Positions 1 through 59,554 of a DNA stretch of 59,554 bases are shown here, piece by piece. The position numbers were made by a program, and so were the translations under genes. Each line of letters opens with the position of its first letter. Position 1 is the stretch's first letter. This DNA is from a virus. Under the pieces are notes generated by a model. It made no database searches, was not told where the DNA came from, and saw only the letters and a program-made list of their open reading frames with translations. The stretch is from positions 1 through 59,554 of the IMG/VR virus record IMGVR_UViG_3300001799_000004, one strand, 5' to 3'.

Positions 1-1224
1 ATGGCAACCTTCAAACCAGTGTTCCCGTATGTCAAAAGTGATGGCACTTCCAGGGTGTTCATCCAGATGCTCCACAAACGACAGCGAAAACTTATTAAGA
101 CGGAAATCTATCTCACTCCGGAAGACCTTACCCGAAGTGGTAAGATTAAGAGTGAATCAATTAAGGATGATGTTGATGCCCTTATAAAGCACTACAGAGA
201 TGCAGTCCGGTCACTGGGAGTTGCAGCAGAAAGACTGAACACTGACCAACTCTATGACCGGTTGACGAACTATTCTGAAGATTCAATTGACTTCATTTCC
301 TATACACGGAAAATTGCTGAAGGGTTCAAGAAGGAAAACAGGCTCGGCATGTACCGGCTTTACAATGCAGCGATCAACTCTTTTGTGGACTTCCTGAATA
401 GAGATACGATTGATATCAATGAGATTACATCGAAGCTGCTCTTTGATTATGCAACATTTCTGAAACATTCCAATGTAAGAGGCAGGAAATCCGCAGTCAA
501 GAAAACTGGTTCCCGGGCCTTATCACTTTACACCGGAATTTATAAAGCTGTCATTAACCGGGCCAAACGTGAATTCAATGATGAAGATCACGGTATAATA
601 AAGGTATATGTGTCTCCTTTCTCCAAATTCAAGATTCCATCTGAGGCACCGACAAGGAAAAGAGCCCTATCGCCTACCCAGATTAGGATGATCAGGGATA
701 TTCAGCTTCCAGAGAATTCAAACCGGGCAACTCTGGCCAGGGATTGTTTTATGCTTTCGTTTTATTTGTGTGGGATCAATTCAGCAGATCTATACGAGCT
801 TCCCCCTATTTTGGATGGCCGGATTACCTATAAAAGAAAAAAGACCAGGACCCGAAGAAAAGATGAGGCAGAAATAAGCATCAAGGTTGAGCCGGAAGCG
901 ATGGAGATACTTCAGTGTTATTCGATCAAGGGCAAATCTATTTTCAATAAGAGATACAGCTCTCCGGATAACTTCAATCAGGCAATCAACAAAGGGTTAA
1001 AACAGATCGGGAAAATGATTGGTATACCGGACTTGACCTTTTATGCTGCCAGGCACTCCTGGGCAACAATCGCTGTCAATGATTGTAGCATCGATCGGCA
1101 TATTGTTCACCGTGCATTGAACCATGTTGACACGGCAATGAGGGTAACGGATATCTACGTGAAAGAGGACTGGTCTGCGATTGATAGGGCGAATAAGGAA
1201 GTAGCGGAGATAATTCAAGTTTAA
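1..1224 (+). CDS. int: Tyrosine-type site-specific integrase
   Basis: Phage integrase of 407 residues that should recombine attP with the host tRNA-Gly attB. The N-terminal part looks like the arm-binding and SAM-like core-binding domains; the catalytic domain fills the second half. The second catalytic arginine (ARHSW, about R351), the following histidine (LNH, about H375) and the tyrosine nucleophile (DIYVK, about Y386) are visible. At the first catalytic arginine position the sequence reads CGINSADL, so N260 stands where Arg is usual, and the HxxR histidine is replaced by Tyr. Loss of the first Arg is known in Bacteroidota recombinases such as IntDOT, so this need not mean inactivity. It starts at the first base of the window, and its promoter lies outside. 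Confidence 0.95.
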   Translation: MATFKPVFPYVKSDGTSRVFIQMLHKRQRKLIKTEIYLTPEDLTRSGKIKSESIKDDVDALIKHYRDAVRSLGVAAERLNTDQLYDRLTNYSEDSIDFISYTRKIAEGFKKENRLGMYRLYNAAINSFVDFLNRDTIDINEITSKLLFDYATFLKHSNVRGRKSAVKKTGSRALSLYTGIYKAVINRAKREFNDEDHGIIKVYVSPFSKFKIPSEAPTRKRALSPTQIRMIRDIQLPENSNRATLARDCFMLSFYLCGINSADLYELPPILDGRITYKRKKTRTRRKDEAEISIKVEPEAMEILQCYSIKGKSIFNKRYSSPDNFNQAINKGLKQIGKMIGIPDLTFYAARHSWATIAVNDCSIDRHIVHRALNHVDTAMRVTDIYVKEDWSAIDRANKEVAEIIQV

Positions 1225-1676
1225 CTCAAGCCAAATCTTTCAAGAGTAATTTTGTCAATTGTGGGTGAACCTTTGATCATATCCATTATCCTTTGCAGAT
1301 CATCTGGTTTAACTTGCCCTAAGTAGGCTTTTGGTTTTGTTAAAAGCAATTCCTGTATTGTTTGATATCTAATAGGGTAAATTTCTAAGCAGTCTGCGTA
1401 GCTATCATGCTTCAAATATTCATTGCCTCTCTTGCGAATAAGGTATTGATAAAGTTTCAACTCTTCACTTCTAATAACATTAAGATTTATCTCACTATTA
1501 ATTATACAAATCCCAATAAACACCTTAGAACATTCAAACCCTATAATTATGATTATTTTTTCTTTGGGGGGATTTGTAAAAGGCAGAAAGATTTTAAATA
1601 CCGAGCCAATAACAATTTTACCATCAACATATGATTGCCTAAAGGCATCAGGAAATTGATCGCTTAAAGGTGACAT
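1221..1676 (-). CDS. Probable toxin partner of Panacea-domain antitoxin
   Basis: Protein of 151 residues whose ATG overlaps the stop of the upstream Panacea-domain gene by one base (TAATG), so the two are translationally coupled in the usual antitoxin-then-toxin order. I do not recognise the family firmly. The start (GKIVIGSVFKIFLPFT, then a hydrophobic strand) and the later HDSYADCLEIYPI segment suggest a small SH3-like beta barrel, distantly reminiscent of PemK/MazF proteins. Panacea antitoxins are known to pair with many unrelated toxins, so the toxin role is inferred from position. The gene ends 4 bases inside the end of the convergent integrase gene. Confidence 0.6.
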   Translation of the reverse strand: MSPLSDQFPDAFRQSYVDGKIVIGSVFKIFLPFTNPPKEKIIIIIGFECSKVFIGICIINSEINLNVIRSEELKLYQYLIRKRGNEYLKHDSYADCLEIYPIRYQTIQELLLTKPKAYLGQVKPDDLQRIMDMIKGSPTIDKITLERFGLS

Positions 1677-2224
1677 TAGACAAACTCAAGATTTCGATTC
1701 TCCTCAACTTCGCTAATATATTTCAGCATCTCGATGTTTGCATCTGCTGCAAGTGCAATCTTGTACATATCCATGGAATTATCTGGCCTTGGATTATTCC
1801 ATGCAATATCATGTGATTTGTCAGAGAGGGTGTTAAAGCAAAGGTCTTTATTCTCAAAAATTGATTCTGTAAGACACGAAATTGCTGACTGTGACAAATA
1901 ATCCATATTCGGATCTTCCTTTGCAATGATTGTATTATTATCCAGATATTCAAATGCAGCCGAGAAACTATCATGAACTTCTTTCAAAACCAATCCTTGA
2001 CCTTTAATTGCTTTCAAAATGTCATAAATATAAGATGGGACAGGCCCATTCTTCATTGCAAAGTATGTATCATTGACTATTAGCCTACCATAAATAGATA
2101 AATGTTTTTTCTCTGCAAAGTAGAGAATTTTAAACAATTTGTGCAGGTCAACTTTTCCCAATTGCTTAGCAATATAGAGCAACACTGCTTTCGATTTATC
2201 TACGTTAAAATGATTGTTTCCCAT
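1676..2224 (-). CDS. Panacea/SocA-domain (DUF4065) antitoxin
   Basis: The 182-residue product has the Panacea (DUF4065, SocA-like) pattern: LHKLFKILYFAEKKHL at about residues 27-42, then YGR, then the NGPVPSYIYD turn at about 59-68. Panacea-domain proteins act as antitoxins that neutralise varied toxins encoded next to them, and some resemble the SocA proteolysis adaptor. Here it precedes, and overlaps by one base, the 151-residue candidate toxin. A 15-base palindrome just upstream suggests autoregulation. Such a pair in the lysogeny block would fit prophage maintenance or defence against other phages. Confidence 0.85.
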   Translation of the reverse strand: MGNNHFNVDKSKAVLLYIAKQLGKVDLHKLFKILYFAEKKHLSIYGRLIVNDTYFAMKNGPVPSYIYDILKAIKGQGLVLKEVHDSFSAAFEYLDNNTIIAKEDPNMDYLSQSAISCLTESIFENKDLCFNTLSDKSHDIAWNNPRPDNSMDMYKIALAADANIEMLKYISEVEENRNLEFV

Positions 2225-2229
2225 TGTTA

Positions 2230-2244
2230 CACATTTGAAATGTG
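2230..2244. promoter_or_regulatory. Palindromic operator candidate upstream of the TA pair
   Basis: CACATTTGAAATGTG forms two perfect 7-base arms around one central base, 5 bases upstream of the antitoxin start codon. A half-like copy (CACATTTG) occurs at about 2311-2318. Position and symmetry fit an autoregulatory operator; the binding protein is not known. Confidence 0.4.
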
Positions 2245-2280
2245 ATTAGGAGAAGATGTGTGTATAATGATAATTTGCAA

Positions 2281-2288
2281 CAAAAGTA
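2281..2288 (-). promoter_or_regulatory. Possible Bacteroidota -7 box for the TA operon
   Basis: On the minus strand the bases read TACTTTTG, matching TAnnTTTG, about 57 bases before the antitoxin start. No -33 TTG at ideal spacing is evident, so this is tentative. Confidence 0.3.
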
Positions 2289-2451
2289 GAATAAATGTAG
2301 TACAAAGTAGCACATTTGTCAAGAAAAACTGAATTATGTATTTAAGTGACCCTATTTGAAAGGCTTACTCGAACAGAAATCCGGTCGCTTATGATTAATT
2401 ATTCACGTCAATCTTCAAGTCATTCATATTGTTGATGCCAAATACATGTTA

Positions 2452-2721
2452 TCAATCTTTCCTTTTCTTGATCATGGGCCCAAACCCTGTCAGCAGCCAC
2501 CGGGGATTGATGCCATAGTACCGGACAAGGGGCGTGAGCCAGGAAACCTTGAATAAAGCCCTATCTGGGTCATTCTTTTGCTTAATCAGATTTCCCCTGT
2601 TAATCCCATGGTAACGACAAAATGTTGAAACACCCTTGATCCTTTTAGTCTCGATCAGATGATCCAACGCTTGAAAGAATCTGCCGATTATTATTTTGCT
2701 TTCCTCTGGTTGCATGCCCAT
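2452..2721 (-). CDS. Small HTH DNA-binding protein
   Basis: An 89-residue basic protein with a lambda-repressor-like helical layout: RFFQALDHLIETKRIKG, then a recognition-helix-like stretch (TFCRYHGINRGNLIKQKN), then WLTPLVRYYGINPRWLLTG. Proteins of this pattern occur in Bacteroidota phages as small repressor-like regulators. There is no peptidase or dimerisation domain. It lies between the TA pair and the lipoprotein on the lysogeny strand, which suggests a role in lysogeny control. The family is recognised from its pattern only. Confidence 0.7.
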   Translation of the reverse strand: MGMQPEESKIIIGRFFQALDHLIETKRIKGVSTFCRYHGINRGNLIKQKNDPDRALFKVSWLTPLVRYYGINPRWLLTGFGPMIKKRKD

Positions 2722-2723
2722 AC

Positions 2724-3455
2724 CTATTTAATACACAAATTAACTTGTTTAGTAACATGATCAACGGTTTTGGCCGTGATTTTTACCGGAGGGTACGGTA
2801 AATAGATAACCATCCAATAAGCTGAATCATCTGACAAAACTGTTCCAACAGAAAGAGATGCCTTACTAATTTCGAATGCGTTTAAGTAAAAAGAATCGAA
2901 TTCAACACCTTGATCATAAGGAACATATCTTTCAGAAAGAAACGATTCAAGATCAGCTGTATATGGCATGGTAATAGCTACTGAAGAAGCATCTAACCTG
3001 TCATTGCCATCAAAAAGATACAAAGTCGCCATAAGACCTGGTGTCGTACCAAAATAGCCAATTGCTGTTTGGCTTTGATAGTCTGGTGTCCCCAACTTGG
3101 AAATTAGCGATCCCCTAGAATCTCCCCATGATATTGAAGGCTCATGATAAAGATTAACTCTTCCCTTGATTGTACATGTTACCGTAATGGTTTCATTTTT
3201 TGAGGTGACAAGAATTACATTATATCCAACTTTTCGTGCATTTACATAACCAGTATTGGAAACGGTTGCGAAATAATCATCAGAACTTGAGTATTCAATT
3301 TTCTTAGGTCCCGTAGCAACAATCTGATGTGTTTCTGTTGTGAAAAGTGAAATACTGTTTATGTCAACAGACAATGGTGGTTCTGGAGTGTCTTTTTTCT
3401 TGCAGCTTGTTAAAATGACCAGCAATAAGATAGCAACTTGTATTTTTCTATTCAT
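2724..3455 (-). CDS. Predicted lipoprotein with a Big-2-like N-terminal region
   Basis: I take the ATG at 3455 (MNRKIQ) because it puts a short charged start directly before a hydrophobic stretch and the lipobox LTSC; an ATG 30 bases upstream would add ten residues with no clear use. After the lipidated Cys come KKKDTPEPP, then a segment like bacterial Ig-like (Big-2) domains (SVDINSISLF ... YATVSNTGYVNARKVGYN in pattern), then an unrecognised C-terminal half. It is probably exported and membrane anchored. Expressed from a prophage, it could alter the cell surface or block superinfection, but that is inference from location in the lysogeny block. Confidence 0.7.
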   Translation of the reverse strand: MNRKIQVAILLLVILTSCKKKDTPEPPLSVDINSISLFTTETHQIVATGPKKIEYSSSDDYFATVSNTGYVNARKVGYNVILVTSKNETITVTCTIKGRVNLYHEPSISWGDSRGSLISKLGTPDYQSQTAIGYFGTTPGLMATLYLFDGNDRLDASSVAITMPYTADLESFLSERYVPYDQGVEFDSFYLNAFEISKASLSVGTVLSDDSAYWMVIYLPYPPVKITAKTVDHVTKQVNLCIK

Positions 3456-3527
3456 CTTAGGTATTTTTAACTGGTATGCATCCAATGATATTAAGTAGTT
3501 CAGAAAACAAGGATATGTCTTGTTACT

Positions 3528-3890
3528 TTACCTATCATCAATTTTTTTTTTTAATATCTCGCTTAGATTTTCAATTGTCCTTTGTTGACTGGATAAGACA
3601 TCAAGCACAAGCTTAGGAACCATCACTAAATCAGTAAATGTTCCATAATCTTCCTTGACTTTAATTGTCTCATTAATCAACATGCTCCCTTTATCTTCTT
3701 TCAACCACTCATAATTAATTTCTCTGTATTTATCTGTAATATCCTTAGCCAACTCAACACTAATTCCATTAAGTCCTTGAGTCACATTATAAATCTTTGT
3801 GGCATTAGCATAACCTAATTCTCTTGCCAACTTAGCAACAGTCATCTTCAAGTGATCTAATACAGATTTTATTCTTTCTGAATCAGTCAT
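3528..3890 (-). CDS. CI-like phage repressor (HTH, no S24 domain)
   Basis: A 120-residue protein with an N-terminal HTH of the XRE kind: RIKSVLDHLKMTVAKLAREL, then GYANATKIYNVTQGLNGIS and ELAKDITDKYREINYEWL. This helical order and the WLKEDKGSM tail are typical of Bacteroidota phage repressors. The C-terminal part is short, with a probable helical dimerisation segment, and lacks the LexA/S24 autocleavage domain of SOS-inducible repressors. It diverges from the early operon across an 84-base intergenic region that carries a clear early promoter, which supports its role as the lysogeny master repressor. Confidence 0.8.
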   Translation of the reverse strand: MTDSERIKSVLDHLKMTVAKLARELGYANATKIYNVTQGLNGISVELAKDITDKYREINYEWLKEDKGSMLINETIKVKEDYGTFTDLVMVPKLVLDVLSSQQRTIENLSEILKKKIDDR

Positions 3891-3925
3891 TTATAGTCTA
3901 ATTAGTAAATTTATATGTAAAATAC

Positions 3926-3955
3926 TTGACAAATCTGTAATATTCTGTATATTTG
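3926..3955 (+). promoter_or_regulatory. Early rightward promoter (Bacteroidota type)
   Basis: TTG at 3926-3928, 19 bases of spacer, then TATATTTG at 3948-3955 match the Bacteroidota consensus TTG-N19-TAnnTTTG. It sits between the divergent repressor and the first early gene, 19 bases before the ATG at 3975, which is where a repressor-controlled early promoter is expected. Confidence 0.75.
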
Positions 3956-3974
3956 TACCGAAAATTACTATTAC

Positions 3975-4244
3975 ATGGAGCGAATATACAAAAAGAGAGG
4001 TCGCAAAAGCAACTATGTTGTGTCCGAAAAAGAAAAAATGACTTTCAGGGGGCAGTACTTTATCCTACCTGATAAATCAGATGAAACTCCAAGAGCGCGA
4101 TTTATAAAAGAAATGGCAGCCCTTTGCCTGGTTTCAGAAACAACAGTGCGATGCTGGATTGCCGGTGAATACAAACCGGATGCCCTCAAAAAAAGCCTGA
4201 TAGCTGAAAAACTTGGTGTTTCACCTGAATTACTCTTCCCATGA
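3975..4244 (+). CDS. Cro-like HTH regulator
   Basis: First gene of the early operon, 89 residues. A basic start (KKRGRKSNY) precedes a C-terminal HTH-like part: ARFIKEMAALCLVSETTVRCW then a wing-like GEYKPDALKKSLIAEKLGV. It is opposite the repressor and directly behind the early promoter, the place of a Cro-type regulator. Its stop overlaps the start of the next gene (ATGA at 4241-4244), so both are made together. Family assignment rests on pattern and position, not on a named domain. Confidence 0.65.
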   Translation: MERIYKKRGRKSNYVVSEKEKMTFRGQYFILPDKSDETPRARFIKEMAALCLVSETTVRCWIAGEYKPDALKKSLIAEKLGVSPELLFP

Positions 4245-4795
4245 TATTCGAAACCTACAGTACCCCAGAGGGAGAAGTAATGATTGCTCCGGCCGGGCAA
4301 GCACATTTTAAGCTTGAACCACGTCACAGGGAATTTATTACAGGTATGATCGCCAGGATTAGAGAAAGTTATCCTGAGGCATACAAAGCAATGAGTGAAG
4401 CCTACAAAGCTTCATCAGACTCCTTATTCTATTATGAATTTCTGATTGTCCGTCGGTTTCTCAAATGCAACTTCGGAAACTTTGACAATGTGCTTGACTT
4501 TGATTCATGTACATTCAAGTTTGAGTTTGTGTCCTGCCCAATGAGGGGAGAATGCAAGTATGACCAGGTTATCTGCAACCCAAAATTCAACAGTAGTCTT
4601 TCTGAGCGAGAACTTCAAGTGATGAAGCTATTCCACGCCGGCCTTAACGAGAGCCAAATTGCCGACAAACTGTATATCAGTATTAACACCGTACTAAATC
4701 ACAAAAAGGCCTCTTTCAGAAAAACAGGAAGCCATACGCTGGCTGATTTTATGACCTTTTCAAATAAGTATAACCTTTTTGCGCATGGAAATTGA
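4241..4795 (+). CDS. LuxR-type HTH transcriptional regulator
   Basis: A 184-residue protein whose C-terminus is a GerE/LuxR HTH: LSERELQVMKLFHAGLNES, QIADKLYISINTVLNH and KKASFRKTG. Just before it lies a cysteine group (CPMRGECKYDQVIC) that could bind a metal. The N-terminal half is helical and not recognised, and no receiver domain is present. As the second early gene it may activate later phage genes. It overlaps the preceding gene by 4 bases and the next by 11. Confidence 0.75.
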   Translation: MIFETYSTPEGEVMIAPAGQAHFKLEPRHREFITGMIARIRESYPEAYKAMSEAYKASSDSLFYYEFLIVRRFLKCNFGNFDNVLDFDSCTFKFEFVSCPMRGECKYDQVICNPKFNSSLSERELQVMKLFHAGLNESQIADKLYISINTVLNHKKASFRKTGSHTLADFMTFSNKYNLFAHGN

Positions 4796-5051
4796 ACCCT
4801 ATAAACTTCATCAGATTCTTCAGTCTGCAGCTGAACTTGGAGCTCTCAATGCTTTAAAGAAAGTTGGTCTCTACGGAAAAGATGAAATAAGCCAGCGAGA
4901 AGCCTACAGGCGTTTTGGTGAGGCAAATGTGAAGAAATGGAAACACCTAGGCCGAATTAAAAGGATTAAAACTGGCTTAGGAAACCACAAAGCAACATAC
5001 TCAGTTGCGGAACTCGAATCAATTTATTCAGCCGAAAAACTTGCCATATGA
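4785..5051 (+). CDS. Small basic helical protein of unknown function
   Basis: I start at ATG 4785 (MEIEPYKLHQIL) rather than at a TTG two codons earlier. The 88-residue product contains a helix followed by an HTH-like stretch (SQREAYRRFGEANVKKWKHLG) and a beta-hairpin-like tail, a layout seen in small winged-helix or excisionase-like proteins. Its stop overlaps the HU start (ATGA). A DNA-binding or excision role is possible but unproven. Confidence 0.6.
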   Translation: MEIEPYKLHQILQSAAELGALNALKKVGLYGKDEISQREAYRRFGEANVKKWKHLGRIKRIKTGLGNHKATYSVAELESIYSAEKLAI

Positions 5052-5350
5052 AAAAAACAATCAGTCGAAAACAACTTGCTGGTATTGTCAGCTGCATCAC
5101 AAGGGTGCCCAAGAAAGATGCTGAATTGGTTATTACTGCTTCATGCGATGTGATAATGAAGCAGATTACCAAAGGACACATTATCAAGATCAACGGCTTC
5201 GGGACATTTGAATCTGTCTGGAGAAAAAGCAAAACTGGCAGGGACCTTAGCAGAGGCCAATCGGTTCATATTCCGGCCCATGCGTCTCCAATATTTAGGC
5301 CAAGTACGCAATTTAAAAATAAAGTGAAAAACCTAATTCCTAAACATTAA
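5048..5350 (+). CDS. HU/IHF-family DNA-bending protein
   Basis: The 100-residue product has the HU fold signature: helical N-terminus with SRKQLAGIV, then IKINGFGTFESVWRKS at about residues 46-61, which is the beta-saddle start equivalent to the family's GFGtF motif, then a DNA-binding arm region ending in FRPSTQFKNKV. HU-like proteins bend DNA and could assist integration, replication or packaging. It is translationally coupled to the preceding small gene. Confidence 0.9.
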   Translation: MKKTISRKQLAGIVSCITRVPKKDAELVITASCDVIMKQITKGHIIKINGFGTFESVWRKSKTGRDLSRGQSVHIPAHASPIFRPSTQFKNKVKNLIPKH

Positions 5351-5355
5351 TACCG

Positions 5356-5631
5356 ATGAAACAATGCCAAAAAACATGCAGGACTCTTTATGAGGAATTC
5401 TGCAACAAATTCACACAAGATCAGGTTATGGCTGACATTGAACTCAGGGCCATTTACAATTACCTGACCTACCGTTGTTCAATGAGTGATGGTAATTACC
5501 TTCATGAACCCCGCGAGACAACCCGACAGCTTATCATTAAACACCTTTATTACGATCCTAAAACAGAAAAGCCCACCCCAGAGGGCGAGCTAATCTCAAA
5601 CAATGCCGGGTCAAATGTACACATCCAATAA
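5356..5631 (+). CDS. Hypothetical early phage protein
   Basis: A 91-residue protein with no recognised domain. The middle (DIELRAIYNYLTYRCSMSDG) looks helical, and two N-terminal cysteines are present. It lies 5 bases after HU and 44 bases before the Sak4-like gene, so it belongs to the early operon. Confidence 0.55.
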   Translation: MKQCQKTCRTLYEEFCNKFTQDQVMADIELRAIYNYLTYRCSMSDGNYLHEPRETTRQLIIKHLYYDPKTEKPTPEGELISNNAGSNVHIQ

Positions 5632-5675
5632 GCAATTGTCAATCGAAAGTTATTCACACCTAAATACTTCAAACA

Positions 5676-6620
5676 ATGCCAATTCTAAAAAAAGAAGAAA
5701 GCCTCCCCGAACGACCAGTTGTGATCGTTCTTTACGGGGAGCCGGGGATCGGTAAAACATCCCTGTTTAACACAAGTGATCAACCTCTGCTAATCGACTT
5801 TGACCGTGGAGTTGACCGTAGTATTAACAGACAGGATACCCTAATTGTCCACAAGTGGGAGGATGTTCAGACGGAGGAAAGCTCAGGCACATTTGGCCAC
5901 TACCAAACAATTGGAATAGATACAGCCAAGGCAGCCCTTGATGACTTCCTGATGTCGTATGTTGTGAAACAAGACTACTCAGCTGCTAAAAACAAGCTCA
6001 AGGCCTATGGTGCCATCGGTGATGAGTTCAAGCTTTTTGTAAGCAACCGCCGGAGCGAAAACGCTGACTTAATCATCATTGCCCATGCAAAGGATGAAAA
6101 AGAAGGTGATATCGTTAAAAAGATTCCGGACGTGACCGGTCAGTCATACAACCTGTTACTTCGTATCGCTGACCAGGTTGGTTATATGCGTACGATCAAC
6201 AACAAGCGCTCCATTCAGTGGGAACCAACCGATTCCACTATCGGGAAAAACGTTGCCCGTCTTCCGGTGACAGAAATTCCGAATGAAACCGATCCAGCTT
6301 TCAGAACCTATATGGCCCATATTATTGAGAATGTGAAAGAAGCCATCTCACAGATGAGTGAAGCGCAGAGAGAAGCACTTGAGAAGGTTGCCATCTATCA
6401 GGACAGGATTGCAAAGGTAACTGAGCCGGATGATTTAACCGGACTTCTTGCTGTGATCAATGAGTTGCCACTTTCATACAGCCAGGCCTTACGGAAGCTT
6501 GTTTCCGACAGAGCTAAAGAGCTTGGGTTTGTGGTTAACAAAACCTCAAAGGCTTTTGAAAAGCCTGCTGCCCCATCCACTGCTGCACAAACCCAGACTG
6601 GTCAAACTTCGATTGTGTAG
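5676..6620 (+). CDS. Sak4-like RecA-fold ATPase for phage recombination
   Basis: The 314-residue product has a Walker A motif GEPGIGKTS at about residues 21-29 and a beta strand plus Asp (LLIDFDRGVD) as in AAA_24/Sak4 proteins. A later strand (ADLIIIAHAKDEKEGD) fits the sensor region of this fold. Sak4-type ATPases are single-strand annealing or RecA-like recombinases of phages and are usually encoded beside an exonuclease. Here a PD-(D/E)XK nuclease starts 2 bases after the stop. The C-terminal hundred residues are helical and Ala/Thr/Gln-rich. The assignment is by motif and neighbour. Confidence 0.8.
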   Translation: MPILKKEESLPERPVVIVLYGEPGIGKTSLFNTSDQPLLIDFDRGVDRSINRQDTLIVHKWEDVQTEESSGTFGHYQTIGIDTAKAALDDFLMSYVVKQDYSAAKNKLKAYGAIGDEFKLFVSNRRSENADLIIIAHAKDEKEGDIVKKIPDVTGQSYNLLLRIADQVGYMRTINNKRSIQWEPTDSTIGKNVARLPVTEIPNETDPAFRTYMAHIIENVKEAISQMSEAQREALEKVAIYQDRIAKVTEPDDLTGLLAVINELPLSYSQALRKLVSDRAKELGFVVNKTSKAFEKPAAPSTAAQTQTGQTSIV

Positions 6621-6622
6621 CT

Positions 6623-7273
6623 ATGTATAGAGTATCAGTTTCCATACTTGAGAAGTTTCGCCGGATGGTGGACAATGTATCAGACTACGATACCGAGAAA
6701 GCCTTGATCGAAAGCATAACCGGGAGATTTGTCGGCAACGACAAAACCCGGTTAGGGCAGGCCTTTCACAAGATCATTGAATTGCCGTTTGAACTGAACG
6801 GTTCACTTACTGTTGAAGGGATAACCTTTACGCCTGAGCAGGCACAGCCTGCGATAAATTATCGCAATGCACATCCACAGATGATTCATGAGGTGCCCAC
6901 TAAGAAGATCTATCATACCAAACACCTTGTATTGTTAGTGACTGGTCGTGCTGATGGTATTGAAGGTATTCAGATCAGGGATGCAAAAACCAAGTTCAGC
7001 TACCCTGGATGGGGAGAGTATTACTCATCGTGCCAGTGGAAGTTCTATTTGGACATGTTTGACGCCCAGTCTTTCTGGTATGATGTGTTTGAGATCAGAG
7101 GGTATAATGGCACTGAACCGTCGGGTCGCTTTGAAGGCCAGATCATACCTCACGAACCCTTCCCCTGCCTGCGCTATGACAAACTCTCTGAGGACATTCA
7201 GAGTCTCGCTGAGGAGTTTGCCAATTTTATGACAATCAAGAATTACACTCACCTCTTAACAAAAGTGTCATGA
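6623..7273 (+). CDS. PD-(D/E)XK (RecB/Cas4-like) exonuclease
   Basis: A 216-residue nuclease with the motif order of the RecB/Cas4-like group: a helix with GQAFHKIIE (His about 49), TGRADGI (Asp about 111), IRDAKTK (Asp 120, Lys 122) and a following SCQWKFYLDMF with the Q-x-x-x-Y-like motif. This should resect double-strand ends to give single strands for the annealing ATPase next to it. The pair resembles other phage exonuclease-annealase modules. Its stop overlaps the next start. Confidence 0.85.
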   Translation: MYRVSVSILEKFRRMVDNVSDYDTEKALIESITGRFVGNDKTRLGQAFHKIIELPFELNGSLTVEGITFTPEQAQPAINYRNAHPQMIHEVPTKKIYHTKHLVLLVTGRADGIEGIQIRDAKTKFSYPGWGEYYSSCQWKFYLDMFDAQSFWYDVFEIRGYNGTEPSGRFEGQIIPHEPFPCLRYDKLSEDIQSLAEEFANFMTIKNYTHLLTKVS

Positions 7274-7485
7274 AAATCAATAAGATCATTTCCCAATATC
7301 GGCGTGATTTCACCGCAATTTATGAATGTGAGCATTGTGGCCACACACATGAAGGTTCTGGCTACGATGACTCTTACTTCCACAACGAGGTAATTCCACA
7401 GAAAGAATGTCCTCGATGCAATAAAAAAGCTGATGGTTCATACAGACCATTGGCTCCAAAGTACCCGGACCAAGTAACAATTTAA
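7270..7485 (+). CDS. Small zinc-ribbon-like protein
   Basis: A 71-residue protein with two Cys pairs: CEHCGHTH near residue 19 and CPRCNKK near residue 47, spaced as in a zinc ribbon. Such small proteins often bind nucleic acids. The start overlaps the stop of the exonuclease gene (ATGA), so the two are coupled. Confidence 0.65.
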   Translation: MKINKIISQYRRDFTAIYECEHCGHTHEGSGYDDSYFHNEVIPQKECPRCNKKADGSYRPLAPKYPDQVTI

Positions 7486-7497
7486 TAACTCATAAGC

Positions 7498-7806
7498 ATG
7501 AAAAAAGAACAGCTTAAAAAAGGTAACGAGCTTAAGAGGCTTATTGATGACCTATGTACCAGAATCAAAGCAATTAGTGCAATTGAGGATGGAACTCATA
7601 CTCCTGGTGCTGTTAAACTGGAATTACAGGCAAAACCAGGGAGTTCGAACGGTGATTTCCATAACGACCACTTTTCTAGCGGTAACGACATACCGTTGGA
7701 ACTTAAAGAGAAAGTGACTGAAGAGCTTATTGATTGCGCCTCAAGAATCAGAAGGATTTTCGAAAAGGAAATCAAAAAACTCGAAAAGGAGTTTGAATCA
7801 CTTTAA
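7498..7806 (+). CDS. Hypothetical coiled-coil early protein
   Basis: A 102-residue protein with helical ends rich in Lys and Glu (KKGNELKRLIDDLCTRIKAI; KEIKKLEKEFESL) and a polar middle. It has no recognised domain. It lies in the early operon between the zinc-ribbon gene and the DnaQ-like gene. Confidence 0.55.
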   Translation: MKKEQLKKGNELKRLIDDLCTRIKAISAIEDGTHTPGAVKLELQAKPGSSNGDFHNDHFSSGNDIPLELKEKVTEELIDCASRIRRIFEKEIKKLEKEFESL

Positions 7807-7817
7807 TACTAAATAAA

Positions 7818-8384
7818 ATGACAAAAATCCTATTCTTCGACGTTGAAACAACAGGTCTCGATTACAAAATTCACGGGATTCACCAGCTTGGAGGAATCCT
7901 TGAAGTTAATGGTAATGTTGTTGATAAATTTGGATTCCGCATCAAACCTGCAGAAAATCTCAAGATTGATGAATCTGCTTTAAAAGTTTCCGGAATCACC
8001 CTTGAAGATCTTCTCAGTTATCCATCCGAGAGTGAGGTCTATAAAAGACTTATCGCTATACTATCAAAGTACATCGACAAGTACGACAAGCAAGACAAAG
8101 CTTTTCTTGCCGGTTGGAACAATGCCGCATTTGACAATGCATTTCTAAGAGCATTTTTTGAAAGAAACAATGATCAATACTTCGGCTCATGGTTCTGGTC
8201 AAACCCGCTTGATGTGATGGTTTCAGCAACACAACACTTACTTGAACAGAGGGCAAAACTCCCGAACTTCAAACTGGTAACTGTCGCAGAAAGACTCCTT
8301 GGAAGCATTGATCCCTTAATGCTCCACGATGCCAATTATGACATCGAACTCACAAGAAACATTTTCATAATTATCAATTCTTAG
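7818..8384 (+). CDS. DnaQ-like 3'-5' exonuclease (DEDDh)
   Basis: A 188-residue exonuclease with all DEDDh motifs: FFDVETTG (Asp 8 and Glu 10), GWNNAAFDNAFL (Asp 106) and LHDANYDIELT (His 170 and Asp 175). This matches the proofreading subunit fold of DNA polymerase III epsilon. Phages use such proteins for proofreading with the host polymerase or for trimming DNA ends in recombination, and this one follows the Sak4-exonuclease pair. Size and motif spacing suggest a complete, active enzyme. Confidence 0.9.
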   Translation: MTKILFFDVETTGLDYKIHGIHQLGGILEVNGNVVDKFGFRIKPAENLKIDESALKVSGITLEDLLSYPSESEVYKRLIAILSKYIDKYDKQDKAFLAGWNNAAFDNAFLRAFFERNNDQYFGSWFWSNPLDVMVSATQHLLEQRAKLPNFKLVTVAERLLGSIDPLMLHDANYDIELTRNIFIIINS

Positions 8385-8389
8385 TTCAA

Positions 8390-8857
8390 ATGGAAAACGC
8401 AATTGCACAATTCACTTATCTCCCCTCCACAAAAGCCGAAAGGGAGACATTTGTCCAAATGTGCGTGGACGAGATCACTTCAGGTGCCCGGAACCCCTTG
8501 CAGCTTGAGATTATGCTCAAGAATCTGGAAGAAACTGTAAACGCTATCAGGAAGCATCCTGAAGTAAAAGAAGCTATTCAAGCTGAGGCAGAAAAGTTTA
8601 ATGAAAAGACTTTTAAAGTCTTTGGTTGCTCTGTTACTAAAGCCAGTCGTGCTAGTTACGATTTTACACATTGTCAAGACAGCACCTGGGAAAGATTGAA
8701 TTCTAATAAACAAAGCATTTCAGAACAGCTTAAGGATCGAGAGAATTTCCTGAAAGCAATAAAACCCGGAATGTCGGTTGCTGACCCAGATACAGGTGAG
8801 ATAATCTATCCCCCATCCTGGACTTCGTCTGAATACTTGACGATCAAACTGCCATGA
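8390..8857 (+). CDS. Conserved early phage protein of unknown function
   Basis: A 155-residue, mostly helical protein with no recognised catalytic motif. It begins with a polar region (TKAERETFVQMCVDEI) and ends with an odd PDTGEIIYPPSW segment. Its last codons overlap the next start (ATGA at 8854-8857). The position among recombination genes suggests a helper role, which is inference only. Confidence 0.6.
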   Translation: MENAIAQFTYLPSTKAERETFVQMCVDEITSGARNPLQLEIMLKNLEETVNAIRKHPEVKEAIQAEAEKFNEKTFKVFGCSVTKASRASYDFTHCQDSTWERLNSNKQSISEQLKDRENFLKAIKPGMSVADPDTGEIIYPPSWTSSEYLTIKLP

Positions 8858-9117
8858 TAAAACTTGATGCTTGTAGTACCATAATTGACGAGGAACAATT
8901 TCTCCTTGTTCAGATGACCCGGGCCAGAGGGGATCCGGAATCCACGGTTACCCAAGCTTCAATTCACCTGATTGAAAAATATGAAATAGCCACAGAAAAG
9001 AAAGTAATATGGAAAAGCGAATTAAAAAAGCCAAAATCAAAGGAAGAAGCCTCGAAGTCGAGCTTACCGAATCCGTTGACACCGGCAACGGACCAGTCAC
9101 AAATGAAGTTGTTTTGA
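8854..9117 (+). CDS. Hypothetical early protein overlapping the next gene
   Basis: An 87-residue protein coupled to the preceding gene by a 4-base overlap. The first 50 residues look like a normal folded helical domain, while the tail is Lys/Ser/Pro-rich and overlaps the following gene by 109 bases in another frame. The overlap is unusually long, so either this tail is dispensable or the next gene starts later than annotated. Confidence 0.5.
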   Translation: MIKLDACSTIIDEEQFLLVQMTRARGDPESTVTQASIHLIEKYEIATEKKVIWKSELKKPKSKEEASKSSLPNPLTPATDQSQMKLF

Positions 9118-9545
9118 AGTGCACAGGTTTGGTACATGGCGACCTACTTGCCAGGTTTGACCGGTTGAAAATCCATCTGGTGAAGATCTGCGACATGAAA
9201 AAGTCAGAAACTATCACTGCTGAAAACATTGAGAACTTCGACCTGAGCATCCTTGATGATTATCAGGTTAAAGGTTTCTCAATTGGTGGAGATGATGAAC
9301 ATGAGGGAGTTGTCCTAATAGGTGCCCGGGAATTTGAATCAGGTAAGATTTTAAACCTTGTTTCACCCTTCACGAAATTCAGCGATGGACACGCTCCATA
9401 TGAATTTGAGAGCGACCTCTACAATGATGTTCAGGCGTGTGTTTACGAAGTTGAACTCTATCTCGAGGGCAAGTATCTCATAAAGCAACTGGGGCTTTTT
9501 GACGAAGAAGAGCAACCTGTAGAACATGAAACTGAGGCTGCATAA
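9009..9545 (+). CDS. Conserved early phage protein of unknown function
   Basis: A 178-residue protein beginning MEKRIKKAKIKGRSLEVEL, with alternating strands and an acidic C-terminus (FDEEEQP). I recognise the pattern as common in Bacteroidota phages but know no function. If the ATG at 9009 is right, it overlaps the 87-residue gene by 109 bases; a start at a later Met would remove the basic N-terminal strand that looks like part of the fold. It is followed by a tRNA-like element. Confidence 0.65.
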   Translation: MEKRIKKAKIKGRSLEVELTESVDTGNGPVTNEVVLKCTGLVHGDLLARFDRLKIHLVKICDMKKSETITAENIENFDLSILDDYQVKGFSIGGDDEHEGVVLIGAREFESGKILNLVSPFTKFSDGHAPYEFESDLYNDVQACVYEVELYLEGKYLIKQLGLFDEEEQPVEHETEAA

Positions 9546-9548
9546 TGG

Positions 9549-9642
9549 ATGGGGGTGGCGAAAGTGGTTTCGCGTTTGGGCGTACGCAGAGTTCAGAAAG
9601 TTGTAACTCTTAACCATATAAGGTTCGATCCCTTCCCCCCAG
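9549..9642 (+). tRNA. tRNA-like element, anticodon uncertain (possibly degenerate)
   Basis: The 130-base gap before the ParB-like gene folds partly like a tRNA. The acceptor has GGGGG at 9551-9555 against CCCCC at 9636-9640. The D arm is GCGA/TCGC around a loop with GG (9558-9573). The T arm has loop TTCGATC at 9624-9630 with four paired bases. The middle is not canonical: a weak stem at 9575-9591 would present GTA (Tyr), and a stronger 6-pair hairpin at 9588-9610 has an 11-base loop. At 94 bases it is the length of a long-variable-arm tRNA. I cannot tell a real tRNA from a decayed one. Confidence 0.35.
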
Positions 9643-9674
9643 CAACTTTACTATCAATAAAAATCTTTAAAACA

Positions 9675-11384
9675 ATGCAACAACAAATTCAGTACATCAA
9701 AACAAATCAACTCCATGAGAGCTCATTAAACCCACGCAAGGAGTTTGATCAGCACGGAATTGATGAGCTCGCCGAAAGCATCAGGCAAGTAGGCATATTG
9801 CAGCCTATTATTGCCAGGTTAAACACAACGGTTATCAAAAAAACAATCCCAATCTATGAAGTGATTTGTGGTTCCCGCCGCCTCTCCGCTGCTGTTATTG
9901 CCGGATTAACCGAAGTCCCGGTAATTTTAAGAGACCTTTCTGACGAGGAAGCCTTCGACTTGATGATCACGGAGAACCTCCAGAGAAAGGACGTGAGCCC
10001 CCTGGAAGAGGCTGTAGCTTATCAAAGCTTAATCAGTAAGGGAACATACGATGTTCACAGCCTGAGTATCCGATTTGGCAAGTCAGAATCTTACATCCGT
10101 CAGCGAGTGAAACTCAACGACCTGATTAACGAGTTTAAAGACCTGCTCCGTAAAGAAGTGATCAACCTGTCAGCGGCTCTTGAGATTGCTAAGTTGAATC
10201 AGGATAACCAGATCGAACTTTACGATGATAGCTATAAAAACCATGAGCAAGCTTACGGTTCACTTCCAAGTTTAAAACAGCTCAAAAGAACTATTGAGCG
10301 TGATTTCATGACCGACTTGTCTGACGCACCTTTCGATATCCATGACGTCACACTAGGGCCATTTGGTTCTTGCATAGGTTGCCAGTTCAACACTGCCTCA
10401 GAGACGCTTTTGTTTCCTGATGCCCCGGAGCAAGGAAGATGTATCAATATTACCTGTTTCAAAGAGAAAAAGAACCGGCACTTTGAACGCGAGATACAAC
10501 GTGTTCAGCAGGAGGAACCAGACGTGATCCTTGGTGCACCAGGATACATTTACGGTGAGGAGGAAAAGAGGATTAATGAAATGAAGAAGCAAGGTGTCCC
10601 GGTTGTTGAAATGAGCTGGTCAAATGGGTTTAGCGAGGTTACAATACCGGAACAACCAGATACACCAGATGCAAGCTACTACGAAACTACGGAAGACTAT
10701 GAAGAGGCGATGGAAGACTATCTTGATGAGGTAAAAGACTATGAAAATGACCTTAAGGAATACAACGAGAAGATTGCTTCGGGTGTGGTGCGCAAAGTGT
10801 TTATGGCGGCCGGTAATGACAAAGGGAAGGTAAGGTATTATGAACCAGTTGGAAAGAGGGCCAATGGGTCATTATCGGAGCAATCTGGAGCTGATGTGGC
10901 TAAAGAGGAACAGATTAAGGAACTTCAGGAGAAAGACAAGCGTAACGCTGAACTTGCTTTTGAAAAGACATATACTGATGTAAAAGGTTTGCTTGAAGAA
11001 AACATCTACAGCAACATCGAGGAAAACCTTTCACAATCTGAATGGCAGGCGGTTTATGTTGTTCTTCTTGAAAGTATCGGGCATGTGCCCTTAAGAGAAG
11101 AAATCAATCCTGAGGGCAGCTATATAGATAACAAGCAAAAGACTGAAATTGCTTCCAAACTTGATATCAATCAGATAAACCGATTATTCCGTGCATTTCT
11201 GCAGAACAGGCTCGAAACAGGTTCCCCTCTTTACCAAGTGAGCGAAGCAAAATCACTTATCAGCATCGCTTCTGAGAAATACCCTGAGCTAGTGAAAGAG
11301 ATCGATTTGAAACATCAAGGGGTCTACCTCAAACGCAAAGAAAGCATTGAGAAAAAAATTCAGGAACTCACATCAAACCAATAA
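9675..11384 (+). CDS. ParB-like (ParB/RepB/Spo0J) protein with cysteine cluster
   Basis: I use ATG 9675 (MQQQIQYIK), since the upstream open frame runs through the tRNA-like element. The 569-residue protein has a ParB N-domain: SLNPRKEF, ELAESIRQVGILQPIIAR, the ICGSRRLSAAVIAGL box and MITENLQRKDVSPLEEA. A KorB-like HTH region (RFGKSESYIRQRVKL) follows. After it comes a CIGCQFN ... CINITCF cysteine group that could bind zinc, then a long acidic coiled region. Full-length ParB proteins bind centromere sites and hydrolyse CTP; no ParA is seen here, so a role in transcription or DNA metabolism is as likely as partition. Confidence 0.85.
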   Translation: MQQQIQYIKTNQLHESSLNPRKEFDQHGIDELAESIRQVGILQPIIARLNTTVIKKTIPIYEVICGSRRLSAAVIAGLTEVPVILRDLSDEEAFDLMITENLQRKDVSPLEEAVAYQSLISKGTYDVHSLSIRFGKSESYIRQRVKLNDLINEFKDLLRKEVINLSAALEIAKLNQDNQIELYDDSYKNHEQAYGSLPSLKQLKRTIERDFMTDLSDAPFDIHDVTLGPFGSCIGCQFNTASETLLFPDAPEQGRCINITCFKEKKNRHFEREIQRVQQEEPDVILGAPGYIYGEEEKRINEMKKQGVPVVEMSWSNGFSEVTIPEQPDTPDASYYETTEDYEEAMEDYLDEVKDYENDLKEYNEKIASGVVRKVFMAAGNDKGKVRYYEPVGKRANGSLSEQSGADVAKEEQIKELQEKDKRNAELAFEKTYTDVKGLLEENIYSNIEENLSQSEWQAVYVVLLESIGHVPLREEINPEGSYIDNKQKTEIASKLDINQINRLFRAFLQNRLETGSPLYQVSEAKSLISIASEKYPELVKEIDLKHQGVYLKRKESIEKKIQELTSNQ

Positions 11385-11387
11385 ACC

Positions 11388-11642
11388 ATGGAAACAATTG
11401 CATCCTTTATCAGGTTGATTTTTGGGTACACTTATGTGACTCGCAAGAATCCACGCTCATTCAATGAGGTACACAAATTCAGTTGCAAACACGGAAAGTC
11501 TATTAGTCATAAGAGATATATGACAAAATCAGCTGCTTACACTCTGATAGTTGAGAATGGGGGAACCAGGAATTATGACGGCTGCAGATACTGTATGCCA
11601 GAAATGAATTCTGAGGAAATCAGGAATACATCAAATAAGTAG
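11388..11642 (+). CDS. Hypothetical small early protein
   Basis: An 84-residue basic protein with scattered Cys and His (FSCKHGKS, CRYC), possibly metal binding. It has no recognised family. It lies 3 bases after the ParB-like gene. Confidence 0.5.
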   Translation: METIASFIRLIFGYTYVTRKNPRSFNEVHKFSCKHGKSISHKRYMTKSAAYTLIVENGGTRNYDGCRYCMPEMNSEEIRNTSNK

Positions 11643-11664
11643 ATAACCAATCAACCTTTTGATA

Positions 11665-12291
11665 ATGACCGGTAGCGAATTAAGGTATCTCAAAAGCAGG
11701 TATCCGCACATCAGCACTTCTGTGATTGCAAAGTTTTTGGGTGTATCCGTTTCTGCTGTTTACCAACAAGCGCAGGCTTTAGGTGTCAAAAAATCGGAAG
11801 AATTCCTTTTGAGCGAGAAATCTGGACGGTTGAATAAAAAGCTTGCAGATGTGGGCAAACGCTACAGGTTCAAGAAAGGTCATACTCCTGCCAATAAAGG
11901 GAAAAAGATGTCGCCGGAGGTGCGGGAACGCATCAAACATACCTGGTTCAAAAAAGGCCATGAACCTCACAACACCAAGCATGACGGATATATCTCAATC
12001 AGGAAGGATTCGCACGGCCGCCCATACGCTCATATTCGGATATCAAAAGGCAAATTCGAGTTGCTTCACAGACATATCTGGGAGCAGCATAACGGCCCGG
12101 TACCGAAAGGTCAGATTGTGGCTTTCAAAAACGGCGACACTTCCGATTTCCGGATCGAAAACCTTGAGCTGATCACACGCGAAGAAAACATGCTTCGTAA
12201 TACCCGACACAATTATCCGAAAGATTTACAGCAGGCCATTATGGCATTAAACAAACTCAAAAAAGCAATAAAAGACTATGGCAAAGAATGA
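11665..12291 (+). CDS. HNH endonuclease
   Basis: I choose the ATG at 11665; a TTG two codons upstream is the alternative. The 208-residue protein has an N-terminal HTH-like region (HISTSVIAKFLGVSVSAVY), basic NUMOD-like repeats (FKKGHTPANKGKKMSPE and FKKGHEPHN) and an HNH_3 domain (LLHRHIWEQHNGPVP, IVAFKNGDTSDFRIENLELI). This is the design of free-standing homing-type HNH nucleases common in phages. It may be a selfish gene or a functional phage nuclease; it is not near the packaging genes. Confidence 0.88.
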   Translation: MTGSELRYLKSRYPHISTSVIAKFLGVSVSAVYQQAQALGVKKSEEFLLSEKSGRLNKKLADVGKRYRFKKGHTPANKGKKMSPEVRERIKHTWFKKGHEPHNTKHDGYISIRKDSHGRPYAHIRISKGKFELLHRHIWEQHNGPVPKGQIVAFKNGDTSDFRIENLELITREENMLRNTRHNYPKDLQQAIMALNKLKKAIKDYGKE

Positions 12292-12553
12292 TTTAACGGC
12301 ACTACGTGACCATATGTTTGAGGTCATTGAAAGGCTCAAGTCGAACAACGATCCTCAAGCTGATGAATGTGAGAAGATGGATGTAGAAACTGCAAAGGCA
12401 ATAACCAATGCAGCTCAGACAATTGTTCACTCTGCAAAGATTGAAATTGACTTTCTCAAAATCATTGCCAAGGGCGACAATATTCAGGGCGTTGAAGCAG
12501 CGGCAGAAAAGACACGGTTTTTAAGTCATAAGGCAAATGGATCCCAGGGTTAA
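12278..12553 (+). CDS. Conserved small phage protein
   Basis: A 91-residue helical protein (TALRDHMFEVIERLKSN; AKAITNAAQTIVHSAKIEID). This pattern recurs beside HNH genes in phages, with unknown function. It overlaps the HNH gene by 14 bases and the next gene by 17. Confidence 0.6.
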   Translation: MAKNDLTALRDHMFEVIERLKSNNDPQADECEKMDVETAKAITNAAQTIVHSAKIEIDFLKIIAKGDNIQGVEAAAEKTRFLSHKANGSQG

Positions 12554-12740
12554 ACGTCGATACAACTTAACCTATCGGGCCCGGAAAAAGGGTGTTAAGG
12601 TGGATGGTTACCGTCACAGAATAACGCTTGCATTTGATGAAATAGCAAGGCTTGTCACTGTCCCGGAAGCTATCAACCTGATCAATGAGTATCAATTTGA
12701 GATTAAACAAGATAGACAATTAAAGATTCAATTCAAATGA
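12537..12740 (+). CDS. Hypothetical small basic protein
   Basis: A 67-residue basic protein (RVKRRYNLTYRARKKGVKV). No family is recognised. It overlaps both neighbours by a few bases and is part of the coupled early gene chain. Confidence 0.5.
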   Translation: MDPRVKRRYNLTYRARKKGVKVDGYRHRITLAFDEIARLVTVPEAINLINEYQFEIKQDRQLKIQFK

Positions 12741-13066
12741 CAGAACAGTTTAAAGCATGGGCGATGGTAGAACTTTTCGGCCACACCCGTATAGCAGGAG
12801 AAGTAAGTGAGCAAAACATTGCAGGAGGTGCAATGGTGCGAATTGACGTTCCGGAAACCGAATCAAGCCCGGCATTCAGCCGAATCGTCAACGTGAACGC
12901 AATTTATGCCATCAACCCGATGACAGAAGAAATGGCTCGCAGCATTGCCGGACAGCTCAACATCAAACCGATCCAGCCTTGGGATATCCGTGAATACGTT
13001 GAGAAAAACAAGAGAGCCTTGATGCAGCCTAAAGGAGAATTTGACGAATTCCTTGAAGAAGACTAA
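12737..13066 (+). CDS. Conserved phage protein of unknown function
   Basis: A 109-residue protein with a beta-rich first half (FKAWAMVELFGHTRIAGEV, MVRIDVPETES) and a helical C-terminus. The pattern is widespread in phages of several phyla, always small and without known function. It overlaps the previous gene by 4 bases and ends 2 bases before the SNF2 helicase. Confidence 0.6.
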   Translation: MTEQFKAWAMVELFGHTRIAGEVSEQNIAGGAMVRIDVPETESSPAFSRIVNVNAIYAINPMTEEMARSIAGQLNIKPIQPWDIREYVEKNKRALMQPKGEFDEFLEED

Positions 13067-13068
13067 TC

Positions 13069-14724
13069 ATGACAATCACTGAACAAGGTAAACACTTCCG
13101 CATTATGTTCCGGTACATGCCGCATTTGGTAGAGGCTGTTAAAGCTCTTCCGGAAAGACGTTTTGACCCGGTCAACAAATGCTGGCTCGTCCCACTTACC
13201 GAAAGGGATGAGGTCATGGCTTTTGCCAGGCGGTATAAGTTTCAAACCACCACCAGCCTTGAGGAAGAACAATATGCCGACATACCACCGCTGCCTAGTT
13301 TGAATATCGATATACCTTTAAAACTAAGGCTGTTTCTTTACCAGACCCAAGGCGTTGCATATGCACTTGAAAAGAAAAGGCTGATAATAGCAGATCAACC
13401 AGGGCTCGGAAAAACAGCCCAGGCCATAGCAACTGTTGTAGCTGCAGAAGCATTCCCAAGCCTTGTAATTGCACCTTCATCCCTGAAGATAAACTGGCAG
13501 AGGGAATGGCATATGTGGTCACATAAAAAGGCAATGATCCTTAATGATGATGTTAAACACAACTTCCATCTTTATCACAGCTCAGGGCTGGTTGATGTTT
13601 TCATAGTCAATTATGAAAGCCTAAAGAAGTATTTTGTTCAGAGTGTCTCAGTACCCCCTGGTGCAAAACTCAGGCTTAATCACGTGAAGTTCAAAGAACA
13701 TTTAACAGGGATGTTCAAGAGTGTGATCATCGATGAAAGCCACCGGGTCAAATCTACAGCAACTCAGCAGACAAAGTTCACTAAGGGCATTGCATCCGGA
13801 AAGGAGTACATCCTGGCATTGACTGGTACTCCGGTAATAAACAAACCAAAGGACCTGATATCACAGTTAGGCATCATTGAACAGATGCCAAGGTTCGGAG
13901 GGTATCAAAGGTTTACTCAACGCTATTGCAGCGGCCCTCAGGAAGCCTCAAACCTTCGGGAACTAAATTATATGCTCAACCTGAACTGCTTCTATAGGCG
14001 GGATAAGCAAGACGTGTTGAAAGACCTTCCGGCAAAGATGCGACAGTTGGTATTGTGCCAGATTAACACTCGAAGAGAGTACAATGAAGCTGAAGCAAAC
14101 CTGATTAAATACCTGATTCAATACAAAGAGGCCGACGATGAGAAGATTGCTCGGGCTCTGCGTGGTGAAGTAATGGTTTTGATCGGGATACTGAAGAACA
14201 TTTCAGCAAGGGGAAAACTTGCAGACGTGTTCGAGTTTGTAAATGATATCATGGAATCAGGGGAAAAGCTGGTATTATTCGCTCACCTGAAAGAGGTTAT
14301 CCAGGCTATTCACAAGCATTATCCCGAAGCGGTAACTATTACCGGCAATGACAGCACTTTACAACGTCAACAGGCTGTAGATAGCTTTCAAAACAACCCG
14401 GAGACGAAACTGATCATTTGTTCCATCAAAGCTGCCGGAGTGGGCTTGACACTTACAGCCAGCTCCAGGGTCGCATTTGTCGAACTCCCATGGACAGCAG
14501 CCGACTGCGATCAATGTGAGGATCGTTGTCACCGGATCGGCCAACATGATTCTGTGACTTGTACGTACTTCCTCGGTCAGGAAACGATTGATGAGAAGAT
14601 ATACCGGATCATTCAAACAAAGCGTGAAATAGCTCACACGGTCACCGGTGCAACTGAACAGGTTGAGGAGGACATTGTGAACATGGTAGCTGATTTATTT
14701 AACCAAAAAACCGAACAACAATGA
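13069..14724 (+). CDS. SNF2-family DNA helicase/translocase with HARP-like N-terminus
   Basis: A 551-residue SWI2/SNF2 ATPase. An N-terminal HARP-like segment (ALPERRFDPVNKCWLVPL) is followed by motif I (DQPGLGKTAQ, Lys 115), motif II (IIDESHRVKS, residues 222-225), motif III (ALTGTPVINK) and the C-terminal lobe with SIKAAGVGLTLT and the arginine-rich motif VI (CEDRCHRIGQ). This matches SMARCAL1-like annealing helicases. Phage SNF2 genes often lie near a VRR-NUC nuclease, as here (17533-17880), and probably remodel forks or recombination intermediates. Confidence 0.93.
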   Translation: MTITEQGKHFRIMFRYMPHLVEAVKALPERRFDPVNKCWLVPLTERDEVMAFARRYKFQTTTSLEEEQYADIPPLPSLNIDIPLKLRLFLYQTQGVAYALEKKRLIIADQPGLGKTAQAIATVVAAEAFPSLVIAPSSLKINWQREWHMWSHKKAMILNDDVKHNFHLYHSSGLVDVFIVNYESLKKYFVQSVSVPPGAKLRLNHVKFKEHLTGMFKSVIIDESHRVKSTATQQTKFTKGIASGKEYILALTGTPVINKPKDLISQLGIIEQMPRFGGYQRFTQRYCSGPQEASNLRELNYMLNLNCFYRRDKQDVLKDLPAKMRQLVLCQINTRREYNEAEANLIKYLIQYKEADDEKIARALRGEVMVLIGILKNISARGKLADVFEFVNDIMESGEKLVLFAHLKEVIQAIHKHYPEAVTITGNDSTLQRQQAVDSFQNNPETKLIICSIKAAGVGLTLTASSRVAFVELPWTAADCDQCEDRCHRIGQHDSVTCTYFLGQETIDEKIYRIIQTKREIAHTVTGATEQVEEDIVNMVADLFNQKTEQQ

Positions 14725-15047
14725 AAACATGGTTATTCATCCTGATTCTGATTGCCGCTGCAATCATTCTTGTCCCTTTCGTGCTGTATGGATTTGCTCT
14801 TATCAATGAAGAGATGAAGCTCCGGGCATGGAGAAAAGATATTGCCCGTGGAATGAGTGTTATTGTGGACAATGGTCACCGGGTATTTATAGCCAAGGTA
14901 GTAGGCCAACACTATGGAAGTATAAGGGTTATTGGCGAAGATGGGCTGTTTGGGGCTTATGGAGAGAAATGTATTTTCCCGCTAAACTATTATGTGATTG
15001 AAGATGAGAACAATATACAGAACGAAAATACTACTCAAGAAAAATGA
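14721..15047 (+). CDS. Small membrane protein with one N-terminal TM segment
   Basis: A 108-residue protein with a hydrophobic helix at about residues 4-27, a charged stretch, then a small beta-rich cytoplasmic domain (MSVIVDNGHRVFIAKVVG). Its start overlaps the helicase stop (ATGA). Its last 44 bases overlap a further small gene. Function unknown. Confidence 0.6.
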   Translation: MKTWLFILILIAAAIILVPFVLYGFALINEEMKLRAWRKDIARGMSVIVDNGHRVFIAKVVGQHYGSIRVIGEDGLFGAYGEKCIFPLNYYVIEDENNIQNENTTQEK

Positions 15048-15174
15048 GCAGTTGGTTGAGGATCGAACGAAAGAATTCAAAACGGAACTTACCATCGACC
15101 AGTACAAAAAGACGATAGTGGATGAGTACCGGGCAAGAGGACTCGAAGTAAATGTTGACGTAACCTACAAGTAA
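15004..15174 (+). CDS. Short hypothetical protein, 56 residues
   Basis: An open frame from ATG 15004 to TAA 15172-15174 fills the gap before the DUF4373 gene. It encodes a charged protein: MRTIYRTKILLKKNEQLVED, then a TIDQYKKTIVDEYRARGLEV helix and a NVDVTYK strand. The composition looks like real protein. It overlaps the preceding gene by 44 bases, so a later start is possible. Confidence 0.5.
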   Translation: MRTIYRTKILLKKNEQLVEDRTKEFKTELTIDQYKKTIVDEYRARGLEVNVDVTYK

Positions 15175-15180
15175 AACTTT

Positions 15181-16074
15181 ATGGCAAGGACAAACCAAAT
15201 CGGAATCAAATACTTCAGCTTTGACGTTGACTTCTTTAACGATGAAAAGATTGAATTTACCTCAGCCAGATTCGGTGTAAAAGGAGAAGTAATTGCAATC
15301 CGGTTATTGTGCAAGATTTATCGCAACGGCTATTATACTCCCTGGAATGATGATGAAAGCGCCCTGCTTGCGAAACGTGCGGGAGATGGTGTCTCCCCTT
15401 CGTTAGTGAGCGAAGTGGTTAAAGAATTGGTTAAGCGCGGCTTTTTTAATGAAACCCTACTTAACAGGTTCGGTATATTAACATCAAGGGGAATACAAAA
15501 GCGATATTTTGATGCAACAAAAAGGTTCAAGTCTGTCGAGGTTGAGCGTGATTATTTGCTTGCAGAAGTCTCTGAAATTGGAAATGTTCACATTAATTCT
15601 AATAATGTTGACATAAATTCAGAAAATGAAAACATTAATAAACAAAAGAAAAGAAAAGAAATTAAAGAAAAAGAAATTACTTCAGAAGATAAATCTTCTT
15701 GTCACCTTGACGGTGACGAACCGCCTTTAGACCCTCGAATAAGTTATACTGAATTCATTGAGGGATTCAATAAGATATGCACCAGGTTGCCAAAAGTCCA
15801 GATAATAACAGAAAAACGCCGGGGGTTCATCAATGCCCGGCTGAAGGAACATGGCCATGAAAGAATCTTTGAGATGTTTCAAAAAGCAAATAATTCAGAT
15901 TTTCTTGCCGGTCAAACCGGTGACTGGATGGCTGACTTTGACTGGCTAATGAGACCAAACAATTTTGTAAAAGTCCTTGAAGGTAAATATAATAACAAGA
16001 TCAATGGAACCACAACCCTTAAAGCAAATGATCCGAGGCGCTCTGCAGCCGAGGGATACGCAATACCCCTCTAA
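15181..16074 (+). CDS. DUF4373 (Lin1244-like) replication initiation protein
   Basis: A 297-residue protein with a DUF4373 N-domain: IGIKYFSFDVDFFNDEKIEF, VKGEVIAIRLLCKIYRNGY, then a winged-helix part ending near residue 130. A Lys/Glu/Asn-rich linker of about 40 residues follows, then a C-domain (FIEGFNKICTRLPKVQ; DWMADFDWLMRPNNFVKVLE) like those of phage DnaD-type replication proteins. Such proteins act at the phage origin and recruit the helicase loader, which is the next gene. The Asn- and Lys-rich AT-rich linker could overlie an origin; I did not find clear iterons. Confidence 0.8.
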   Translation: MARTNQIGIKYFSFDVDFFNDEKIEFTSARFGVKGEVIAIRLLCKIYRNGYYTPWNDDESALLAKRAGDGVSPSLVSEVVKELVKRGFFNETLLNRFGILTSRGIQKRYFDATKRFKSVEVERDYLLAEVSEIGNVHINSNNVDINSENENINKQKKRKEIKEKEITSEDKSSCHLDGDEPPLDPRISYTEFIEGFNKICTRLPKVQIITEKRRGFINARLKEHGHERIFEMFQKANNSDFLAGQTGDWMADFDWLMRPNNFVKVLEGKYNNKINGTTTLKANDPRRSAAEGYAIPL

Positions 16075-16888
16075 TCTTCCGGAGTTGACTGAAGAAGAGA
16101 CAAACAGGGCTATTATGTCAGAGAAACGTCGCCGAGCGGCAATTTCTGGTTCTCTTCCTGAAAATATACACATTAGCAAGGATACATCAGAACAAATAAT
16201 CTTAATGGCGAGAAATGAGAAGAAGTGCCAACTACTCGCAAAGAATTATTGGGCTAAGGTTGATAAACAAAGAGAATTGACACAGTTTTCTCAAGATGAG
16301 ATGTATCAATTGTTTATTGAAAGAGCAAGCAGGATAATAAAAAAAGAATTCATAATTGACCAATACAATGAGCAGGTAATAAAATTACTATGCATGTATT
16401 TTACTGGTCATAAAGACGCCGAAAAGCATGGATTGAGTCTATCTAAAGGCATCCTGCTAATGGGAGAAAGAGGCACGGGCAAATCGGTTATTATGAAGGC
16501 TTTTTCATCAAATCAGCATCAGTCCTATATGCTTGTTAACGTAAGACTAGTTACATACGATTTTGCAGAACATGGGTTTAAAGTTGTTAAGAATTTTAGC
16601 ACGCCGGAAACAATCCCGATGAACCATTATGGACAAGAATTAATTGGGTGTTGCTTTGATGACCTTGGTACTGATGAGGAGAGAAAGCATTTTGGAGATA
16701 AAGTCAATGCGATCGGTGAGATATTGCTAAACCGTTACGATTCGGTTGAACATAAATTCACACACATAACTACAAACCTGAATGCAAATGCAATTGAACA
16801 GTTTTATGGTCCAAGGTTAAGAAGTCGTTTTCGGGAAATGTTTAATGTGATCAGTTTCGACGCCAAAGCCCCTGACAGGAGAAAATGA
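16028..16888 (+). CDS. DnaC/IstB-like AAA+ helicase loader
   Basis: I chose ATG 16028 (MIRGALQPRD), which overlaps the DUF4373 gene by 47 bases; the earlier ATG at 15977 would overlap by 98. The protein has Walker A (GERGTGKSV), Walker B (CCFDDLGTDEE), a sensor-1 Asn (THITTNLNA) and an arginine finger region (LRSRFREMF). These are the motifs of DnaC-type loaders that place the host replicative helicase on the origin. The tandem order of initiator then loader is standard for phage replication modules. Confidence 0.88.
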   Translation: MIRGALQPRDTQYPSNLPELTEEETNRAIMSEKRRRAAISGSLPENIHISKDTSEQIILMARNEKKCQLLAKNYWAKVDKQRELTQFSQDEMYQLFIERASRIIKKEFIIDQYNEQVIKLLCMYFTGHKDAEKHGLSLSKGILLMGERGTGKSVIMKAFSSNQHQSYMLVNVRLVTYDFAEHGFKVVKNFSTPETIPMNHYGQELIGCCFDDLGTDEERKHFGDKVNAIGEILLNRYDSVEHKFTHITTNLNANAIEQFYGPRLRSRFREMFNVISFDAKAPDRRK

Positions 16889-16889
16889 T

Positions 16890-17342
16890 ATGGAAAAGTT
16901 TAGCCCAGATATGACTATAAAAGCTCTTTCGTGGCGGCAGCCCTATGCTGATTTGATGCTGATGGGAAAAATTGAGACCCGGACATGGCCAACGAATTAC
17001 CGTGGATGGGTGTTGATCTGCTCAAGCAAGAGACCATATTTTCTTGACCAGGTTATTAATATTTCAGGTTCAGAACATCTGCTTAGGATTTTTGATCAAA
17101 TGGAGGCATACAACAGGTTCACTCAAAAAGATGGATATGCTATTGGTATCGGCAGGTTGATCGATTGCCGGCCCATGACAAAAGAAGATGAGGATGCATG
17201 CTATGTCAATTACTTTCCGGGCCTTTACTGTCATGTTTACAGCGATGTTCAACCTCTACGCAGTCCTTTCCCATGGAAAGGCTCCCAGGGATGGCGTACG
17301 GTTGACCAGAAAACGAAGGAATTAATTACCCAAATGCTATGA
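16890..17342 (+). CDS. ASCH-domain protein
   Basis: A 150-residue protein with the ASCH pattern: IKALSWRQPYADLMLMGKIE then TRTWPTNYRGWVLI, a central helix region, and GYAIGIGRLIDCRPM. ASCH domains have a PUA-like fold and are thought to bind RNA or modified nucleotides; one subgroup (YqfB) is an amidohydrolase on acetylated cytidine. The function in phages is unknown, with RNA regulation or nucleotide salvage most plausible. It starts one base after the loader stop and overlaps the next gene (ATGA). Confidence 0.82.
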   Translation: MEKFSPDMTIKALSWRQPYADLMLMGKIETRTWPTNYRGWVLICSSKRPYFLDQVINISGSEHLLRIFDQMEAYNRFTQKDGYAIGIGRLIDCRPMTKEDEDACYVNYFPGLYCHVYSDVQPLRSPFPWKGSQGWRTVDQKTKELITQML

Positions 17343-17536
17343 AAAGCCAGCTGAGACAGTCACTCGTTGAGTATTTCTCCCAGGAGCATGGTGTGACATT
17401 GCTTGAAAGTGACTTCAATGAGATAGATGAAATACTGAGCAGATACAAATACTGCCGCTGCGGAAGCAGATGCCTGATAAACACCACTGGTAAAGAGTTA
17501 AGATGCCGTATATGCAAGAAAAAACTGAAGCCATGA
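17339..17536 (+). CDS. Small zinc-ribbon-like protein
   Basis: A 65-residue protein with an N-terminal helix and CRCGSRC ... CRICKKK, a four-Cys zinc-ribbon-like pattern. It is coupled at both ends by ATGA overlaps to the ASCH and VRR-NUC genes, so it could be a partner of the nuclease; that is inference. Confidence 0.6.
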   Translation: MKSQLRQSLVEYFSQEHGVTLLESDFNEIDEILSRYKYCRCGSRCLINTTGKELRCRICKKKLKP

Positions 17537-17880
17537 AATCACTGGAAGGAAAACTACAAACAGAGTGCTTCAAATGGTTCCGCTATGCATACCCAAAATA
17601 CAAGAAATTATTCTATGCCATCCCGAACGGTGGAAGCCGGAATAAGATCGAGGCAAAAAACCTCAAGCTTCAAGGTGTGGTTCCCGGGGTGTCTGATACC
17701 TGCCTGGCTGTTCCGCGAAATGGGTATCATGGCCTATACATCGAGTTCAAGTACGGCAAGAATGATTTGAGTGATGATCAGGAAGAGTTTCTTGATGAGG
17801 TAAAGAAGCAGGGATATGCTACAGCTGTAGTATGGACCTTTGACGAGTTTGAAAAAGTGATAACGGAATATTTGAAATAA
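17533..17880 (+). CDS. VRR-NUC nuclease
   Basis: I use ATG 17533, which overlaps the previous stop in ATGA. The 115-residue protein is a complete single-domain VRR-NUC: YAIPNGGSRNKIEAKNLKLQ, VVPGVSDTCLAVP (catalytic Asp), GLYIEFKYGKNDLSDDQ (Glu-x-Lys of the PD-(D/E)XK core) and GYATAVVWTFDEF. This family cuts branched DNA, such as Holliday or flap structures, and in phages is often encoded near SNF2 helicases. It probably resolves recombination or replication intermediates. Confidence 0.9.
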   Translation: MKSLEGKLQTECFKWFRYAYPKYKKLFYAIPNGGSRNKIEAKNLKLQGVVPGVSDTCLAVPRNGYHGLYIEFKYGKNDLSDDQEEFLDEVKKQGYATAVVWTFDEFEKVITEYLK

Positions 17881-17887
17881 TGCTTTT

Positions 17888-18679
17888 ATGGAAAATCTAA
17901 ATTTGTTTAATTACAATGGCTTTCCAGTAAGCTTCAGGTCCAAAGATACTGAAGTAATGCTTAACGCAACGCAGATGGCCTCTGCATTCCGGAAACGGCC
18001 TGGGAAATGGTTAGAGCTGCCTTCTACTGAACAGTTCCTGTTGCGGTTGGAAGCTATCCGAAAAACGGATAGGTTAAAACTGATACAGACTATCAACGGC
18101 GTAGGGACATGGATGCATGAAGATGTGGCTTTGGAGTTTGCCCGGTGGCTATCCCCCAGTTTTGCAATCTGGTGTAATGACCGAATCAAAGAGCTTCTGA
18201 AGTTCAAAGCAACAGCCATCCACCCGGAAGATCTTCTGAACCCGGACTTCATCATAAACCTTGCGACTGAGTTAAAACGGGAGCGCGAAGAAAAGGAACG
18301 TTTCGCTCAAACGGCAATGCTTCAAGAAAAAGAACTGATTAAGGCGGCTCCAATGGTGCATTACTACAATAACGTTCTGCAGAGTGAAAGCCTTATCTCA
18401 ACAAATGTTATTGCAAAGGATATGGGAATGAGTGCAGTGACCTTGAATAGAATTCTGCATGGGCAGAAGATCATCTACAAATCAGGCAGAACATGGGTAC
18501 TTTATCATGAATACCAGAACAAAGGTTACACCCGGTCGAAAACGCACACATTCACTGACAACGAGGGGAATCTCAAGACAGCTGTAACAACTTACTGGAC
18601 TGAAAGGGGCAGGGCCTTTATTCAGTATATGGTTGGTAATGGATTTAAGAAAAGCGATGAAAAGGCGCATAGTGCGTAA
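17888..18679 (+). CDS. KilA-N antirepressor with ANT/KilAC C-terminal domain
   Basis: A 263-residue protein with two parts. Residues 1-100 are KilA-N-like (TEVMLNATQMASAF, TWMHEDVALEFARWLSPSFA, WCNDRIKELL). A helical linker leads to an ANT-like C-domain (AAPMVHYYNNVLQSES, VIAKDMGMSAVTLNRIL, FIQYMV). This pairing is typical of phage antirepressors that inactivate the CI-type repressor and trigger induction. The end of the early operon is a common place for it. Confidence 0.88.
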   Translation: MENLNLFNYNGFPVSFRSKDTEVMLNATQMASAFRKRPGKWLELPSTEQFLLRLEAIRKTDRLKLIQTINGVGTWMHEDVALEFARWLSPSFAIWCNDRIKELLKFKATAIHPEDLLNPDFIINLATELKREREEKERFAQTAMLQEKELIKAAPMVHYYNNVLQSESLISTNVIAKDMGMSAVTLNRILHGQKIIYKSGRTWVLYHEYQNKGYTRSKTHTFTDNEGNLKTAVTTYWTERGRAFIQYMVGNGFKKSDEKAHSA

Positions 18680-18706
18680 CTCATTTATTAGAACACCCCA
18701 ACAACA

Positions 18707-19144
18707 ATGTACACACAAATCATTAATAATCAGTTTAGCCCCTACCTAATTCCAGGCATCCCGACAGAAAAAGTTCCGGCAAACACAGGCGTATTTATCA
18801 AAAGAATCATTGACACCTGCAGCTGTATTTACAAGGCTACGGATCTTCCGGAGAAAAAACGAAAGCGTGATCGTGTTGATGCCAGGTATATGGCCATCCT
18901 CTTGATGGTGTTTCTTGTGGGTGAATCGTTGAGTAGTGCGGCTGCCAGATTCAAAAGGGATCATTCGACAGCAGTTCATGGTCTCAAGATCATGCAACGG
19001 CTTTACCAGACCGATCCGGTGACTCGACGAAATCTTTCTGCAGCACTCGATCAACTCGCGGTTCAATTATCTGCCCGGAATGAGATCAAGGAATTTCTGC
19101 TTTCAGATATGACAATCTCAAAATTTAGAAGGTTTTGTCTTTAA
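18707..19144 (+). CDS. Stand-alone DnaA domain IV-like DNA-binding protein
   Basis: A 145-residue protein. Its second half matches the DnaA C-terminal domain: ARYMAILLMVFLVGESLSSA, then FKRDHSTAVHGLK, where DHST is the box-contacting signature of DnaA domain IV. The AAA+ domain of DnaA is absent and the N-terminal third is not recognised. It may bind DnaA boxes at the phage origin or act as a transcription regulator. It is the last gene of the early operon, before the leftward cargo genes. Confidence 0.78.
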   Translation: MYTQIINNQFSPYLIPGIPTEKVPANTGVFIKRIIDTCSCIYKATDLPEKKRKRDRVDARYMAILLMVFLVGESLSSAAARFKRDHSTAVHGLKIMQRLYQTDPVTRRNLSAALDQLAVQLSARNEIKEFLLSDMTISKFRRFCL

Positions 19145-19372
19145 TGGACACAAAATCAACCGCCCGCGCGTAGCTTGGCTGTTGCTGACTGTTATCCGTC
19201 CTCGCTCTCGCTTTGCAATGACGGACGTATAATCCAACTACGAGGCGTAGCCGTTATTAAATCCTTGAGCAAAACATCCCCCTCTCCCCACTTCTGTTGT
19301 CTTTTTCAAGAAAACTAGTGGATGATTCATTACAGTAAAAATAAAACTCCAAAGCATATGCGCAATAAAATT
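19145..19372. other. Intergenic junction between early operon and T9SS cargo
   Basis: A gap of 228 bases between convergent genes. It contains GC-rich degenerate repeats (CGTAGC at about 19169 and 19250) and a long-armed inverted repeat, TCCGTC at about 19197 against GACGGA at about 19223, around CGCTCTCGCTTTGCAAT. It resembles dispersed intergenic repeats of host chromosomes rather than compact phage sequence. I see no clear T-run terminator. Confidence 0.4.
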
Positions 19373-21001
19373 TTAGTTTAACACTACTTTTCCTATAAAG
19401 GGAGAATTGTTTACGGAGTAAATTGTATAATAGTATATGCCCCTTGGCAAGTCACCAACGGGAATTGTGTAATCTTTTTGATTAAATGCCAGTTTTCGTT
19501 GAAACACTTCCACTCCAAGGGCATCGAAAAGACGTACAGATTCAATTCGCACATCAGCAATAGGACTTATATTTAGCTGATCATGTGCAGGATTGGGAAA
19601 AACACGTACGAATGCCTGCAATGTATCATAGTCAGGGATTGACTCATACTGCATTGCCAGTTCAGCTACCCTGAAGACAGGATTATAATAACTATTATTA
19701 CATCTCCAGTATGCGCTTTTGGTTCCGATAGCAACAACGTAATCAAAGTCGCTATTTTGCCACACACCCCGATAAAGGTATTCATCTCCCTCCTTGCCAT
19801 AGCAATACTGCCAGGTGAGTTCTCCATCTGAGTTTATTTTTGTGAACCAAACGTCTTTGGAATTACCCGGGGTAATCGTGTGAGAGCCCTCAACGTCCCC
19901 ATCTTTAGATGATGTCTCCCCAATAATCATGAATCCACCATCTGATGTTTTAAAGATGTTCCGGGCAAATTCTCTATAGGTACCTCCCAGACACTTTTGC
20001 CATATGAGGTTACCTGAAAAATCGATCTTGATTACCCATACATCGCCTCCATGACGGGGATCCCCGGGGTCGCCATGAAACCCGCTTACATCACCATCGT
20101 TTGACATGGTATATCCAAGAATAATATACCCGTCTTCTATCTCAATGACCTCATTGCCAAATTCATGATAGTTTCCTCCATAAGTTTGCTGCCATTCTAT
20201 CTGGTGATCTGAACTTAGCTTAACCACCCAAGAGTCAATATACATATAGCCATGAAAATTACAGGTCGTGTCGTAATTCCCCCCTCCCCAGCCATCCGTG
20301 CTTCCCACAACCATAAAACCTCCATCATTGGTTTGAATAATTGAGCCAGCATTCTCATAGCCAACACCACCAAGACTCATGGTCCACTGTTTGTCGCCTT
20401 CTGGACCTAGTTTCACCAACCAGTAATCCCAATTACCATGGTGATCCGTTATATCACCATCTTCAGAGGTGGATGAGGCAAGCAATACAATGCCACCGTC
20501 ACTCGTGACACAGGCCCCATTAAGGTAATCTCGGCCGGTTCCTCCCACAACACTTTGCCACATGATCTCCTGTTGGCTATTAATTTTCAACGTCCAGAGA
20601 TTTCCACCATCACCGGGCCATGGATTGTGTTCTATGTCACCATCAACAGAAGTTGTTCCTCCAACAATGTAGAAGGTTGACTCATTTACCTTCAAGATAT
20701 CGGTATAGCCAAAATCACCCTTACTCCCACCATAACATCGTTCGCTGATCAGGTTACCCTCCAGGTCAACATTGATCAGCCAGAGGTCTGTTCCCCCATG
20801 GTTGTGACTAATGTCCTCGTCCGTTGATTGAGTATCGCCAATTACCCAATAAGTATCACCGGCCCTGGTAATTCCATATGCTTCGTCCCATCCCGTACCA
20901 CCGTAGCACTGCTCCCATAATGGTTTAAACTCCTGGGCTTTAATATGAGTTGGTAAAAGACTTGCGAAAAACAATGTTAATAAAACAATACTAGTTTTCA
21001 T
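19373..21001 (-). CDS. Secreted beta-propeller-like protein with T9SS sorting domain
   Basis: A 542-residue protein with a signal peptide (first about 22 residues, ending HIKAQ). About eight imperfect repeats of 45-60 residues follow. Each has a GGT/GGN-type turn, a TSDGG or TNDGG step, an SxDGD segment and a DxWVxKL/I strand, as in surface proteins with propeller-like folds. The last 75 residues are a type A T9SS sorting domain (VFPNPAHDQLNI, GVEVFQRKL, GIYYYTI), which directs the protein through the type IX system to the cell surface. No enzyme motif is seen. Its last 147 coding bases are 89% identical, by my count, to the relic at 58397-58543 outside the prophage. Confidence 0.85.
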   Translation of the reverse strand: MKTSIVLLTLFFASLLPTHIKAQEFKPLWEQCYGGTGWDEAYGITRAGDTYWVIGDTQSTDEDISHNHGGTDLWLINVDLEGNLISERCYGGSKGDFGYTDILKVNESTFYIVGGTTSVDGDIEHNPWPGDGGNLWTLKINSQQEIMWQSVVGGTGRDYLNGACVTSDGGIVLLASSTSEDGDITDHHGNWDYWLVKLGPEGDKQWTMSLGGVGYENAGSIIQTNDGGFMVVGSTDGWGGGNYDTTCNFHGYMYIDSWVVKLSSDHQIEWQQTYGGNYHEFGNEVIEIEDGYIILGYTMSNDGDVSGFHGDPGDPRHGGDVWVIKIDFSGNLIWQKCLGGTYREFARNIFKTSDGGFMIIGETSSKDGDVEGSHTITPGNSKDVWFTKINSDGELTWQYCYGKEGDEYLYRGVWQNSDFDYVVAIGTKSAYWRCNNSYYNPVFRVAELAMQYESIPDYDTLQAFVRVFPNPAHDQLNISPIADVRIESVRLFDALGVEVFQRKLAFNQKDYTIPVGDLPRGIYYYTIYSVNNSPFIGKVVLN

Positions 21002-21057
21002 AACTGAAAATTAAATAGCAGTGGGCAAATGATTACCCACTGCTAAAATACAACAAA

Positions 21058-24000
21058 TCATCTCACTATAATTAATTTTCCCGGTACTGATCCATTTTTA
21101 CTGATCAGCACATAGACATATACACCTGAAAAAAGTTTGCCAGGTTGGTAAGAATAAATGCCTGTTGATGAATTGATCGAAAGAATATCAATTAAAGTAC
21201 CTTGTCCGGAATAAATCCTTATTTCAGCTTTTTCATTATTTTCAGGCAAGGAGTACACGAATTCAATCACATCACTTGCTGGGTTAGGTTTTGCAACAAT
21301 TTGAGCGGTTCTGGATACATTTGGTTCGGTAGCAGGCTTAGGTGTTGAGTTTTTCAAGTTATTTGACATATCAAGCTCGTTACAGTCCATGAAGTTATAC
21401 AAATTTCCATATGCGAACCCAAGGATACCTCTTGCTTGGGCTCCCCCCAGTCCTTGGCTGCTTTCTGCAATAAATTCCAAGTCTTCAAGTTCTATTTCAG
21501 AAAGCTCAAAAATACTTCGATCATCATTCAACCATCCGATCTGCATTTGTTTAAGGTCTGAATAGTATGTGTATTCTGCAGAGTCATAACCACTCAAAGG
21601 ATACATTGAAGGAAGCGTATCGAGCAAGTCCAATGCATTTTGGAACTCCCCGATGTGAATATACATGTCAATAATGTCTTGAGTAGAAGAAAAATTATTT
21701 AGCTCTTCCATCCAGGTTTTGTATAGGCCTGGATGCGCAATGGAATCTGATAGGTTACTTCTAATAATGTCATATGCGGCCCTTCGAGTAAGCATGTTAA
21801 AATGTGACACTTGTCCTTTTAACTTAAGGAGTTCGGATGAATCCAATAGCCCACCAACGCTATCTAATAGGTTCGAATATTGCAGGTAGCTAAGTTTTGC
21901 GGTTGAATAACTCGCTTCAGCTTGTTGGTATGCTGTATTACTTAACTTAATGTCATTATTCAAATAATGATCCGGGCACAGGTTCTGTAGATCAAGTTTC
22001 ACAGGGATAACTTGATAAACTTTCACAGGTTCCTCATTGCTAATATTTTCATTGTAAAAGTAATAGATTTCGTATGGTGCCCAATTATCAAAGTGGTGTG
22101 ATGCTGTAGATGAAAAAGTATTACCTGCAACATAACTTAAATTACCTTGATACTCTTGAATTCCAGATAGATTTTGCCCATGGACCGCAAAATCAACCTC
22201 ATTCTCCCGATTCAAATTACATAAATAGGTCAATCCGCTAAAGCGTTCACCTTCATAATTCTGCCCTTTTGCGTAATTCGCGGTAAACAGATTCACAAAA
22301 TCATTTTTGTAGATTTCATCATATTTATTGTTTGTATTTTTCGTTACGATCCCGTAATTACGATAAACCGCTGGTCCCTCGTTAATAAAAAATAAGTTGT
22401 TTTCGATAGCAAAGCGCTTGGAGTTGTCAAGCTGTATTCCAGTACTAGTGGCTTCGCTGCACCCAGGATGAGAACCTAATTCAAATGAATTATTAACAAC
22501 AACAGCATCTTCTACACTATTCAAGTGGATCCCATATCCGTTATTTGTGAAAACTCCGTCCTGGATCGAAATTAATGAATAGGTAGATACATTAGAAGAC
22601 ATGATTGCCTTATAAAAGCCATTAAATTCCGGTGTCACATAATCGCCTTTAGGGCATGGTACAGTGTTTGATTCACAAACACCACAAATATTAAAACCAG
22701 CATCAAATGATTGTATTCCATATACCGTAGAAGAACCTTCAATGTAATCATTGATAAATGTACAACCATGGAACTTAACTCCCTTTACTCCCCACATATA
22801 TACATGTTCAATATCAATATCCTGATACCCTGAGAAAGTGTTATCGAAAATAAATGTGCATTCTTTAAACTTACATTCATTGTCATATTCTATTGAGTTG
22901 AATATATTTTTATACCCTGATATTTCAATTGATCTTCTGTTATTTCTAAAAGTCGAATTCTTTGCAATAATTATTCCACCGCTATAACAACTACTATAAC
23001 CAATTCTCGTCCTTATTGCTGTCTGGGCGTTTTCAATTGTTGCATGGTCAAGAACAACTTTCCCTTGAGCCTGCGGATGCCCTGGGTAAGCATATTGGTG
23101 GTCATTGGGATTGCCCCAAACCTCAATACCTGACCAGGTGTCATTCTCTCTACCACAGTAAGGAATATGTGTGATTTTACCATTTTCTACAGTTAAGACA
23201 CCACCTGTTTTAACAATAATTTTTGTATCCTTCCCCATCATCAATTCTCCCGAAATCTTCAGGTTTACTCCACTCTCGATTATAATGTTTCTTGGAGAGT
23301 ATCTTCTGTTGGTCCAAACTTGGTTTTCAGTTACGTCTATTTCAGGTATGTAGTCAATGGCCTTGCAAACTGCTTGGTAAGTGTTCAACCTCCCAAATCC
23401 CATTTTCTCATTCCATAGGTTTTCATCGTATAGTACTCCACCTTCTTTATCTGCGGTAGTACTTAGAATATTCCTAACACTCCCTTCTTCTTCGACACCA
23501 CCATTAGAAAGATACGGGTTAACTGATAGCATTAAACCAATTGTTGCAGAAACCATTGGGGTTGAGAATGACGTACCAGAATTAACTACAGTTTGATAGT
23601 CATGTTTGATTAATTCTATATTTACACCCGGCGCCACTATCTCCATCTGCGCCCCATAACTAGATTGCTCCCACCATTCATCCAAATCTGTAGTTGCGCC
23701 TACAGCAATTACTAAATTGCTTCTTGCAGGATAATTAACATAATTGTAACCTGTGTTTCCAGAGGATGCGACCATAATTACCCCATTATCGTAAGCATTT
23801 TGAATAGCATCCTTGAGCACATCAATTTCTCCATGTGATCCAGAAGGCACACTTAGTGACATATTAATAACATTGGCCTTCTTATCAACTGCGTAATTGA
23901 TTGCGCTTTCAATCTCAGCAGTGAAAAAACTTTGACGTTGGTGGCATTCACCAAATTCATATTTCTGTTCAATATCAAGAACTTTGATTGGTAATATCTT

Positions 24001-24852
24001 CAATCCATAAAGTCCTGCATCAATGTCTCCACCTCCTATTCCATCAACAAGAGTTGAATTGTTAGCTTTTGCCCCAATAATACCGGCAACTCCATTTCCA
24101 TGCCAAAATTCATTTGTAGGTCTGACATCGTTATCAGATGTCTTAACAAAGGAGCAGTTTTCAATTAATTCAATATTATTAAAATCCCAACCTTTCATGT
24201 CATTAAGATAACCATTCCCATCTTCATCCTCATCATTTCCCTGCGGGTCATCATCAGTTAACCATGGATCAGAAAAGTTATGTTTAACAACATCATACTC
24301 ATTTTCTATCGCCCCGAAGTCATAATTATCCCAGCTTAGGCCTGCATCAATTACAGCAACAACAATATTAGTGTCACCCCGAGTCAAATTCCAGGCGCCA
24401 GGATTATTTTCATCATACCATACCCCGATGTTGTCAAGGTATGGATCAGCATTTTGGTTTTGTTGATCTTCCACCACTGGGATTGAATAGTAAAAATGAA
24501 TTGTTAAATTTTCGACAATCGGATCGTCAGAAATATCGTTGCAAATTGATACATAGTTACGTCCTACCGGTAGTAAATACTGTTTGTATTTACTGTTGAA
24601 CGTTCTAAATATTGTTAGGTTATTTTGCGTTTCAAAATAGCTAATCTGAGGACTTTGAATGATATTGCTGAACTTTACTGATACAATTGTGGAATCAATC
24701 AGGACCGTATCATATAATCCATAAATGTAATAATTCCCGTTAACATGCTGTATGGTATCATTACCAATTGTGAACTGGGTAGCAATAAGATTATTGCTCA
24801 CCAGGTACATACAGATCATTGCGATCAACTTAATCAATGTGTACTTTTTCAT
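21058..24852 (-). CDS. Secreted subtilisin-like (S8) protease with beta-helix region and T9SS sorting domain
   Basis: A 1264-residue exported protein. After a signal peptide and a short pro-region comes an S8 peptidase domain with the full triad: Asp 169 (VVAVIDAG), His 251 (WHGNGVAGI) and Ser 428 (SGTSFSTP), plus oxyanion Asn 366 (ASSGNTG). From about 520 to 930 there are repeated strands typical of a right-handed parallel beta-helix. A helical stretch follows, then a T9SS type A sorting domain at the end (PNPASDVIEF, GVYVYVL). It should be a surface or secreted protease. It lies 56 bases upstream of the beta-propeller-like gene on the same strand, so both may be co-transcribed. Such large T9SS cargo is unusual in a phage. 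Confidence 0.9.
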   Translation of the reverse strand: MKKYTLIKLIAMICMYLVSNNLIATQFTIGNDTIQHVNGNYYIYGLYDTVLIDSTIVSVKFSNIIQSPQISYFETQNNLTIFRTFNSKYKQYLLPVGRNYVSICNDISDDPIVENLTIHFYYSIPVVEDQQNQNADPYLDNIGVWYDENNPGAWNLTRGDTNIVVAVIDAGLSWDNYDFGAIENEYDVVKHNFSDPWLTDDDPQGNDEDEDGNGYLNDMKGWDFNNIELIENCSFVKTSDNDVRPTNEFWHGNGVAGIIGAKANNSTLVDGIGGGDIDAGLYGLKILPIKVLDIEQKYEFGECHQRQSFFTAEIESAINYAVDKKANVINMSLSVPSGSHGEIDVLKDAIQNAYDNGVIMVASSGNTGYNYVNYPARSNLVIAVGATTDLDEWWEQSSYGAQMEIVAPGVNIELIKHDYQTVVNSGTSFSTPMVSATIGLMLSVNPYLSNGGVEEEGSVRNILSTTADKEGGVLYDENLWNEKMGFGRLNTYQAVCKAIDYIPEIDVTENQVWTNRRYSPRNIIIESGVNLKISGELMMGKDTKIIVKTGGVLTVENGKITHIPYCGRENDTWSGIEVWGNPNDHQYAYPGHPQAQGKVVLDHATIENAQTAIRTRIGYSSCYSGGIIIAKNSTFRNNRRSIEISGYKNIFNSIEYDNECKFKECTFIFDNTFSGYQDIDIEHVYMWGVKGVKFHGCTFINDYIEGSSTVYGIQSFDAGFNICGVCESNTVPCPKGDYVTPEFNGFYKAIMSSNVSTYSLISIQDGVFTNNGYGIHLNSVEDAVVVNNSFELGSHPGCSEATSTGIQLDNSKRFAIENNLFFINEGPAVYRNYGIVTKNTNNKYDEIYKNDFVNLFTANYAKGQNYEGERFSGLTYLCNLNRENEVDFAVHGQNLSGIQEYQGNLSYVAGNTFSSTASHHFDNWAPYEIYYFYNENISNEEPVKVYQVIPVKLDLQNLCPDHYLNNDIKLSNTAYQQAEASYSTAKLSYLQYSNLLDSVGGLLDSSELLKLKGQVSHFNMLTRRAAYDIIRSNLSDSIAHPGLYKTWMEELNNFSSTQDIIDMYIHIGEFQNALDLLDTLPSMYPLSGYDSAEYTYYSDLKQMQIGWLNDDRSIFELSEIELEDLEFIAESSQGLGGAQARGILGFAYGNLYNFMDCNELDMSNNLKNSTPKPATEPNVSRTAQIVAKPNPASDVIEFVYSLPENNEKAEIRIYSGQGTLIDILSINSSTGIYSYQPGKLFSGVYVYVLISKNGSVPGKLIIVR

Positions 24853-25259
24853 AACGTTTTAATATTGGTTTGTAAAGAATTTATTAGCTAACTTGACAAC
24901 CAATACATCGGAGAGGCCCTAGCCGGGCCATTCTTTAGGTAGGATTTCATGCAGAAGATATTAAACGGGAAGAACTTACATCCTTAGTAACAAAACATCG
25001 TCAAAACGCACATCTAAAATTCGTCTTTTTTCAATATTGTTATTCAGTCTAAGTACAAATAACCTATGATATATTATATAGGTCCTCTTTTTCTCCCTTA
25101 TCATTGCCTTACTCTAAGGCTAGTCTATACTACCTTAATCCCTCCTGTAAAGTTTCCGTTTTAACCACTTCTTAACACGGATTTCCGTTCTAATTAACCG
25201 AATCCATTCTCCTGCTGCTCGGTTTTTATCCTTATTTACCTCCTGTGTTTGTGTGTGTC

Positions 25260-25284
25260 AGCAGAAAACAACACATTTTCTGCT
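25260..25284. repeat. Inverted repeat upstream of the symporter
   Basis: AGCAGAAAA at 25260-25268 and TTTTCTGCT at 25276-25284 are perfect 9-base complements around a 7-base loop. No T-run follows in either direction, so an operator or mRNA hairpin is more likely than a terminator. Confidence 0.5.
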
Positions 25285-25290
25285 CAAATT

Positions 25291-25337
25291 AGGTGTCTAT
25301 TACAGGGACATATAATTTTACCCTGATTTTTACACCT
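25291..25337 (+). promoter_or_regulatory. Nested stem-loop leader before the symporter start
   Basis: AGGTGT (25291-25296) pairs with ACACCT (25332-25337), enclosing CAGGG (25303-25307) paired with CCCTG (25321-25325). The structure ends 18 bases before the symporter ATG and could control its translation or be a transcription-factor site. Confidence 0.3.
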
Positions 25338-25355
25338 TTAACACTATAAAAAGAC

Positions 25356-26762
25356 ATGGAACAATCGACAGGATTCCTGCTCATCCTTGCCTATTTCGTG
25401 GCCGTTTTTCTTATCACGCGGATGATCGGACGAAAGAGTTCATCAAAACTTGATTATTTACTTGCAAACAGGGCTATACCAGGATGGTTGGCAGCTTTTT
25501 CAATCGCTGCAACATGGGTGTGGGCTCCCTCAATGTTTGTTGCCTCAGAGAAAGCTTTCACTTCAGGATGGGTAGGCGTTTTCTGGTTTGTAGTCCCCAA
25601 CGTGCTTACCCTTGTCATATTTGCCTACTTCGCAACATGGATGCGAAAGAAATATCCTGATGGGTGGACATTCTCGGATTATATCCGGGCCAAATACAGC
25701 AACCGCACCCATAACCTTTACCTTGTTGAAAGCTTCGGACTGCAAACACTCAGCCTTGCCGTGCAACTGCTTGCAGGAGCAACCATCATGTGGAAGATTA
25801 CCGGACTGCCTTTCTTGCTGACTACGATCCTGCTTGCAATCATTCCTTTGATTTACACTTTCTCCAAAGGACTCCGTGCAAGTGTCATTACCGACTACTG
25901 GCAGATGTTGTGGATAATTGTAGTCCTGCTGCTCGGTTTACCTTTTATGTTTATCAATGGCGGAGGCATGGAAACCCTCATTGAGGGATTATCAGGAAAA
26001 GCCGGCGATATAACAGGCATGTTCAACGGCAAAGGGCTGGCTGTAACACTTGCCTTTGGAATTCCCACTACCATAGGTCTGCTCTCCGGTACATTCGGGG
26101 ACCAGATGTTCTGGCAAAGGGTCTTTGCAATAAAACAGGGTCAGGTTAAAAAAGCTTTCCTCTGGGCAGCTGTAATATTCGCCTGTGTGCCCATTTCCTT
26201 AGCCATCTTTGGGTTCTTTGCTGCAGGTAAAGGTTTGGATATTCAGGACACACAACTTGTCAATGTTGGAGCCGTGATTGCTTTTACCCCTAACTGGTTC
26301 CTGTACCTGTTCATGGTGATGATCCTTTCAGGGCTTATATCAACTGTTGACAGCATCATATGTGCTGTTTCATCCGTCACTGGCCATGACCTCTACAACA
26401 GGATTAAAAAGCTTGACCTTATCGATGAAGTGGAGTTTGCAAAATGGTCAATGGTGTTTGTTACAATACTGGCCATCCTTATTGCTAACATTCCCGGGCT
26501 GAAGATACTTCACCTGTTTCTGATATATGGCACTCTGAGAGCCTCGGTGATGCTCCCTACTGCCTTTGCGATCAAAGGTATCAGAATGAGTGAACGGGGA
26601 TTGTTCTATGGCTTACTTACCAGTATGGTTGTTGGGCTTCCAATATTCGCCATTGGCAATTTCTCCGCCAACACAGTCCTAATCGTCACCGGCTCACTCT
26701 TTACCATCCTTGCCTCCGGAATCATCTCAATATCCCTGAAAGATGAAACCGCTAAAGTTTAA
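25356..26762 (+). CDS. Sodium:solute symporter (SSS family)
   Basis: A 468-residue membrane protein with about 13 hydrophobic helices. The SSS pattern is clear: KLDYLLANRAIPGWLAAFS near the first helices, WVWAPSMFVASEKAF in the sodium-site helix, SGTFGDQMFWQRVFAIK in the middle, and SGLISTVDSIICAVSSV, which matches the family's STxDS sodium-site helix (vSGLT helix 8). Length and motif order are those of a complete transporter. The substrate cannot be read. It leads a rightward chain that runs into phage genes and terminase. A transporter here is rare, and a nutrient-uptake or receptor-blocking role is inference. Confidence 0.88.
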   Translation: MEQSTGFLLILAYFVAVFLITRMIGRKSSSKLDYLLANRAIPGWLAAFSIAATWVWAPSMFVASEKAFTSGWVGVFWFVVPNVLTLVIFAYFATWMRKKYPDGWTFSDYIRAKYSNRTHNLYLVESFGLQTLSLAVQLLAGATIMWKITGLPFLLTTILLAIIPLIYTFSKGLRASVITDYWQMLWIIVVLLLGLPFMFINGGGMETLIEGLSGKAGDITGMFNGKGLAVTLAFGIPTTIGLLSGTFGDQMFWQRVFAIKQGQVKKAFLWAAVIFACVPISLAIFGFFAAGKGLDIQDTQLVNVGAVIAFTPNWFLYLFMVMILSGLISTVDSIICAVSSVTGHDLYNRIKKLDLIDEVEFAKWSMVFVTILAILIANIPGLKILHLFLIYGTLRASVMLPTAFAIKGIRMSERGLFYGLLTSMVVGLPIFAIGNFSANTVLIVTGSLFTILASGIISISLKDETAKV

Positions 26763-27012
26763 GGAGCATAACCAACAGTTGGGTCCACCACAAGGCATGT
26801 CAGAAGATGAATGCGCTTCCCTGCCTGTCTTTACCGATGGCAAACAATGTATTTCATGCTGGGAGCTCTCGCCAGAAGAAATTGACAAGGTTAAGAGAAC
26901 CGGCCGGATATGGCTTTCTGTGATGTCTGGCAAGACTCAACCACCGGTCTGGCTGTCAGCTGAAGAAACGGTCTTTTTCGAAAAACCTGATTTCCCAATT
27001 CATCTAAACTGA
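26743..27012 (+). CDS. Conserved small phage protein with CxxC
   Basis: An 89-residue protein. The core (FTDGKQCISCWELSPEEI, GRIWLSVMSGKTQPPVWL) is a widespread small phage family with one conserved Cys pair and a TQPPV motif; its function is unknown. The ATG at 26743 overlaps the symporter by 20 bases. The family core begins later, so ATG 26797, just after the symporter, is a good alternative. Confidence 0.65.
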   Translation: MKPLKFKEHNQQLGPPQGMSEDECASLPVFTDGKQCISCWELSPEEIDKVKRTGRIWLSVMSGKTQPPVWLSAEETVFFEKPDFPIHLN

Positions 27013-27013
27013 T

Positions 27014-27325
27014 ATGTACGACTTTGAGTCAACCAGGGTTAAACCCGATACACAGCTCGTAGCTGAAGTCCAAAAAGAATTCAAGCACCTTGGCCGGATA
27101 AGACTCAAGCCAGGCCACAGCCTTTTTGCCTTTAACACCAAAACAACACACCTGAAAAAGGTTGAAATTCAATCACAGGTAATGATTGACGTCAAAGGGC
27201 AAAAGAAAGAAACCAAAAGAGCATACCAGGAACCTGACACGGTCTACGTCACGGCACTCAACGCCAGGAACGCATTACGCAAAATTATTAATAGTTTCAA
27301 TCACCTAAAATCTAATCAAACATGA
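27014..27325 (+). CDS. Conserved small phage protein
   Basis: A 103-residue basic protein with alternating strands and charged loops (RVKPDTQLVAEVQKEFKHLG; YVTALNARNALRKIINSFN). It resembles phage proteins of unknown function found before terminase genes. The stop overlaps the next start by 4 bases. Confidence 0.55.
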   Translation: MYDFESTRVKPDTQLVAEVQKEFKHLGRIRLKPGHSLFAFNTKTTHLKKVEIQSQVMIDVKGQKKETKRAYQEPDTVYVTALNARNALRKIINSFNHLKSNQT

Positions 27326-27921
27326 AAAGGTTCTTTTCTATTCTGATGATCCTGCTTGCGACAGTCAGCCTATCCGGGCAGGTTTATGACGGTATCACGC
27401 AACCGACAAGGTTCAGATACTGGCTTCCGCTGACAACCTCTGTAAACACCCCGGGATCGCTTACCGCTGCCCCTTTTATGGGTTACAAGGTTCAACCTGC
27501 CAACTGGATATCGTTCACACCGATACTCCAGTACAACTTCAACCGTGAAGCGGCCATGCCTCAGCTGTGGCTTAACGTGAACTATCAGCAAAAGTATTAC
27601 CTGCTCTTCAGGTCCATCTATGACCTCAAGACAGAAGCATTCAGCGAGACGGTTTCCGGTACGGTCAAACTCAATAGTTATATGGTTGACTTTACTTGGG
27701 ATAACCTATATCGTAGTGACGGGTTTTTAATCAATGATCGATTACAGATCCTTGCCGGCTATGCATGGAAGCATCTGGTACTAAATGCCGGGTACTCGAT
27801 AAGGGACCGACCGGGATTTGTGACCAATGCACGTGTGAAGCTTACCAGCCTGTCGTGGCTACAATTCAGGTACGATTCCGGTACAGATACATTCACTCTT
27901 TCAACAGCAATACATATCTGA
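27322..27921 (+). CDS. Predicted exported beta-barrel-like envelope protein
   Basis: A 199-residue protein with a clear signal peptide (MKRFFSILMILLATVSLSGQ, cleavage near residue 20). Amphipathic strands of about 10 residues follow, separated by short turns, with many Tyr and Trp (WISFTPILQYNF, LWLNVNYQQKYYLLFRS, LQILAGYAWKHLVLNAGYS). This suggests an outer-membrane beta barrel of about 8 strands. It overlaps the PP-loop gene by one base (TGATG). Phage-made outer-membrane proteins can block receptors, which is one possible role. Confidence 0.65.
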   Translation: MKRFFSILMILLATVSLSGQVYDGITQPTRFRYWLPLTTSVNTPGSLTAAPFMGYKVQPANWISFTPILQYNFNREAAMPQLWLNVNYQQKYYLLFRSIYDLKTEAFSETVSGTVKLNSYMVDFTWDNLYRSDGFLINDRLQILAGYAWKHLVLNAGYSIRDRPGFVTNARVKLTSLSWLQFRYDSGTDTFTLSTAIHI

Positions 27922-28730
27922 TGCAGAAAGTTCTGACACCAGGCAGAAAGCAGACTGCCAGCAATGAGGCTTTTCAAAGACTCTGGGACAACATCGACAA
28001 AGTTGTTTCGCGGGACCATATTGAAAGCCTCGTTGCTGATGCTGTTTTAACAATCAGATCAAAAACCGCTAGCAAGAAAACAGGTTATGCCTGGTCTGGT
28101 GGAAAAGACAGCATCGCCCTGCAGGTCGTCTGTGAGCTCTCGGGAATAAGAAGCTGTGTTATTGGCTTGTCACAAGCACTCGAATATCCCCACTACCTGA
28201 GTTGGATTCATCTGAACAAGCCCGCAGGACTTGTCACATGGGATGCCAACATTGGATATCAATGGCTTCTACAAAACCCTCATATGGTCTTTCCTGAGGA
28301 TTCAAAGCACCTTGCAACATGGTATTCCCTTATTCAGCATGCAGCACAAAAGGATTTTTACAAACATGCCAGTCTTGACATTATTTGTCTTGGCCGCAGG
28401 CATCAGGACGGTAACTATACCGGTTCCGGTGGTCAGAACATCTACACCGATAAGTATGGTATAACCCGCTTTTCACCTATCGCACACTGGAAGCACGAAC
28501 ATGTGTTGGCAATATGCCACTATTACAAGAACAGGAACATACCCCCAATCTATAACGACCCTCAGGGGTGGATCAACGGCACAGGCGTGTGGCCGGTACA
28601 GACATCGAACCTCGGCCGTAAGCATTCCTGGGAACTGCTTTACCAAATCAGCCCGGAGACATTACTCATTGCGGCAAACTATTTCAATGAAGCAAAATCA
28701 ATACTCCAAAGTCATGGCAAAGCAAGCTAA
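27921..28730 (+). CDS. PAPS reductase-like PP-loop ATPase (first copy)
   Basis: I start at ATG 27921, coupled to the previous stop in TGATG; an upstream frame to 27765 lies inside the beta-barrel gene. The 269-residue protein has the PP-loop SGGKDS (residues 59-64) and later CLGRRHQDGN and WKHEHVLAICHYY, as in PAPS reductase-like phage proteins. Members include DndC-type enzymes that add sulfur to DNA and tRNA-thiolation proteins. A ParB-like gene follows at once, giving a PP-loop/ParB pair that is repeated downstream. Confidence 0.82.
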   Translation: MQKVLTPGRKQTASNEAFQRLWDNIDKVVSRDHIESLVADAVLTIRSKTASKKTGYAWSGGKDSIALQVVCELSGIRSCVIGLSQALEYPHYLSWIHLNKPAGLVTWDANIGYQWLLQNPHMVFPEDSKHLATWYSLIQHAAQKDFYKHASLDIICLGRRHQDGNYTGSGGQNIYTDKYGITRFSPIAHWKHEHVLAICHYYKNRNIPPIYNDPQGWINGTGVWPVQTSNLGRKHSWELLYQISPETLLIAANYFNEAKSILQSHGKAS

Positions 28731-29292
28731 AGTCAAACATGAAGAAACAACCCTTAGCCTATCGTTATTGAAGGACTTCCCGGGAAATCCCAACACACAT
28801 ACACATGCACAAATAGATGCTCTGGTTCAGAGCATGGAACGTTACGGCCAGTATTACCCGATCATCTGTGATGAAGATTATCAGATACTCTGTGGCCATG
28901 GAAAACGTCTGGCCCTTGAGAAAAAAGGCGAGAAAACGGCCAAAGTCACTATCATCCGTGGACTCACTGACAAACAGAAGATGAAGCTTCTCATTGAAGA
29001 CAATAAGATTCAGTCAATGAGTTACGTGAACTTCACGGAGGTTGAGAAAATCATCAAACAGATCGGAGAACTTGACATCATTGGCTTTTCACCTGAGTAC
29101 CTCGACACCATCATTAACGAGATTTCACCGGACAATATGGGAGTTGATTTCTCAAAGCCACCGCAAAGAGGTGACAACTTCACGCCTGAACAGGAAGCAA
29201 CTGTTGATGCACAGTTTGAAAATATCGAAGCCGGAATGAGCGGGGTAAGAACAATGACATGCCCACACTGCGGAGAACTAATCAATTTCTGA
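28714..29292 (+). CDS. ParB-like nuclease-domain protein (first copy)
   Basis: A 192-residue protein starting at ATG 28714, 17 bases inside the PP-loop gene. It has the ParB-like fold: LLKDFPGNPNTHTHAQID, LVQSMERYGQYYPIICDED and the ILCGHGKRLALEKKGEK box, then a helical part (FTEVEKIIKQIGELDIIGFS). The C-terminus ends in MTCPHCGELINF, a Cys pair. Small ParB-like proteins beside PAPS reductase-like genes are common in phages; they may be ATP/CTP-using kinases or regulators rather than nucleases. Confidence 0.82.
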   Translation: MAKQAKVKHEETTLSLSLLKDFPGNPNTHTHAQIDALVQSMERYGQYYPIICDEDYQILCGHGKRLALEKKGEKTAKVTIIRGLTDKQKMKLLIEDNKIQSMSYVNFTEVEKIIKQIGELDIIGFSPEYLDTIINEISPDNMGVDFSKPPQRGDNFTPEQEATVDAQFENIEAGMSGVRTMTCPHCGELINF

Positions 29293-29294
29293 TC

Positions 29295-29816
29295 ATGGAA
29301 AAAGACCTGTTTAAGCCACTCAGGGAAATGCAGTTCGTCAACAGGGAGTTGATACGCCCCAATGACTACAACCCAAACAAAGTTCTTGAAAAGAACCTCA
29401 AACTGTTAATGCAAAGCATCCTGACTAATGGGTTCTGTTTCCCAATAGTGATCCGACCCGACTACACTATCATTGATGGATTCCACCGCTGGCTTGTTTC
29501 TGGAAGGGAGCCGCTTAAAACAATGCTGGGCGGAAAGATTCCAGTTGTGATAGTGGCGCATGAGGACGAGAGCAAGAATATGTACGGTACTGTCACCTTT
29601 AACAGGGCTCGTGGAACACACTTGCTTGAACCGATGGAAAACATAGTCAAGTCACTCCTGGACAAAGGCAAGACTGTGGATGAAATTTCGAAAGAAATTG
29701 GCATGAGCCGCGAGGAGATCTTCCGGCTTTCGAAGATTGACAGGGAGACATTCCTGAAGACTGTTATCAAGCGACAGACTTTCAACAAAGCAGAGGTTCT
29801 GAGGAGGTATCAATGA
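29295..29816 (+). CDS. ParB-like protein, IbrB type (second copy)
   Basis: I start at ATG 29295, two bases after the previous stop. The 173-residue protein has RPNDYNPNKV, LMQSILTNGFCFPIVI, IIDGFHRWLVSG (the DGxHR box of the IbrB/ParB-like group), then YGTVTFNRARGTHLLEPME and an HTH-like end (DEISKEIGMSREEIFRL). It overlaps the start of the DUF3440 gene by 4 bases. IbrB/IbrA pairs are known from E. coli prophage-like elements, where they activate eib genes. Confidence 0.82.
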   Translation: MEKDLFKPLREMQFVNRELIRPNDYNPNKVLEKNLKLLMQSILTNGFCFPIVIRPDYTIIDGFHRWLVSGREPLKTMLGGKIPVVIVAHEDESKNMYGTVTFNRARGTHLLEPMENIVKSLLDKGKTVDEISKEIGMSREEIFRLSKIDRETFLKTVIKRQTFNKAEVLRRYQ

Positions 29817-30895
29817 GGACTAAGGCGATAGATGTTGATGTGGTTACAGCTGCGGAAAGAAGGGTTCTTGAATCCTTTAACAAGCACAAATACATCAGCA
29901 TGTCTTTCTCCGGGGGAAAGGACTCTATCTGCATGGCTGATATTGTCATAAAGACAATGCAGAAATACAACATTGACTTCAGTAGGTTGATTGTTGTTTT
30001 CTACGATGAAGAAGGTATTTACCCGGATTTTGAGCAGATCGTCATAGAATGGCGCTCCCTGTTCCTTTCCCTGGGAGCAAAGTTCTACTGGTTTTGCTTA
30101 CCCATCAAGCACTACAACTGCTGCAACCGTCTTGAAAATGACGAGAGCTTCATCTGTTGGGAACCCGGCAAAGAAGATCTGTGGATTCGTCCTATGCCCA
30201 AATTTGCCATCAGGCACCATAAGGACTTCTCTCTTGGCATGACTTATCAAGTCTTTTCAAAGTATCTTTTTCAGGATATATACCAGATGGTAGGCCTGAG
30301 AGTCTATGAATCTGTACAAAGGAGACAATCTATTGCCGGGCAAAGCAAATCAAAGTTCCTCTACCCAATCTATGACTGGAGAGATAATGACGTATGGCTC
30401 TATATAGAGCGAAACAACCTGAAGTTTCCGGAAACCTATCTGTACCTCTACAAGACAGGTGTACCCATAAACAAACTGCGTATCAGTCAATTTTTTAGCA
30501 TTGACACAATCAAGAGCCTTCCAAAGGTACTCGAGTTTTATCCAAACCTATTCGAGAGAATTGTCAAAAGAGAGCCCAATGCAGACCTAGTAATGTTGTA
30601 TTGGGAAACGGATATGTTTCGGTCCTCACGACAGGATGATTCTTTTGATATCCGCAAAGACTATCGGGTAATCCTAAAGGAGGAAATCAAGAAAGCATCC
30701 CAACACCCAGACCAGTATCCCGGGTATAAACAAGTGAAGAAACTATTTGCCCGAGTAACACCCAAGACCACATCAGACACATGCCGTAGGATTTATCAGA
30801 TTTTAATTGCGGGTGACCCAAAGAACAGGACTGTCAGGGTAGTTACCGGGAAGCTTTTAGAGGATTCTAAAGACTATCCCGATGAGGCAAGGTGA
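29813..30895 (+). CDS. DUF3440 PAPS reductase-like protein, IbrA type (second copy)
   Basis: A 360-residue PP-loop protein with SFSGGKDSICM (PP-loop residues 33-38), YDEEGIYPDF, WRSLFLSLGAKFYWFCLPIK and KFLYPIYDWRDNDVWLYIE, where the last is the C-terminal domain of the IbrA/DUF3440 type. It forms a coupled pair with the ParB-like gene before it (ATGA). The two PP-loop proteins here differ in length and family, so the four-gene block is not a simple tandem duplication. A nucleic-acid modification or transcription-control role is inferred from family and position before terminase. Confidence 0.85.
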   Translation: MRTKAIDVDVVTAAERRVLESFNKHKYISMSFSGGKDSICMADIVIKTMQKYNIDFSRLIVVFYDEEGIYPDFEQIVIEWRSLFLSLGAKFYWFCLPIKHYNCCNRLENDESFICWEPGKEDLWIRPMPKFAIRHHKDFSLGMTYQVFSKYLFQDIYQMVGLRVYESVQRRQSIAGQSKSKFLYPIYDWRDNDVWLYIERNNLKFPETYLYLYKTGVPINKLRISQFFSIDTIKSLPKVLEFYPNLFERIVKREPNADLVMLYWETDMFRSSRQDDSFDIRKDYRVILKEEIKKASQHPDQYPGYKQVKKLFARVTPKTTSDTCRRIYQILIAGDPKNRTVRVVTGKLLEDSKDYPDEAR

Positions 30896-31295
30896 AAGAT
30901 TATCGAAAAAGAAGAAAAAGGCCAAGCTGCTTGACTGTCTCCGGGAGACTTCCGGAATTGTCGCATACGCCTGTGAGAAGGCAGGTATCAGCAGGGTCAC
31001 TTATTACAATTGGTGCAAAGAGGATATTGAGTTCAAAGGCAAGGCCGAGGATATACAGGAGCTGCAGATTGATGTGGCCGAGGCTGCATTACTCAAGAAA
31101 ATCAAGAATGAGGACACAACAGCTATAATTTTCTACCTCAAGACCAAGGGAAAAAACAGAGGCTACAGCGAACGGCATGAAATCGGAGGCGTAAACGGTG
31201 CACCAATCACCATGGATGTGGACACAAACCAACTGGGAGAGGACGAGAGAAAACTGTTGCTCAAAATAGCAGAAAGTCTCAATGTTAACGGATAA
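30882..31295 (+). CDS. Terminase small subunit
   Basis: A 137-residue protein with a basic start, then an HTH (GIVAYACEKAGISRVTYYNW CKED in order) and a helical multimerisation region (DVAEAALLKKIKNEDTTAII). This is the phBC6A51-type terminase small subunit that recognises pac/cos DNA. It overlaps the DUF3440 gene by 14 bases and the large subunit by 14 bases, the usual arrangement. Confidence 0.85.
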   Translation: MRQGERLSKKKKKAKLLDCLRETSGIVAYACEKAGISRVTYYNWCKEDIEFKGKAEDIQELQIDVAEAALLKKIKNEDTTAIIFYLKTKGKNRGYSERHEIGGVNGAPITMDVDTNQLGEDERKLLLKIAESLNVNG

Positions 31296-32754
31296 TGTTA
31301 TCAGGATGGCACTAAGTGTACAGGCTAGTGAATGCAGAAAAGATTTCTTCTACTTTGTGAGGACTTTCTGGGAAGTCATTATCAAGGAAGAACCGGTCTA
31401 TAACTGGCATATTGAGTTTCTGTGCCAGGAGTTGCAGGAACTCTCTAAATCCATTGTAGCACGTCAACCCAAACCTTATGACCTCATCATTAACATTCCC
31501 CCGGGTACAACCAAATCAACCATCGTGACGGTTATGTGGCCATCCTGGTTGTGGACTCAGGATCCAGCCTTGAGAGTCATCACAAATTCTTATTCAGCAG
31601 ACCTTTCTATTGATCATGCATCCAAGTCAAAGGACATCATTACAAGCGACAGGTACAAACTACTGTTCCATGAGATAAAGATCAGGATAGATAAGTCAGC
31701 AAAAGGGAGTTATGAGAACACCAGGACCGGGGCCCGGTACTCAACCTCAACAGGTGGCACGATCACTGGCAAGCATGGACACATTATAATCAATGACGAC
31801 CCACTGAACCCAAAACAGGCTACCTCAGACAGCTTGAGGCTTGCGGCCAACGAACACACCAAAACCCTTTCATCACGTAAGGTAAACAAAGAAAACACGC
31901 CAGTTGTCACCATCATGCAGCGTCTTCATGAGGACGATGTAACTGGTTTTCTGCTCAAAAAGAAAATAGAAAATATCAGGCACATCTGCCTACCAGCCGA
32001 AGTATCCGAAACTGTAAAACCTCCGGAATTGAAGGAGAAATACATAGATGGTTTTCTCGATCCGGTAAGATTATCACGTAAAGCTCTTGACGAAGCAAAG
32101 GTTGACCTTGGTAGCAAGGGATATGCCGGACAGTACGATCAGTCACCGACAGTTGAGGGTGGTAACATCATCAAAGAGGAATGGTTCAGGAAGATATCCC
32201 TGGCTCATTTTCTCGCTATTCGTGGCCGGGCACCGGTACATTTCTTTCTCGATACAGCCTATGACGAAAAGAAGAAAAAGTCAGACAACGACCCCTCAGG
32301 GATTATGGCCACGACCTACGTTAACAATGCACTGTTCATATTTGACGCCAGAAAGCTATACAAGGAGTTCCCAGACCTTATTAAGTTCCTGCCGGGTTAC
32401 CTCAGTGGAAACAATTACGATTCGCGCTCAACCCTTCGGATTGAACCAAAAGCCAACGGAAAAAGCGTCATACAACAACTCAAACGGGAAACAAAGCTTA
32501 ATGTTACCGAAACCCCATCCCCATCCGACAGCAAGGCGACCAGGTTAAACGCTGCTTCACCCTCAGTTGAATGTGGCCGGGTGTACCTTGTAGAGGGCGA
32601 CTGGAACGAATCATTCATTGATGAGGTTTGCGGCTTTCCCCTCAAGACACATGATGAATACGTGGACTTACTATGCTACGCCATTGACTATTACATAAGC
32701 GGCAAGATAGAGCTGCCCGAAGACCTTGATAAAACTTCACTCGGATTTCTTTAA
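31282..32754 (+). CDS. terL: Terminase large subunit
   Basis: A 490-residue packaging motor. The ATPase has a viral Walker A (IPPGTTKST, Lys 78) and Walker B (HIIINDDP, Asp 172-173), with coupling-motif-like TIMQRL after it. The C-terminal nuclease has an RNase H-like Asp (VHFFLDTAYDE) and later acidic residues (HDEYVDLLCYAIDYY). It cuts and pumps phage DNA into the prohead. Complete length, with portal next. Confidence 0.95.
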   Translation: MLTDNVIRMALSVQASECRKDFFYFVRTFWEVIIKEEPVYNWHIEFLCQELQELSKSIVARQPKPYDLIINIPPGTTKSTIVTVMWPSWLWTQDPALRVITNSYSADLSIDHASKSKDIITSDRYKLLFHEIKIRIDKSAKGSYENTRTGARYSTSTGGTITGKHGHIIINDDPLNPKQATSDSLRLAANEHTKTLSSRKVNKENTPVVTIMQRLHEDDVTGFLLKKKIENIRHICLPAEVSETVKPPELKEKYIDGFLDPVRLSRKALDEAKVDLGSKGYAGQYDQSPTVEGGNIIKEEWFRKISLAHFLAIRGRAPVHFFLDTAYDEKKKKSDNDPSGIMATTYVNNALFIFDARKLYKEFPDLIKFLPGYLSGNNYDSRSTLRIEPKANGKSVIQQLKRETKLNVTETPSPSDSKATRLNAASPSVECGRVYLVEGDWNESFIDEVCGFPLKTHDEYVDLLCYAIDYYISGKIELPEDLDKTSLGFL

Positions 32755-32766
32755 TACCCAAATACC

Positions 32767-34179
32767 ATGAACCTGATAAGAGTACTTTTAAACAAAATGA
32801 ACAGCGCCCTGAATATGCAGCAGGGATTTGAGGAACTTCTCAAAAACAAGGATATCGACAATGTTATCCGCAAGATGCAGGACCGTTCCGCAGATGTCGA
32901 TAAAGCAATTAAGGATTATGATGTCAAAACGCATAATATCATGTCCAGACCCGATAAGATCATTAAGGGCAAAGACGGACGGACTATCCGTGTACAGAAA
33001 CAATGGAGGCTTCCGATTCCTTACCAGAGGTTTATCAATGAAATTGCCCTTGTTTTTCTTTATGGCCAGCCTGTGAAATTCTCAATGGTTTCAGCGGGGA
33101 CTGAGGAGGCTTACTCGATGTTCAAGGATTTGGTTAAATCCACACGGTTTGACAGCCGGATCCGTCAATGTAAACGAATTGCCGGAGCAGAAACGGAGAG
33201 CGCACTTCTTCTGCATGTGTACAAAGACGATGAGGGCAACAAACCGGATGCCTTGATAAAGGTTCTTGGAAAAAGTCTCGGGGATGATATCAGGCCAATG
33301 TTTGACCGCTTTAACCGCATGATTGCATTCGGCCATGGATATTACATCAATGAGGGCGGGTATACTACTTATTACTTCGATATCTATATGAAGAAAAAGA
33401 TATACCGGTGCAAGAAAGAAGACCTTGGGTGGACCGTGGTAGAAGAAGAAAACCTGATTGGCAAGATACCGGTGATTTATTTCCGACAGGAGAAAGAGCA
33501 TGAAGGGGTAGAACCTCTTATCGAGAGGGAAGAATATATAGCAAGCATTACGGCTGATGTGAACGACTATTTTGCTTCACCGGCAGTAAAAGCTACAGCG
33601 GACGTCATCAAAAACATTCCCGAGAAAGAGGAACCCGGCAAGATATTCATTCTGGATAGCAAAGACAGTGATGTAAGTTACCTGACTATTGAAGCCGCCC
33701 CTGAGTTGAAGAAACAGGAAATTGACTTTCTGCAGAAACACATCCTGAGCAAGACCTTCACCCCTAACATTGACTTTGAGAACATGAAAGCCCTGAGTAA
33801 TGTTTCCGGAAAGGCACTCAAGCAGATGATGATCCTTGCGGAGATCAAGGCAAACAAACATAAAGAATCCCATGATGAACTTGTTGACCGTTTTATCAGT
33901 TTGTTGATCGCTGCAATTGCGAACGTCCTTGAAATAAAGCTAAAAGATCAATGCTCCAAAATGATCATTGATGCTCAGTTCCAGAGTCCGTTCAATGAAG
34001 ATATTGCCGAGATGATCACCAACCTTGTCAGTTCAATTGATGCCGGGATGATGAGCGAGGAAACCGGCCGGGAACTTAATCCACTTATCAGCGACAGCTC
34101 TTCTGAAACTTCGCGGATTGATGCCGAAAGACAGAGAAAGAGGGAAACAAGTGGTGACATATTTGGACAAGGCTATTAA
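32767..34179 (+). CDS. Portal protein (SPP1 gp6-like)
   Basis: A 470-residue protein right after terminase. It has the layout of SPP1-type portals: a basic alpha/beta start, the wing region (PIPYQRFINEIALVFLYGQP), a central beta part (KIPVIYFRQEKEHEGVEP) and a helical clip/crown end (GKALKQMMILAEIKANKHKE). It forms the dodecameric vertex through which DNA enters. Assignment is by pattern and gene order. Confidence 0.9.
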   Translation: MNLIRVLLNKMNSALNMQQGFEELLKNKDIDNVIRKMQDRSADVDKAIKDYDVKTHNIMSRPDKIIKGKDGRTIRVQKQWRLPIPYQRFINEIALVFLYGQPVKFSMVSAGTEEAYSMFKDLVKSTRFDSRIRQCKRIAGAETESALLLHVYKDDEGNKPDALIKVLGKSLGDDIRPMFDRFNRMIAFGHGYYINEGGYTTYYFDIYMKKKIYRCKKEDLGWTVVEEENLIGKIPVIYFRQEKEHEGVEPLIEREEYIASITADVNDYFASPAVKATADVIKNIPEKEEPGKIFILDSKDSDVSYLTIEAAPELKKQEIDFLQKHILSKTFTPNIDFENMKALSNVSGKALKQMMILAEIKANKHKESHDELVDRFISLLIAAIANVLEIKLKDQCSKMIIDAQFQSPFNEDIAEMITNLVSSIDAGMMSEETGRELNPLISDSSSETSRIDAERQRKRETSGDIFGQGY

Positions 34180-34181
34180 TC

Positions 34182-35231
34182 ATGTACGATCTTGACCAGA
34201 ATAGTGCCCTGTTCCATAGAACTGAAGCGCACGCAAACAAGACACGTCTGGCTTATCTGGCAGCTATAAGGCGTTTGATTGCACTTGTTAAAATGATGGA
34301 CATTGATCCAAATGTACCATTCCGGTTCTCGGACTACCCAAAGCTGGACAAGGAGGCAAAGTTGATTTTCGAAATGCTTTATCGCGACATCTCAGGAGTT
34401 GTGATTAAAGGGATAGAAAAAGAATGGCAGGAGGCCAATGCTACCAATGACAACCGTGCTGAACGTGTTTTCAAACTGAAGAAGATCGGCAAGGTGCCTG
34501 AGGCATATCTTCAGCGTAATCTGGCTGCCAGGGATGCTTTTATTGCCAGAAAGACCGGCAAGGATGGGCTGATTGTAAGCAAACGTATCTGGAACTATGT
34601 AGGGCAGTTCAGGCAAGAGATGGAGATGGCTCTTGATATTGGCCTGTCAGATGGCCGGTCAGCTGCTGAATTGTCGCGTGATATCCGAAAGTACCTCAAC
34701 GAACCAGAAAGACTTTACCGGAGGGTACGGGACCACAGGGGCGTACTTCAGCTCTCGAAGAATGCGAAAGCTTACCATCCCGGGCAAGGTGTTTACAGGT
34801 CAAGTTACAAGAACGCCATGCGATTGACCAGGACAGAAACCAATATGGCATATAGAACAGCTGACCATAAACGCTGGCAGCAACTACCATTCATTGTTGG
34901 CTTTGAGGTGCGGCTAAGCAACAATCACCCTTCCATCGATATTTGTGATGACCTAAAAGGAAAATATCCAAAAGAGTTCATTTTTAATGGATGGCATCCT
35001 CAATGCCGGTGCCATGTGGTGGCCATACTCCCTACTGATGAAGAGTTTGAGGATATGCAGCAGCGATTACTTGATGGCGAGGGTGATATTGCGAGCCAGA
35101 GGAAAGTTGTAAGTGTTCCGGATGGGTTCAAAAAGTGGCTGAAAGACAACAAAGAACGCTACAAATCGGCTAAGGGGAAAGGCACATTACCATACTTCAT
35201 AAATGATAACCCTATCTTTGCCCGTGTGTAA
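34182..35231 (+). CDS. Head morphogenesis protein (SPP1 gp7/Mu F-like)
   Basis: A 349-residue protein 2 bases after portal. It carries the Mu F/SPP1 gp7 motif with the NGWHPQCRCHVVAIL metal-like signature at about residues 271-285. The preceding ARTET-like segment reads LTRTETNMAYRTADHKRW. Such proteins associate with the portal during prohead assembly. A strong terminator follows, which ends this gene block. Confidence 0.9.
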   Translation: MYDLDQNSALFHRTEAHANKTRLAYLAAIRRLIALVKMMDIDPNVPFRFSDYPKLDKEAKLIFEMLYRDISGVVIKGIEKEWQEANATNDNRAERVFKLKKIGKVPEAYLQRNLAARDAFIARKTGKDGLIVSKRIWNYVGQFRQEMEMALDIGLSDGRSAAELSRDIRKYLNEPERLYRRVRDHRGVLQLSKNAKAYHPGQGVYRSSYKNAMRLTRTETNMAYRTADHKRWQQLPFIVGFEVRLSNNHPSIDICDDLKGKYPKEFIFNGWHPQCRCHVVAILPTDEEFEDMQQRLLDGEGDIASQRKVVSVPDGFKKWLKDNKERYKSAKGKGTLPYFINDNPIFARV

Positions 35232-35256
35232 TGTGTTGTTAGTTTACTGGTTGGGG

Positions 35257-35289
35257 TCAGCTATCCGAAAGGGTAGCTGATTTTTTTTT
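35257..35289 (+). terminator. Rho-independent terminator
   Basis: TCAGCTATCC (35257-35266), GAAA loop, GGGTAGCTGA (35271-35280) and then nine T. It ends the terminase-portal-head transcript. Confidence 0.9.
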
Positions 35290-35394
35290 ATTTTTTTACC
35301 TTTTTTCGGAAAGAAAATTTTAATTTTACTTGCTTGTTCATGCTTTTGAGCATAAATATTAATACAACATATTTATTAACTAAAATTTAAAATC

Positions 35395-35733
35395 ATGTCA
35401 GATACATTTCAATGGAAGGGGAGAAGTGGAAATCACTACAATTATCAAGTCTTTCCAATTAATCAAAGGTTCGACCAAGGCATCTTAGGCAATTATATTT
35501 TTGCAAGAAGAGATGTAGTTGGTTGGTGGGCAATTTATATTGGCGAAGGAGACATTGACCAAAGAACACAAGATGCTACACATCGTAATTGCGCTATTCA
35601 GAAAGGAGCCACACACATTCATGCGCATATTAATTCAAACGAATTGAGAAGAAAAGAGGAAGAAAAGGACTTGCTTGATGGGAATGATGTGGCATATTCT
35701 CCAATGGGTTGCAACAAAAAAGCAGGTGGTTGA
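35395..35733 (+). CDS. GIY-YIG-like nuclease-domain protein
   Basis: A 112-residue protein that follows the terminator and has its own upstream AT-rich region. WWAIYIGEGDIDQRTQDATH fits the GIY-YIG strand (YIG with a later Arg), and the end (ELRRKEEEKDLL ... YSPMGCN) fits the catalytic Glu and final Asn of the fold. The region is richer in A+T than the head genes, as if acquired. It could be a homing-type or defence nuclease; the first GIY half of the motif is not exact. Confidence 0.6.
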   Translation: MSDTFQWKGRSGNHYNYQVFPINQRFDQGILGNYIFARRDVVGWWAIYIGEGDIDQRTQDATHRNCAIQKGATHIHAHINSNELRRKEEEKDLLDGNDVAYSPMGCNKKAGG

Positions 35734-35782
35734 AAATGAAATGAGTATTTATTACTCAACTTGTTTTTTTTAAAAGATAAAG

Positions 35783-37195
35783 CTAACAATACAGGACTTC
35801 ATCATTAAATATTTTGATTGCTTCTTGCTCTTTGTAATACGCTTCTGCTCGTAATTTGTTCGCATTTAACGCAAGGTCATTAATTTGTTGTTGTGCGTTT
35901 TCGTTTTTCAAAATTGGTATCGGAACTTCAGCTAAATGTTCTACTTCAATTTCATCTACAACTGCACCGTAAGTCAAACGTTCGATAAGTACTTTACCGT
36001 AATCCGATTGCAACCAAATGTATAAGTAACCTGCAATATCTTTTAATTTCGGAACGACTCTCAATACGTGTTCAGACATAGCCCATTTATTCCAATGTTC
36101 AGGTATAATTTGTGTTTTTCCGATAGTTCCGCTTCTTGTAATTGCAATCATATTTTCTTCAATAAACAAATCTTTATCAACTCTTTTACTGTGCAAATGA
36201 GTTGAAAGATACTTCTTAGGTGTTGGGTCTAACTCTAAAATTTGCTTGCCACCGAGAAAGATAGTTCCGTGGTCACTTTCAACATAGTTTCGCTTAAACC
36301 TCCCAGCTTGGATTATTTTTTTGGAAACATTTATATCGTCAAGTCGCTTTATTGTCGCGCCTTCGTCAAATAAACAATCCAAAATGCTTGACACAACTGG
36401 GTTGTGGTAAGAACCGTCAAAACGATTATTCAATAAATCTAAACGAACGGAAAATGTTCTTACTTCAGAATTTTTATCATAAAGATCGGGCAGCAAATTT
36501 TCAACAGGGGGCAACTTCAATTCATTAATGAGTAATCTTTCAGCTTGGTCAATTAGTTCATTTGCTTGGTCTCTTAAGTCAAACGACTGAATGACTAAAT
36601 TGTGGATTTTTAATCTTATTGGCTTTGAAGGATAGGGCACATGAACTTCTTCCAAATGTTCAGGCTCAATGTGTTTAATTACTGCACCGTAGTTATTTGT
36701 TGTAATTAAACTTTGTCCTGTTTCGCTAATAAGGTAAGCATAGACAAAACCAATATCTTCCTTGTCTTTAACGTTTATCCTCAACAAATCATGGCTGAAT
36801 ATTTGTCTATCAAATGAATTGTTTACTATAGTACATTTGCCAATTGTTCCAGAACAAGTCATCAAGATTTGCCCTTTACTTACACGTAACGCTTCAATAT
36901 CGGTATTCGTGAGGTCTGAAATGTATTTGTATGGCTTAGGATAAAGTTCCAAGATTTGTGAAGGCTGGAAAATAGGGTAGTTTGATTTTTCAATATAAAT
37001 TCTTTTGAAACGTTCTCTATGATAAGCCAAAGCCAAACCATTAGCACCACAAACTTTCTTTATTTCCCACTTGCAGTTTTTTAAAACTTCCTTTGCTTTC
37101 AGCGCTTCAACATTAAAAACATTTGCTTCAAAACGAAGTTTAGCAGCAAAAACTTCTTCAATGCTTACGCTTGCATATTTTAAAGTTTCTACCAT
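35783..37195 (-). CDS. Restriction-modification specificity subunit (two TRDs)
   Basis: I start at the Met 9 codons into the open frame (37195, MVETLKYASV), which overlaps the methylase stop by 7 bases; an earlier ATG at 37219 would overlap by 31. The protein has two HsdS-type target-recognition half-domains. Both have the ILELYPKPYKY/ILELDPTPKKY pattern, an SGTIGK turn and a YLIS/YIWL segment, each followed by a helical spacer. It directs the fusion enzyme upstream to its target. A full-length two-domain S protein implies a bipartite asymmetric target. Confidence 0.88.
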   Translation of the reverse strand: MVETLKYASVSIEEVFAAKLRFEANVFNVEALKAKEVLKNCKWEIKKVCGANGLALAYHRERFKRIYIEKSNYPIFQPSQILELYPKPYKYISDLTNTDIEALRVSKGQILMTCSGTIGKCTIVNNSFDRQIFSHDLLRINVKDKEDIGFVYAYLISETGQSLITTNNYGAVIKHIEPEHLEEVHVPYPSKPIRLKIHNLVIQSFDLRDQANELIDQAERLLINELKLPPVENLLPDLYDKNSEVRTFSVRLDLLNNRFDGSYHNPVVSSILDCLFDEGATIKRLDDINVSKKIIQAGRFKRNYVESDHGTIFLGGKQILELDPTPKKYLSTHLHSKRVDKDLFIEENMIAITRSGTIGKTQIIPEHWNKWAMSEHVLRVVPKLKDIAGYLYIWLQSDYGKVLIERLTYGAVVDEIEVEHLAEVPIPILKNENAQQQINDLALNANKLRAEAYYKEQEAIKIFNDEVLYC

Positions 37196-39126
37196 TGTAT
37201 TCCTTCTTGCTTTTTCCAACGTTTAAAGATTGACGGAACTTCTGTTGTTTGATCGTCTAATTCTGGTTCTTCATATGTTTCAATGTCGCCATTTTCGTTA
37301 AGATGTGTTCTGGAGAAATATAATACTTCTCCGTTCTTGTCTCTTTTTAAAATATCGGCTCCCCTTTTATCGTGTCCAACTTTATCAATCATTGCCATGA
37401 ATATGTTATAGCTGTGATCAGGCTCACTTCTTTCTTTATCTGTTTTTTTCTGTACAATTAGAACTGAGGTTTGTGTACCTGTTGACGGTTGGAAGGTATC
37501 CTGATGAAGATCAATGCTTGCTATTATGTAACAGTTGTTTAATAACCATTGTCTAATGAATGCCTTTCCAGGCGACCCCAATATGCTATCTGGCAAAACA
37601 ATAGCTAAACGTCCTCCCGGTTTTAAAAGTTGAACACAACGCTCAACAAATAACTCTTCTGGCGACATTGATTTACTTCCTCGAGCAATTTCATATTGGT
37701 TTAAAATTGCTGGGTCTTGAATAGGAATTTTACTTCCAAATGGTGGATTAGTAACTATTACGTCAAAAAGTGCTATGTCTTTAGCTGTTCTTATTTCTTT
37801 AAGGTCTAATCCAAATCTCTCAGCAAGGGTTTTCTTAAAATCTAAATCCCATTCGTGAGGTGGTAGTAAAGAATTTGCCCTTAAGATATTTCCGCTACCA
37901 TCATTATTCATGACCATATTCATTTTGGTAGCCTTAACCAAATCGGGGTTAATATCAAAGCCGAAAAAGTATTTGCCAGCGATAGCCTTTATTTCTTCAT
38001 TTGCTGTTTGCTTATGTGTTTCACTCCATTTATCTTTTGGCTTGCCTAACTTATCAGCAATTTTATTTTCAATCTGCTGAATTACATTATTCATTGCTTG
38101 AACTAAGAAACCACCCGTCCCACAGCTACTGTCCAAAACGTATTCACCAACCTTTGGCGCAATCATTTCAACCGACATTTTCATCACATTTCTTGGCGTG
38201 AAAAATTCCCCTCTATCACCTCTCAAGTTTGAACCTACAATTTCTTCATAAGCCTTTCCTTTTACGTCAATGTTTGTGTCAAGAAAGCTATATCGTTGAA
38301 GCTCTCCCACAACATAGGCTAATGTTCTTGGTGACAACAATAACTCGTCATTCCCTGCAAAAATTTGCTTATGCTTAGCTTTAACCTTAGTAAATATTTT
38401 TTCTATGCGTTTTTTTACTGTTAATTGCCCGTCTGGGTTATCCCTTTCCTTGGTTGAAACAAAAAACTCCGGTTCTTCCAGCAGGTTCCTTTCATCTTCA
38501 ATTTTGCAGAATATAATTTTCAATAATTCAAAGAATGCTACCTGCTTCTGAGGTCCATCAATGGCATGTATGTGATTGTGACATTTTTTAAAAGCATATA
38601 ACAGGTTGTCACCGCTCGCTTTTTGTTGACGTTTTCTGCTTGGCCTATCAATCTCTTCTATGGGTGTGTTGAATGAAAGTATGTCGATATAATCCTCAAA
38701 CTCAATTCTACCATTTGAATTAATGATTTTTCTAAACACTTCCTTGTCTTTACCATTAGTCCACATTCCCCATTCACAGTTACCGCTTGCTTGCATGTAA
38801 GATTTCAGTTGTCCCACCCCCTCTTTTTTGTCATTTGGACTGACATTCTCCTTTTTACATTCGACTACCAAGTGAATATTCTCCTGAGAAAAGTCAGCAC
38901 AATTTTTCATGAAAATGGCAATATCAACCCTCTTATTGGTTGAGCCTACTTTTATTGGTAGCTCAATTTTGATCAAAGACTTTGGATACTTATGCTCGTT
39001 TACTAACCTTTTCTCGATATTTTGTCTAACATATTCCTCTGGTGTATCTTTCCGGAAAACACCATCAATATAGTCTCTTACTCTACCTTCTGGTACTGTA
39101 ATTACTTGTATATCTTTATTTAACAT
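37189..39126 (-). CDS. Nuclease-adenine methylase fusion of a type IIB/I-like RM system
   Basis: A 645-residue protein with an N-terminal PD-(D/E)XK nuclease (RVDIAIF, Asp 68; VVECKKE, Glu 89 and Lys 91) and an N6-adenine methylase: motif I DSSCGTGGF (332-340), FTPRNV before it, motif IV NPPFGS (460-465). Separate HsdR is absent. Nuclease and methylase in one chain plus a separate specificity subunit is the design of BcgI-type (type IIB) systems, where the enzyme cuts on both sides of its site; BcgI A is similar in size. The gene is AT-rich relative to phage genes, suggesting horizontal gain. Confidence 0.85.
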   Translation of the reverse strand: MLNKDIQVITVPEGRVRDYIDGVFRKDTPEEYVRQNIEKRLVNEHKYPKSLIKIELPIKVGSTNKRVDIAIFMKNCADFSQENIHLVVECKKENVSPNDKKEGVGQLKSYMQASGNCEWGMWTNGKDKEVFRKIINSNGRIEFEDYIDILSFNTPIEEIDRPSRKRQQKASGDNLLYAFKKCHNHIHAIDGPQKQVAFFELLKIIFCKIEDERNLLEEPEFFVSTKERDNPDGQLTVKKRIEKIFTKVKAKHKQIFAGNDELLLSPRTLAYVVGELQRYSFLDTNIDVKGKAYEEIVGSNLRGDRGEFFTPRNVMKMSVEMIAPKVGEYVLDSSCGTGGFLVQAMNNVIQQIENKIADKLGKPKDKWSETHKQTANEEIKAIAGKYFFGFDINPDLVKATKMNMVMNNDGSGNILRANSLLPPHEWDLDFKKTLAERFGLDLKEIRTAKDIALFDVIVTNPPFGSKIPIQDPAILNQYEIARGSKSMSPEELFVERCVQLLKPGGRLAIVLPDSILGSPGKAFIRQWLLNNCYIIASIDLHQDTFQPSTGTQTSVLIVQKKTDKERSEPDHSYNIFMAMIDKVGHDKRGADILKRDKNGEVLYFSRTHLNENGDIETYEEPELDDQTTEVPSIFKRWKKQEGIQW

Positions 39127-39274
39127 AAGAAAGCTTTATTTTTCATCATATTGAATTCGTCCATGGAGCATTTCTGGTCAATGTTTTCTTTCTCACAAAC
39201 TATTAAATTGAAATTACTTCTACCCTTTATTATCAATTTCACTTATGAGAAAATAGTTAGCAAATATAGCTTAA

Positions 39275-39514
39275 TTACGATCTTGGCCTCCCCCTCTCCC
39301 CTTCTTTGGTGATCAAGTACCCCAACCGAATGATTAACTTGTCATTCTGGTAGGGGGATAGATCAAAGTCATGATCGTACCAGAATGTGTTTATTCCTGT
39401 GCCTATTTCCTGCTCTGAAAACCGGTCATAGATTGCAGCAATGCTGCCGAAATAGTAATGCCTGCCTGTGCCTTTAAACTCGACATGATAGACTTTTCGC
39501 TGTTGTTTGCTCAT
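39275..39514 (-). CDS. Hypothetical small phage protein
   Basis: A 79-residue protein with strands (KVYHVEFKGTGRHYYFGS, LIIRLGYLITKE). The pattern is familiar from Bacteroidota phages, with unknown function. It belongs to the leftward block. Confidence 0.55.
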   Translation of the reverse strand: MSKQQRKVYHVEFKGTGRHYYFGSIAAIYDRFSEQEIGTGINTFWYDHDFDLSPYQNDKLIIRLGYLITKEGERGRPRS

Positions 39515-39615
39515 TGGTTTTGAATGCTGCTGTAAAACTAAGAAATTGAATGGAACGAGGGACTAAAGTAGCAGACAATTTTCTTGTCTGCCTGGAGTCC
39601 GGAATTTGGGAGTAG

Positions 39616-39807
39616 CTATATGCTGATCACCAATCGGTCTGAGTGAACCTCTACTTTTACCCTATCGCCTGAATCAATACCGGCCTCTTTAAGCCAGTGT
39701 CCGGTCAGGACAAGTTGCGGCTTAGGTATTGGGCGGTTGTAGAACGAACGACGGGTTTTCCGCGGGGATTCCGTGAACTCTCTTACTTTAATCTCTCTGA
39801 TGTACAT
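39616..39807 (-). CDS. SymE-like (AbrB-fold) small protein
   Basis: A 63-residue protein with the SymE/SpoVT-AbrB pattern: RPIPKPQLVLTGHWLKEAG then DSGDRVKVEV and a final RLVISI strand. SymE-type proteins are annotated as type I toxins or DNA/RNA-binding regulators. No antisense RNA is evident here, so the toxin role is uncertain. Confidence 0.7.
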   Translation of the reverse strand: MYIREIKVREFTESPRKTRRSFYNRPIPKPQLVLTGHWLKEAGIDSGDRVKVEVHSDRLVISI

Positions 39808-39822
39808 TGTTGATGGATTAGG

Positions 39823-40656
39823 TTAATAACTCGAAACTGGTTCAAATACTTCAAATATTGAAAGCTGTTGACCGGGTTTGTATTCTGGTAAAATGATCGT
39901 TTGCTTGACTGGTTCAGTCTGTTTCTCTGGATGTGCTTTGATTGGCTCTCCATCATTCGAATGCCAAACCTGCCAGGCAACAGATTGTTCTTTCCTGATA
40001 GGTACAATATGGGGCAATCCGCCGAGAGTGAAAATCCGTGGATTGATTTCATAGCCAAAGACAAAATGATCAGGCCACAGGCTGTCACCATTAAGTGCCT
40101 GACCTTTGCAGCCGTGCAGAGCAAGGTTAATTGCAGTCATTTTAGTGCAGATAACATCTACATCCTGACCAACGAGATAGTTGCCCGGGGCAACCTTATT
40201 AAATGCAAGTAGCATTCTGCCGGACCCGCTTGCCGGGTCATTTACTGTAAGACCAGTTCGTTTTTCATCACATTCGCTCAGGGGTTGCTGAATCTGAGCC
40301 ATGAAGTCACACACTGTTGGTGGGGTAAAAAACTGACCAAGGAATGAAGCTTTGCTGTAGGATGCAATTTCTTCATACAGGGTTCCCAGAGCATCATACC
40401 AGGCAAGATCTTCCGACATATTGTCGGCCATTGTGTTGACAAGAGCTGTGAACATTTCATTAAACCGGGGGTAATCTTCCTTGTAACGACCTTTGAGTTG
40501 ATCTGCCAGCTCCTTGTCACCTTCCCACAGGAAGCATGCAGTGGTGTAGTCTATGAAGTCCCTGAATATATCATAGTCATAGTAGTATCCCCGGAATGAG
40601 TTCAGCACTTTGACGAAGTGCCTGAGTGCAGGTGGAAAATCACGAGTCTTTGCCAT
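39823..40656 (-). CDS. N6-methylase-like protein lacking the catalytic NPPY/F motif
   Basis: I start at ATG 40656 (MAKTRDFPPAL), which overlaps the preceding small gene by 17 bases; the open frame extends to 40698. The 277-residue protein has the N6-methylase entry (FLGQFFTPPTVCDFM), SAM motif I (NDPASGSGRMLLAF) and a VGQDVDVICTKMTAIN segment. At the motif IV position the text reads GYEINPRIFTLGG, with no NPPY/F. It therefore probably binds SAM but may not methylate adenine. Proteins of this size and type recur in Bacteroidota mobile elements, so the loss may be functional rather than decay. Confidence 0.75.
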   Translation of the reverse strand: MAKTRDFPPALRHFVKVLNSFRGYYYDYDIFRDFIDYTTACFLWEGDKELADQLKGRYKEDYPRFNEMFTALVNTMADNMSEDLAWYDALGTLYEEIASYSKASFLGQFFTPPTVCDFMAQIQQPLSECDEKRTGLTVNDPASGSGRMLLAFNKVAPGNYLVGQDVDVICTKMTAINLALHGCKGQALNGDSLWPDHFVFGYEINPRIFTLGGLPHIVPIRKEQSVAWQVWHSNDGEPIKAHPEKQTEPVKQTIILPEYKPGQQLSIFEVFEPVSSY

Positions 40657-40795
40657 TTCTTCTGATAATGTAGCGTTCGCCATCCTCATTGTCGACAATG
40701 GCCAGCCTTTTGTCCTTACTCATTAATTGAACGATAGAGGAACTTGTCATTGTTTTGAATTCCTCTGGTGAAACGATAGTTTTCTGCTTTTTCAT
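40640..40795 (-). CDS. Short hypothetical protein, 51 residues
   Basis: An open frame on the minus strand, from ATG at 40795 to TGA at 40640-40642, upstream of the methylase-like gene. It encodes MKKQKTIVSPEEFKTM, a short helix, and a small beta hairpin (LAIVDNEDGERYIIRR). Composition and the overlap with the methylase start make it a likely real small gene. Confidence 0.5.
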   Translation of the reverse strand: MKKQKTIVSPEEFKTMTSSSIVQLMSKDKRLAIVDNEDGERYIIRRNGKDS

Positions 40796-40811
40796 TTTTT
40801 TAGGTGTTTAT

Positions 40812-41144
40812 TTAAAAACAAGGGTCAATTCTCATTGCATGAGTATTCAGGGCGATGGCTGTACCACTCATTGATTCTCCTTTACGGACCCATCTTCCGT
40901 TCTTTCTTTTGCTGTAGATCTCCCCGGGGTGTTCTTCGATCACTCCGTTGATCTGGTACTTTTCGCCATAATGGTCGAGCACCGTGTAATGATTAGGTTT
41001 TACCATGATCTCTGTTGCTGAGATTACTTCGGTTACCGTGTATGGGTAACGATCTGTGTAAAGGACTTCGCAGCAGGGCATCCCTACCACCGGAGCGATA
41101 GGGTTCTGCTGCATGATCATTGATTGAAAGCTTACTGTGTTCAT
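40812..41144 (-). CDS. Hypothetical phage protein
   Basis: A 110-residue protein taken from ATG 41144 (MNTVSFQSMIM), because the upstream 18 residues of the open frame have no clear start context. It is beta-rich (TVTEVISATEIMVKPNHYTV) with a basic middle (YSKRKNGRWVRKGE). It belongs to a class seen in Bacteroidota phages and plasmids; function unknown. Confidence 0.6.
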   Translation of the reverse strand: MNTVSFQSMIMQQNPIAPVVGMPCCEVLYTDRYPYTVTEVISATEIMVKPNHYTVLDHYGEKYQINGVIEEHPGEIYSKRKNGRWVRKGESMSGTAIALNTHAMRIDPCF

Positions 41145-41191
41145 ATGATTAAATGTTATGGCCGGAGGTCTCGCCCCGGCCGGGTTATTTC

Positions 41192-41416
41192 TTACCAACC
41201 TATTTTGTCTTTGACATCTCCGGGAAGGTATCCAATCTGATTTCCTTCAACGAGGTAAACTACCTCAGCAGGTTCATCTTCGGACTCTTCATCTGGATTG
41301 CATTCTACAACACCTTGGATTGCATACTCAAACGGCCAGCCTGGTTGACTGGCGAACCTAACTTCTGCTTCCGGATTCATTCCTTCAAGTTCTTCAATTA
41401 ACCCTCTTACTCTCAT
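41192..41416 (-). CDS. Conserved small protein of phages and plasmids
   Basis: A 74-residue acidic protein with RGLIEELEGMNPEAEVRFA and EVVYLVEGNQIGYLPGDV. This small family is widespread in bacterial mobile elements without known function. It is the first gene of the leftward block, reading away from the scaffold gene. Confidence 0.6.
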   Translation of the reverse strand: MRVRGLIEELEGMNPEAEVRFASQPGWPFEYAIQGVVECNPDEESEDEPAEVVYLVEGNQIGYLPGDVKDKIGW

Positions 41417-41618
41417 GGTCTTTAATGTTTTAGTGTTATTTCCTTACGAATTTACGAAATATTTTATTAAATATAACAATATATGTAAAATATTTATATA
41501 ATTTTTATTATCAATGGTATTCAGAAGATTAGTTAACATTTTTATGTCTATATGAGGTACACTAATATGATACACTATTTTTACAGTCTAAATTGACTTC
41601 TATCAATAACCTAACAGC
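41417..41618. other. AT-rich divergent intergenic region
   Basis: About 200 bases, very AT-rich, between the leftward accessory block and the rightward structural genes. It should carry promoters for both. No exact TAnnTTTG box was found, so I can only note it. Confidence 0.4.
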
Positions 41619-42242
41619 ATGAAAATTAAAATCCTTCAAGCACTGAAAACCAGGTACGCAAACCTGGGGTTTGGCGACAAAGCATTTGACGGGGTGGCTG
41701 ACTATTTGTCAAAAACCGTCACAGAAGAATCACAGATCGAAACCGCAACAGCCGGGGTCGAACCGCTGCTAAAAGCTTTCCAGGGCGACATTGACAAAGT
41801 CCGTACAGAACTAAGTCAGAAAACCAAAGAACTGGAAGACCTGAAAAAGAAACCCGAACCTCCTAAACCGGAACCTGATGAGCCTGCATGGTTCAAAACA
41901 TGGAAAGAGGAACAAGCCAAGAAGATTGAATCTCTCGAAAAAGAGAACCATAACTTCAAGGCTGAAAAGGCAAAGGAAACCCGGACAGTGCAGGTAGCAG
42001 CAAAAGTTAAAGAACTCGGAATCCCTGAATGGAGAATGAAAGGGGTGACTGTTCCGGAAACCCTCGATGAGGCCGGTGTCACAACTTTTCTCACAGAAAT
42101 CAAACAGGAATTGATTACCGCAGGGCTTGGTGGAAAGACCGAAACAGGAACACTGGTACAAGGAGATGAGGCACTCAAGCAAATCGCTGCTGGCCTTGTC
42201 GACAAGTACTCTGTCTCTGATTCACCGGTCAAAAAAGAGTAA
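41619..42242 (+). CDS. Capsid scaffolding-like protein
   Basis: A 207-residue acidic protein, directly before the decoration and capsid genes. It has a long coiled coil (KAFQGDIDKVRTELSQKTKE; KIESLEKENHNFKAEKAKE) and a Pro/Lys-rich hinge (KKKPEPPKPEPDEP). This is the usual look and place of a scaffold protein that guides capsid assembly and is then removed. Identification is by position and composition. Confidence 0.75.
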   Translation: MKIKILQALKTRYANLGFGDKAFDGVADYLSKTVTEESQIETATAGVEPLLKAFQGDIDKVRTELSQKTKELEDLKKKPEPPKPEPDEPAWFKTWKEEQAKKIESLEKENHNFKAEKAKETRTVQVAAKVKELGIPEWRMKGVTVPETLDEAGVTTFLTEIKQELITAGLGGKTETGTLVQGDEALKQIAAGLVDKYSVSDSPVKKE

Positions 42243-42266
42243 TTAACCCTTTAAAACCGAAATCTG

Positions 42267-42878
42267 ATGAATTTCAAGAAACAATCTTATGGTGGTGGAC
42301 GCCCTGTCTTTGTTACCCCCCCTGACCTTGTGTTGGGCGGGTTTGAACTTGACACAACAGGACAGTCCCTGCCCATTGGCACTGTAATCCCTGCCGGAAC
42401 TCTTGCCGTGTGCGATGAGTCCACGCGCAAGGTAAAACTGCTCAAATCAGCCCGGGTCATAGCGATCAGCACAGCTGATTCCAAGATCGTGACCGTAGAG
42501 CATGATGAATTCCTGTCGAACCTGTTCGCCGTTGGCGATTTGGTACATATTATCCCTGCTGTTGATCCCGATCCACTCGTAGAGATCACCGTAACAGCCG
42601 TAAACGAGGGAACTATTACCCTCTCTGCAGAAATCCCAGACCTTGAAGTTGGGGATGTAATTACTCAGATTGTGAAAGTTGTGGATGCAGCTGCATTCAT
42701 TGCAACTTTCAACTGTGTGGTTATCGCCCAGGTTAAGGTCGTTGATGGCATCAATGGTATTGATGTTTCAAAGGATGCTGAAATCTACGCACGCAGGGTG
42801 CTCCCGGTTCCGTCTTCGCTTAAAACGAATGACATGCTTTCGACCAATCCGCACATCCGCTATTCCAATTCACTCTAA
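42267..42878 (+). CDS. Head decoration or head fibre-like protein
   Basis: A 203-residue beta-rich protein (MNFKKQSYGGGRPVFVTPPD, VLGGFELDTTGQSLPIGTVI) between scaffold and major capsid. In Bacteroidota phages this position holds small capsid-associated beta proteins. It has no signal peptide and no enzyme motif. The exact role, decoration versus head fibre, cannot be decided here. Confidence 0.6.
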   Translation: MNFKKQSYGGGRPVFVTPPDLVLGGFELDTTGQSLPIGTVIPAGTLAVCDESTRKVKLLKSARVIAISTADSKIVTVEHDEFLSNLFAVGDLVHIIPAVDPDPLVEITVTAVNEGTITLSAEIPDLEVGDVITQIVKVVDAAAFIATFNCVVIAQVKVVDGINGIDVSKDAEIYARRVLPVPSSLKTNDMLSTNPHIRYSNSL

Positions 42879-42906
42879 CTCTAAAAAGTAAAGGAGGACC
42901 AATAAC

Positions 42907-44022
42907 ATGAAATCATTTTTTAATTCTGAACTTTTTGGAGATTTGACCAGGTTGGTACAGATCACTTTTGACCAGGCAAGCGAAAAGCAAAAACAACTTT
43001 TCAGCCAGGCTTTCACCGACCAGCTTATGGACTGGGACACCCCACAGTACGGACTTACCTTCGAAGAAATCGTTGGTACATTCAAACTTACCGTTCTTGC
43101 CTCTGTTATTGGCGACAATGCCGCCACCCCTTTGCGCTCGCATGATGGGCTTGGCACATTCCAGGGAAGCATCCCGAGGATTGGCCATAAATTCCCCATG
43201 CAGGCCAATAAGCTGAGGGAGTTGCTTCAGATGCTCGAAACAAAGCGCATCACAGACTCTGCCAAAATCGCAAAGCTTCAGGAGACCATGTTTGCAAATG
43301 TGGCCGATGCAGTTAAAGGCGTTAAGGACAGGCTTGACTTTATTACCCTGACAGCCCTATCCAATGATGGAGTTGTCACCTTCAATGAGTCAAATAACCC
43401 TGATGGACGCCGCTGGCAGCTTGACTACCAGTTACCGGATGCTAACAAGAAGTTTGTTAGCGCAATCTGGAGCGATGCAAACCTGACAACTGCGGATCCA
43501 TTTGCTGACCTCATTGAGATCGTAAATGAATTCAAAGGCAAGGTTGAGTTTGGAGCCATGCTCATGGATAATTCAACGGCACTGAAGCTTGCCCGGTTCA
43601 AAACAATCAAACAAGCTATCTACGGTACTGACAAGCTCAATACTCCTCTTGCACTTGACTTCATGAACCAGCAGCTTTCAAGGTTTGGCCTACCTCCGAT
43701 CATGGTAGTAAGCAAACGTAATGATGTGCTTGTTGATGGCAAGAGGACGGTTATCAATCCATGGAACACATCTAAAGTAGTGTTTATCCCAACGGGTAAG
43801 ATTGGTATCGTAAAGACTGCCTTTGAAGACAGCCAGATCATGCCGGAAGAAAACGTATCCTACTCGACCTATGACCGTGGTAACATCGTGGTCGCTCAGT
43901 GGAGAACAGGTGAAAGCAAGAACGAGCTGGCAGCCGAAATGACTCAGGCTTCTTCCCGGGCTTTACCGGTGTTCACTACCATTGATGGTATTGTTTCACT
44001 TAATGTGACAGCAACTGAATAA
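42907..44022 (+). CDS. Major capsid protein
   Basis: A 371-residue protein in the canonical capsid position, between scaffold/decoration and connector genes. It starts with helical MKSFFNSELFGDLTRLVQIT, has a P-loop-like mixed alpha/beta core and ends in a strand (DGIVSLNVTATE). The layout is consistent with the HK97-fold capsid E type. A spaced AGGAGG precedes the start (42892-42897). Confidence 0.85.
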   Translation: MKSFFNSELFGDLTRLVQITFDQASEKQKQLFSQAFTDQLMDWDTPQYGLTFEEIVGTFKLTVLASVIGDNAATPLRSHDGLGTFQGSIPRIGHKFPMQANKLRELLQMLETKRITDSAKIAKLQETMFANVADAVKGVKDRLDFITLTALSNDGVVTFNESNNPDGRRWQLDYQLPDANKKFVSAIWSDANLTTADPFADLIEIVNEFKGKVEFGAMLMDNSTALKLARFKTIKQAIYGTDKLNTPLALDFMNQQLSRFGLPPIMVVSKRNDVLVDGKRTVINPWNTSKVVFIPTGKIGIVKTAFEDSQIMPEENVSYSTYDRGNIVVAQWRTGESKNELAAEMTQASSRALPVFTTIDGIVSLNVTATE

Positions 44023-44026
44023 TACC

Positions 44027-44341
44027 ATGACAAACCTGGAAGCATTACTGGCCGAATGTGAGCCTTACACTGTTTCAACGAAACAGGCGGAAAAGGTACT
44101 GATCGATCTGGAATTGCAGCCCGAGGAAGAATATTCCTCTGAGAAAGTAATTGCCAAAGCAGCTGTCAATATTATATCCCGGTTCCTGTCACTGAATTCA
44201 GAGACAGAAGGTGGGTTCTCACAGAACTATGATACAGACGGATTGAAAACAAGGATCAGAGCACTATGTCAAACAGCCGGTCTTGATGCTTCCAGGTATG
44301 TCTATCAAAGCACGATAAGCGACGGATCAAAACATTGGTAG
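44027..44341 (+). CDS. Head-tail connector (adaptor) protein
   Basis: A 104-residue helical protein 4 bases after the capsid gene (MTNLEALLAECEPYTVSTKQ; VIAKAAVNIISRFLSLNSE). Size, helicity and order match gp6-like or DUF6706-like head-tail adaptors that bind the portal. No sequence signature decides between subtypes. Confidence 0.7.
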   Translation: MTNLEALLAECEPYTVSTKQAEKVLIDLELQPEEEYSSEKVIAKAAVNIISRFLSLNSETEGGFSQNYDTDGLKTRIRALCQTAGLDASRYVYQSTISDGSKHW

Positions 44342-44343
44342 TG

Positions 44344-44664
44344 ATGAGGTACAAACACAGCTTATTTCTTCAGAACATAAATGGCGAAAGTCAGCAAGAC
44401 GAAAGCGGCAACTTCATTGTGAACGAGCCTCTTTCATCCTTTGTTTGCTTCTGCAGGGAAGAACCAAACGGTTCAGGAAGAAAGATCAGTTCTCCTGACG
44501 GGGAGAGTGTTTTGTACAGTTCCATTATCCACGCTCCACCTGAATGCCCCGACCTTGATCCAGGGACAGTAATTATCATCAATGATATTAAAGGCCGTCC
44601 CAGAATCAAGGGCAATATCCTACGGTTTTCACGAGAACAAAAAAATTGCAGGATATGGGTTTAA
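44344..44664 (+). CDS. Head closure-like protein
   Basis: A 106-residue protein from ATG 44344; a TTG start three codons earlier is also possible. It is beta-rich (KHSLFLQNINGESQQDESGN; PDLDPGTVIIINDIKGRPRI), with strands and size of head-closure or stopper proteins, and it lies between adaptor and neck-type genes. Assignment is by size and order. Confidence 0.65.
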   Translation: MRYKHSLFLQNINGESQQDESGNFIVNEPLSSFVCFCREEPNGSGRKISSPDGESVLYSSIIHAPPECPDLDPGTVIIINDIKGRPRIKGNILRFSREQKNCRIWV

Positions 44665-45131
44665 AGGCGAAGAATGGTAATGCTTTTCTTAAGGAAAGGG
44701 TAAGGGAGATTAAGGCCAGGGTAGATTTGGCTATTTTCAACCGGTTAACCAAAATTGGAGAAGAATTGGTAAACTATGCCAGAAGCGTACCTCCCGAAAC
44801 TGGGTTTTCAGATCATACCGGCAATCTACGTAGTTCGATAGGATATGTAATTGTAGAAGATGGAAGCGTTGTTCGGGAAGACTTTGTTACTGTTGTTGGG
44901 TCAGAGCCGAAACATGTTGAAGGCAAAACTGTTGGCAAAAACTATGCCCTGGAATTATCAAAACATCACACAAAAGGATATGCTCTGATTTTTGTTGCCG
45001 GCATGGACTATGCATTTGCTGTTGAGAGTCGTGGACGTGATGTCCTTACCTCAACTGAATATCAAGCTCAGATAAAGCTGCCGCAAGAATTGCAAAAGCT
45101 TAAAGAGCAAATCAAACTCATGAAGGTATGA
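44655..45131 (+). CDS. HK97 gp10-like neck/tail-completion protein
   Basis: A 158-residue protein from ATG 44655, overlapping its predecessor by 10 bases. A helical N-terminus (FLKERVREIKARVDLAIFNR) is followed by the SVPPETGFSDHTGNLRSSIG and GMDYAFAVESRGRDVL segments that resemble the HK97-gp10 family. These proteins act at head-tail joining. Order supports this. Confidence 0.75.
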   Translation: MGLKAKNGNAFLKERVREIKARVDLAIFNRLTKIGEELVNYARSVPPETGFSDHTGNLRSSIGYVIVEDGSVVREDFVTVVGSEPKHVEGKTVGKNYALELSKHHTKGYALIFVAGMDYAFAVESRGRDVLTSTEYQAQIKLPQELQKLKEQIKLMKV

Positions 45132-45544
45132 AAACGACAAATGAAGCCATTGATGTAGTATGGAAACAGGTCAACGCTTGTCTTTCGGGTAACATTGGTG
45201 GTGGCATATATAAAATCGCAAGACCATTTGACTCAAAGTTAGAGGATGTTGTCATAAACACTCTTCCAATTACTGGGGAATCAATTCAGTCTTGTGTTTT
45301 ATATATCAATTGTTTTGTACCCAATCCAATCTTAAAAATCAAGGGTAAGTCAGATAACAGCTTACCAGATTACGCCAGGCTAAAAAGCCTAACCGCATCA
45401 ATAATAAGCCAAGTAGATTTGATTGCCTTACCTGGAACTTTTCAATTTGTAGAGAACCAGGCAATACTTAAAAACGAAGGTGTTCAAGAACACTTTTCGA
45501 GTATCAGGATACAGTTCATGTTTACTGGCGATGACGAATCATAA
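45128..45544 (+). CDS. Tail terminator-like protein
   Basis: A 138-residue protein overlapping the previous stop (ATGA). It has strands (VVINTLPITGESIQSCVLYI) and a helix and lies just before the tail tube gene, where tail terminators sit. It has no sequence hallmark, so the role is by position. Confidence 0.6.
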   Translation: MKTTNEAIDVVWKQVNACLSGNIGGGIYKIARPFDSKLEDVVINTLPITGESIQSCVLYINCFVPNPILKIKGKSDNSLPDYARLKSLTASIISQVDLIALPGTFQFVENQAILKNEGVQEHFSSIRIQFMFTGDDES

Positions 45545-45562
45545 CAGCTAATAAATCAAAAA

Positions 45563-46069
45563 ATGGGACGAAGAATATCTATTGGATTAAAAAGCATCAA
45601 AATTGGTGCTGTTGAATTGGACGGTGGAATGGGAACAACTCTAGCTGCTCTTGACGGAACCTTTCAAGGTTCTGCTTCTATCACGCAGGCAGATGGAGAA
45701 ACCACTGAATTTTATATTGAAGAACAGGACGACCCGATTGAGATTGTGTCCAAGCAGGGTGCAATCACTGTTGAGTTTTCAATTGTTGACCTTACGCCTG
45801 CAACACTGAAAAAAGTTCTTGGAGGCGAAATCACTGGTGTCGGTGACTCTGCTTCATGGTCTGCTCCTGCAGAAGCCCCTGCAATCGAGCAGAGTATTGA
45901 AATCATATCATTAAAGAACGTCAAGTATGAAATTACCCGAGCAAAGATCGAGGCAAAGCTTGACGTGAAACTCAGCAAAAAGGAAATGGCTGTTGTTGTT
46001 ATCAAGGCCACCGTCCTTTCGCCCACAAAGGAAGGTGAGGCAAAAATGAAAATCAGTCAGGTTGCCTAA
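45563..46069 (+). CDS. Major tail tube protein
   Basis: A 168-residue protein with a mixed beta sandwich (GRRISIGLKSIKIGAVELDG; ITVEFSIVDLTPATLKKVLG; YEITRAKIEAKLDVKLSKKE). Its position between terminator and chaperones and its size match siphoviral tail tube subunits. A hairpin follows the gene. Confidence 0.78.
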   Translation: MGRRISIGLKSIKIGAVELDGGMGTTLAALDGTFQGSASITQADGETTEFYIEEQDDPIEIVSKQGAITVEFSIVDLTPATLKKVLGGEITGVGDSASWSAPAEAPAIEQSIEIISLKNVKYEITRAKIEAKLDVKLSKKEMAVVVIKATVLSPTKEGEAKMKISQVA

Positions 46070-46086
46070 CTAACTAACCAGCTAAT

Positions 46087-46111
46087 AAAGCCCAAGCAAA
46101 ACTTGGGCTTT
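46087..46111 (+). terminator. Hairpin between tail tube and chaperone genes
   Basis: AAAGCCCAAG (46087-46096), loop CAAAA, CTTGGGCTTT (46102-46111). A perfect 10-base stem but with only a short T-run, so it is probably a partial terminator or processing site that tunes tail protein amounts. Confidence 0.65.
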
Positions 46112-46125
46112 AATGCTCACATGAT

Positions 46126-46593
46126 ATGACAGATCAGGACAAATTAACGGTTGAGAAGCGGGCTATTGAAACCCTGCTTTCACACGGAATGACATTTCGT
46201 GTCGGCCGGATTAAATTTTTAGTCAAGCAACCCTACTTAGGAACCTTGTTACATCTGAGTAAAATCTATGCTGAAATTGCTATTGATGAAGAAAAGTTGA
46301 AGGATTCGGCCTATGCCGGTAGTTTTGTATTGGTTCAGGAAAACGCTGTGCGTGTATCACGCATGATCGCTATTGCCGTGCTTAACGGCAAGTGGAAAAT
46401 ACGGCTGTTTACCGGAATCCTTTCAAACTACTTTCTGTGGCGCATCAATCCCGAAAAACTCTTTGGTGTGATGGGAATAGTAATTGCTCTTAGCAATACT
46501 GCATCTTTTACGAACTCTATCAGATTGATACAAGCACTGAGGCTGATGAAGCCGAAGGAGGAAAATCTGAGCCGGGACATCACAGGGGATTAA
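46126..46593 (+). CDS. Tail assembly chaperone (short product)
   Basis: A 155-residue helical protein (TVEKRAIETLLSHGMTFRVG, RVSRMIAIAVLNGKWKIR) located between the tail tube and tape-measure genes, the place of the siphoviral G-like chaperone. Near its end the reading frame -1 stays open and continues past its stop, as in G/GT systems where a fraction of ribosomes shift frame. It helps tape-measure folding and tube polymerisation. Confidence 0.75.
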   Translation: MTDQDKLTVEKRAIETLLSHGMTFRVGRIKFLVKQPYLGTLLHLSKIYAEIAIDEEKLKDSAYAGSFVLVQENAVRVSRMIAIAVLNGKWKIRLFTGILSNYFLWRINPEKLFGVMGIVIALSNTASFTNSIRLIQALRLMKPKEENLSRDITGD

Positions 46594-46787
46594 ATAGCCT
46601 GTGGGGCAGTCTGTGGAGTGTTTGCACTGCTACTGGCTGGACATTGGAATACCTGATTTGGGGCATCACATGGGTTAATCTGCAAATGATGATTGTTGAT
46701 GCGCCACGTTACACGTCAGCAAATAATACAGATGTAATAAACGAGCCTGATGATATTGAAGAAATCGAACAACTCTTAAATTTATGA
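46494..46787 (+). CDS. Tail assembly chaperone extension (-1 frameshift T-domain)
   Basis: This reading frame (-1 relative to the chaperone) is open from 46494 to TGA at 46785-46787. After the shift region it encodes a segment resembling the known T domain: SLWGSLWSVCTATGWTLEYL, LIWGITWVNLQMMIVDAP and an acidic end. It has no credible ATG of its own near the overlap. An AAGGAGGAAAAT run at 46555-46566 (SD-like plus A-rich) is a possible shift point, though not a perfect X-XXY-YYZ heptamer. The next gene overlaps its stop (ATGA). Confidence 0.65.
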   Translation, partial: QYCIFYELYQIDTSTEADEAEGGKSEPGHHRGLNSLWGSLWSVCTATGWTLEYLIWGITWVNLQMMIVDAPRYTSANNTDVINEPDDIEEIEQLLNL

Positions 46788-49700
46788 ATGGTTCAGGCCC
46801 CTTAGACTTCGAAGCCACGATTGACGCCAAAACCTTCAATTCCATGCTTGATGAAATGGAGAGAAGGCTAAAGGGTGTTGGTACAACAGCAGTAAACGAA
46901 GGTTCGAAAATTGACGATTCGTTCAAGAAAGCTGCCGCTGCAATGGCGGCGTATTTTAGTGCCGGTTTTGCAAAGAACGCAATCAAGGAAATCGGACAAG
47001 TAAGGGGTGAATTTCAACAGCTTGAAATCGCTCTTGAAACAATGCTAAGAAACAAGGCATTGAGTGACAAGTTAATGAGCGAAATTGTCACTTTCGCAGC
47101 TAAAACCCCTTTTGACCTTAAAGGTGTTGCATCAGGGGCGAAACAGTTGCTTGCATACGGTACGCAGGCAAAAGACATCATTCCTACAATGCGTAAGCTT
47201 GGTGATATTGCAGCCGGGCTTTCAATCCCTTTCGGCGATCTTGTTTACCTGTACGGAACCAGTGCGACACAGGGCAGAATCATGACAAAGGACCTGATGC
47301 AGTTTGCTGGCAGGGGTATTCCGGTCATTGGTGAATTGAGTAAAATTCTCAATGTTTCAAAGGCTCAGGTGATGGAACTTGCAAGTCAGGGCGCACTTTC
47401 ATTTGAGCACTTACAAAAGGTTGTCGAAAATCTCACAAACGAAACCGGCATGTTTGGCGGCATGATGGATAAGCAATCAAAATCCATCACCGGCCTTGCA
47501 TCGAACCTTGGCGATGCATGGGATAAGATGTTGAACAATATCGGTGAAGCAAATCAAACCACGTTTGAGGACGGTATTAAACTCGCAATTAGGCTGACTG
47601 AGAATTACGAAACGATCATTGACGTTTTGAAGGTGTTGATTGCTACTGTTGGTGTTTATAAGGCCGCTGTAATTATGAACACTGTTGCAATGCAAGGATA
47701 TTCCGGTGCTCTTGGACTTGCTGTAATTCGTCAAAACCTGCTTAATCTCGCTCAGAAGGCAACGCCTTGGGGAATTGCGCTTACTGGTATCACTGCATTG
47801 GTTGGCGCTTTGTATGTTTACAATAAAGCAGTTGGTGATACAAAAACGATTACACAACAAATCAATGCAGAAGTATCTAAGGAAGCAACAAGCCTTGACA
47901 GCCTGTTCGAGTCAGCGAAAAAGGCCGCAACAGGAACAGATAAAAGAAAGGCCGCTATCGAATTGATCAACTCAAGATATTCCATATATCTTGACAACCT
48001 GCTCACTGAGAAATCTGCCATTGAGGATATTGAGAAAGCGCAGAAAAAGGCGACAAACGCTATTATTGCCAATATTGCCGTAAAACAAAGCAAGGCAAAA
48101 CTCGAAGAAACCCTTGGAACAATCAGCACATCATTTGATGATAAATTCGGAGATTTTCTTTCTGCATACTCAAACTCATTTGGTGCTGATCGGGTTGGTG
48201 AATTTATCAACTCCATTAATGATGCCGTTGACAAAGAAATTAACGCAAGAGGTGGTATAATCGAGCGTGGTACGCTTGAATACTCCCAATTTGCAAAGAT
48301 GCTTTATGATGATTTTGTTTCAGATTTAAGTAAGAAGTCCGGGTATCTTAAATTTTCGTTTGAAGATTTCAAAAACGCCTTCATTGGTTTTGCTGATATT
48401 AAGGCCGAACAACTCCCAATGATTGATCAACTGCAGGCAATGATTGAAAACTATCAGGGACTTGTTGTTGAAAAAATCGATCCTGAACAAGTCATTGCTG
48501 ATTCTACAGTAAAAACACTTGCTGAAAAGCTGAAAGAGATTCAACAGCTTTACGAAAATTATTATACATGGGCTGAACACTATGGAGAGGAATCTGCCAA
48601 TACTCAATTTGCTAACCTGATAAAAGGCGGCGGTTCGTTTTTGGAGTACTTGGACAGGGAAATCAAAAAGATCGAAGGACGAAAGAAAAAATCGAGTGGC
48701 GATACCTCTGACCTTTCCACTTTGCTTGCAGCCCGGGATGGCCTTACCGGTGCAGAAGGAAGTTTTAAGGGATTCGAAAAAATGATTGGTGACGCAAAAG
48801 ACCGATACAAAGATTTAATCGACTACATCTCTTTTTTGAACGATCAGATTGACTCTACACCCTTTGACGGATCTGAATTGTCGTTTCAAAAGATAAGCCT
48901 GCTAATCAGTGAAATTAATCAGGCAGAAAAAGGCTTAATCAACACAAGTGTTGGTACTTACAATGAACTAAAGAAACAGGCAAGTGATTTTGCTAACAGA
49001 AGGCTTGCAATTGAAAACGAGTATGTTGAGAATATAAAGAAGCTTGACCGAAAATCATTGGGCGAAGAAAAGTACAATGAGGCTGTTGCTATTGCTGAGA
49101 AAATCAAGGCCGCAAAACTCGCAGCAATTAAAGAGGAAGAGATCAAGTCAAATGAAGCTTACAAAGCCATTTCAGGACAGATTGAAGGAGTAACCAGAGT
49201 AGCCATGAAAGGCTATCTTGACCAGCTTAAACTTCAACTGCTGACCCTTGACAAACAAAGTGATTTGTATATTCAGATTACCAAACTTATAAAAGACACC
49301 GAAAAAGGGCTGAGAAATCAGACTATTGATGATGTGAATAAGATTGCAAGCGGTTTCCGTGATGCCTCTGCTTTTGTAAGGGTTTTTGATGAAGATTTGG
49401 CCGGTGTAGTGGATAGCCTCTCTAATGTTGCCAGCGGCATTGCCCGGATGATGGCCGGTGACTATGTTGGTGGTGGTTTACAGATATTAACCTCAATCTT
49501 TTCCACAATCATTGAATCAAGTGACCGGGCTGCAAAAAAAGCAGAGGAAAGACAACAGCAGATTTTGGGAGACCTGCAGGAAAGGCTTGCAAACATCAAC
49601 ACCCTGCTTGAAAGACAGATTGCCTTAATCAATCAACTTTCCGGAACCGACAAACTCAAAGGTTACGCTGATTCGTTCTATTCCATTGGTAATGATATTG

Positions 49701-50605
49701 TTGCTACCATTGATAAAATCGACAAGTTATCATCAGCGCTTGATGAATACAAGGCAACCGTTCAATATGACTGGTTAACAGGTCAATTCACTGGGTCGAA
49801 TTCAGGCGCATTAACGAGTTATAAAGAATTAACTGGCAAAGACAATGATATTTATGGAGTTGATTTAGCCTACATAAAATCATTGATTGAAAGCAACAAT
49901 AAGAACATTGAGCGACTATATGCCCAAATCCTAAATGGTGACTTGTCAGGTGATCAGGTTGAACAGCTTAAAGAGCTCATCGAACATCTTGAAGAAACTA
50001 GCGCAAAATACGAACAACTTGTAGATCAATACAATGAATATTTGACCGGCACAACAGTTGCAAGTATCGCTGACAGCATTGCTTCCGGGTTTGAAGAAGG
50101 ATATTCCTCTGCAGAGGATTTTGCTGACAACTTCGAAGGGTTGATGAAAAAAGCAATGATTCAGGCTTTAAAAATGAAAGCGCTGGAAATTCCTTTGCAA
50201 AAATGGTATGAGGATTTCGCTGCCATGGCCGAGGACGGCCTAAGTTCAACAGATATTGAAGCCCTACGGTCAGCATACGACCTGATTATTGGAAACGCCT
50301 CTGAGCAATGGGAAGAGCTGCAGGGTATTTTGAATGAAGGGGGTGTTTACCCTCAGGCCGACAACTCGCTCACCGGAGCAATAAAGGGAGTGTCGGAAGA
50401 AACTGCCGGACTGATAGCCGGACAGATGAACGCAATCAGGATCAACCAGGCTCAGGCATTAAGCATCATGAACAACCAGCTTTTAGAACTGAGTAGGATT
50501 GAATACAACACGCGAAACAATCTTTACATCAAACGGATATATGATTTGCTGGAAGCAAGCAACAACAATTCGATTAACAGTTCAAGATCAGTAGGAGGTC
50601 AATAA
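46784..50605 (+). CDS. Tape measure protein
   Basis: A 1273-residue protein, the longest of the phage, following the tail chaperones. It has a conserved N-terminal tape-measure region (FEATIDAKTFNSMLDEMER; FAAKTPFDLKGVASGAKQLL; KLGDIAAGLSIPFGDLVYLY; FAGRGIPVIGELSKILNVSK), two or more hydrophobic segments (LIATVGVYKAAVIM; LTGITALVGALYVY) and long helical coiled coils. It sets tail length; by the usual 0.15 nm per residue the tail would be about 190 nm (inference). The hydrophobic segments are those that may enter the host membrane on DNA ejection. Confidence 0.93.
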   Translation: MNGSGPLDFEATIDAKTFNSMLDEMERRLKGVGTTAVNEGSKIDDSFKKAAAAMAAYFSAGFAKNAIKEIGQVRGEFQQLEIALETMLRNKALSDKLMSEIVTFAAKTPFDLKGVASGAKQLLAYGTQAKDIIPTMRKLGDIAAGLSIPFGDLVYLYGTSATQGRIMTKDLMQFAGRGIPVIGELSKILNVSKAQVMELASQGALSFEHLQKVVENLTNETGMFGGMMDKQSKSITGLASNLGDAWDKMLNNIGEANQTTFEDGIKLAIRLTENYETIIDVLKVLIATVGVYKAAVIMNTVAMQGYSGALGLAVIRQNLLNLAQKATPWGIALTGITALVGALYVYNKAVGDTKTITQQINAEVSKEATSLDSLFESAKKAATGTDKRKAAIELINSRYSIYLDNLLTEKSAIEDIEKAQKKATNAIIANIAVKQSKAKLEETLGTISTSFDDKFGDFLSAYSNSFGADRVGEFINSINDAVDKEINARGGIIERGTLEYSQFAKMLYDDFVSDLSKKSGYLKFSFEDFKNAFIGFADIKAEQLPMIDQLQAMIENYQGLVVEKIDPEQVIADSTVKTLAEKLKEIQQLYENYYTWAEHYGEESANTQFANLIKGGGSFLEYLDREIKKIEGRKKKSSGDTSDLSTLLAARDGLTGAEGSFKGFEKMIGDAKDRYKDLIDYISFLNDQIDSTPFDGSELSFQKISLLISEINQAEKGLINTSVGTYNELKKQASDFANRRLAIENEYVENIKKLDRKSLGEEKYNEAVAIAEKIKAAKLAAIKEEEIKSNEAYKAISGQIEGVTRVAMKGYLDQLKLQLLTLDKQSDLYIQITKLIKDTEKGLRNQTIDDVNKIASGFRDASAFVRVFDEDLAGVVDSLSNVASGIARMMAGDYVGGGLQILTSIFSTIIESSDRAAKKAEERQQQILGDLQERLANINTLLERQIALINQLSGTDKLKGYADSFYSIGNDIVATIDKIDKLSSALDEYKATVQYDWLTGQFTGSNSGALTSYKELTGKDNDIYGVDLAYIKSLIESNNKNIERLYAQILNGDLSGDQVEQLKELIEHLEETSAKYEQLVDQYNEYLTGTTVASIADSIASGFEEGYSSAEDFADNFEGLMKKAMIQALKMKALEIPLQKWYEDFAAMAEDGLSSTDIEALRSAYDLIIGNASEQWEELQGILNEGGVYPQADNSLTGAIKGVSEETAGLIAGQMNAIRINQAQALSIMNNQLLELSRIEYNTRNNLYIKRIYDLLEASNNNSINSSRSVGGQ

Positions 50606-50606
50606 G

Positions 50607-51065
50607 ATGTCAACACAGCCGCCAATTTCGCTTTTCGAATTTAAGATTATCTATTGGATTGATGGTGTTGATATTACGTCTTACAAAGTATATGTGAATG
50701 ACAGTCAGGGGTTGTTTGATGTGCCAAAACGAAAAATTGCATACAAGCATGACTGGCTTGACGAAAATGGTGAGGACGTTGATCTTGCTGTAGTAAAAAG
50801 GGAGTCAAAGGAAATCAGGCTTAATTGTTTTGTTGTTGGTGAAACAATAATTCAGGCAATTGAAAACCTGAGTTCACTGCTTTCTGCAATCGACCAGCCC
50901 GGATACAGGGTTTTGACCGTTCAGTACTACAACACGAATGACAGGTTGACCTTCAATGTGTATCGGGAAGAGGCTGTTAAAGTAATCAAGAAATTCAGGT
51001 ACAGGAAAAACGTGTGGACTTTTACGCTTGTGCTTAAAGAATACAATTTGAGATCAGGTGAATAG
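50607..51065 (+). CDS. Distal tail-like protein
   Basis: A 152-residue beta-rich protein right after the tape measure (SLFEFKIIYWIDGVDITSYK; VWTFTLVLKEYNLRSGE). This is the place of the Dit-type hub protein in siphoviruses. It overlaps the next gene by 8 bases. The role is inferred from order and size. Confidence 0.65.
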   Translation: MSTQPPISLFEFKIIYWIDGVDITSYKVYVNDSQGLFDVPKRKIAYKHDWLDENGEDVDLAVVKRESKEIRLNCFVVGETIIQAIENLSSLLSAIDQPGYRVLTVQYYNTNDRLTFNVYREEAVKVIKKFRYRKNVWTFTLVLKEYNLRSGE

Positions 51066-53061
51066 GCTATTGATAAATACTGCATCCGGAACTAGGTATG
51101 CAAATCTTAAAGGCAGTTCTGAATTGTCACAGAAATTGCTTGGTGAAGATATTGTAAAGGTGTTTTTTGATATTGCAGAACCTTTTGAAATCACCATTGG
51201 CGACTCCATTGACGTTTTCGGCAAACGATACTTCATTAATACGCTGCCCATCATTCGCAAACTTTCATCAAGGCTGTATGAGTTTGAATGCACTTTTGAG
51301 GCATATGTTTATGACCTGTCAAAAGTGTCCTACATGGACGTTGATGCAAAGGGTGTACACGTTTCACATGAGTTTTACCTTACCGGACTGCTCGAAGATT
51401 TTGTCATGATGATTGCCCGGAACATGGAGCGTGTTTATGGCACCGCTGTGTGGGCTTACACCATTGAGGCTGTCAGGACTGATTACAAAACAATTTCATT
51501 TTCTGATCACAATTGCCTGAGTGCGCTTGCAGAAATATGCAAGGAGTTTTCTGTTGAGTACGAGGTTGTAAGAACCACTGACAAGAACGCCCTTGTGATC
51601 AAGGATAAAATCGGCGGCACCCAAAAGCCTCTGTTCAAGTACGGTTATGGCAATGGCCTGTACTCACTAAAACGGAACCTTTCAACAGCAAGCAATATCT
51701 GTACCCGGCTTTTTGCCTTTGGCAGTTCGAAGAACCTAGGACCTAATTACCGCAATTTCAGTCCACGGTTAAAAATGCCTGCACAAACTTCCGGCCAGCC
51801 GAACATCTTTGTTTCGTTTGGGCATTTTGTGATTGTAGGACAAGAGGCTCACATCTTCGGCCAAACAAACGCAGCCTATGTACAGTTGCAGATTCCAGAC
51901 CAAAATTCCGGATGGGTTGACTATGGAACACCTCAAAACGGCGCAATGCTGAATTATCACTACTTGACATATTATATGCCGCCTTCGATTTATTCATTCA
52001 GAATAAAGGCATGGAATATCATTGGCAAGTATGTTTACAGTGATGGCACTTATGAAGGTTGGGGGGTGTCGGTTAACGAAAACAGTTACATTGATAATGA
52101 TGCTGCAATTGCACTGTTTGGTGTTATCGAAAAGGTAGTCATTTTCGATGACATCTACCCTCACAGAATTGGCACGGTTACCGGCATTGGTGACACGTAC
52201 TTGAAGTTCATCGATTCCGGCATGTTTGATCTTAACGCTGTTGATGGCTCCGGAAACACGCTCTATTTGCTTCCCGGGCTTGAGGCGAAAATTCATTTTA
52301 ACACCGGCAACCTTGCCGGTTATGAATTTACGATCAACAATTATAACACTGCATCAAAGATGTTTTCCCTTAACTCAATAGTTGATGAAAGAAGTCTTGA
52401 AATACCGAATCCTGATGAATCTGCATTTAAAATCAATGTTGGAGACAAGTATGTAATTATCGATATCAAACTCCCTGCTTTCTATATTACTGAGGCCGAG
52501 AACGAATTATACAACACAGCCTTTGATTGGCTTGTGAAATATTCAAATTACCATGTGCTTTATGACTTGGAGATTGACGAAAAGTACATGAAAGCAAACT
52601 CCTTTACGCTTGGAGTTGGTGATGAAATACTTGTTGAGGATGAAGAACTTGGCCTAATGGACATGATGCGAATTTTGGAGGTTAGAAGAAATCTTGTGCA
52701 TGAATTTAAGTATGAAGTAAAGCTTTCAGAAACACAATTTAAGCAGAAACGCAGACCCGGACGGACGACAAAAAAGGTTAAGGATACCATTGCTGCAATA
52801 GCCACACCTGCCAGCACTGACTTTGTACTATTCGAAAGAGCCGGAACCACTCAGCCGGTTAAGGTTGCTTTTACTGACATTAAATCGACGCTAAAAGAGT
52901 ATTTCAATACTGTTTACACTGAGGTAATTCATAACGATCATGAACCGGTTGCAACAGAAGAACTCCCATCACCTCAGAATGCAAACTTTTTCATGGGAGA
53001 TGATTACGAATATCACTTGATTGCCGGAAGATGGAAAAGAAGTTCATTATCAACCTTTTAA
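51058..53061 (+). CDS. Tail tip/hub protein (Tal-like)
   Basis: A 667-residue protein starting at GTG 51058. The N-terminal 380 residues look like a baseplate-hub domain (NTASGTRYANLKGSSELSQK; YRNFSPRLKM). The rest is beta-rich, ending in KRSSLSTF. Position after the Dit-like gene and the length fit a Tal or gp37-type tail-tip protein, which contacts the host surface and may be an adsorption determinant. No peptidase motif stands out. Confidence 0.75.
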   Translation: MNRLLINTASGTRYANLKGSSELSQKLLGEDIVKVFFDIAEPFEITIGDSIDVFGKRYFINTLPIIRKLSSRLYEFECTFEAYVYDLSKVSYMDVDAKGVHVSHEFYLTGLLEDFVMMIARNMERVYGTAVWAYTIEAVRTDYKTISFSDHNCLSALAEICKEFSVEYEVVRTTDKNALVIKDKIGGTQKPLFKYGYGNGLYSLKRNLSTASNICTRLFAFGSSKNLGPNYRNFSPRLKMPAQTSGQPNIFVSFGHFVIVGQEAHIFGQTNAAYVQLQIPDQNSGWVDYGTPQNGAMLNYHYLTYYMPPSIYSFRIKAWNIIGKYVYSDGTYEGWGVSVNENSYIDNDAAIALFGVIEKVVIFDDIYPHRIGTVTGIGDTYLKFIDSGMFDLNAVDGSGNTLYLLPGLEAKIHFNTGNLAGYEFTINNYNTASKMFSLNSIVDERSLEIPNPDESAFKINVGDKYVIIDIKLPAFYITEAENELYNTAFDWLVKYSNYHVLYDLEIDEKYMKANSFTLGVGDEILVEDEELGLMDMMRILEVRRNLVHEFKYEVKLSETQFKQKRRPGRTTKKVKDTIAAIATPASTDFVLFERAGTTQPVKVAFTDIKSTLKEYFNTVYTEVIHNDHEPVATEELPSPQNANFFMGDDYEYHLIAGRWKRSSLSTF

Positions 53062-53077
53062 CTAAATACATTTTTAT

Positions 53078-53419
53078 ATGAGTAACAAACTAAGAGTTCG
53101 CAAAATCAATCAGTCAGCAAGTAAGCCTGAAAACACAAACGAAACGCCTGCAGAAGTACAGGCCGAAAAAACTGCGCCTATCAAAAAAGCAAAAGGCAAA
53201 GGCGAAACAGTTGAAGAATTGCAAGCCAAAATTGCTGAGTTGCAAAGGCTTGAAAATGAGAAGATAGAAAAACAGATCGAAGAAGTTGCAAGCAAAGCCG
53301 GGGTCATGGTTGGTATTCAAATGACTGCACAAAAGCTGGCCGAAATCATGATGTACATGGTTCAGAACAAAATGACAACAGTTTCACTCAAATTCGAGGT
53401 CTGGAAAGAAAAAAAATAA
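53078..53419 (+). CDS. Small coiled-coil tail-region protein
   Basis: A 113-residue protein with a Lys/Glu-rich low-complexity start (KPENTNETPAEVQAEKTAPI) and a coiled coil (ETVEELQAKIAELQRLENE). It lies between hub and fibre genes, and its function is unknown. A role in tail fibre attachment or assembly is possible. Confidence 0.5.
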   Translation: MSNKLRVRKINQSASKPENTNETPAEVQAEKTAPIKKAKGKGETVEELQAKIAELQRLENEKIEKQIEEVASKAGVMVGIQMTAQKLAEIMMYMVQNKMTTVSLKFEVWKEKK

Positions 53420-53440
53420 TCAATCTAAATCTTTAAAGTA

Positions 53441-54880
53441 ATGGCACAATATGACTTAATCTTAGTACGCAATGACGCCCCCACAGGGGTCGATTTTGCT
53501 GAGGTCACGCTTTCCAAACCTACCAGGGCTGGATTGTTCATGACACAAAACCCCGGCACAGGTGCATTCAGCTGGTCTGATACGCTCGACACGCCTGTTT
53601 TAAACGGAACAGTATCAGGCACGGCCTTAATCAGTAACATGAGTAATGCTGCTACCGGAAAGCTTGTTGATTCTGCAATTATCAAAGCATACGTTGATGC
53701 GAACATTGGTGCCAATGATGCGATGGTGTTTAAAACAGCAATCGACTGTTCTACAAACCCAAATTATCCTGCTGCTGATTGCGGCTGGACTTATCGTGTT
53801 TCTGTCGCTGGTAAAATCGGTGGAGCAAGCGGCCCAAACGTTGAAGTTGGTGACATTATGATTTGTAACACCGATGGAACAGCAGCCGGAAACCATGCAA
53901 CAGTTGGTGCATACTGGAACATTATTCAAATGAACCTTGACGGCGCAATTGTCGATTCTATGTTTTCCGGAACCGGCCTGATGAAACGCACTGGCGCAGG
54001 AACTTATGCAATCGTTACAGACAATTCAGCAAACTGGAATTCGGCCTATGCTTGGGGCAACCATGCAGGGCTTTATACCCTTATTGCACACACCGGAGCC
54101 GGTGGCGCTGCTCATGCCGTAGTAACAACAAGTGTTAACGGCTTTATGATTGCCGCAGACAAAACAAAGCTTGATGGTATTGCTACAGGTGCGAACAATT
54201 ATGTTCACCCCTCCGGTGATGGGAACCTTCACGTACCGGCCACTAGTACGACCAACAATCTTAAAGTATTGAAAGCCGGAGCCACGGCAGGATCGCTTTC
54301 ATGGGCCTTTGTTGATTGGGGAGAACTTACCGGAAAGCCTGCAACCTTCACCCCGGCTTCGCACACACACCCGACCTCAGAGGTTGTTGGACTTGACACT
54401 GCTCTCGCAAACAAACTCGATATTAACGGCACTGCTGTTGCTGCTTCTAAGCTGGCAACAGCAAGGACAATTGCAATAACTGGCGATGGTTCCTGGTCTG
54501 TTTCATTTGATGGTTCCGGCAACGTAACAGGGGCTTTAACACTCGCCTCAGTAGTAGCGGCAAACACTTTCCCGAAAATCACTTTCAATGCAAAAGGACT
54601 TGTAACAGGTGGAAGTGCGCTTTCTGCATCCGACATTCCGAATTTGGATGCTTCGAAAATCACAACAGGCATATTTGACGTTGCCCGGATTCCGGCAATC
54701 TCGATTTCTGGTGTTACCGGCCTGCAGGCAGCATTGGATTTGAAAATGAATACATGGGTAACTGCACCGGCTACGGCAACAGCAACCGGCACAACAGGGC
54801 AGCTTGCAAGGGATTTGAACTACTTATACATCTGTGTGAATACAAACACATGGAGGCGTACAACTTTGGCGGCATGGTAA
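53441..54880 (+). CDS. Tail fibre-like protein (first)
   Basis: A 479-residue protein with a repetitive, Ala/Thr/Gly-rich fibre composition and collagen-free beta repeats. It starts MAQYDLILVRNDAPTGVDFA and contains DALVN-like fibre segments (LTGKPATFTPASHTHPTSEV, then DTALANKLDINGT). SHTHPTSEV is a common phage fibre motif. It should be part of the host-binding apparatus. It shares its first residues with the next fibre gene. Confidence 0.8.
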   Translation: MAQYDLILVRNDAPTGVDFAEVTLSKPTRAGLFMTQNPGTGAFSWSDTLDTPVLNGTVSGTALISNMSNAATGKLVDSAIIKAYVDANIGANDAMVFKTAIDCSTNPNYPAADCGWTYRVSVAGKIGGASGPNVEVGDIMICNTDGTAAGNHATVGAYWNIIQMNLDGAIVDSMFSGTGLMKRTGAGTYAIVTDNSANWNSAYAWGNHAGLYTLIAHTGAGGAAHAVVTTSVNGFMIAADKTKLDGIATGANNYVHPSGDGNLHVPATSTTNNLKVLKAGATAGSLSWAFVDWGELTGKPATFTPASHTHPTSEVVGLDTALANKLDINGTAVAASKLATARTIAITGDGSWSVSFDGSGNVTGALTLASVVAANTFPKITFNAKGLVTGGSALSASDIPNLDASKITTGIFDVARIPAISISGVTGLQAALDLKMNTWVTAPATATATGTTGQLARDLNYLYICVNTNTWRRTTLAAW

Positions 54881-54894
54881 ACCAAATAATCAAT

Positions 54895-54925
54895 CCGGGC
54901 GTGTGTAACAGCACGTCCGGGTTTT
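54895..54925 (+). terminator. Terminator-like hairpin between fibre genes
   Basis: CCGGGCGTG (54895-54903) pairs with CACGTCCGG (54912-54920), with one G-T pair, followed by GTTTT. Likely a partial terminator. Confidence 0.65.
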
Positions 54926-54938
54926 AACAATCGCGCAA

Positions 54939-56447
54939 ATGGCTCAGTACGATATAGTTTTTCATATTAACGCCAACGCTTCGGGCGAATTATTTGCTGA
55001 ACGGAAGATCAGTCTACCAAAAGGTTGCTTGCTGGCCGGAAGTGACGATTACCCTACTGTTTTGGCGCCTAGGAGCAACAGGGCTGTTTTTGCCACTAAC
55101 ACACAAGAACCAAGCGGATTCATTGACAACCCGGCTTATCACCACGATGGGGCAAATCAGGCAGTGATAATTGTTGAAAACAGCAATGATCAGACTAAAC
55201 CCAGAGAATTTTCATTAACTGAATGGGTAAGTGGTGCTTATGGCAGGCCGTTAATGAAATATTCGATTAACCCTTACTTTTCGAGTGCGTTCTCTCTTAA
55301 TTGTTATGATTTGACCGACAAGTTGGAACTTCCGGGCAATGCAACTTTGAATGTTGATGCTGAAACCGGTTTTTCTTTTGCACATAACAATGGTGTTTTT
55401 GCAATCAATAATTATTCGATCTATGGAACTGCTGAATCTTCTGTTGAGTTTTATGTTGGTTCATCAGCATTAAACATTACTGCTGATAATTTTACAATAA
55501 GACGACCTGCGCTTGATGTGCTTACGTTGGAAAGCGATAATAACGGCTCTGCAACTTTAGGAGTATTGCCGGAAGACCCTGCTGCTGGAGGTTATGGTTG
55601 TCAGATTGGTTTGTTTGCTTTTGTTGCAGGGGCGCCTGATTTGTATGCAAAATCTGGTCAGCAGGACACTGATTGGTCAATGATGATGCGCCCTGATTTA
55701 GATGGGGTGATACCAGTGAAATCAGGGTTAAACATGATGGTTTTGAAGGCTGATTATACAGCAAACGCTTTTGAAGTTAAAACAAACGTGCACAGGCTAA
55801 TAGGCGGCAATGTTGATTCAAATGGTTATGCAGTTTATCGCATCAAATCTACTGCGCTTGCAACAAAAGACATCATTGGCTCCTATGGATTTGTGCCGCA
55901 GGCAGAGGGAAATTCTGCATCAGCACGAATAACCGCAGTTGCGTCAAACACACATGGTTCAAACTCGCACCCTACTGCCTTGCTGTTTGGCAATGCGCTA
56001 GATGGTCAGATTGGGAGCGTGGATCAGTACCGGATGATGTTGGACAGATATGGTAATGTGCTGTTTAAGACATCAGGCATTGACATCACCGGAACCCTGC
56101 CAACCGCTAAGTCAGGCGTTGATATTCACGACTCCGTTGGTTTTGGTCCTACTGTTCAGACGACCGGAAATCATTCAATAGGCAATGAATATTGTTATAT
56201 GCTGACCAATGCGGCAACCGGCAATGCCACGTTTTACCTGCCTGACCTTGCATCGGTTGAAGGGCGCAATTACATGGTTGTGAATGCTACCGGAACCCGC
56301 ACGATAACCATTGCCCGGGCAGGAACCGACAAAATTAATGGCGTTACAAACCCTTCGATTGTGTTGAATGCAGGGGATGTGGTTTTCATCCATGCCACAG
56401 GCAATTCTCAATATGGCTGGTTTGTTTCAGGCAATGTTAAGCGATAA
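54939..56447 (+). CDS. Tail fibre-like protein (second)
   Basis: A 502-residue protein that begins MAQYDIVFHINANASGELFA, paralogous in its start to the previous gene. The middle is beta-rich; the end carries a fibre-type C-domain (NEYCYMLTNAATGNATFYLP; VEGRNYMVVNATGTRTITIA; KINGVTNPSIVLNAGDVVFI). It is likely another receptor-binding or fibre-tip protein. No reverse transcriptase or variable repeat is seen, so there is no sign of a diversity-generating system. Confidence 0.75.
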   Translation: MAQYDIVFHINANASGELFAERKISLPKGCLLAGSDDYPTVLAPRSNRAVFATNTQEPSGFIDNPAYHHDGANQAVIIVENSNDQTKPREFSLTEWVSGAYGRPLMKYSINPYFSSAFSLNCYDLTDKLELPGNATLNVDAETGFSFAHNNGVFAINNYSIYGTAESSVEFYVGSSALNITADNFTIRRPALDVLTLESDNNGSATLGVLPEDPAAGGYGCQIGLFAFVAGAPDLYAKSGQQDTDWSMMMRPDLDGVIPVKSGLNMMVLKADYTANAFEVKTNVHRLIGGNVDSNGYAVYRIKSTALATKDIIGSYGFVPQAEGNSASARITAVASNTHGSNSHPTALLFGNALDGQIGSVDQYRMMLDRYGNVLFKTSGIDITGTLPTAKSGVDIHDSVGFGPTVQTTGNHSIGNEYCYMLTNAATGNATFYLPDLASVEGRNYMVVNATGTRTITIARAGTDKINGVTNPSIVLNAGDVVFIHATGNSQYGWFVSGNVKR

Positions 56448-56488
56448 TTGTTATAAGATTTACAAAACCACAAAACCACGTTACAATT

Positions 56489-56806
56489 ATGGAACATCAA
56501 ACACTTGAACTACTTGACAAAGGAACATTGATTGCATTCATGTCCATTGGAAGCATTATTCTTACCTTGCTTTTGGGTCTTATTGCTTACTTCCTTCGTG
56601 ATTTTGCTTCACAGGTGAAGTCGATGGGGCAGAGTGTGTCAACTCTCCAGATCGTTGTTGAGGGTGAGAAAATACGTCGCGAAGTGCACGAAGAGAAACA
56701 TGACGTCATTGATGAACGTCTAAATAAGCACTCAAACAAACTTGAAAATCAAGGTAAACTTCTCGAAAAACATGAAACTGAACTTAATGAACTTAAAAGA
56801 CGATGA
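56489..56806 (+). CDS. Membrane-anchored coiled-coil protein (holin-like candidate)
   Basis: A 105-residue protein with one hydrophobic helix (FMSIGSIILTLLLGLIAYFL) and then a charged coiled coil (EGEKIRREVHEEKHDVIDER). It overlaps the next gene by 4 bases and sits at the start of the lysis cassette. This design is seen for phage haemolysin XhlA-type proteins; membrane lysis role probable, not certain. Confidence 0.6.
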   Translation: MEHQTLELLDKGTLIAFMSIGSIILTLLLGLIAYFLRDFASQVKSMGQSVSTLQIVVEGEKIRREVHEEKHDVIDERLNKHSNKLENQGKLLEKHETELNELKRR

Positions 56807-57150
56807 AAATTATTCAATTTCTCAAAAACTGGAATGAGTTATTAACTCTTCCAATTGCATTACTTCTTTGGTGGTACAGCAACTCCATTCTCAGGATGAT
56901 AGACGAAACGGCCGGGGTTTACGATGTTGGAATATTTCAGGCATTCCTACTCGGCACCGCCGGTATTCTCTTCGGTCATGCCCTTGTTTGGCTTATATTG
57001 AAGCTTTCTGCAGGCGATGTATACAGAACGCTCGATGATTTTCTAAATCGCAACACGTTAATAACACCATGGCAAAGAGGTTTGTTTTCATTATTGTACT
57101 TTGGGTTTTTACTAATAGCTTGGTCTATTCTGGTAGCCGGAATGAGTTAG
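56803..57150 (+). CDS. Holin candidate with three TM segments
   Basis: A 115-residue protein with three hydrophobic helices (LLTLPIALLLWWYSNSI, FQAFLLGTAGILFGHALVWL, GLFSLLYFGFLLIAWSILVA) and charged loops. Size and TM count match class I-like holins, and it lies before the endolysin. Its last 82 bases overlap the endolysin start. Confidence 0.7.
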   Translation: MKIIQFLKNWNELLTLPIALLLWWYSNSILRMIDETAGVYDVGIFQAFLLGTAGILFGHALVWLILKLSAGDVYRTLDDFLNRNTLITPWQRGLFSLLYFGFLLIAWSILVAGMS

Positions 57151-57590
57151 TAAAGACATACCGGAAGTATATCGGTGTCCGTGAACTCACAGGTAACAAT
57201 GATGGCTGTGAGGTTGAAATGTTTCTTAGGTCTACAGGTCTTGGCAAGGGCTATGCATGGTGCGCTGCCTTTGTAACCTATTGCCATATGAAAAACGGCC
57301 TGCCTTCTCCACAACTTGCACCTGCTTGGGCGGCTGCGTGGTTTCCAGAATACAGGTTAATCAAAAATGAAAACGCCTTGCCGGGTGACGTGTTTGGGAT
57401 TTATTACGTCAAAATGAAACGGATTGGCCACGTAGGATTTATTGACGAGTCATGGAACAATGATTCCAATAACATTATAACAGTTGAGGGCAACACCAAC
57501 GGCGACGGATCCCGCGAAGGGGATGGCGTTTATCGCAAAAGGCGTAGTAAGAAACAAATCAAATCAGTAAGCAGATGGATACAAGAGTAA
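57069..57590 (+). CDS. CHAP-like endolysin with N-terminal signal
   Basis: A 173-residue protein with a signal-like start (FVFIIVLWVFTNSLVYS) and a CHAP-type amidase/peptidase core: GYAWCAAFVTYC (Cys 65), RIGHVGFID (His 121) and TVEGNTN (Glu 140, Asn 142), the order of this catalytic triad. It cuts peptidoglycan. The ATG at 57069 lies inside the holin gene (82-base overlap); a TTG at 57120 would remove the signal, so the start decides whether it is Sec-exported. Phages with signal-bearing endolysins do not depend on the holin for transport. Confidence 0.82.
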   Translation: MAKRFVFIIVLWVFTNSLVYSGSRNELVKTYRKYIGVRELTGNNDGCEVEMFLRSTGLGKGYAWCAAFVTYCHMKNGLPSPQLAPAWAAAWFPEYRLIKNENALPGDVFGIYYVKMKRIGHVGFIDESWNNDSNNIITVEGNTNGDGSREGDGVYRKRRSKKQIKSVSRWIQE

Positions 57591-58174
57591 TCCCATGGGC
57601 ATTTTCAGTAGTGCTTCTAATCGTAATTATCATCATAGGCCAATGTCACCGGTGCCCTGAAAGTAACCCGTGTCCTGAACCACGAACCGATTTAAGGACT
57701 GACAGTATACCCGGGGATTCTGTCGCAAAACCATATCCGGAAATAAAGCCGGTACCAATCAAGATAGTTTATGTTGAAGTACCTGCAAAAGTTGATACAG
57801 GTGAAATTCTCAGGCTGTATCATGCTGAAGTGTATGGCCGGGACACGCTTGCAAATGACAGTTCTGTATTTGTGGCCGTAGATTGGATGGTCACTAAAAA
57901 CCGGCCAGTATTCTTTAAACCTGAGATTGCAAACCGTAAGCCGGTTGCAATTAACCACTATACCACTTACACCTTTGAAAATTTACCTGAGAATAAATAC
58001 TTTGCTGGATTCAATACCGGAAGGTCACCGAAATCATTCGGCTTTGGACCATCTTTTGCATTGCTAACTAAAAAAGAAACGCTTTTCACTATCAATTGTG
58101 ATTTGCTCAATAAGGATGTATATTTGACTGTTCTTTGGAAGCTGAATTTATCAAGAAAAAAGGTCAAAAAGTAA
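57575..58174 (+). CDS. Spanin-like or envelope protein with N-terminal TM
   Basis: A 199-residue protein with one N-terminal hydrophobic helix (VIPWAFSVVLLIVIIIIG), a Cys/Pro-rich linker (CHRCPESNPCPEP), a Pro/Val-rich extended region and a beta-rich C-terminal part (FGFGPSFALLTKK; DVYLTVLWKL). It overlaps the endolysin by 16 bases and ends the late operon, the usual place for the spanin that joins inner and outer membranes. I see no lipobox, so a classic o-spanin is not supported. Confidence 0.55.
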   Translation: MDTRVIPWAFSVVLLIVIIIIGQCHRCPESNPCPEPRTDLRTDSIPGDSVAKPYPEIKPVPIKIVYVEVPAKVDTGEILRLYHAEVYGRDTLANDSSVFVAVDWMVTKNRPVFFKPEIANRKPVAINHYTTYTFENLPENKYFAGFNTGRSPKSFGFGPSFALLTKKETLFTINCDLLNKDVYLTVLWKLNLSRKKVKK

Positions 58175-58261
58175 CAAAATGCTGCAGATGTTTCACAATT
58201 GTTTCAAAAACATTTTCATTAATCAACCATAACTGTTTTATATATAGTTAATTATGAGGAT

Positions 58262-58315
58262 CACAATAGCAGCTTCCCAAGCTGAGGGTCGTGGGTTCGA
58301 GCCCCATTGCCCGCT
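58262..58315 (+). repeat. 3' part of tRNA-Gly(CCC): prophage attR
   Basis: The sequence from 58262 holds the anticodon arm with loop TTCCCAA (CCC anticodon at 58276-58278), variable loop, T arm (GTGGG, TTCGAGC, CCCAT) and the 3' acceptor strand TGCCCGC plus T (58308-58315) of a tRNA-Gly. The 5' acceptor and D arm are absent upstream, where late phage DNA lies. This is the remnant left when a phage integrates in a tRNA gene, and it marks the right boundary. Confidence 0.88.
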
Positions 58316-58322
58316 CAACATC

Positions 58323-58360
58323 AATCAGGCTTCCGAAACCGGAAGCCTGATTTCTTTTTT
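58323..58360 (+). terminator. Rho-independent terminator of the tRNA-Gly gene
   Basis: AATCAGGCTTCCG pairs with CGGAAGCCTGATT across a 4-base AAAC loop, with TCTTTTTT after. It lies 8 bases past the tRNA end and is probably the original host terminator of tRNA-Gly. Confidence 0.9.
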
Positions 58361-58378
58361 GATATCTGGATTGAATAA

Positions 58379-58543
58379 GTGAGTCTTTTCATTGCCCTTG
58401 GAGTGGAGGTGTTACAACGAAAACTGGCATTTAATCAAAAAGATTATTCAATTCCTGTTGGTGACTTGCCCAGGGGCATATACTATTATACAATTTACCC
58501 CGTAAACAATTCTCCCTTTTCGGGAAAATTAGTGCTGGAGTGA
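58379..58543 (+). pseudogene. 5'-truncated relic of a T9SS sorting-domain gene
   Basis: A reading frame from 58379 to TGA 58541-58543 has no start and encodes only a C-terminal T9SS sorting domain: VSLFIALGVEVLQRKL, FNQKDYSIPVGDLPRGIYYY, then TIYPVNNSPFSGKLVLE. Over its last 147 bases, 131 match the end of the phage gene at 19373-21001 (my count). The remnant lies in host DNA just past attR. It shows that close relatives of that gene exist, or existed, in this chromosome. Confidence 0.75.
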
Positions 58544-58720
58544 AAAGGCGAGCTGTTCTCATTAAAACCATTTTACACAGGCTTCAAACGATGTTTAACC
58601 CGATGCAACTGTTGTCCCTTGCGGCCTGTGTATGCTGGCACACAAAAACACATCTGCCACCGGGCTTCTGTCATAGGTTAGTTTAACCAGTTTTTTTTAA
58701 ATCCAGATAAAATAATTGGA

Positions 58721-59554
58721 TCATTCAACAAATTGAATCCTGTCAGCTAATTGTGTGAAATATTCGACTGACCAGATATCCATCTCAGCAGGGTTTTTAA
58801 TGAATGGCCTTAAGTCAGCCTTTACAGCATCCATATTTGTTTTAGAAATTTTGTGTTTAAGCAATGGCACGAAATTTTCCCTTGTCAAGGGCTCCTTGTC
58901 AACGGATGAGGACTCAACGACTCTTTGGTATAAATGATTAAAATTCAATGGAGTGTTATTTCTGACATACCATTCAAAATCATACCAGTCACGCCCTTTT
59001 ACCCGGGTTTTCCAGTTTCGGAAAAGCAAGGCATGCATCTTACCCGCATATAAATCGGGCAGCGAATAGCAGCGGGTCATAAAAGAGAAAGGCAAAAGCG
59101 ATAATTTCTGTTCGGTCGAAAACTGACCAGGAGGGTGTAAATCAACCTCAAGTTTGATTTTTATCTGAGATTCTGATGTAAAACGAAGGTTGTAAACCGA
59201 AGTGTCTTCTTTCAGAAATGCTGATTCAATGTTGCTTCTTTTTTTTGTTTCCTTTTTTTCAATGATTACACTCCTTCCAAGTGCCTTAAATTCATTTTCG
59301 ACTGCTTCAGAATAATGCGCTATACTGAAGGTGTCGTCAGCCCGGAGCAACGAAAAATCCATGTCTTCCGAAAAACGGTTTAAGCCATGAAAAATGCGAA
59401 GACATGTGCCCCCATAAAAAGCAGCTTTGTTGAAAAATCCTCCTCTTTGCAAACCTGCAAGCGTAATTTGCTGCATTACTTCATGCAAGGCATTGGAGTG
59501 GTCAGCAGCAGTTTGTGCCTTGTATGGGGCTAACATCTGGTCGAATATGTTCAT
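58721..59554 (-). CDS. AbiEii/AbiGii-type nucleotidyltransferase toxin
   Basis: A 277-residue protein, complete within the window with its ATG at the last base. It has the nucleotidyltransferase motifs of AbiEii (DUF1814): FYGGTCLRIFHGLNRFSEDM with GGT at 48-50, Asp 64 and Asp 66, third acidic group KLEVDLH (Glu 136, Asp 138), KMHALLFR (Lys 172) and KGRDWYDFEW. AbiEii modifies tRNA acceptor ends with nucleotides and is held in check by the AbiEi antitoxin, whose gene would normally be just upstream and is outside the window. It lies outside attR, so it belongs to the host chromosome or another island. Confidence 0.88.
   Translation of the reverse strand: MNIFDQMLAPYKAQTAADHSNALHEVMQQITLAGLQRGGFFNKAAFYGGTCLRIFHGLNRFSEDMDFSLLRADDTFSIAHYSEAVENEFKALGRSVIIEKKETKKRSNIESAFLKEDTSVYNLRFTSESQIKIKLEVDLHPPGQFSTEQKLSLLPFSFMTRCYSLPDLYAGKMHALLFRNWKTRVKGRDWYDFEWYVRNNTPLNFNHLYQRVVESSSVDKEPLTRENFVPLLKHKISKTNMDAVKADLRPFIKNPAEMDIWSVEYFTQLADRIQFVE

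Follow-up and report, generated by a model that had tools for sequence, protein, structure and literature searches.

The locus considered here raises the question of why a temperate phage should carry two large genes for proteins tagged for the type IX secretion system (T9SS), and what its host might gain from them. The sequence analysed (the window), a virus record of 59,554 nt from IMG/VR, encodes an integrase, terminase, portal protein, major head protein, tape-measure protein and endolysin.

Prophage, attachment site and tagged genes

The features on which the argument rests are listed below; L002 is the nearest related phage, and G199 a bacterial genome.

1-1224, plus strand: tyrosine integrase (phrog_1, E 5.3e-15)
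17888-18679, plus strand: KilA-N/antirepressor phage gene (profile search)
18707-19144, plus strand: left flank of the slot, a phage gene with a DnaA C-terminal HTH domain, conserved in relatives (PF08299, E 1e-8)
19114-25181, no strand: exchanged block (homology to L002 ends at 19113 and restarts at 25182)
19373-21001, minus strand: T9SS cargo 2, beta-propeller protein of 542 aa with putative signal peptide and type A sorting domain
19397-19603, minus strand: type A T9SS sorting domain of the propeller protein (PF18962, 45.1 bits, E 6.6e-13, DNA search)
20936-21001, minus strand: putative signal peptide at the start of the propeller protein, MKTSIVLLTLFFASLLPTHIKA, followed by Q (read from the sequence)
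21058-24852, minus strand: T9SS cargo 1, predicted subtilisin-like (S8) protease of 1264 aa with sorting domain (profile searches, residue check)
21067-21288, minus strand: type A T9SS sorting domain of the protease (PF18962, TIGR04183)
23392-24372, minus strand: Peptidase_S8 domain, protein residues 161-487 (PF00082, E 5.7e-35)
24346-24348, 24100-24102 and 23569-23571, minus strand: codons of the catalytic triad D169, H251 and S428, respectively (residues checked)
25356-26762, plus strand: right flank of the slot, SSF sodium:solute symporter gene (PF00474, E 1.3e-30; phrog_20720, E 4e-117)
30882-35231, plus strand: terminase small and large subunits, portal and MuF-like head protein (PHROGs)
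58271-58316, plus strand: attR, the prophage/host junction, 46 bp identical to the 3' half of tRNA-Gly(CCC) (intact tRNA and empty site in G199)
58317-59554, no strand: host chromosomal DNA with a T9SS-tail remnant and an AbiEii gene

This flank recurs in genome G199 (1284 bases, 98.8% identical), where the tRNA is uninterrupted and the prophage missing from the site; G199 is thus a near-identical strain with an unoccupied integration site, and positions 58317-59554 are host DNA. The window thus combines an integrase, an att repeat and a site that is empty elsewhere, and as judged from sequence the virus is a prophage of an uncultured member of the Bacteroidales, inserted into the chromosome at tRNA-Gly(CCC); its attL falls outside the record. 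A related prophage, L042, is also integrated next to tRNA-Gly(CCC). The AbiEii nucleotidyltransferase gene (58721-59554, minus strand) lies in the host DNA by the attachment site.

The initial annotation had described two leftward genes with type A sorting domains, one of them encoding an intact S8 triad, and the open reading frames, profile matches and residue check bear this out. D169, H251 and S428 of the larger product sit in the family motifs AVIDAG, WHGNG and GTSFS, so that the gene is predicted to encode a subtilase of peptidase family S8. Its tail scores 27.9 bits (E 1.7e-6) against TIGR04183, for which the cut-off is 23 bits. The Por_Secre_tail match (PF18962, cut-off 27 bits) falls slightly under the Pfam cut-off in hmmscan (2.2e-5) and exceeds it in the DNA search (30.9 bits). 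The N-terminus, read by eye, resembles a signal peptide leader. A simple search upstream of position 24852 for a Bacteroidota promoter found no TTG/TAnnTTTG pair.

The sorting tail of the propeller protein is the stronger of the two (at the protein level, Por_Secre_tail 40.9 bits, E 2.5e-10; TIGR04183, E 2.2e-7), and in both proteins the Por_Secre_tail domain occupies the extreme C-terminus. The AxA|Q site of the propeller leader agrees with the Q-rule for Bacteroidota (PMC10653852). A PDB search with a profile of propeller homologues matched beta-propellers (CylK) and T9SS tails (8glj, 8glk). The single-sequence AlphaFold model is weak (pLDDT 53); its best Foldseek match, the CylK propeller, is consistent with the profile result.

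An exchange slot between early and packaging genes

Both cargo genes are read against the neighbouring phage genes and, as the initial annotation had it, lie between early and late operons: the KilA-N/antirepressor and DnaA_C-like genes are on the left, and the packaging genes on the right. Since the cargo genes look host-like, as does the adjoining symporter gene, the region could in principle be an assembly chimera, or a host island beside the prophage, with the symporter as a host gene marking the edge of recombination. The symporter, however, was found at 28 viral and nine genome loci, the viral copies being 49-95% identical to it, and is a core gene of this phage group despite its host-like appearance. 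In L002 it is 95% identical to that of the window, and phage homology reaches both edges of the block. Besides, an analogous T9SS gene occurs in mid-prophage in a 614-kb contig. A chimera or host island is therefore rejected as very improbable, and the symporter is rejected as a recombination edge. The comparison indicates that early and packaging modules enclose a slot whose content is swapped as one block. The symporter gene also heads an operon running to the terminase, and the urea transporter DUR3 is among its nearest solved structures (E 1e-19).

The initial annotation had proposed to look for a stable cassette in related prophages. The protease/propeller pair was found in no other phage searched, and a search of viral contigs found no relative of either protein, so that this cassette is known from one phage only; the slot and its kind of cargo, in contrast, are shared with relatives. 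The two nearest relatives, L002 and L038, hold a different T9SS-tagged protein there, an endonuclease I. The L002 nuclease (1091 aa) matches PF04231 with E 2.9e-78, and its T9SS tail scores 27.4 bits against TIGR04183 (cut-off 23); its neighbour in the slot is a putative abortive infection gene (PF16872, E 7.9e-22; AbiP, 5e-8). L038 is a prophage in the 614-kb Bacteroidales contig, with 54-bp tRNA-Arg repeats at both ends and host DNA on both sides, and its slot, in the middle of the prophage, contains the homologous nuclease. The two nucleases are 83% identical, and a dN/dS of 0.087 at a dS of 1.26 points to strong purifying selection. Identity to the host homologues compared is at most 56%, apart from one partial host match of 306 aa at 68%; together with the 83% identity between phages, this would fit long residence in phages. 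The slot of more distant relatives holds other genes, and no T9SS tails were detected in 75 further phage records (27 nearer and 48 further, one of them in both lists, and many of them fragments).

Origin of the cassette

Bacteria of the host's family have protease and propeller genes next to each other on their chromosomes, arranged as in the phage (L160, L161 and L163, with fragments in L060), which argues that the pair was captured from hosts as a unit. The chromosomal pairs are about 40-50% identical to the phage copies, and those of L160, L161 and L163 are surrounded by ordinary host genes; two of these protease genes, in L160 and L161, are broken into two frames, perhaps through assembly error or decay. 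T9SS-tailed, mycosin-like subtilases of Bacteroidales (for example in G043 and G068, and L158, an intact gene of G199) share with the window protease the S8 domain, the region following it and the type A tail, and several genomes have a propeller gene next to them, as in the window. They differ in being chromosomal, the window copy residing on a mobile element, and are mostly 37-48% identical to it. G199 has no close copy of the phage protease, its best match being 37% identical.

The host DNA past attR retains, at 58370-58534 (plus strand), the last 50 or so codons of a T9SS tail, perhaps the scar of an earlier element at the tRNA. At the DNA level this remnant is 90% identical to the tail-coding end of the propeller gene in the phage, and the copy in phage-free G199 is 88% identical; at least that tail, if not the whole gene, thus either derives from the resident host lineage or has recombined with it. 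Such similarity suggests a recent capture or recombination, and weakens the case for a long-term benefit of the cassette. On the host chromosome carrying L042, three tandem T9SS propeller genes (L059:12171-18167) lie about 5 kb past the tRNA-Gly prophage end.

The tail match would also suit a host segment that had landed by chance at a tolerant place and is carried along unselected, as would the occurrence of the cassette in a single phage and the low GC3 of the protease gene (0.32, as against 0.50 in the symporter and terminase genes). A passive passenger is nevertheless quite unlikely: both open reading frames are intact across 5.5 kb with all catalytic residues present, the alternative T9SS cargo of the slot is under strong purifying selection, and two separate T9SS cargoes would hardly come to share one slot by chance.

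Predicted role and comparison with known phages

The reading we prefer, with a probability of roughly 0.7, is that the window contains a lysogenic-conversion (moron) cassette, i.e., that a temperate Bacteroidales phage carries two T9SS cargo genes captured from hosts. The cassette lies within a prophage and varies between relatives, and it is presumably dispensable for phage growth because relatives without it exist. The prophage would express protease and propeller protein, both would cross the inner membrane via Sec, and their type A tails would deliver them to the T9SS translocon of the host itself, to be anchored at the surface or released. A lysogen would thereby gain an extracellular proteolytic and binding capacity missing from the uninfected strain; infection thus probably brings new enzymes to the host surface, and the gain might lie in nutrition, in competition or in keeping out other phages. 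As to the translocon, SprA is encoded in seven of the eight genomes holding related phages, five of them with more than 100 tailed proteins. In the eighth, G031, SprA and such numbers of tails are both missing; its phage contig measures just 6.4 kb and is possibly mis-binned. Counted against a conversion cassette is that bacteria of the family have proteases and nucleases of these kinds in their genomes anyway; the nuclease family occurs in 124 of 173 genomes.

Lysogenic conversion had been the interpretation of the initial annotation, too. The comparative evidence (tRNA prophage, empty site, T9SS in related hosts, T9SS-tagged slot in relatives) all fits it, but the cassette itself is in no other phage searched. 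A wider reading, which we put forward tentatively and hold to be somewhat less than an even bet, is that of a family of temperate Bacteroidales phages that reserve one slot for exchangeable T9SS cargo of host origin, and whose prophages act as vehicles by which bacteria trade surface enzymes (protease/propeller operon, nuclease), the carried propeller having a sorting tail like that of the resident host.

Alternatively, the surface protease, like the nuclease in relatives, could serve superinfection exclusion by shaving receptors or destroying incoming phage protein or DNA, to the protection of lysogen and prophage. Each enzyme is a plausible barrier, anti-phage-like genes such as the putative abortive infection gene of L002 occur in the slot of relatives, and exclusion was proposed for the cargo of Cryophage (PMC7468147). 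The homologues of the cargo, however, are ordinary host genes for which no link to defence was seen, and we consider exclusion rather unlikely.

The notion that T9SS genes are rare in phages holds, but they are not unprecedented. Cryophage, described in 2020, encodes T9SS-tagged endoglucanase, GH39 and PA14 proteins, and use of the host T9SS was proposed (PMC7468147). By its description it resembles the window in being a Bacteroidetes phage with several cargo genes that bear type A tags and differ from one phage variant to the next, but it has a circular 76-kb genome known from metagenomes (PMC7468147), whereas the window and its relatives are prophages integrated at tRNA genes, with att sites and adjoining host DNA, carrying an S8 protease and a propeller protein, or endonuclease I in the relatives. 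The crAss-BACON cluster 2 gut phages (2019) encode T9SS sorting domains upstream of head genes; these belong to BACON-repeat proteins, and the passages of PMC6949934 consulted describe no protease. Subtilisin-like proteases of Bacillus phages such as BSP12 and Goe3, and of phrog_3677, share with the window protease a phage-borne S8 catalytic domain, at about 30% identity and limited to that domain; the tail region was matched by no PHROGs family. Phage-borne T9SS cargo has thus been reported before. New are its occurrence in integrated prophages, backed by att sites and an empty site in a host; the apparent uptake by a phage of a two-gene unit that is conserved in hosts and whose protease is intact; and a slot with, on the present comparison, two kinds of T9SS cargo, selection being shown for one.

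Integrated prophages, with att sites and an unoccupied host site, show what metagenomic phage genomes had shown, that phages apparently exploit a Bacteroidota-specific secretion system via tagged enzymes. Few cases of lysogenic conversion are known in the phylum; the cassette adds a well-delimited candidate that can be put to the test, and prophage cargo offers a route for T9SS cargo to move between bacteria.

Further regions of the window differ in their conservation. A conserved protein of 199 aa with a signal-peptide-like leader, encoded at 27322-27921, is without match in Pfam, NCBIfam and PHROGs. Ahead of the terminase, two PAPS-reductase-like and two ParB-like genes (27765-30895) make up a block that all close relatives conserve. 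A second variable region (35783-39126) lies between the MuF-like gene and the capsid genes; here it contains type I-like methyltransferase and specificity genes, which are also similar to mad2/mad5 of MADS, and in relatives it contains other genes.

Follow-up and report, generated by a model that had tools for sequence, protein, structure and literature searches.

Why would a phage place a sodium symporter, two PP-loop ATPases and two ParB-like proteins directly before its DNA-packaging genes? The question is raised by a stretch of viral DNA of 59,554 nt (the window), in which the initial annotation had singled out two PP-loop/ParB-like gene pairs as a possible DNA or RNA modification system. 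The region holds a single co-directional run, in which the symporter and a predicted barrel precede the four core genes (PP1, ParB1, ParB2 and IbrA) and which continues into the terminase:

25356..26762, + strand: SSF, sodium:solute symporter of 468 aa, heading the run (Pfam SSF PF00474, 1.3e-30, cutoff passed)
26743..27012, + strand: small protein of 89 aa without an assigned function (phrog_11885, 1.4e-7, a family likewise without one)
27014..27325, + strand: small protein of 103 aa without an assigned function (phrog_21065 only, 1.1e-4)
27322..27921, + strand: OMP, predicted outer-membrane 12-strand beta-barrel of 199 aa with an N-terminal signal-like helix
27921..28730, + strand: PP1, PP-loop ATPase of 269 aa (phrog_424, 2.7e-11)
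28714..29292, + strand: ParB1, ParB-like protein of 192 aa with an invariant C-terminal CPxC tail (phrog_620, 4.9e-36)
29295..29816, + strand: ParB2, IbrB-type ParB-like protein of 173 aa (phrog_2159, 1.5e-59; Pfam ParB_N, 3e-7)
29813..30895, + strand: IbrA-like PP-loop ATPase of 360 aa (phrog_2302, 8.7e-73; Pfam PAPS_reduct, 3.4e-9)
30882..31295, + strand: terminase small subunit, a neighbour in the same run (phrog_4044, 2e-9)
31282..32754, + strand: terminase large subunit, likewise in the run (phrog_38, 8.1e-87; Pfam Terminase_6C)

The four core genes exist where they had been placed, on the + strand and with family matches far beyond chance, and their description as all overlapping or within 2 bases agrees with the measured gaps of -17, +2 and -4 bases (an alternative ParB1 start at 28687 is possible). 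Downstream, the last 14 bases of IbrA also belong to the gene for the small terminase subunit, and PHROG profile matches identify the portal and terminase subunits. The proposal of one functional unit by the terminase was borne out, except that the unit is larger: it starts about 2.6 kb before the four-gene set, at the symporter (25356), and includes the transporter and, in Bacteroidota phages, the barrel. The two small proteins are confined to close relatives, the 89-aa protein to loci L005-L007, L009, L010 and L013. A simple Bacteroides-type promoter pattern was absent upstream of SSF in 24853-25355. The naming of the fourth gene as a DUF3440 protein of IbrA type stands in its second half, through the phrog_2302 match over residues 5-315 and through annotated homologues; the Pfam match is to PAPS_reduct, and DUF3440 was not among the matches listed for IbrA at E 0.1 in the Pfam copy used.

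Numerous unrelated phages, the majority of them infecting gut bacteria, carry the conserved set directly before their DNA-packaging genes. A terminase-type ORF lies within 4.5 kb in 135 of the 143 loci with 2.5 kb of downstream sequence, and 5 of the remaining 8 have a broken terminase. At least four terminase types adjoin the cassette, and its position is constant across them. Of the IbrA-seeded viral loci that extend 4.5 kb or more upstream, 43 are distinct, and every one has a transporter (in 40 an SSF heading the cassette, in 2 ABC, in 1 another type); a transporter was also present in 55 of 58 PP1-seeded viral loci and in 65/71 distinct PP1-seeded loci from bacterial genomes. ParB1 and ParB2 are retained in nearly all loci. 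PP1 is present in 33 and absent in 10 of the 43 IbrA-seeded viral loci, and its presence changes 11 times on the IbrA tree. Since PP1 is optional, the mirrored arrangement described for the set is not a basic feature; it holds as a gene order in Bacteroidota-type loci only, with all genes on one strand. Likewise, of the two supposed pairs, IbrA and ParB2 form a stable one, and the other has an optional member. The full order SSF-OMP-PP1-ParB1-ParB2-IbrA was found in 16 of 212 distinct loci, and SSF-PP1-ParB1-IbrA-ParB2 in 101. Origin of PP1/IbrA and ParB1/ParB2 from duplication of a pair was considered, but hhalign joins only 35 and 52 columns, respectively, and recent duplication is therefore unlikely. 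Searching 50,697 phage records with the window SSF gave three matching records: one is the cassette MT836198, and the other two carry distant SSF genes with no cassette genes within 8 kb. A PP1 search of 150 Streptomyces-family genomes returned nothing beyond the one already known. No account of the transporter/PP-loop/ParB combination turned up in our literature searches; by word search, neither IbrA nor a transporter is mentioned in the main text of the FP_Taranis paper, and the cassette is not mentioned in the accessible portions of the QueC-family literature.

What might the transporter bring in? SSF matches PF00474 over its full length (107.1 bits against a cutoff of 22.8, profile positions 1-405 of 406), a domain that it has in common with DUR3 and other SSF symporters; it differs from these in being phage-encoded and in lying inside an enzyme operon. 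DUR3 urea symporters are its nearest solved relatives (profile E 5e-29), but since the panF, putP and actP models match as well, below cutoff, the assignment of urea from the family was dropped and no substrate is claimed. The barrel protein has no match in Pfam, NCBIfam or PHROG. In its AlphaFold2 model (pLDDT 84.4, pTM 0.75) a helix at the N-terminus is followed by roughly 12 long strands, and Foldseek matched the model, at E 1.7e-4 to 6e-4, to the KdgM porin and to a designed barrel of 12 strands. As a prediction only, the protein would thus combine a signal peptide with a closed transmembrane beta-barrel, as befits an outer-membrane porin. It is confined to Bacteroidota-type loci, as a role in crossing the envelope predicts, and in Prevotella the porin and the Na+ symporter are even found in one open frame.

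The supply slot is replaceable. In four loci (L207, L226, L298 and L303) SSF is displaced by an ABC permease with an NMT1/SsuA-type binding protein, a non-homologous replacement (hhalign probability 0.2% between SSF and the permease). The closest group to the binding proteins is that for sulfonate/taurine (TIGR01728, 1.2e-30, which falls short of the cutoff), and no ATPase gene was seen adjoining the phage ABC pairs. In other lineages the symporter is replaced by a cupin and/or a class II glutaminase, whose gene directly follows PP1. PJN03, a complete genome that branches within the SSF phages in the IbrA tree, encodes a cupin but contains no ORF with at least 5 predicted TM segments. Importer and enzyme co-occur in only 2 of 141 lineages. 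At 70% IbrA identity, 37 of 44 clusters have a transporter only, 6 an enzyme only, none both and 1 neither, the last count being biased low because transporter-less loci had been inspected before profiles for cupin and glutaminase were made from them; clustering at 50% gives no significant exclusion (p 0.11), and the switch between import and enzyme needs only 3 changes on the IbrA tree. Strict exclusivity of transporter and glutaminase was rejected, as L072 and L073 carry a symporter and a glutaminase. No true PP1-glutaminase fusion was found, the seeming joint ORFs in L262, L263 and L258 being in different frames. T2 and T3 were also rejected as new folds (hhalign T2-T3 99.6%, T3-SSF 96.8%, T2-SSF 74.3%). 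As the symporter can give way to ABC, cupin or glutaminase, it seems that a small molecule, either imported or made on the spot, supplies the PP-loop/ParB core.

The AlphaFold2 model of PP1 (pLDDT 96.1) has a PP-loop fold. It aligns with PAPS reductase 6vpu_C (VIA-align, Z 15.1, rmsd 3.4, 178 residues aligned) and, tied with it, with the ATPPase of GMP synthetase (Z 14.5), and it also resembles TtuA and LarE; as modelled, this fold cannot separate amide from sulfur chemistry. The motif GKDS is invariant in 71/71 PP1 sequences. By contrast, ECGxH, the catalytic motif of PAPS reductase (CysH), was found in 0/71 PP1 and 0/14 IbrA sequences, and simple sulfate assimilation was rejected for lack of it. 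The statement, based on 14 sequences, that IbrA has no conserved cysteine was overturned by one near-invariant cysteine present in 91 of 96. A triad of cysteines that could bind an Fe-S cluster was not seen in these 96 sequences, the next cysteines occurring in 69, 66 and 64 of them, and no cysteine is invariant in PP1 (best 61/71).

In ParB1, the tail residues C183, P184 and C186 are present in 14/14 sequences (alignment A3). The protein resembles the ParB portion of DNA methyltransferases, both phage and type II enzymes, with matches to phrog_498 (3.4e-26) and PDLC03229 (1.9e-9). ParB2 and IbrA, overlapping by 4 bases, match the two IbrAB families (PHROG 2159 and 2302), and the same adjacent pair is known as IbrAB in Escherichia coli ECOR-9 and many phages. 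Unlike IbrAB, the cassette adds ParB1 and, nearly always, a transporter or cupin/glutaminase, often includes a second PP-loop enzyme, and is fixed at the terminase. IbrAB occurs without any transporter in the phages Flavobacterium 1H, Streptococcus CHPC1148, Fusobacterium phiFN37, Chlorobiaceae CV-1-33 and Microcystis Mwe-JY13, indicating that the core can do something without supply genes.

Our best explanation, held tentatively and somewhat short of probable, is that the cassette carries out an import-fed modification of phage DNA or nucleic acid before packaging, with the target and the molecule both putative; modification of DNA by the cassette is plausible. Judging from gene order and overlaps, SSF through IbrA, TerS and TerL would be expressed together late in infection. 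A small solute would pass the inner membrane via the Na+ symporter and, where the host is Gram-negative, first the outer membrane via the barrel, as family and fold respectively suggest; in other lineages the ABC permease with its binding protein, or the cupin and/or class II glutaminase, may provide the molecule. IbrA, and PP1 where present, would adenylate a substrate with ATP, as expected of the PP-loop fold, and a nucleophile, either the solute or ammonia (given the neighbouring glutaminase), would then be attached. The ParB-like proteins may bind DNA or nucleotide and make phage DNA the site of the reaction shortly before it is packaged, and the outcome would be modified virion DNA that escapes host restriction. 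Possibly, and we suggest it with reserve, this is a new modification class, in which the phage's own line of porin and Na+ symporter brings an external metabolite, the PP-loop/ParB machine attaches it to phage DNA, and the supply is exchangeable with a constant core. Against the explanation speak the IbrAB pairs that have no transporter, the two lineages with symporter and glutaminase together, and the phage ABC pairs with no ATPase gene seen beside them, and we know of no modified base from cassette phages. Late-expressed modification that protects virion DNA is a feature of Mu Com/Mom, from which the cassette differs in its chemistry and in having no Mom-like enzyme.

The proposed supply logic resembles that of phage 7-deazaguanine DNA modification (9g dG+, DpdA, Gat-QueC, YhhQ), with different genes. 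According to the accessible text of PMC6884629, dG+ is made with Gat-QueC and some phages encode the preQ0 importer YhhQ; both cases combine a PP-loop protein with a class II glutaminase and share an imported or synthesised precursor, which for the cassette is putative. By contrast, the PP-loop proteins of the cassette are of PAPS-reductase type instead of QueC type, a symporter or ABC stands in place of YhhQ, and ParB proteins and a cupin are added. Dnd/Ssp phosphorothioation (DndABCDE/SspABCD) also combines a PP-loop ATPase (DndC/SspD) with a ParB-superfamily protein, DndB, as described in the part of PMC10853773 available to us; the cassette, however, has a transporter and shows no conserved cysteine set beyond the single near-invariant cysteine of IbrA. 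Among the window proteins scanned, which represent part of the window ORFs, there was no DpdA (TGT-like), QueC or Gat-QueC, and no DndA, DndD, DndE, SspB or SspC.

Control of transcription is the main rival to DNA modification, since the only IbrAB experiment we know of, by Sandt in 2002, reportedly concerned activation of prophage genes by IbrAB. IbrA/ParB2 and ParB1 would then activate late phage transcription, and the importer and PP1 would supply a co-regulator that reports on the medium. Phage records do annotate IbrAB as co-activators of prophage gene expression, and the cassette stands at the head of the late run, a frequent place of late regulators. However, a distinct RinA-like activator is encoded immediately before the cassette in FP_Taranis, Pfam recognised no helix-turn-helix domain in any of the four core proteins, and two ATP pyrophosphatases, symporter, porin, glutaminase and cupin make a heavy outfit for a switch; we consider this reading unlikely. 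It is equally doubtful that the cassette serves auxiliary metabolism or lysogenic conversion, by which the host would gain nutrient uptake and an ATP-dependent conversion yielding a small molecule or cofactor and not DNA. The supply proteins (SSF, ABC, cupin, class II glutaminase) all deal with small molecules, and PAPS-reductase-like phage genes are commonly classed as host metabolism in the accessible parts of PMC11318856 and PMC10434257, but the retention of both ParB proteins, the constant site at the terminase rather than at a lysogenic-conversion spot, and the missing ECGxH argue against it.

Modification of DNA or RNA with sulfur in the manner of DndC or TtuA, with an importer bringing a sulfur compound, would suit the fold of PP1 and the sulfonate/taurine likeness of the ABC binding proteins, and the near-invariant IbrA cysteine leaves room for the DndC-like chemistry suggested by the initial annotation. 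Such chemistry is not specifically supported, given the lack of ECGxH and of the cysteine triad; the genes scanned gave no match to a cysteine desulfurase, DndD or DndE, and the glutaminase beside PP1 points to nitrogen, not sulfur, which leaves this alternative very unlikely. PP-loop proteins are also known from defence systems (BREX type 4 BrxP and SspD, in the accessible text of PMC12839542), and a 50-residue stretch of IbrA matches the BrxP PP-loop (2.3e-6). Yet SSF, PP1, ParB2 and the barrel have no PADLOC match, and genes coupled to the late run are unlikely to be expressed constitutively in a lysogen; prophage defence or superinfection exclusion is the least probable explanation of all.

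If modification of phage DNA is indeed the role of the cassette, these phages would rely on a nutrient from their gut or environmental surroundings for making DNA, and their fitness would be tied to host diet and metabolites. It would also mean a new DNA base with a new route to it, and a function for the widespread and unexplained phage IbrA/IbrB and "PAPS reductase" genes, which are now usually filed as sulfur metabolism. Two type strains in culture, Anaerotruncus colihominis DSM 17241 and Acetatifactor muris DSM 23669, harbour cassette prophages, and the cassette is also found in Faecalibacterium phages such as FP_Taranis.

The initial annotation had placed two PP-loop/ParB-like gene pairs back to back ahead of terminase, and all four genes are present where it put them, each with a match to a PHROG family. 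They encode two PP-loop ATPases (PP1 and an IbrA-like protein) and two ParB-like proteins (ParB1 and the IbrB-type ParB2); judged by PHROG, the core pair belongs to IbrAB. Within the window, a virus record of 59,554 bases, the four genes are part of a longer co-directional run of 12 genes (25356 to 35231, intergenic gaps -20 to +12 bases), in the order sodium:solute symporter (SSF), two small genes, a 199 aa protein, PP1, ParB1, ParB2, IbrA, small and large terminase subunits, portal and one more.

Cassette genes in the window
from 25356, + strand, SSF symporter, head of the run (Pfam match 1.3e-30)
27921-28730, + strand, PP1 (PHROG match 2.7e-11)
28714-29292, + strand, ParB1 (PHROG match 4.9e-36)
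29295-29816, + strand, ParB2 (PHROG match 1.5e-59)
29813-30895, + strand, IbrA-like gene (PHROG match 8.7e-73)

The 199 aa protein had no family match in Pfam, NCBIfam or PHROG. Its predicted structure (pLDDT 84.4) has an N-terminal helix ahead of about 12 long strands; it is matched by porins, KdgM among them, and by a designed barrel of 12 strands. This predicted barrel (OMP) is confined to Bacteroidota-type loci, the hosts of which have an outer membrane, and is absent from Bacillota loci. In the Prevotella-type loci L035, L184 and L192 (the latter two coming from one contig), SSF and barrel share an open frame (4693-6972 in both L035 and L184), a coiled-coil-like linker separating them. 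This arrangement suggests that symporter and barrel act jointly, but the shared frame may conceal an internal start.

The place of the symporter can be taken by other genes. Two of these encode membrane proteins of no Pfam family, T2 (about 331 aa) and T3 (about 368 aa); sequence-profile comparison relates T2 to T3 and T3 to SSF, and both may therefore be reduced LeuT-type transporters. In L207, L226, L298 and L303 the slot holds an ABC permease and an NMT1/SsuA-type binding protein, unrelated to SSF by the same comparison. Loci without a detected transporter, which were inspected before the cupin and glutaminase profiles were built, carry a cupin protein, a class II glutaminase or both; the glutaminase gene begins immediately 3' of PP1. 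GATase_6 was matched in L082 (1.6e-6), L085 (7e-7), L262 (2.4e-10) and L072 (2.5e-13), below the cutoff in L172 (2.2e-5) and weakly in L312 (0.0025), and Cupin_2 in L318 (1.9e-11), L312 (2.2e-7) and L172 (2.5e-8). A second type (L262, L263, L309, L031, L002) had no Pfam match and is a weak cupin candidate, since it is tied to the first solely through our own profile.

Relatives were fetched with PP1 or IbrA as seed, and the counts cover the best-scoring part (the best 80 of 84 for bacterial genomes, and the best 80 of 184, of 313 and of 113). Removal of 28 duplicates and 24 loci with short upstream sequence reduced 95 IbrA-seeded viral loci to 43 distinct ones with 4.5 kb or more upstream. Each of these has a transporter (SSF 40, ABC 2, T3 1), and PP1 is present in 33. 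Among 71 usable PP1-seeded genome loci (of 80), 65 have a transporter (SSF 51, T2 14), four a cupin/glutaminase and two neither, with IbrA nearby in 64; for PP1-seeded viral contigs (58 of 80 usable) the figures are 55 with a transporter and three with cupin/glutaminase. Hosts named in the genome set (best 80 of 84) are Bacteroidota, Bacillota (Lachnospiraceae, Oscillospiraceae, Selenomonas and others), Streptomyces and Atribacteria. The closest chromosomal relative of the window among the matches listed is a Bacteroidales MAG (L027), its PP1 being 92% identical.

Gene order was surveyed in 329 loci, 212 of them distinct: SSF-PP1-ParB1-IbrA-ParB2 (101), T2-PP1-ParB1-IbrA-ParB2 (23), the window order SSF-OMP-PP1-ParB1-ParB2-IbrA (16) and SSF-ParB1-IbrA-ParB2 without PP1 (8), the others being smaller groups or truncated at contig ends. 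A tandem pair of SSF genes precedes ParB1-IbrA-ParB2 in L234, L236 and L239, and IbrA-like genes are in tandem in L260 (three, 7361-11546) and L117 (two, 8461-10727). The L031 cassette (Riemerella columbina) is decaying or rearranged: a shortened ParB2 and IbrA are joined in one 171-residue frame (1751-2901), and PP1 and the second-type cupin lie past the portal gene.

Of the 143 loci that have both IbrA and ParB2 and extend 2.5 kb or more downstream, 135 carry a terminase-type cluster ORF within 4.5 kb. Cluster representatives are of GpA, Terminase_6C, Terminase_6N and TerL types by Pfam, the biggest cluster (L071) having weak matches only; five of the other eight loci (L017, L078, L088, L169, L185) have a split or frameshifted terminase. 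The cassette is thus linked to the beginning of the packaging genes across phages with differing terminases. In L078, L088, L169 and L185 the large subunit gene is broken after about 100-150 residues and followed by unrelated genes, at a similar site in several of them, possibly by an insertion or excision element.

Transporters and enzymes rarely occur together, with the caution that the enzyme profiles postdate inspection of the transporter-free loci. Lineages at 95% IbrA identity have a transporter only (127), an enzyme only (11), both (2) or neither (1); the corresponding numbers are 37, 6, 0 and 1 at 70%, and 5, 2, 0 and 1 at 50% (p 0.11). On an IbrA tree (96 rows, quick method), there are at least 10 changes of supply type, 3 between import and enzyme and 11 in PP1 presence. 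The enzyme types PJN03 and L240/L254 are nested among importers; PJN03, a complete genome, carries the second-type cupin and has neither PP1 nor an ORF with at least five predicted TM segments.

As modelled (pLDDT 96.1), PP1 is a PP-loop protein, and its fold leaves the chemistry unselected, since Z scores of 13-15 put PAPS reductase, GMP synthetase, FAD synthase, NAD synthetase, TtuA and LarE on a par. All 71 PP1 sequences have GKDS (59 of them the full SGGKDS), and SGGKDS is found in 267 of 291 IbrA sequences. ECGxH, the PAPS reductase motif, occurs in 0/71 PP1 and 0/14 IbrA. One IbrA cysteine is kept in 91 of 96 sequences, every other in at most 69. ParB1 is similar to the ParB portion of DNA methyltransferases, and the CPxC tail at its C-terminus is invariant.

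A glutaminase beside PP1 and a replaceable transporter suggest the supply of a nucleophile or precursor, which, imported or made, would be fed to ATP-dependent ligation by the PP-loop enzymes. The product would be a modification of phage DNA made just before packaging; target, molecule and timing are what we infer. We favour this import-fed modification tentatively, at somewhat less than an even chance, because of the supply pattern and the precedent of phage 9g, although IbrAB pairs without a transporter occur in other phages. That 7-deazaguanine system is the nearest worked precedent: there the dG+ of phage DNA is the product of Gat-QueC, which joins a glutaminase to a PP-loop enzyme, and the preQ0 importer YhhQ is encoded by some such phages (PMC6884629). 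Supply by import or synthesis for DNA modification is therefore already known in principle; searches of open-licence papers turned up no description of the core pair combined with an importer, a barrel, PP1, ParB1 and an exchangeable supply, and a new base, if found, would make this a new class of system.

The cassette might alternatively activate prophage genes in the manner of IbrAB, as Sandt in 2002 reportedly described; we consider this unlikely. Passages that refer to IbrAB or to its ybdNM homologues in E. coli give no mechanism (PMC5874904, PMC4490671, PMC4541368, PMC6008420, PMC9068703).

Other genes of the window deserve mention. Just upstream of the cassette (19373-24852, - strand) are genes for a subtilase of 1264 aa and a second protein of 542 aa, each ending in a type IX secretion C-terminal sorting domain; these are secreted proteins on a phage. 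Among the late genes, but on the opposite (-) strand (35783-39126 and 39823-40698), are a Type I-like S subunit, an N6 methyltransferase with an HSDR_N domain and part of a second methyltransferase, with PADLOC matches that include mad5 and mad2. The early region (9549-11384) encodes a 611 aa ParB with an HTH domain, separate from the cassette.
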